A DNA stretch of 13,717 nt from Chloroflexota bacterium. GTDB lineage: Bacteria > Chloroflexota > Anaerolineae > Anaerolineales > Anaerolineaceae. The notes beneath the pieces are model-generated. The model was not told the DNA's origin, did no database searches, and worked only from the letters and a program-made list of their open reading frames with translations. The stretch lies in the NCBI GenBank assembly GCA_021796375.1, contig JAJYJF010000004.1, positions 1-13,717 of the forward strand. Reading direction: 5' to 3'. Position 1 is the first letter of the stretch; each line of letters opens with the position of its first letter. This document shows, piece after piece, positions 1 through 13,717 of the stretch. The position numbers and the translations under genes are program-made.

Positions 1-874
1 AAACAGGCTGAATAAAAGATCGATCCCGGAGCGACCGGGCGATAAAATCCTCAAAACTAGCTGGCCGCCGGCCGAGCAGCCCTGACAGCACGCTTGGATT
101 CCCCCAAAAGCCGTAGCGCTCGTAATAGCGGAACATTTGCAGCAGCGTCGCGATCGCGGTATCGGGCAGCCCCGCGGATCGGGAGGCTTGCTCCCAGCGG
201 CCGAGGGGCACCTGCTCGACGCGGACTGCTCTGCCCAGCAGGCGTCCCGCGATCTCGGCGACCTCCGTCTGGGTCAAGACTTCGCCGCCAGCCAGCTCGT
301 AGATCGCCCCGGCGTGGCCGGGCACGGTCATCACGACCGCGGCCGCGCCCGCTACATCCTCCAGGTCCACCATCCCCAAGCGGGTGGAAGCCGCGTAAGG
401 CACCGCGTAGATGCCATTCTGCGCCATGTTCTGCCACTGCGGCAGCAGGTTCTGCATGTATGCGGCCGGCTGCAGGATGGTGTATGCCAGCCCGGACTTG
501 AACAGCCGCTCTTCGACCCGCATTTTATTCCAGTGGTGCGGCATTTCCTCGATCTGAGGATGGAGCACCGAATGATATACGAACCGTGAAACACCCGCGG
601 AAACCGCCGCCTGGATGGCCATTTCTGCGATCCAGACCTCCGCAGGTTCCATGTTCGGGCAGATATGGTAGACCTGTTCGATGCCGTGAAACGCTTCCTT
701 AATCACCTGCGGGTCGTGCAGATCCCCGGCGAGGACTTCCGCTGCCCCCAGGGCGCGCATCGCATCCGCCTGTTCCGGCCGGTGGACCAGGACCCGGACC
801 GTGCTCCCCCGTTTCACGAGTGCATTTAAGACGGCGCGGCCAGTCTTCCCGCTGGCGCCTGTGATCAGGATCAT
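1..874 (-). CDS. NmrA-like NAD(P)-binding oxidoreductase (atypical SDR), 3' end cut by window edge
   Basis: The reading frame is open from the ATG at 874 to the left edge (291 codons, no stop), so only the very C-terminus is missing if it has the usual family length of about 280-300 residues. The N-terminus carries the Rossmann dinucleotide-binding motif TGASGKTG (residues 5-12) right after the first beta strand. HHWNKMRVEERL (about 113-124) and TILQPAAYMQN (about 132-142) are typical of the NmrA/YtfG group of atypical short-chain dehydrogenases, which act as NAD(P)H-dependent quinone or azo reductases or as redox sensors. The usual Tyr-x3-Lys catalytic pair of classical SDRs is not evident, as expected for the group. 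An in-frame ATG lies six codons upstream at 892, but the inner ATG gives the canonical start and has a GGGG stretch about 7 nt before it. It follows the permease by 125 nt and a strong hairpin, so it may be the operon tail or a separately expressed gene. The substrate is unknown. Confidence 0.88.
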   Translation of the reverse strand, partial: MILITGASGKTGRAVLNALVKRGSTVRVLVHRPEQADAMRALGAAEVLAGDLHDPQVIKEAFHGIEQVYHICPNMEPAEVWIAEMAIQAAVSAGVSRFVYHSVLHPQIEEMPHHWNKMRVEERLFKSGLAYTILQPAAYMQNLLPQWQNMAQNGIYAVPYAASTRLGMVDLEDVAGAAAVVMTVPGHAGAIYELAGGEVLTQTEVAEIAGRLLGRAVRVEQVPLGRWEQASRSAGLPDTAIATLLQMFRYYERYGFWGNPSVLSGLLGRRPASFEDFIARSLRDRSFIQPV

Positions 875-931
875 ACCTGCCCCGCTGTGCATCGATCCCA
901 GCCTAAAAACATCCGCATCAGGTCAGCCATT

Positions 932-976
932 CATGCTGCAAGCATGGATTCGGGGCAGCCAGGGCTGCCCCGAATC
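932..976 (-). repeat. Two adjacent hairpins in the permease-NmrA gap
   Basis: A perfect inverted repeat at 947-976 has 14-base arms (GATTCGGGGCAGCC / GGCTGCCCCGAATC) with only 2 bases between them. It directly abuts a second perfect one at 932-946 (CATGCT / AGCATG, 3-base loop). They begin 24 nt after the permease stop codon. No U-tract follows at once on the minus strand; a short T5 occurs only about 25 nt further on. They therefore look more like an mRNA 3'-end stabiliser, processing site or partial terminator than a textbook intrinsic terminator. Confidence 0.6.
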
Positions 977-999
977 TCGGTCGTCGATCAGGAAAGGAA

Positions 1000-2442
1000 C
1001 TAGTCTGCCGCGGCGCTCTCGCCGACGGCTTCGCGCTCGTAGGACGGTTTGAAGAGCAGGAAGATGAGGTTCAGCAGGATCCCCAGCACGGCGCCTGTCG
1101 CGATGGCGGGCAGGCCGTACGGGAAGGCAATCCCCAGCGGCGGGAAGGGCAGGAAGCTGCCCGGGAAGCCGATGGTGCCGCCGATCCCCACGATGAGGAT
1201 GACCGCGCCGATCGCCAGCTGCTTCGGATCGAACAGGTTCACCTTCTCGGAGATCATCAGAGCAATCCCCTGCATGCCGATGACGCCAAACAGGTAGATC
1301 ATCAGGCCGCCGATGACGGGGGTCGGGATCGAGTTGACGATATCGGCGAGCGGCCCGATGAACCCGAGGACGATCGCGATGGCGCCCGCCGTGATCAGGG
1401 CCGGGCCGGAGTAGTTGCGGGTGATCACCATCAGCGAGTTGTTCTCGCCGTAGTTCGTGCCCGCGGTGGACCCGAAGATGCCGTTGATCATATCGTCCAG
1501 GCCGTCCAGCATCAGGTTCAGGCCCACATAGCGGCTCAACCCATACTTCTGGGAGCCCTTCTCCTCAGCCAGGTGATCCACGTACAGCGAGATCTGGTAG
1601 AGGTGCGCCGTGGATTCCGGGATGGTCGCGATGCACATAATGCCCACGCTGACGATCACCGTGATGGTTGCCGGATCGTTAAAGACCGGGAACGTAAATA
1701 TTGGGGCGGTGATGAAGCTGGAGTGAATCACGGTCCCGAAATTGATCAAGCCGCCGATGGCCGCAGCGATATACCCGGTGATGGCGCCCATCAAAACCGG
1801 CAGCAGCCCGATAAAGCCCTTATTCTGCAGGTAAACGGAATAACCGATGGTAGCGAGCAGGGTGACGAAAGCTACCACCCACCAGGTCAGGATGCCGTGC
1901 GGCGCGGCAGCCGCATCGTAACCGCTGGCTTCGGAAAGCGCGGTGGCGCCCAGGCCAATCCCGATGGTGCAGGCAACCGAGCCGGTGATGATCGGGGGCA
2001 GCACCTTATCCAGGGCTTCCTTCCCACCCGCCAGGCGGATGAGCAAGCCGACCAGCACGTTCAGGGTGCCGGTTGCCAGAAAGCCGGCCTGGACAACCGA
2101 CAGGGTGTGCGGGTCAGCCGCGACGCCAAGCTTGGCGTGGGTGATCGCGACTACCGCGGCAATGTAGCTGAAGCTCGAGCCATAATACAGCGGGATGAAC
2201 TTCCCCATGGATAGCTTGGACCCGACCAGCGCGGCGATCGTCCCCAGGCCGGTCACGGTCAAGACCGTGCTGACGTGGAAACCCATCAGCAGGGCGCACA
2301 GAACCGTCGCCGGGAACATGGTGACGACGTGCTGGAGCCCGAGCAGCAGCATTTTGCCAAATGGAGGCTGATCGTTTGGCAGGTAGCCATGAATTACCGG
2401 TCGCATGGCTACTGCTTTCGATTTGGCTGAGGTAGTGGCCAT
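1000..2442 (-). CDS. NCS2-family nucleobase permease, UraA-like (uracil/xanthine permease)
   Basis: This is a 480-residue polytopic inner-membrane protein with some 13-14 hydrophobic segments, the normal size for NCS2 (nucleobase-ascorbate) transporters, which take up uracil or xanthine/urate, usually with protons. GLQHVV (35-40) in the first membrane helix is the family's Gln-His motif. PESTAHL (275-281) supplies the Glu and His equivalent to substrate-contacting Glu241/His245 of E. coli UraA, and TNYGENNSLMVITR (329-342) is the signature segment with Glu333 matching UraA Glu290. The YGEN form resembles uracil permeases more than the N-x-G-x4-T form of xanthine/urate permeases, so uracil or a related pyrimidine is the better guess; specificity is not proven. 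The ATG at 2442 has an AAGGA ribosome site 8 nt upstream. It sits behind a small membrane protein gene and a molybdenum hydroxylase, so it probably imports the substrate of that enzyme. Confidence 0.9.
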   Translation of the reverse strand: MATTSAKSKAVAMRPVIHGYLPNDQPPFGKMLLLGLQHVVTMFPATVLCALLMGFHVSTVLTVTGLGTIAALVGSKLSMGKFIPLYYGSSFSYIAAVVAITHAKLGVAADPHTLSVVQAGFLATGTLNVLVGLLIRLAGGKEALDKVLPPIITGSVACTIGIGLGATALSEASGYDAAAAPHGILTWWVVAFVTLLATIGYSVYLQNKGFIGLLPVLMGAITGYIAAAIGGLINFGTVIHSSFITAPIFTFPVFNDPATITVIVSVGIMCIATIPESTAHLYQISLYVDHLAEEKGSQKYGLSRYVGLNLMLDGLDDMINGIFGSTAGTNYGENNSLMVITRNYSGPALITAGAIAIVLGFIGPLADIVNSIPTPVIGGLMIYLFGVIGMQGIALMISEKVNLFDPKQLAIGAVILIVGIGGTIGFPGSFLPFPPLGIAFPYGLPAIATGAVLGILLNLIFLLFKPSYEREAVGESAAAD

Positions 2443-2500
2443 CTGATTTATCCTTCCTTCAACTAGTTTGAGTGTTCCTGAAAAGGATGATTATGGTGAC

Positions 2501-2522
2501 GCATTACCCGCGCGGGCAATGC
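2501..2522. repeat. 22-bp near-perfect palindrome upstream of the permease
   Basis: GCATTACCCGC and GCGGGCAATGC form an 11+11 dyad with one imperfect pair, which would be a G-U wobble in the minus-strand transcript. It lies 59 nt before the permease start codon. With no loop it suits a dimeric DNA-binding protein better than an RNA hairpin, so it is a candidate operator; the protein is unknown. Confidence 0.4.
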
Positions 2523-2573
2523 ACGATGGAACTACCAACCATTTTTTCTTGCCCGGCCACCTCCTTTCGGGTT

Positions 2574-2611
2574 GCCTGCCATCCAGGGGGCGTCACGCCT
2601 GGATGGCAGGC
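2574..2611 (-). repeat. 14-bp perfect stem-loop between the small membrane protein and the permease
   Basis: The arms GCCTGCCATCCAGG (2574-2587) and CCTGGATGGCAGGC (2598-2611) are fully complementary, with a 10-base loop. On neither strand is it followed by a T-tract, so it is not a standard intrinsic terminator. A Shine-Dalgarno-like AAAGGAGGT follows at about 2568-2560 on the minus strand but precedes only a 12-codon frame. The structure could block 3' exonucleases or be an RNase site separating enzyme and transporter sections of the mRNA. Confidence 0.55.
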
Positions 2612-2655
2612 CTTTGACAAATGGAAAATTGCACCACTTCGACCCGGATTACTCC

Positions 2656-2844
2656 CTAGTGGGTAATCTGAGAGAGGATGTATGCCGCGATTAGAAAGAT
2701 GATTGCCACCGGGATGACATACATGACCATGCGTACTTCGGCGATCTGGTACCACTTCCGTTCGCCGACATCCTTCTGGTTGAGGGTGGTCACATCGGTG
2801 TAATCTTTTTGTTTTTCTTCTTGCTCGTTGAGGTCTTGAGTCAT
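2656..2844 (-). CDS. Small single-pass membrane protein, function unknown
   Basis: The protein has 62 residues. The first 37 are polar and charged (many Glu, Gln, Lys and Asp), followed by one hydrophobic segment at about 39-59 (VMYVIPVAIIF...LIAAYIL) and a three-residue tail, so it is probably C-tail anchored with the N-terminus in the cytoplasm. The start ATG has AAGGATG four bases upstream, and the gene lies 33 nt after coxG and 213 nt before the permease, all on the same strand. I do not recognise a family. It could be an accessory subunit or stabiliser of the permease, or an anchor that brings the soluble molybdenum hydroxylase to the membrane together with CoxG. Both roles are inferred from position only. 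Confidence 0.7.
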   Translation of the reverse strand: MTQDLNEQEEKQKDYTDVTTLNQKDVGERKWYQIAEVRMVMYVIPVAIIFLIAAYILSQITH

Positions 2845-2877
2845 TTTACATCCTTTGATTAATTTTTCAAACAGGGT

Positions 2878-3342
2878 TTAGTTAGGCGTTTTTCCAGCCA
2901 TTCGCGCCTGCAGGGTCTTATCCAGCGTCTCGAAGCCCTTATTGATCATGCTCTTGCCGACGCTTTCAATCAGGCGCTGGCCGATGGCGGCCAGTTTTCC
3001 GCCGATATTGAACTCGCCCGTATACTTGAGCAGGGTCTTATCTGGCGCTTGGGCTTCGAGGAAAACGTTGCCGACGCCTTTGGCGAACCCGGCGGCTCCC
3101 TTGCCCTCCACGGTCAGGGTGCAGCTCTCCGGGGGGACTTCATTCGAGACGGTCAGCCTGCCGGCGAAGCTGCCGGAGACCGGGCCGATGCGCACGTAGA
3201 TCCCGCCTTCGTATTCGTTCGGACTGATCTGCTTCAGGCTCTGGGTGCCGGGCAGGCAGCTGGCAAGGACCTCGGGGTCCCGCACCATCGCCCATACCTC
3301 CTCTCGCGGGCCGTTGAAAAGATAGTCGCCTTCAAGCTTCAT
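2878..3342 (-). CDS. CoxG-like SRPBCC-domain protein (carbon monoxide dehydrogenase subunit G family)
   Basis: The protein has 154 residues, covers one SRPBCC/START-like domain and lacks the C-terminal extension seen in longer CoxG proteins. The opening MKLEGDYLFNGPREEVWAMV, the CLPG at 29-32, the GFAKGVGNV strand (85-93) and the amphipathic helix GGKLAAIGQRLI (114-125) are typical of the CoxG family. Family members accompany molybdenum hydroxylases and, for aerobic CO dehydrogenase, have been implicated in attaching the enzyme to the cytoplasmic membrane. The gene starts 38 nt after the large subunit stop, with AAGGAAGGAA before the ATG, so it is cotranscribed with the enzyme. It is not a sign of CO oxidation by itself, because CoxG occurs with hydroxylases of many substrates. 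Confidence 0.88.
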   Translation of the reverse strand: MKLEGDYLFNGPREEVWAMVRDPEVLASCLPGTQSLKQISPNEYEGGIYVRIGPVSGSFAGRLTVSNEVPPESCTLTVEGKGAAGFAKGVGNVFLEAQAPDKTLLKYTGEFNIGGKLAAIGQRLIESVGKSMINKGFETLDKTLQARMAGKTPN

Positions 3343-3380
3343 GCGTTCTGTTCCTTCCTTCTGGTTCGGTTGTGGGCCGG

Positions 3381-5726
3381 TTATGCCTGTTTCGCGGCCT
3401 GGACGATTTGGAAGAGGCGGTTAGGACTGAGCGGGGCCTCGCTGATCTCCAGGTTGTACTCGGGCAGGGCATCCTCAACCGCCTGGACGAATGCCGGTGG
3501 GATCGGGATCGCCCCGGCTTCGCCCACGCCCTTGATCCCCAGCGGATTCAAGGGCGACGGGGTGTGCAGGTGGGCGATTTCGATGGGGGGCAGATCCGAC
3601 GCGCGCGGGATCAGATAATCCATGAACGAGGCGTTCTGCAGCTGCCCGTTGTCGTCCATCTCCAGCTTCTCAAAGAAAGAATTGCCGAGCCCGAGCCCGA
3701 CTCCGCCGTGGATCTGGCCTTCGAGGATCATCGGGTTGAGCACCGTGCCGCAGTCGTGGGCCATCACCAGGCGCTGGATGCGCGCGTTGAACGTATCCGG
3801 ATCTACCTCCACGATCATGGCGCAGCAGCCGTATGCGGTTGCGCCGTAAGGCGGTCCAAAATACGCGGTCGCTTCCAGTCCGGGTTCGGTGCCCGGCTCG
3901 ACCGCGCCGCGCGACGGGTTCGCCTTGACCGCCAGCTCCGCCAGGGAGATGCATCTGCTCGGGATGTCCGCCACGCGGACCATGCCATCGGCCAGCTCCA
4001 GCTCTTCCTCGGGCGCTTCAAGGATCTTGCTGGCCATCTTCAGGATCTTCTGGCGGACCAGCAGCGCGGCCGCGTTGACGGCGCTCCCGGCGACCGTTGC
4101 GCCCCGGCTGGCGAACGTCCCGGCGCCCCAGTGGAAGGCTTCCGTGTCGCCGGTCGTCACGAAGATATTCTTGGGGTCAACCCCCAGCTGCTCGGCGGCA
4201 ACCTGCGCGAAGGAGGTGAAATGCCCCTGCCCCTGGGTCCCAACGCCCGTCGACAGGTTGACCTTGCCGCTGGCTTCGACCGTGATCCGCGCGCCCTCGT
4301 ACGGCCCCACGCCGGATCCCTCCGTGAAGAACGAGATCCCCAGGCCGACGTGCTTGCCCTCCGCGCGCAGCCGGGGCTGCTCCTCCTTGAGAAACGCCTC
4401 GTAGCCGATCATCTCCTTGGCTTTATCGAGGGCTGCCGGGTAGTTGCCGCTGTCGAGCACGTTCTTGGCGAAGTCCTGCCCGACGATGCCGGTCTTATAG
4501 GGGAACTCGTCCGGCTGGATCATGTTCATGCGGCGGATTTCCGTCCGGTCCATGCCGAGCCGTTTCGCCGCCTTGTCCATCAGGCGCTCCATGACGAACG
4601 TGCCGTAGGTGCGCCCGGCGCCGCGCAGCGGGGTCACCAGGATGCGGTTGGTGAACACGACCCGGTATTCGGTCAGGTAGTTGGCGACCTTGTACGGCCC
4701 GGTGGTGTGGGTCTGGGTGTTAAGCGGGATCGTGAGCGCGTAGGAGTTGTAGGCGCCGGTATCGTGGATGAACACGTCCTTGACGCCGAGGATCTTCCCA
4801 TCCCGGGTGAGGGCCATCTCGGCCTCATGGATCTGGCGGCGCTCCTGGCTGGTGTCGCCGAAGTTTTCCTGCCGGTCCTCGATCCACTTGACCGGCCGCC
4901 CGAGCTGGAGGGAGGCCCAGGAGACGACGATCTCTTCCGGCTGGTAGAGCAAGATTTTCGGGCCGAAGCCGCCGCCGACGAACGGCGCAATCACGCGGAT
5001 CTGATGCTCGGATAAGCCCAGGATCGTGGCCAGCCCGTTCCGCAGCGCGATCGGTCCCTGGGTGGTCGCCCACATGGTCAGGGATTGGCTCTTGTTATCC
5101 CAGGAAGCCACATATCCCCGGTTCTCCAGGGCGGCAGCCGTTCCGCGTTCCATGACGATGTGCGTCTTGACGATGAGATCGGCCCGGGCTGCCGCCTCGG
5201 CGTAGCTGCCGTTCTCCTGGTGAACGAAGGAGGCCAGGTTGGTGCCGAGATCTTCATACAGCAGCGGCGAGCCTTCGCCCAGGGCTTTCTCGAGGTCGAT
5301 GACCGCCTCCAGCGGCTCGTAATCCACCACGATTTCCGCCGCGGCGTCCTCCGCGATGTAGCGGCTCTCGGCGATGACCACCGCAACCGCTTCGCCCTGG
5401 TGGCGCACCTTATCCTTCGCCATCGGCACCTGGGTGCGCTGGTTGAACACCACCCCGGGGATCCCGGAGGGCGGCGGCACGTTCAGCGGTCCCGGCTTCC
5501 AGATCTTGCCAAGATCGGCCGCCGTATAGACCGCCACCACACCCGGGTGCTGCCTGGCGGCCGAAGGATCGATGCTTTTAATCCAGGCATGCGCGTAATC
5601 GGAGCGCAGGAAAGCCGCGTGCAGCATGCCCGGCAGCTGCACGTCATCGACAAACAGCGCCTGCCCGGTGAGCAGCCGCGGGTCTTCGTTTCTCTTCAGT
5701 CTTTGACCTAGGTATTTTCCGGCCAC
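3381..5726 (-). CDS. Molybdenum hydroxylase large (molybdopterin-binding) subunit, CoxL/XdhA family, substrate unknown
   Basis: The subunit has 781 residues, a normal length for separate large subunits. The N-terminal a/b hammerhead domain (about 15-135) is followed by the molybdopterin domains. Visible motifs are TTQGP (221-225), GGGFGPK (251-257), RGAGRTYG (368-375), TQGQGHFT (497-504) and the catalytic Glu736 in KGVGEAGAI (732-740), which in this family activates the hydroxylating water. The active-site loop is RGAGRTYG instead of the CO-dehydrogenase AYxCSFR, so it is not a form I CO dehydrogenase. It also departs from the common RGAGRPE, so the pocket is probably specialised. It hydroxylates a carbon of a heterocycle or aldehyde at a Mo-oxo-sulfido centre. 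The start is GTG with GAGGTGA just upstream, overlapping the stop of the 2Fe-2S subunit; the gap is 4 nt. Given the neighbours, a pyrimidine or imidazole-type ring is the favoured substrate (inference). Confidence 0.93.
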   Translation of the reverse strand: MAGKYLGQRLKRNEDPRLLTGQALFVDDVQLPGMLHAAFLRSDYAHAWIKSIDPSAARQHPGVVAVYTAADLGKIWKPGPLNVPPPSGIPGVVFNQRTQVPMAKDKVRHQGEAVAVVIAESRYIAEDAAAEIVVDYEPLEAVIDLEKALGEGSPLLYEDLGTNLASFVHQENGSYAEAAARADLIVKTHIVMERGTAAALENRGYVASWDNKSQSLTMWATTQGPIALRNGLATILGLSEHQIRVIAPFVGGGFGPKILLYQPEEIVVSWASLQLGRPVKWIEDRQENFGDTSQERRQIHEAEMALTRDGKILGVKDVFIHDTGAYNSYALTIPLNTQTHTTGPYKVANYLTEYRVVFTNRILVTPLRGAGRTYGTFVMERLMDKAAKRLGMDRTEIRRMNMIQPDEFPYKTGIVGQDFAKNVLDSGNYPAALDKAKEMIGYEAFLKEEQPRLRAEGKHVGLGISFFTEGSGVGPYEGARITVEASGKVNLSTGVGTQGQGHFTSFAQVAAEQLGVDPKNIFVTTGDTEAFHWGAGTFASRGATVAGSAVNAAALLVRQKILKMASKILEAPEEELELADGMVRVADIPSRCISLAELAVKANPSRGAVEPGTEPGLEATAYFGPPYGATAYGCCAMIVEVDPDTFNARIQRLVMAHDCGTVLNPMILEGQIHGGVGLGLGNSFFEKLEMDDNGQLQNASFMDYLIPRASDLPPIEIAHLHTPSPLNPLGIKGVGEAGAIPIPPAFVQAVEDALPEYNLEISEAPLSPNRLFQIVQAAKQA

Positions 5727-5730
5727 GGTT

Positions 5731-6225
<495 letters not shown>

Positions 6226-6226
6226 A

Positions 6227-7111
6227 TCAGCCTCTCTTCCCCCTCGCTCGCTCGCCTGCTTCTTCCAGGGATTTCGCCACCAGAACGCGAATGAGGTGCC
6301 GGCGGTATTCTGGCGAGCAGTGGATGTCTCCGCCCGGATCGGTATCGACGGTCGCGGCCGCTTCCGCCGCGGCTTCGATCGTCTCCGGGGTGAGCAGCTT
6401 GCCGGCCAGGCTCGCTGCCGCACGCCCCGCCAGGACGGGCGTTTCGCCCACCGAAAGGAGGGCGATGCGGGCAGCCGCCACCCGCTCGCCGGGATCCAGT
6501 GTGACCACAGCGGCCACGCCCACCAGCGCCTGCGCCCCGGCCTGGCGAGCCATCTGATGGTAGCTCGTCCCAGTGCGGGCGGGGAGCGCCGGAATTTCAA
6601 CCTCTACCAGCAGCTCATCGGGCTCCATCGCGGTGGTAAACGGCCCGAGGAAGAACTCGTCGCACCCTACCCAGCGGTCGCCGTTCTTGCTGCGGATGTG
6701 ATAGCGAGCGTTCAAGGCCAGGGTTACCGCCGGGAGATGGCCGGCAGGGTCCGCGTGGGCGATTGCCCCGCCGAAGGTCCCGCGGTTCCGGATTTGCGGG
6801 TGAGCGATGAACGGCATCGCCTGGAGGATGACCGGGAAGCGCTCGGCCACCATCGGGTTGTGCTCGACATCGCTGTCTCGGGTCATCGCGCCGATGACGA
6901 CCCCGCCGTCCGGCGCGGGTTTGATATAAGCAAGATCGGGAATATTGTTCAAATCCAGCAGCGCAGGTGGTTGGGCCAGGCGGAAGTTCATGGACGGCAC
7001 CAGGCTTTGCCCACCTGCCAGCACCTTGATGTCATATCCTTTTTCCGAAAGGATATCCAGCGCCTCGTCAACGCTGGCGGGTGCGTAGTAATCGAATGGG
7101 GCAGGTTTCAT
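6227..7111 (-). CDS. Molybdenum hydroxylase medium subunit, FAD-binding (CoxM/XdhB type)
   Basis: The subunit has 294 residues and the usual family length. The N-terminal FAD-binding domain has [10 protein letters not shown] (32-41) and [16 protein letters not shown] (108-123), which match the two FAD-contacting loops of the CO dehydrogenase medium subunit family. The CO_deh_flav_C-type domain occupies the C-terminal third. It passes electrons from the 2Fe-2S clusters to NAD, a quinone or another acceptor. No 4Fe-4S insertion of the 4-hydroxybenzoyl-CoA reductase kind is seen. The ATG at 7111 is preceded by GGAGG, 10 nt away. It is the first gene of the hydroxylase block and is separated from the cyclase gene by 176 nt with a hairpin, which may mark a processing site or a weak internal promoter region. 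Confidence 0.93.
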
Positions 7112-7158
7112 TTAGGATTAACCTCCTCAAACCGCGATGGATCAGCAAAAACCCCTAT

Positions 7159-7217
7159 CCACCCTGTCGGTGGTTATCTCCCAGAGCCCTGTGGCAGTCT
7201 TCCCGCGGGGCTCTGGG
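7159..7217 (-). repeat. Hairpins in the gap between the cyclase and hydroxylase genes
   Basis: CCCAGAGCCC (7180-7189) and GGGCTCTGGG (7208-7217) form a perfect 10-bp stem with an 18-base loop. A smaller stem, CCACC/GGTGG at 7159-7173, follows in the direction of transcription, then GGATAGGGG and five Ts on the minus strand. The second stem plus delayed T-run could act as a weak terminator reducing read-through from the upstream genes into the hydroxylase genes. I see no convincing promoter in this 176-nt gap. Confidence 0.45.
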
Positions 7218-7287
7218 CTAACGTTTATGGATTCTGTGCCGGCAGGATCGCTGCTGCGAGGATGCATGCTCGCGATCTGGCCGGGGA

Positions 7288-8958
7288 TCAGCCTTCCGCG
7301 AAGGCCACGAACCTGCCCCACATGGATTCTGCCTCCATCGCCCGCTGGACGTAGCAGCCGATATAGTACCGGCCGCTGGGCAGCGAGTTCAGATCCTTCC
7401 CGAGATTTTCGGCATGGACGATCCGCTTGGGGAACAGGTTGAAATGCATATCCTGGTAGTACTTTTCCAGTGGGAACATCTCATCCCAGTCTTTCCCAAA
7501 GTCGCGCTTGAGCTTCTCGTTCGCTTCCTGGAAGGTCTTCGGATGCCAGATTCTCTGGATAGTATTCATAGGGTGATCGGCTGCCACACAGTCGATCCCG
7601 ATCCACTTGATTTTTCTTTTTGCGATCCAATCCGCGAAATCCGGGGAGGGACCCGGGTGCTTGATCATGTAGCGGAACTCGTCAGAATCCGGGCTGGTCC
7701 AGCCCAGCTTGCCCCATCCCGTTTTGATGATCAGGATGTCGCCGTCGTGCAGGTCGACGACGCTTTCGATCATTTCAGGAGTATAAACACTCGAGTTGCT
7801 CACCAGGTGTGAGATATCGGCGACGACGCCCGGGCCAACCCATTCATCCAGGGGGACCTCGCCGATCGTCCGCCCGCGCGGGTAGAAGTGCTTTTCCCCG
7901 TCCATGTGGGTGGCCAGGTGGATGGATGCGTTGCAGATCGATCCATTGCGCCCCATGCCGAAGTACTGGCCGCCCACCCGCTTGGTGTACTTCACCGTCA
8001 GGGGCTCGTAGTTCGCCCACTGGGGGGATTGGACGCTGAAGGGGACGGATAGGTCGAACATCTTCGCCGATTCCATCGCCGCGTAGAAGTCCTCCGCCTT
8101 CATGTTATCCGGCGCCTGGTACGCAGCCACCCGGGACCAGGCGGATTCGACTTCCATGAAGGGGATCGGCTCGCAGGTGATCCACGCCCGCTGGTTGCTC
8201 AGCTTGTTGATGTCGCCGACGATGCATTCGACCATCACCAGGTGAGATTTTGGCATCTCCAGGTGGGTGAGCTCGTAGTACTCATCCACCGGGAAGACCT
8301 CATCCCAGTGTTTGCCGGTTGCATCGCAGAGCTTCTGGTCGGCCAGCTTGAAGTGATTCTCGTGCCAGCGCCGGATGGGGGTGTTCATCGGGTGTTCGGC
8401 GCTGCCGCAGTCGACACCGATCCACTTCAATTTCATGTCCATCGCCCAGCGGTAGAACTGCATCGAGGGCCCGGGGTGGCGGACCAAGTAGCCAAACTCT
8501 TTCCCTTCGACCCCGCCCTGCGCGTTCGGGTTGACGGTATCCGGCTGGTCCCAGGAGTAGCGGTTGTAGCCGGTATTCACGATCAGGATGTCGCCCGGCT
8601 TTACGTTGACCTTCGAGAGGATCATCTCCGGGGTGTACACGCTGTAATCGGAGACCAGGTCAGAGATGTCGGCGATGACCCCTTCGCCGCTCAGGTCTTT
8701 GAGCGGGATCTCGCTGATCGCCCGCCCGCCGGAGTGAAATGCGCGCTCTCCAACCAGGTGGGTGCCGACCGTGTTGCTCCAGTTGAATATCTGGCCGTTC
8801 GCCCCCGCGCCACCGCCGAACGCGCCGGTGAGCCGCTTGAAGAAGTGAACCTCGAGCGCTTTCTCCATGGGCCACGGTGGGGTGTAGATGCTGCACTGCT
8901 GGGTCAGATCATAGAGTTTTGCGCCTGCCATCATCTTGATGAACTCGTTACGATCCAT
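7288..8958 (-). CDS. Tandem cyclase-family (isatin hydrolase/kynurenine formamidase-like) hydrolase
   Basis: The protein has 556 residues, twice the usual 210-290 of this metal-dependent hydrolase family, because it is an internal duplication. Matching segments are VYTPEMI (107-113 and 391-397), DILIVNTG/DILIIKTG (123-130 and 407-414), RHPGPSMQFYRW/KHPGPSPDFADW (160-171 and 433-444) and KWIGVDC/KWIGIDC (178-184 and 451-457). The family metal motif H-x-G-T-H-x-D is kept in the second half as HLATHMD (347-353) but has decayed to TVGTHLV (63-69) in the first, so only the C-terminal half should be catalytic. Family members open cyclic amides or cleave formamides with a divalent metal, so a cyclic-imide ring-opening role fits. 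The start is the ATG at 8958, with GGAGG 5 nt upstream; the ATG at 8970 overlaps that site and has none of its own. The product is likely cytoplasmic because no signal peptide is seen. Confidence 0.88.
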   Translation of the reverse strand: MDRNEFIKMMAGAKLYDLTQQCSIYTPPWPMEKALEVHFFKRLTGAFGGGAGANGQIFNWSNTVGTHLVGERAFHSGGRAISEIPLKDLSGEGVIADISDLVSDYSVYTPEMILSKVNVKPGDILIVNTGYNRYSWDQPDTVNPNAQGGVEGKEFGYLVRHPGPSMQFYRWAMDMKLKWIGVDCGSAEHPMNTPIRRWHENHFKLADQKLCDATGKHWDEVFPVDEYYELTHLEMPKSHLVMVECIVGDINKLSNQRAWITCEPIPFMEVESAWSRVAAYQAPDNMKAEDFYAAMESAKMFDLSVPFSVQSPQWANYEPLTVKYTKRVGGQYFGMGRNGSICNASIHLATHMDGEKHFYPRGRTIGEVPLDEWVGPGVVADISHLVSNSSVYTPEMIESVVDLHDGDILIIKTGWGKLGWTSPDSDEFRYMIKHPGPSPDFADWIAKRKIKWIGIDCVAADHPMNTIQRIWHPKTFQEANEKLKRDFGKDWDEMFPLEKYYQDMHFNLFPKRIVHAENLGKDLNSLPSGRYYIGCYVQRAMEAESMWGRFVAFAEG

Positions 8959-8963
8959 ATTTG

Positions 8964-8968
8964 CCTCC
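8964..8968 (-). promoter_or_regulatory. Ribosome binding site deciding the cyclase start
   Basis: GGAGG followed by CAAAT and ATG (8958). It overlaps the alternative upstream ATG at 8970, which shows that the shorter 556-residue form is the intended product. Confidence 0.7.
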
Positions 8969-9032
8969 ATATATTGTCAGTAGCCGCCGCCCCGGTTTCC
9001 CACAACCGCGCTGCGGAATGTGAATGGCCGGT

Positions 9033-10277
9033 TTAGTACCCGTACTTCTCTGCGAAGGCGACCAGTGCATCCTCAAAGATGTTCGCCGGGGGCGTGACCA
9101 CGCCCGCGCCGACCTGTCCGACGCCGGGCTCGCGGTGAGCAACGCCCGTATTTACCCGCGGCAGGATCCCCTTCTCGACCACTTTGCGAATATCCACCCC
9201 GGTGGGCGTGCCGCGGAAATCGAGGTAGGGGATGGTGAAAAATTTATGCTCGGCGTAGGTGATCTCGTACATATCCAGGGTGGTATTCACCGCGTCCTTG
9301 GCGGTCCCGCCGATAAAGGTAACGATCGCCGGAGCCGAGGCCATGGCAAAGCCGCCGAAACCGGCCGTCTCGGTGATGGTCGAATCGCCGATATCCGGAT
9401 TGGCGTCTTTTTCGCTGAAGCCGGGGAAGTACAGCGCTTTCACCATGCCGGCCGGCCCGGTGAACCAGCTTTCCCCCAGCCCGCTGACGCGGATTCCGAA
9501 ATCGGTCCCGTTGCGGGCCATCACGGTGACGATCGTGCTGCCTTCCACGTTATCGCCCGCGGCCGTCATCGATTTCGCCGCGGCCATCACCGGGTTCAGG
9601 ATGCTCAGCGCATTTTCACCGAGGAACTTGATTACTTCGTAGGCGGTCGATGGATTTTTCGCGACCCGGGCAACGTGGGGCGCCAGGGCAGTTGTGTAGA
9701 GCTGAGACGCGGCGTCCAGGCGGTTGTGGCCATCGTCGCCCATGTGCAGCGCCTTGGCCAGCATGGTCCGGATATCGATCCCGCCCACCGATTTCAGGGC
9801 TGCATCGACGGTCGGTCCGAGGACCTCGTTCATCCAGGTCAGCTTGGCGATGACCTCGGGGCTGTAAGCGCCCATGCGTAAAACTTTCCCGCGGCCTTCG
9901 TTCAGCCCGGAGTAGGCTTTGTTCCCGTGGGTGGTATTCTCCACGACATAAACCATCATCGAAGGGGAGATCAGCCCGGCCATTGGACCCGCGGCGTTGT
10001 GATGGTGGCAGGGCTCGAACGCGACCTCGCCTGCCTGGATGAGCGCTTCGGCCTCGGCGGCGTCCTTCGCCATCCCCTCGAAGATGAGCGCGCCGTATGC
10101 GGCGCCTTTCATGGGTCCGGCCATCCGCTCCCAGGTGACCGGCGGCCCGGCGTGCAGCAGCAGGTTGGGTTTCATCCCCGGGATAACGTCGATCGCCTTC
10201 CCCATGCCGGTCAGGATCGGATGGGCTTCCATCATTCGCTCGACTGCGGTGGTGTTTGCTTTTTCTATGTCAATCAT
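9033..10277 (-). CDS. DUF1116 protein, YlbE/AllG-like (oxamate carbamoyltransferase subunit family)
   Basis: The protein has 414 residues from the ATG at 10277, close to E. coli YlbE. Conserved blocks visible are HAGPPVTWERMAGPMKGA (42-59), EPCHHHNAAGPMAG (88-101), THGNKAYSG (116-124) and MGDDGHNRLDA (179-189); these His/Asp-rich loops are plausible active-site elements. In E. coli, YlbE works with FdrA and YlbF as the oxamate carbamoyltransferase (AllFGH), which converts oxalurate and phosphate to oxamate and carbamoyl phosphate at the end of anaerobic allantoin breakdown. The neighbouring FdrA gene 66 nt upstream supports a joint complex here. The start chosen has GGAGG 7 nt upstream; a GTG at 10322 is in frame but lies inside a hairpin and adds 15 unconserved residues. 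The substrate could be oxalurate or another ureido acid. Confidence 0.9.
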   Translation of the reverse strand: MIDIEKANTTAVERMMEAHPILTGMGKAIDVIPGMKPNLLLHAGPPVTWERMAGPMKGAAYGALIFEGMAKDAAEAEALIQAGEVAFEPCHHHNAAGPMAGLISPSMMVYVVENTTHGNKAYSGLNEGRGKVLRMGAYSPEVIAKLTWMNEVLGPTVDAALKSVGGIDIRTMLAKALHMGDDGHNRLDAASQLYTTALAPHVARVAKNPSTAYEVIKFLGENALSILNPVMAAAKSMTAAGDNVEGSTIVTVMARNGTDFGIRVSGLGESWFTGPAGMVKALYFPGFSEKDANPDIGDSTITETAGFGGFAMASAPAIVTFIGGTAKDAVNTTLDMYEITYAEHKFFTIPYLDFRGTPTGVDIRKVVEKGILPRVNTGVAHREPGVGQVGAGVVTPPANIFEDALVAFAEKYGY

Positions 10278-10284
10278 TCGGGTT

Positions 10285-10289
10285 CCTCC
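10285..10289 (-). promoter_or_regulatory. Ribosome binding site deciding the DUF1116 start
   Basis: GGAGG lies 7 nt before the ATG at 10277 and just after the T4 tail of the intercistronic hairpin, favouring this start over the GTG at 10322. Confidence 0.7.
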
Positions 10290-10293
10290 AGTG

Positions 10294-10337
10294 AAAAGCC
10301 GCCCGCGGGTGAGGCTCCCCACTCACCGGCGAGCGGC
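10294..10337 (-). terminator. Terminator-like hairpin between fdrA-like and DUF1116 genes
   Basis: In the minus-strand transcript GCCGC-U-CGC-C-GGUGAG pairs with CUCACC-C-GCG-G-GCGGC (10337-10322 with 10313-10298). That gives 15 pairs including one wobble, with one C-C mismatch and an 8-base loop, followed at once by UUUUC (10297-10293). It begins 6 nt after the fdrA-like stop and ends before the DUF1116 ribosome site. This has the layout of an intrinsic terminator with a short U-tract, so it is probably partial, or a 3'-end stabiliser that sets the ratio of the two subunits. Confidence 0.5.
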
Positions 10338-10343
10338 ATGAGA

Positions 10344-12068
10344 TTACCGCTGCTTCATTCTTTCAAGGATGGACATCAATCGATCGTTCCCCCCGGCTGG
10401 CGGGCGCCAATCTACCTGAACCGTGGGGACATTCTGTACTTTCAGGTTCTCGGAGAAGGACTCCAGGCCGACGTTGATCCCCGCCAGGGGTTTTTGCAAC
10501 CCGGTTAAATCGACCGGGGTGGAAGCGGCGCCGTCCGGGGTGGGCTGCGCGTTCAGGCCCTGCAGGATCTGCCCGGCGTAACGGACCACCTCTTCGTTGC
10601 TGGTGCTGACCCATACCCCGGCGCCTTTCAGCTGCTCGATCTGATGATCCAGGTTCTGGGGATCCTCGCCGGTACCGGTGACCACGGCCACCACCTCAAG
10701 ATACCTGCCGCCCGCTTCCGCTGCCTTTTTAGCCTTCACGACCGCCGGGGCCAGCTCGCTGGCCGGATCGGGATGAGATCCAAAGCCGATCACCACGTCG
10801 AGCATGATCACGGCTACGCTCGGATCCTCCCCTTCCTCAAGCAGCCTGCGGATGCGGAGCTCGTTATCCATCATGGGGTGCAGGCGGCCCACGGTGAACT
10901 CATCCTCCCCCAGGTCCACAATCGTATGTTCCTGGCTGATCAATGAGTTGGCCAGCTTGTACTCTTTGTTGAGCGGAGCGTTCGCCCATACCCTGGGCAG
11001 GTAGCCCTGCAGGATGTACTGTGCTTCATAAGCCAGCGTCCCGCCGGAAAAGAGGCCGCGGAAGTAGCGCTGCCCGGGAGCAAAACGCTCGAGCGGGAGG
11101 GATCCCGCCTTCGCCTGCGGGGGATTTTTAACCAGCTCCACGGCCATCTGGGCGGCTTCGTCCAGGCTGCCGGCAAAATACAGGTTCTCGATCTGGCGGG
11201 CAGCCAGCGGGCGAGCGATGAAGTTGACCACGACCGGCTTCCCCGCCTTCCGCGCCACCTGCAGCACTTCATCTGCCACCCTGGGCGCCGGCGGCTTGGA
11301 GACCAGCACGATCACCGCCGTTTCCGGGTCCCGGCTGAGGACGTCGATTCCCTGCTTGAAGGTGATCGCGCCGACCTTCTCTGAGAGATCCCGGCCGCCG
11401 GTGCCGATCCCATAGCTGACCCCGCCGCCCATCTGGTGGATGCGCGACGTCACCTGCTGCAGCCCAGTCCCTGCCGCCGCCACGACGCCGATCGGTCCCA
11501 GGCGAACCTTGTTTGCGAACCCCAACCCCACCCCATGGATGATCGCCGTCCCGCAGTCGGGACCCATCACCAGCAGGCCCTTGCTGGATGAAATTTGTTT
11601 CAGGCTGATTTCATCGTCCACGGAGACGTTGTCGCTGAACAGGAAGACGTGTTTTCCGAGCCGGAGAGCCTCGCGCGCTACCCCGGCAGCATAGCGCCCC
11701 GCGACCGAGATCAAGACCCATTCCGCGTCCGGCAGGTCATTCACCGCGGTTTCAAGCGACTGCGGGCGGTGTTCTTCCGAGACGGCGCTCTTCCGCTTCG
11801 TGAGCAGCTCATCCACCTTGCCCAGCGCTCCGGCGGCGACAGCTTCGCTCTCCGCGCGTACGACCAGCACCAGGTCATCCGGCTTCGCCTTCTCGACTTC
11901 CGGGGATAGAAGGTCGATGTGGGCAAGCAGCTCCTTGTTTCCCTCGGTACCCATCACCACCCCGGCGTCCAATACGCCCGGCAGGGCAGCAAGGTTGCGC
12001 TGCAGCTGCATCAGAAAAGCGGAATCAAAATAAGCGCCGGATCGAATTTCTGCTTTTGTGGCTGGCAA
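10344..12068 (-). CDS. FdrA/AllF-like protein (succinyl-CoA synthetase fold; oxamate carbamoyltransferase subunit family)
   Basis: The protein has 574 residues from a TTG start. The N-terminal segment KAEIRSGAYFDSAFLMQLQRN resembles E. coli FdrA. The CoA-ligase-like domain holds MGPDCGTAI (168-176) and GIGTGGRDLSEKVGAITFKQ (220-239), which corresponds to the GIGGDP loop of succinyl-CoA synthetase alpha. The C-terminal half, resembling the ligase domain, has GLFSGG, DLGEDEFTVGRLHPMMD and DVVIGFGSHPDP. I see no equivalent of the phosphohistidine motif GHAGA, as expected for FdrA, which is not an acyl-CoA synthetase but part of the oxamate carbamoyltransferase in E. coli. The TTG at 12068 has a perfect AGGAGG (12079-12074) 5 nt before it. 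The frame stays open to a TTG at 12101 but that has no ribosome site. It is the first gene of the operon, and the neighbour DUF1116 is its expected partner. Confidence 0.9.
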   Translation of the reverse strand: MPATKAEIRSGAYFDSAFLMQLQRNLAALPGVLDAGVVMGTEGNKELLAHIDLLSPEVEKAKPDDLVLVVRAESEAVAAGALGKVDELLTKRKSAVSEEHRPQSLETAVNDLPDAEWVLISVAGRYAAGVAREALRLGKHVFLFSDNVSVDDEISLKQISSSKGLLVMGPDCGTAIIHGVGLGFANKVRLGPIGVVAAAGTGLQQVTSRIHQMGGGVSYGIGTGGRDLSEKVGAITFKQGIDVLSRDPETAVIVLVSKPPAPRVADEVLQVARKAGKPVVVNFIARPLAARQIENLYFAGSLDEAAQMAVELVKNPPQAKAGSLPLERFAPGQRYFRGLFSGGTLAYEAQYILQGYLPRVWANAPLNKEYKLANSLISQEHTIVDLGEDEFTVGRLHPMMDNELRIRRLLEEGEDPSVAVIMLDVVIGFGSHPDPASELAPAVVKAKKAAEAGGRYLEVVAVVTGTGEDPQNLDHQIEQLKGAGVWVSTSNEEVVRYAGQILQGLNAQPTPDGAASTPVDLTGLQKPLAGINVGLESFSENLKVQNVPTVQVDWRPPAGGNDRLMSILERMKQR

Positions 12069-12073
12069 TTTTC

Positions 12074-12079
12074 CCTCCT
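12074..12079 (-). promoter_or_regulatory. Ribosome binding site AGGAGG deciding a TTG start for the fdrA-like gene
   Basis: A consensus Shine-Dalgarno sequence with 5-nt spacing precedes the TTG at 12068. No ATG or GTG is available at suitable spacing, so initiation at a rare TTG codon is the best reading and may dampen translation. Confidence 0.7.
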
Positions 12080-12179
12080 GAGAGTTGTTTGGAAAGATCA
12101 ACCCGTACTGCCGCCAGTCCTGTCTTTCACCACCCGTCAGAACACAGCGGATTTTCCAACCAGGTTCGAGTTAGAAACG

Positions 12180-12211
12180 AAAAACCTGCCAATCGGAGTG
12201 AGTTGACAGGT
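12180..12211 (-). terminator. Terminator-like hairpin in the operon leader (distal)
   Basis: In the minus-strand transcript ACCUGUCA (12211-12204) pairs with UGGCAGGU (12191-12184), 8 pairs with one G-U, around a 12-base loop. It is followed by UUUUCGUUUC. It lies about 110 nt before the first coding sequence and about 210 nt after the predicted transcription start, so it could act as an attenuator. Confidence 0.45.
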
Positions 12212-12320
12212 CAAGCCGCGCTGATTTGGTAATGTACGATCATCCCGAAAGGGCAATGGAAATAAGGCGCCGCATGTTCTTGAATAGATCTCAAAGAGCG
12301 CTCGGAACCTTTCCTGGACT

Positions 12321-12356
12321 AAAAAACCGCTTTGAGGACAAATCAACGTCCTCAAA
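12321..12356 (-). terminator. Terminator-like hairpin in the operon leader (proximal)
   Basis: TTTGAGGAC (12356-12348 read on the minus strand) and GTCCTCAAA (12339-12331) form a perfect 9-bp stem with an 8-base loop, followed by GCGG and then six Ts (12326-12321). The 4-nt gap before the T-run makes it weaker than the ideal. Because the dyad is symmetrical it may equally be a protein-binding operator just downstream of the promoter. Confidence 0.45.
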
Positions 12357-12413
12357 AAAGCCTGGATGTAAAATTGTTGGCGACACTTCTATATCGCGGG
12401 TCACATTAAAGGG

Positions 12414-12421
12414 GGAGATAC
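12414..12421 (-). repeat. Left arm of an inverted GTATCTCC pair at the divergent transcription starts
   Basis: On the minus strand GTATCTCC begins at the predicted first transcribed base of the operon, 6 nt after the -10 box. The identical octamer occurs on the plus strand at 12508-12515, at the predicted start of the divergent gene. It is a candidate operator half-site or initiation element. Confidence 0.4.
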
Positions 12422-12427
12422 GAAAAA

Positions 12428-12456
12428 AGTATAGCACCGCTGCAATCGCTTGTCAA
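12428..12456 (-). promoter_or_regulatory. Strong sigma70-type promoter of the minus-strand operon
   Basis: TTGACA (12456-12451) is a perfect -35 box, followed by a 17-bp spacer and the -10 box TATACT (12433-12428), one base off consensus. Transcription should start near 12421. No other pair of this quality was found between the divergent genes, so it probably drives the whole fdrA-to-permease operon. Confidence 0.75.
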
Positions 12457-12495
12457 ATGTCGGAGGACCCAATCGAAATAAACTTGTATAGCGTG

Positions 12496-12504
12496 TGTTA
12501 GAAT
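12496..12504 (+). promoter_or_regulatory. Extended -10 promoter for the GNAT-like gene
   Basis: TG-T-TAGAAT is a good extended -10 element. The matching -35 region (about 12476-12481, AAATAA) is poor, as tolerated by extended -10 promoters. The predicted start near 12511 leaves a 5' leader of about 108 nt before the ATG at 12619. Confidence 0.45.
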
Positions 12505-12507
12505 AGG

Positions 12508-12515
12508 GTATCTCC
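12508..12515 (+). repeat. Right arm of the inverted GTATCTCC pair
   Basis: GTATCTCC sits at the predicted start of transcription of the plus-strand gene, mirroring 12421-12414 on the other strand with 86 bp between them. Confidence 0.4.
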
Positions 12516-12530
12516 GTAAGCGGGTTATTG

Positions 12531-12547
12531 CGAATAAATGGTATTCG
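12531..12547 (+). repeat. Dyad CGAATA-N5-TATTCG in the GNAT leader
   Basis: A perfect 6+6 inverted repeat with a 5-base centre, AT-rich and therefore more operator-like than a stable RNA hairpin. GGTATT at 12540-12545 can alternatively pair with AATACC at 12561-12566, so two exclusive foldings are possible in the leader RNA. Confidence 0.35.
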
Positions 12548-12618
12548 ATGGCAGCTGGGAAATACCGCCAAAAAAGTCCTCACTACCTTTCACATCCTAC
12601 TGAAAAGGAGCATTCACA

Positions 12619-13344
12619 ATGAGACTCGAACCGCCAGAAAAGGTATCGCAAGAACAGATCACCATCGATGTCCGGGAAATTGAGCCGCTCCTCCAGGCGC
12701 CAGCCATGGAGTTGCCCGCCTGGCCGGAAGCCATGATCAAGATGAGGGATGGCCGCATCCTTTACATCCGCCAGGCGAAGCTGGAAGATGTGCCCCTGAT
12801 GCTCGAGTACATGCGAAAGGTAATGAACGCCGACCACGACTTTTATGATATTGTCGGCGCCCGCGTCTACGCGGAGATCCTCGGCTGGTACCGCAGCCGG
12901 CTGAAGGACCCCTTCCACCTGATCGGCACGTTCGACGGGGTTTGGGCTGGGCTCGCCAACGGCCGGGTGATGAACGAGGATGTGGCGATCAGCCTGCACA
13001 CCATGACGTTTGCCCGCCGCGGCCGCATCGGCTACGCGATGTATTATGCAAAAACCTACTACGCTCTCGAAATCTTGAAGTGCAAAGAGTGGTGGTCGAC
13101 CTTCGAAAGCTACAACGGCTGGCGCATGGCCGGCCTTGAAATGGCCCAACCCACCTACCCCTGGCCCGAGTACCAGCACGAGCTCGGCGGGGCGCGGGTT
13201 TACTACGTCACCAAGCGCTATTGGGACCAGGCGCTGCGGAATTTCTGCCCCCAGATGATCGGCAGCGACCTGACTTTCGACGTCCCGGACGAGGTGCGTA
13301 AAGCGAACGAGGTCTTCAAGCTGCCCGAGGAAGTCGTCGTTTAA
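12619..13344 (+). CDS. GNAT-like acyltransferase-fold protein, divergent from the operon
   Basis: The protein has 241 residues and a good AAGGAG ribosome site 8 nt before the ATG. After a 40-residue polar N-terminal stretch, MRDGRILYIRQAKLEDVPLM (42-61) is the typical first strand and helix of the GNAT fold. HLIGTFDGVWAGLANGRV (100-117) gives the next strands, and ARRGRIGYAMYYAKTYYAL (132-150) occupies the place of the acetyl-CoA pyrophosphate loop but lacks a clean Q/R-x-x-G-x-G/A. FESYNGWRMAGLEMA (162-176) resembles the terminal NxxxxxLY/kLGF-type helix. The acyl donor and acceptor are unknown, and the imperfect loop leaves open that it binds a ligand without catalysis. Its divergent position and mirrored start-site octamers suggest shared control with the catabolic operon. 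No helix-turn-helix is seen, so it is not an evident regulator. Confidence 0.8.
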   Translation: MRLEPPEKVSQEQITIDVREIEPLLQAPAMELPAWPEAMIKMRDGRILYIRQAKLEDVPLMLEYMRKVMNADHDFYDIVGARVYAEILGWYRSRLKDPFHLIGTFDGVWAGLANGRVMNEDVAISLHTMTFARRGRIGYAMYYAKTYYALEILKCKEWWSTFESYNGWRMAGLEMAQPTYPWPEYQHELGGARVYYVTKRYWDQALRNFCPQMIGSDLTFDVPDEVRKANEVFKLPEEVVV

Positions 13345-13368
13345 TACTCCAATTCTCTCGATCCGCAC

Positions 13369-13402
13369 AGCCTGGCAGCCCTCCGCTTGCCAGGTTGTTT
13401 TT
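13369..13402 (+). terminator. Intrinsic terminator after the GNAT-like gene
   Basis: AGCCTGGCA (13369-13377) pairs with TGCCAGGTT (13388-13396), 9 pairs with one G-U and a 10-base loop, followed by GTTTTTAATT. It lies 25 nt after the stop codon. Confidence 0.75.
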
Positions 13403-13416
13403 AATTCGGATAAAAT
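13387..13416 (+). promoter_or_regulatory. Promoter of the beta-mannosidase gene, apparently leaderless
   Basis: TTGCCA (13387-13392, five of six consensus bases) and TAAAAT (13411-13416, five of six) are separated by 18 bp. Only six bases (CCAGCT) separate the -10 box from the ATG at 13423, and no Shine-Dalgarno sequence is present, so transcription should start at or next to the start codon. The -35 box lies inside the 3' arm of the preceding terminator. Confidence 0.55.
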
Positions 13417-13422
13417 CCAGCT

Positions 13423-13717
13423 ATGATCGCCCAGTCTCTCAGTGGAAAATGGAAATTCCGCCGCCTTCCGGATGGGGACTGGCAGCCCGCGGAAGTGCCT
13501 GGCAGCGTCCACCTGGACCTGATGCGCCTGCAGCAGCTCCCTGATCCTTTCTTCCGGGAGCAGGAGAAGGACGCCGCCTGGGTGGCTGAATCGGATTGGG
13601 AATATGCCCTTCAGTTTGACTGCTTGCCGGAGCTGCTTGCCCAGCCGCGCATCTGGCTGACCGCCGGCGGATTGGACACGCTTGCCGAGGTGAACCTGAA
13701 CGGGCAGCACCTCGGCA
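13423..13717 (+). CDS. Beta-mannosidase, glycoside hydrolase family 2, N-terminal part only
   Basis: Only the first 98 codons are in the window; family members run to about 800-900 residues. The N-terminal jelly-roll sugar-binding domain of GH2 beta-mannosidases is clear: LSGKWKFR (6-13), VPGSVHLDL (25-33), DPF (41-43), the W59-E60-Y61 core and GLDTLAEVNLNG (83-94). It would release terminal beta-1,4-linked mannose from manno-oligosaccharides. There is no signal peptide, so the enzyme is probably cytoplasmic. The catalytic glutamates lie beyond the edge. It appears unrelated to the nucleobase operon and marks the start of another functional unit. Confidence 0.92.
   Translation, partial: MIAQSLSGKWKFRRLPDGDWQPAEVPGSVHLDLMRLQQLPDPFFREQEKDAAWVAESDWEYALQFDCLPELLAQPRIWLTAGGLDTLAEVNLNGQHLG

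Follow-up and report, generated by a model that had tools for sequence, protein, structure and literature searches.

Gene content of the locus

The DNA analysed here, a stretch of 13,717 nucleotides from a Chloroflexota metagenome-assembled genome (hereafter the window), carries a run of genes on the minus strand and one divergent gene on the plus strand, as listed below.

12619..13344, plus strand: 241-aa protein with a predicted GNAT fold, divergent from AllF (no Pfam match)
10344..12068, minus strand: AllF (FdrA), acyl-CoA-synthetase-like subunit of a predicted acylurea phosphorylase
9033..10277, minus strand: AllG (YlbE/DUF1116) subunit (PF06545 AllG, 306 bits)
7288..8958, minus strand: two-domain cyclase-family hydrolase, predicted barbiturate ring opener (PF04199, two stretches)
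6227..7111, minus strand: CoxM, FAD subunit of a molybdenum hydroxylase (PF00941, PF03450)
5731..6213, minus strand: CoxS, 2Fe-2S subunit (PF00111, PF01799)
3381..5726, minus strand: CoxL-like molybdopterin subunit, predicted uracil/thymine dehydrogenase large subunit (PF01315, PF02738, PF20256)
2878..3342, minus strand: CoxG-type accessory protein, inside the gene run (PF06240)
2656..2844, minus strand: 62-aa one-helix membrane ORF, inside the gene run (read from the sequence)
1000..2442, minus strand: NCS2 nucleobase symporter with pyrimidine-type ligand residues (PF00860)
2..892, minus strand: NmrA-family NAD(P)-binding protein after the permease, incomplete at the window edge (PF05368)

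Profile matches confirm that all the families named in an earlier note on this DNA are present on the minus strand between positions 1000 and 12068. That note had described a cyclic-amide hydrolase-family protein; its chain holds two copies of PF04199. AllF matches NCBIfam PRK06091 with 550 bits (cut-off 433) as well as PDB entry 3dmy ('Protein fdrA'), and its start codon is the TTG at 12068, preceded by CAGGAGGG. AllG, for which we judge the ATG at 10277 to be the best start, matches PDB entry 3clq, an uncharacterized protein. AllH and carbamate kinase are absent from the operon and are encoded elsewhere in the same genome, with one AllH on contig C327 and carbamate kinase on contig C329. Given that this genome is 64% complete, absences from it carry little weight.

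Conservation of the gene cluster

Two sets of loci were examined, one of 80 found by AllG similarity and one of 78 sampled evenly across Chloroflexota, with 5 records common to both. Hydroxylase and cyclase genes accompany AllG in 45 of the 80 loci, and the order AllF, AllG, cyclase, CoxM, CoxS, CoxL is kept on one strand in 34 of them; many contigs in this set are truncated, and the same loci served to build the HMMs. Among the 78 sampled loci, hydroxylase and cyclase lie near AllG in 29, in shuffled and divergent arrangements, and the pair was found in none of 20 control stretches. Because the order is kept in 34 of 80 loci and co-location recurs in 29 of 78, the grouping of these genes is not due to chance. 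Co-occurrence beyond one genome had been set beforehand as a test, and it clearly holds: in the 80-locus set the hydroxylase, cyclase and AllFG are grouped in five phyla, namely Chloroflexota, Bacillota, Thermodesulfobacteriota, Thermotogota and Caldisericota. The Bacillota clusters carry another CoxL branch, and their permeases have Asp at the H245 position and, in two cases, Gln at the E290 position, so their substrate may differ.

Some smaller features of the window also recur in the 80-locus set. The 62-aa ORF has same-place matches in 10 of the loci, and relatives of the divergent 241-aa protein occur in 34. The latter yields an AlphaFold2 model with a mean pLDDT of 81, and acetyltransferases make up most of the 50 Foldseek matches listed; we consider its gene a probable partner of the cluster.

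At the level of whole genomes, AllG is present in 73 of 400 genomes overall versus all 17 of those whose CoxL is at least 60% identical to that of the window. AllH is found in 16 of these 17 genomes and carbamate kinase in all 17 (16 over the cut-off). A PreA-type dihydropyrimidine dehydrogenase (NF006183) exceeds its cut-off in none of the 17, with weak matches in all of them and likewise in 14 of 14 controls. Also found in none of the 17, the window genome (64% complete) included, is the AtzD/barbiturase family (TIGR02714).

Characteristics of the permease, hydroxylase and cyclase-family protein

The ligand-binding residues of the permease were compared with those of UraA, RutG, XanQ and UacT from E. 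coli. The window protein keeps UraA residues A31, F73, E241, H245, Y288, G289 and E290, and carries F in place of Y342. The pyrimidine symporters UraA and RutG share H245, Y288 and E290, whereas D or M, F and Q occupy these positions in XanQ and UacT. Uracil permease (3qe7) is the best PDB match. Judged from the sequence at these ligand residues, the permease is of the UraA/RutG type rather than the XanQ/UacT type.

The CoxL protein has the catalytic Glu, and carries PxRGAGR at the position of the CO dehydrogenase cysteine loop. The sequence AYxCSFR, which we take to be the active-site cysteine loop of aerobic CO dehydrogenase, occurs in none of 29 clade-A CoxL sequences, and all 29 have PxRGAGR. 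Against solved chains, CoxL scores 546 bits with CO dehydrogenase, 517 with quinoline oxidoreductase and 162 with xanthine dehydrogenase, and the NCBI names among the best 120 matches listed include CO dehydrogenase large subunit and xanthine dehydrogenase family protein. When 22 CoxL sequences from genomes that lack AllG were added to the tree, a clade of 21 rows persisted with 97% SH-aLRT support, comprising 14 AllFG-linked sequences, two from AtzD-family loci, two from actinomycetes and three without AllG. All three of these AllG-less members adjoin a cyclase gene, and a cyclase was found in the examined stretch of none of the 19 AllG-less sequences that fall outside the clade. We predict that CoxM-S-L is a uracil/thymine dehydrogenase.

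An alignment of the halves of 42 double cyclase proteins revealed that the C-terminal half keeps the HxxxHxDxxxH metal motif in every case, and that the N-terminal half has lost three of the four metal ligands, again in all 42. The predicted fold (pLDDT 71, with low values in the motif regions) matches both isatin hydrolases and kynurenine formamidases, and a weak arylformamidase profile match is also evident. Since none of the 17 genomes whose hydroxylase most resembles that of the window was found to carry an AtzD/barbiturase-family gene, the cyclase is left as the candidate ring opener, and with decarbamoylation in the window already available from AllFG, ring opening is the role that stands vacant. 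This assignment is nevertheless the least secure part of the route proposed below.

Relatives that carry a barbiturase

The most telling single pointer to a pyrimidine substrate comes from Embleya (NZ_CP108785, Actinomycetota), which is the single full example of a cluster combining AllHFG, the hydroxylase and a barbiturase. Within about 31 kb, this record holds AllH-AllF-AllG, the run PucR-NCS2-CoxM-CoxS-CoxL-CoxG-nitrilase, carbamate kinase, CaiB, NmrA, cytosine deaminase (580 bits, cut-off 483), barbiturase and an AccA/AccD-like carboxyltransferase that falls under the NCBIfam cut-offs. The barbiturase scores 594.6 bits with PDB 5hwe ('Barbiturase') versus 324 with the best cyanuric acid hydrolase. 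Embleya CoxL nests within the CoxL clade of the window, and its AllG adjoins the AllG proteins of the hydroxylase-plus-cyclase clusters in the tree (91%). Two Actinomycetota records have AllHFG opposite the hydroxylase and permease genes, with a barbiturase in the region, and the cyclase was not found in the searched stretches of either; in Nonomuraea, about 41 kb separate the barbiturase from AllG.

Much of the Embleya set is shared by three distinct Anaerolineae loci (duplicates merged: L045=L171, L044=L172, L055=L174), which hold CaiB, AllF, nitrilase, AllG, cyclase, NmrA, DinB, CoxM, CoxL and CoxG. In these loci the cyclase stands where Embleya has the barbiturase. An NmrA-family relative is present in 29 of the 80 loci as well as in the Embleya cluster.

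Among 400 Chloroflexota genomes, 18 carry an AtzD/barbiturase-family gene (17 over the cut-off), and a CoxL match of the window type lies in 15 of these 18 stretches, 14 of the matches being strong. However, 17 of the 18 genomes share one family code and are therefore not independent.

Proposed pathway

We consider it rather probable that the operon encodes an oxidative route for pyrimidine degradation with a phosphorolytic end step. What the analysis shows is the identity of the genes, their conservation and neighbourhoods, the residues of the permease and the placement of the proteins in trees; each reaction, its direction and its substrate are predictions made from these. The UraA-like symporter would import uracil (or thymine), and the CoxM-S-L hydroxylase would oxidize C6, converting uracil to barbiturate (or thymine to 5-methylbarbiturate). 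The metal-dependent cyclase-family protein would then open the ring to give ureidomalonate, an acylurea that corresponds to oxalurate plus one CH2. AllF-AllG, together with an AllH encoded elsewhere, may split ureidomalonate with phosphate into malonamate and carbamoyl phosphate, from which carbamate kinase, also encoded elsewhere, could produce ATP. Malonamate may be hydrolysed to malonate and enter CoA metabolism.

The prediction of malonamate as a product is based on amidase and CoA genes found in relatives; the best named families for these genes fall under their cut-offs, and such genes are absent from the window.

Of the two branches in the earlier note, the one from uracil through barbiturate to ureidomalonate is now well supported, by the pyrimidine-type permease residues, by Embleya, where a hydroxylase of the window's clade accompanies barbiturase and cytosine deaminase, and by the 15 of 18 Chloroflexota loci in which a hydroxylase gene neighbours one of the barbiturase family. 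Nothing was found that points to hydantoin, parabanate or oxalurate, the intermediates of the other branch. The earlier interpretation as a whole is supported as a candidate. We found no description of this gene combination in the open-licence PubMed Central literature.

A broader proposal, to which we give about an even chance of being correct, comprises an energy-conserving oxidative pyrimidine pathway in multiple phyla, a dedicated uracil dehydrogenase in the CoxL clade, a barbiturate ring opener of a new class (a pseudo-dimer within one chain, one half of which is dead), and a general family of acylurea phosphorylases, AllFG(H), whose substrate would be ureidomalonate here, oxalurate in E. 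coli, and probably (carboxy)biuret behind cyanuric acid hydrolase. If true, the step that starts oxidative pyrimidine degradation would have genes assigned to it, and an additional barbiturate hydrolase, with no relationship to the enzyme already known, would be recognized. The last step would shift from urea-yielding hydrolysis to ATP-yielding phosphorolysis, which would matter most under energy scarcity. Moreover, many proteins named CO or xanthine dehydrogenase (names seen among the best 120 matches listed) would need new annotation, and AllFGH would broaden from one purine step to an acylurea phosphorylase family.

Alternative explanations

An unlikely alternative, which would still be oxidative pyrimidine degradation, retains the first steps but makes the cyclase a decarbamoylating, ureidomalonase-like hydrolase, with another enzyme opening the ring or AllFG using a side product. 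PF04199 unites ring openers such as isatin hydrolase with enzymes such as kynurenine formamidase that hydrolyse open-chain amides, and the structure model matches both. The cyclase is also found beside the AtzD-family ring opener in 11 of the 18 AtzD-family loci, none of which has AllFG, and three further hydroxylase-plus-cyclase loci sit in genomes without AllG. From these arrangements it follows that the cyclase and the barbiturase-family enzyme do not simply stand in for each other and that AllFG is not always the partner. On the other side are the lack of an AtzD/barbiturase-family gene in all 17 closest-hydroxylase genomes and the decarbamoylation already offered by AllFG in the window, which leave ring opening as the vacant role.

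It is quite improbable that the pathway yields oxalurate and not ureidomalonate, starting for instance with hydantoin and passing through parabanate, and that AllFG(H) simply phosphorolyses oxalurate. For an enzyme of the molybdenum hydroxylase family, hydroxylation of C5 of hydantoin, an sp3 carbon, would be unusual. The permease residues, the barbiturase and cytosine deaminase of Embleya, and the 15 of 18 loci in which the hydroxylase has a barbiturase-family neighbour also argue against this route, as does the position of E. coli AllG in a different part of the AllG tree. In its favour, AllF and AllG are clear homologues of subunits of the E. coli enzyme, whose action on oxamate/oxalurate is proven according to passages of PMC11326118.

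Still less probable is a purine route, in which xanthine or a similar purine would be the substrate of the hydroxylase, and oxalurate derived from allantoin that of AllFG. This possibility is suggested by the xanthine dehydrogenase family names that NCBI gives to some relatives (among the best 120 listed), by PucR-type regulators adjoining 10 of the 78 sampled AllG loci, and by the presence together of transcarbamylase, carbamate kinase and allantoinase genes on contig C329. However, that contig is not the one carrying the operon, the permease differs from XanQ and UacT in its residues, and CoxL scores far higher with solved chains of CO dehydrogenase and quinoline oxidoreductase (546 and 517 bits) than with xanthine dehydrogenase (162 bits).

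Finally, the automatic name CO dehydrogenase large subunit and the weak arylformamidase match could be taken to indicate functionally unrelated neighbours (serving oxidation of CO or aldehydes and hydrolysis of kynurenine or isatin) with only an operon in common, but this is very improbable given the association near AllG in 29 of 78 loci in varied arrangements, its occurrence in five phyla in the 80-locus set, and the fact that all 29 clade-A sequences lack the cysteine loop of CO dehydrogenase.

Comparison with known systems

Passages of PMC11326118 describe E. coli AllFGH as a proven carbamoyl phosphate enzyme for oxamate/oxalurate, assayed with oxamate and carbamoyl phosphate, all three subunits being required in vivo. 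As in the E. coli AllFGHK system, homologous AllF and AllG share one operon here, AllH and carbamate kinase are present in the genome, and the predicted chemistry is the splitting of an acylurea with phosphate and the formation of ATP from carbamoyl phosphate. The window differs in that a molybdenum hydroxylase, a cyclase and a pyrimidine-type permease lie beside AllFG, in that AllH and the kinase are encoded elsewhere, in its predicted substrate, ureidomalonate, and in the location of its AllG elsewhere in the tree.

With the oxidative pyrimidine pathway, in which barbiturate formed by oxidation is processed by barbiturase and ureidomalonase, the window shares the predicted conversion of uracil to barbiturate and ureidomalonate, and a hydroxylase of the same clade adjoins the Embleya barbiturase. 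It differs by having a PF04199 ring opener instead of an AtzD/barbiturase-family enzyme, and by a predicted phosphorolytic last step, whereas the known pathway, in the portion of PMC3758960 that concerns it, ends hydrolytically with urea.

Nucleobase nitrogen is also converted to carbamoyl phosphate, as sections of PMC12507026 and PMC4016543 relate, by the reductive uric acid pathway (YgeW) and by allantoate phosphorolysis with UGTCase. The same exit of nitrogen is predicted here, although those systems are purine routes whose transcarbamylases belong to another family than AllFGH.

Plasmids of Aminobacter (L116) and Shewanella (L117) encode cyanuric acid hydrolase together with AllF, AllG, DUF2877 and carbamate kinase, and thus likewise place a ring-opening amidohydrolase next to AllFGH and carbamate kinase. 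They differ from the window in that the substrate is a triazine, not a pyrimidine, and a molybdenum hydroxylase is absent from their stretches. The permease of the Shewanella plasmid has purine-type residues, unlike that of the window.

Gene content of the operon

The genome that holds the window (its contig C252) is metagenome-assembled and 64% complete, and its nearest relatives mark it as an Anaerolineae-type member of Chloroflexota. An earlier note had read this stretch as a candidate operon for nucleobase degradation, and its gene observation was correct in that all of the families it named are present on the minus strand. It left out the cyclase's two-domain architecture as well as CoxG, a small ORF, the NmrA gene and a GNAT-like gene. 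The features are as follows.

10344-12068, minus strand: AllF/FdrA, first gene in transcription order
9033-10277, minus strand: AllG/DUF1116, second gene
7288-8958, minus strand: cyclase-family protein of 556 amino acids, third gene
6227-7111, minus strand: CoxM, molybdenum hydroxylase subunit
5731-6213, minus strand: CoxS, molybdenum hydroxylase subunit
3381-5726, minus strand: CoxL, molybdenum hydroxylase subunit
2878-3342, minus strand: CoxG
2656-2844, minus strand: membrane ORF of 62 amino acids with one helix, flanked by CoxG and the permease, with matches in 10 of the 80 first-set loci described below
1000-2442, minus strand: NCS2 permease
2-892, minus strand: NmrA-family gene, cut by the window edge
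12619-13344, plus strand: gene for 241 amino acids, divergent from the operon, with no Pfam match and a model (pLDDT 81) that resembles GNAT acetyltransferases

The GNAT-fold protein is kept close to AllF or AllG in many loci, and in Clostridium and Holophagaceae its gene is accompanied by thiolase-like and zinc-ribbon/OB proteins. Beyond it, an ORF start at 13423-13716 (plus strand) resembles a glycoside hydrolase as judged by eye. An Rfam search of the window gave no match at the gathering threshold.

Conservation among AllG relatives

When a species-genome collection was scanned with the window AllG, 83 relatives were found, and the best 80 of their loci became a first set, among them L067 of Bellilinea caldifistulae, a cultured relative. 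These loci were picked by AllG similarity, many of their contigs are cut, and the HMMs used in the six-frame searches were derived from the first loci, which means that the counts on these 80 are not independent. With these caveats, AllG was matched in 78, AllF in 75, the cyclase in 55, the permease in 39, the GNAT gene in 34 and NmrA in 29 loci. A hydroxylase large subunit is present in 53 (38 of the window type and 15 of another type), accompanied by the cyclase in 45, and 34 loci show the order AllF, AllG, cyclase, CoxM, CoxS, CoxL on a single strand. The hydroxylase and cyclase pair occurs in 38 of 51 Chloroflexota loci, in 3 of 13 from Bacillota (seven more of which have the hydroxylase alone), in one locus each from Thermodesulfobacteriota, Thermotogota and Caldisericota, and in one more that lacks a phylum label. 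Neither gene was found in any of the 10 Nitrospirota loci of this set.

Several Bacillota and Desulfovibrio clusters (L085, L088, L090 and L091) contain YqeB/YqeC-type genes, which we take to be accessory genes of selenium-dependent hydroxylases, and the hydroxylase of these clusters may therefore be a selenium enzyme.

Chloroflexota genomes drawn evenly

AllG is present in 73 of 400 evenly drawn Chloroflexota genomes. A second set of 78 stretches covers the AllG places listed there, leaving out the window's own; five are records also in the first set. Within 9.5 kb of AllG, the hydroxylase was found in 33 of these stretches, the cyclase in 32 and both in 29 (Fisher p = 7e-14), often reordered or on the opposite strand, as where AllH-AllF-AllG-kinase faces CoxM-CoxS-CoxL-cyclase. 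Among 20 control stretches of about 20 kb elsewhere in AllG-bearing genomes, whose coordinates were chosen by hand rather than drawn at random, one held a hydroxylase, one a weak cyclase match and none both.

The association is not invariable in either direction, and we reject the notion that AllFG is always partnered with a hydroxylase: 45 of the 78 AllG loci have none within 9.5 kb (contigs are often cut), and three hydroxylase and cyclase loci lie in genomes that lack AllG. Isochorismatase-type genes lie close to AllG in 10 of the 78 stretches and in none of those 10 together with the hydroxylase; AllG thus occurs in at least two kinds of gene context.

Of the 400 genomes, 17, the window's included, encode a CoxL that shares 60% or more identity with that of the window, and AllG is present in all 17, compared with 56 of the 383 others (p = 5e-14). 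An alternative line at a CoxL score of 720 bits, picked after viewing the list and with AllG-less genomes plentiful beneath it, places AllG in 37 of 39 genomes above and 36 of 361 others. AllH, the third subunit needed in E. coli, was found in 16 of the 17 genomes with the closest hydroxylases, and in 11 of these it lies on the AllG contig no more than 20 kb from AllG; carbamate kinase was found in all 17 (16 above the cut-off). Both functions are therefore available to the window genome, though outside the operon. Its AllH adjoins a divergent gene resembling methylmalonyl-CoA decarboxylase alpha (776 bits, where the cut-off is 999) and a gene weakly related to c12, which encodes a small protein found at the end of related clusters. 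None of the 17 genomes has a PreA dihydropyrimidine dehydrogenase above the cut-off, and none has a gene of the AtzD/barbiturase family.

Relationships of the hydroxylase

A CO dehydrogenase identity was ruled out by the absence of the cysteine loop. In a first CoxL tree, the protein of the actinomycete Embleya, which is 44% identical to that of the window, falls inside a clade of AllFG-linked Chloroflexota proteins, and the Bacillota-type proteins form a separate clade closer to the background. A more careful tree agrees, with support of 100/99 for the group joining actinomycetes with cyclase-bearing clusters. The background of the first tree was thin, comprising 20 near AllG-less genomes whose best match was 34% identical, and other AllG-less Chloroflexota genomes carry CoxL at 41-53% identity. 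We rebuilt the tree with 20 sequences fetched from the latter, plus those of loci L256 and L257. The clade was retained with 97% SH-aLRT support and 21 rows: 14 AllFG-linked, two AtzD-family, two actinomycete and three AllG-less. Each of the three AllG-less members (L256, L298 and L299) has a cyclase adjoining; no cyclase was found in the searched stretches, some of them short, of the 19 AllG-less rows outside the clade. At L298 and L299 (genomes G382 and G199, without AllG), the hydroxylase of the window's clade adjoins a divergent cyclase gene.

In the AllG tree, the actinomycetes are placed next to the relatives that they join in the CoxL tree (91%). That hydroxylase-linked AllG proteins form one clade was rejected, as this label is scattered across the AllG tree. 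Elsewhere in the window genome, two more carbamate-kinase-like genes lie near a second molybdenum hydroxylase with the other CoxL type (L255:1519-5147, contig C426).

Comparison with actinomycetes

Two Actinomycetota records have AllH-AllF-AllG facing PucR-NCS2-CoxM-CoxS-CoxL, and no cyclase was found in their searched stretches. The neighbourhood in Embleya sp. NBC_00888 also includes CoxG, a nitrilase, carbamate kinase, an AccA/AccD-like carboxyltransferase, a CaiB CoA-transferase, NmrA, PucR, a cytosine deaminase (580 bits, above its cut-off of 483) and a protein that scores 595 bits to the solved barbiturase 5hwe versus 324 to the best cyanuric acid hydrolase. At one position for which PMC4051656 gives Gln in barbiturases, the alignment places Asn in both the 5hwe chain and Embleya. 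In Nonomuraea, a relative of the Embleya barbiturase lies about 41 kb from AllG.

Three distinct Anaerolineae loci carry CaiB, AllF, nitrilase, AllG, cyclase and NmrA together with hydroxylase genes. They thus reproduce much of the Embleya set, with the cyclase standing where Embleya has barbiturase. We read the comparison as pointing to barbiturate as the probable pathway intermediate.

Permease and cyclase

In an alignment with E. coli transporters whose substrates are known, the window permease matches UraA at A31, F73, E241, H245, Y288, G289 and E290. H245, Y288 and E290 are common to the pyrimidine symporters UraA and RutG, whereas in the xanthine and urate transporters XanQ and UacT these positions are occupied by D or M, F and Q. 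A xanthine or purine route is therefore disfavoured by the residues of the window permease. The F-E-H-Y-E-N pattern is found in 28 of the 39 first-set permeases, the window's included; in nine, from Bacillota, Thermodesulfobacteriota and Caldisericota, Asp replaces His and the TM10 Glu is kept (one is without data at F73), and in two more, both from Bacillota, Gln occupies the E290 position.

The C-terminal half of all 42 double cyclases keeps the metal motif HxxxHxDxxxH, as do all 25 single-length relatives listed. In the N-terminal half, alignment of the two halves indicates that three of the four metal ligands are gone in 42 of 42, yet the half itself is conserved. The reading that fits is a pseudo-dimer within a single chain, one half of which would be dead. 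Its model, of moderate confidence only (pLDDT 71), resembles isatin hydrolases and kynurenine formamidases. Because the AtzD family was not found in the window's relatives, the cyclase is the natural candidate for ring opener there, although this is the step of which we are least sure.

The AtzD/barbiturase family is rare in the sample, occurring in 18 of the 400 genomes (17 of one family code). Window-type CoxL was matched in 15 of the 18 stretches, 14 of them strongly; the fifteenth, L277, has a CoxL-like protein whose branch in the tree is very long. AllFG is absent from all 18 stretches. By motif, two of the proteins are of the barbiturase type, namely those of L277 (also 459 bits to 5hwe) and L278 (no CoxL in the stretch), one is of the cyanuric acid hydrolase type, and 13 are of another type, for which the best solved relative of the one tested is 5hy0, a 'Ring-opening amidohydrolase'. 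At L279-L289, L291 and L292, all from one Chloroflexota family, the AtzD-family gene is convergent to cyclase-CoxM-CoxS-CoxL, and the protein has Asn at the cyanuric acid hydrolase Arg188 position. In the one locus examined, the same run has a ligase whose best family is malonyl-CoA synthase (413 bits, cut-off 558), a RutG-like permease (391 bits against a cut-off of 759) and a protein resembling cytosine deaminase (289 bits against 438), all three below their cut-offs. Strong cyclase matches in 11 of the 18 loci show that cyclase and barbiturase do not invariably replace each other; in these loci, either protein might perform the decarbamoylating step.

Proposed pathway

We know of no assignment of genes for uracil dehydrogenase. 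The route proposed here combines the gene families and neighbourhoods that we observed with chemistry from described pathways, and we infer the steps that remain. Uracil (or thymine) would be oxidised to barbiturate (or 5-methylbarbiturate), and ring opening would give ureidomalonate or its methyl form. AllF-AllG-AllH would then split ureidomalonate with phosphate into malonamate and carbamoyl phosphate, from which carbamate kinase would make ATP. Malonate could be carried on by an amidase and a CoA-transferase or ligase, genes for which are found in relatives.

The classic oxidative pyrimidine pathway, as described in PMC3758960, proceeds through barbiturate to malonate and urea; the one predicted here would be a phosphorolytic version with a different ring opener in the window operon. 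Other accounts describe AllFGH chemistry and the release of nucleobase nitrogen as carbamoyl phosphate from allantoin (PMC11326118), allantoate (PMC4016543) and, via YgeW, uric acid (PMC12507026), as well as AllFGHK adjoining biuret genes in nitrifiers (PMC12625717). A search of open-licence literature found no paper linking AllFG to barbiturate, uracil or a molybdenum hydroxylase.

Of the two branches put forward in the earlier note, that from hydantoin through parabanate to oxalurate has no supporting gene that we could find. The bolder one, from uracil through barbiturate to ureidomalonate, rests on a gene association that is real and conserved, and is probably right. We consider the full reading, comprising oxidative pyrimidine degradation, ring opening by the cyclase and a phosphorolytic end, reasonably likely; the pyrimidine and barbiturate part by itself is held with greater confidence, and the assignment of the cyclase with less.

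Related gene sets

On plasmids of Aminobacter (L116:7253-12346) and Shewanella (L117:3567-11210), a ring opener of the cyanuric acid hydrolase type is accompanied by AllF, AllG, carbamate kinase and DUF2877, and in Shewanella also by NCS2; numerous plasmid records from Enterobacterales have matches to both AllG and this ring opener. In loci of this type, AllFGH may phosphorolyse (carboxy)biuret. E. coli K-12 carries AllH, AllF, AllG and carbamate kinase a second time, in a set (yahE, yahF, yahG, yahI and yahJ; L219:2926-9508) that also includes an amidohydrolase matching a cytosine-deaminase-like model at 110 bits. In the window genome, genes for an ATCase-like transcarbamylase, carbamate kinase and allantoinase are adjacent (L032:33-3276, contig C329), a trio that resembles the allantoate phosphorolysis set of PMC4016543.
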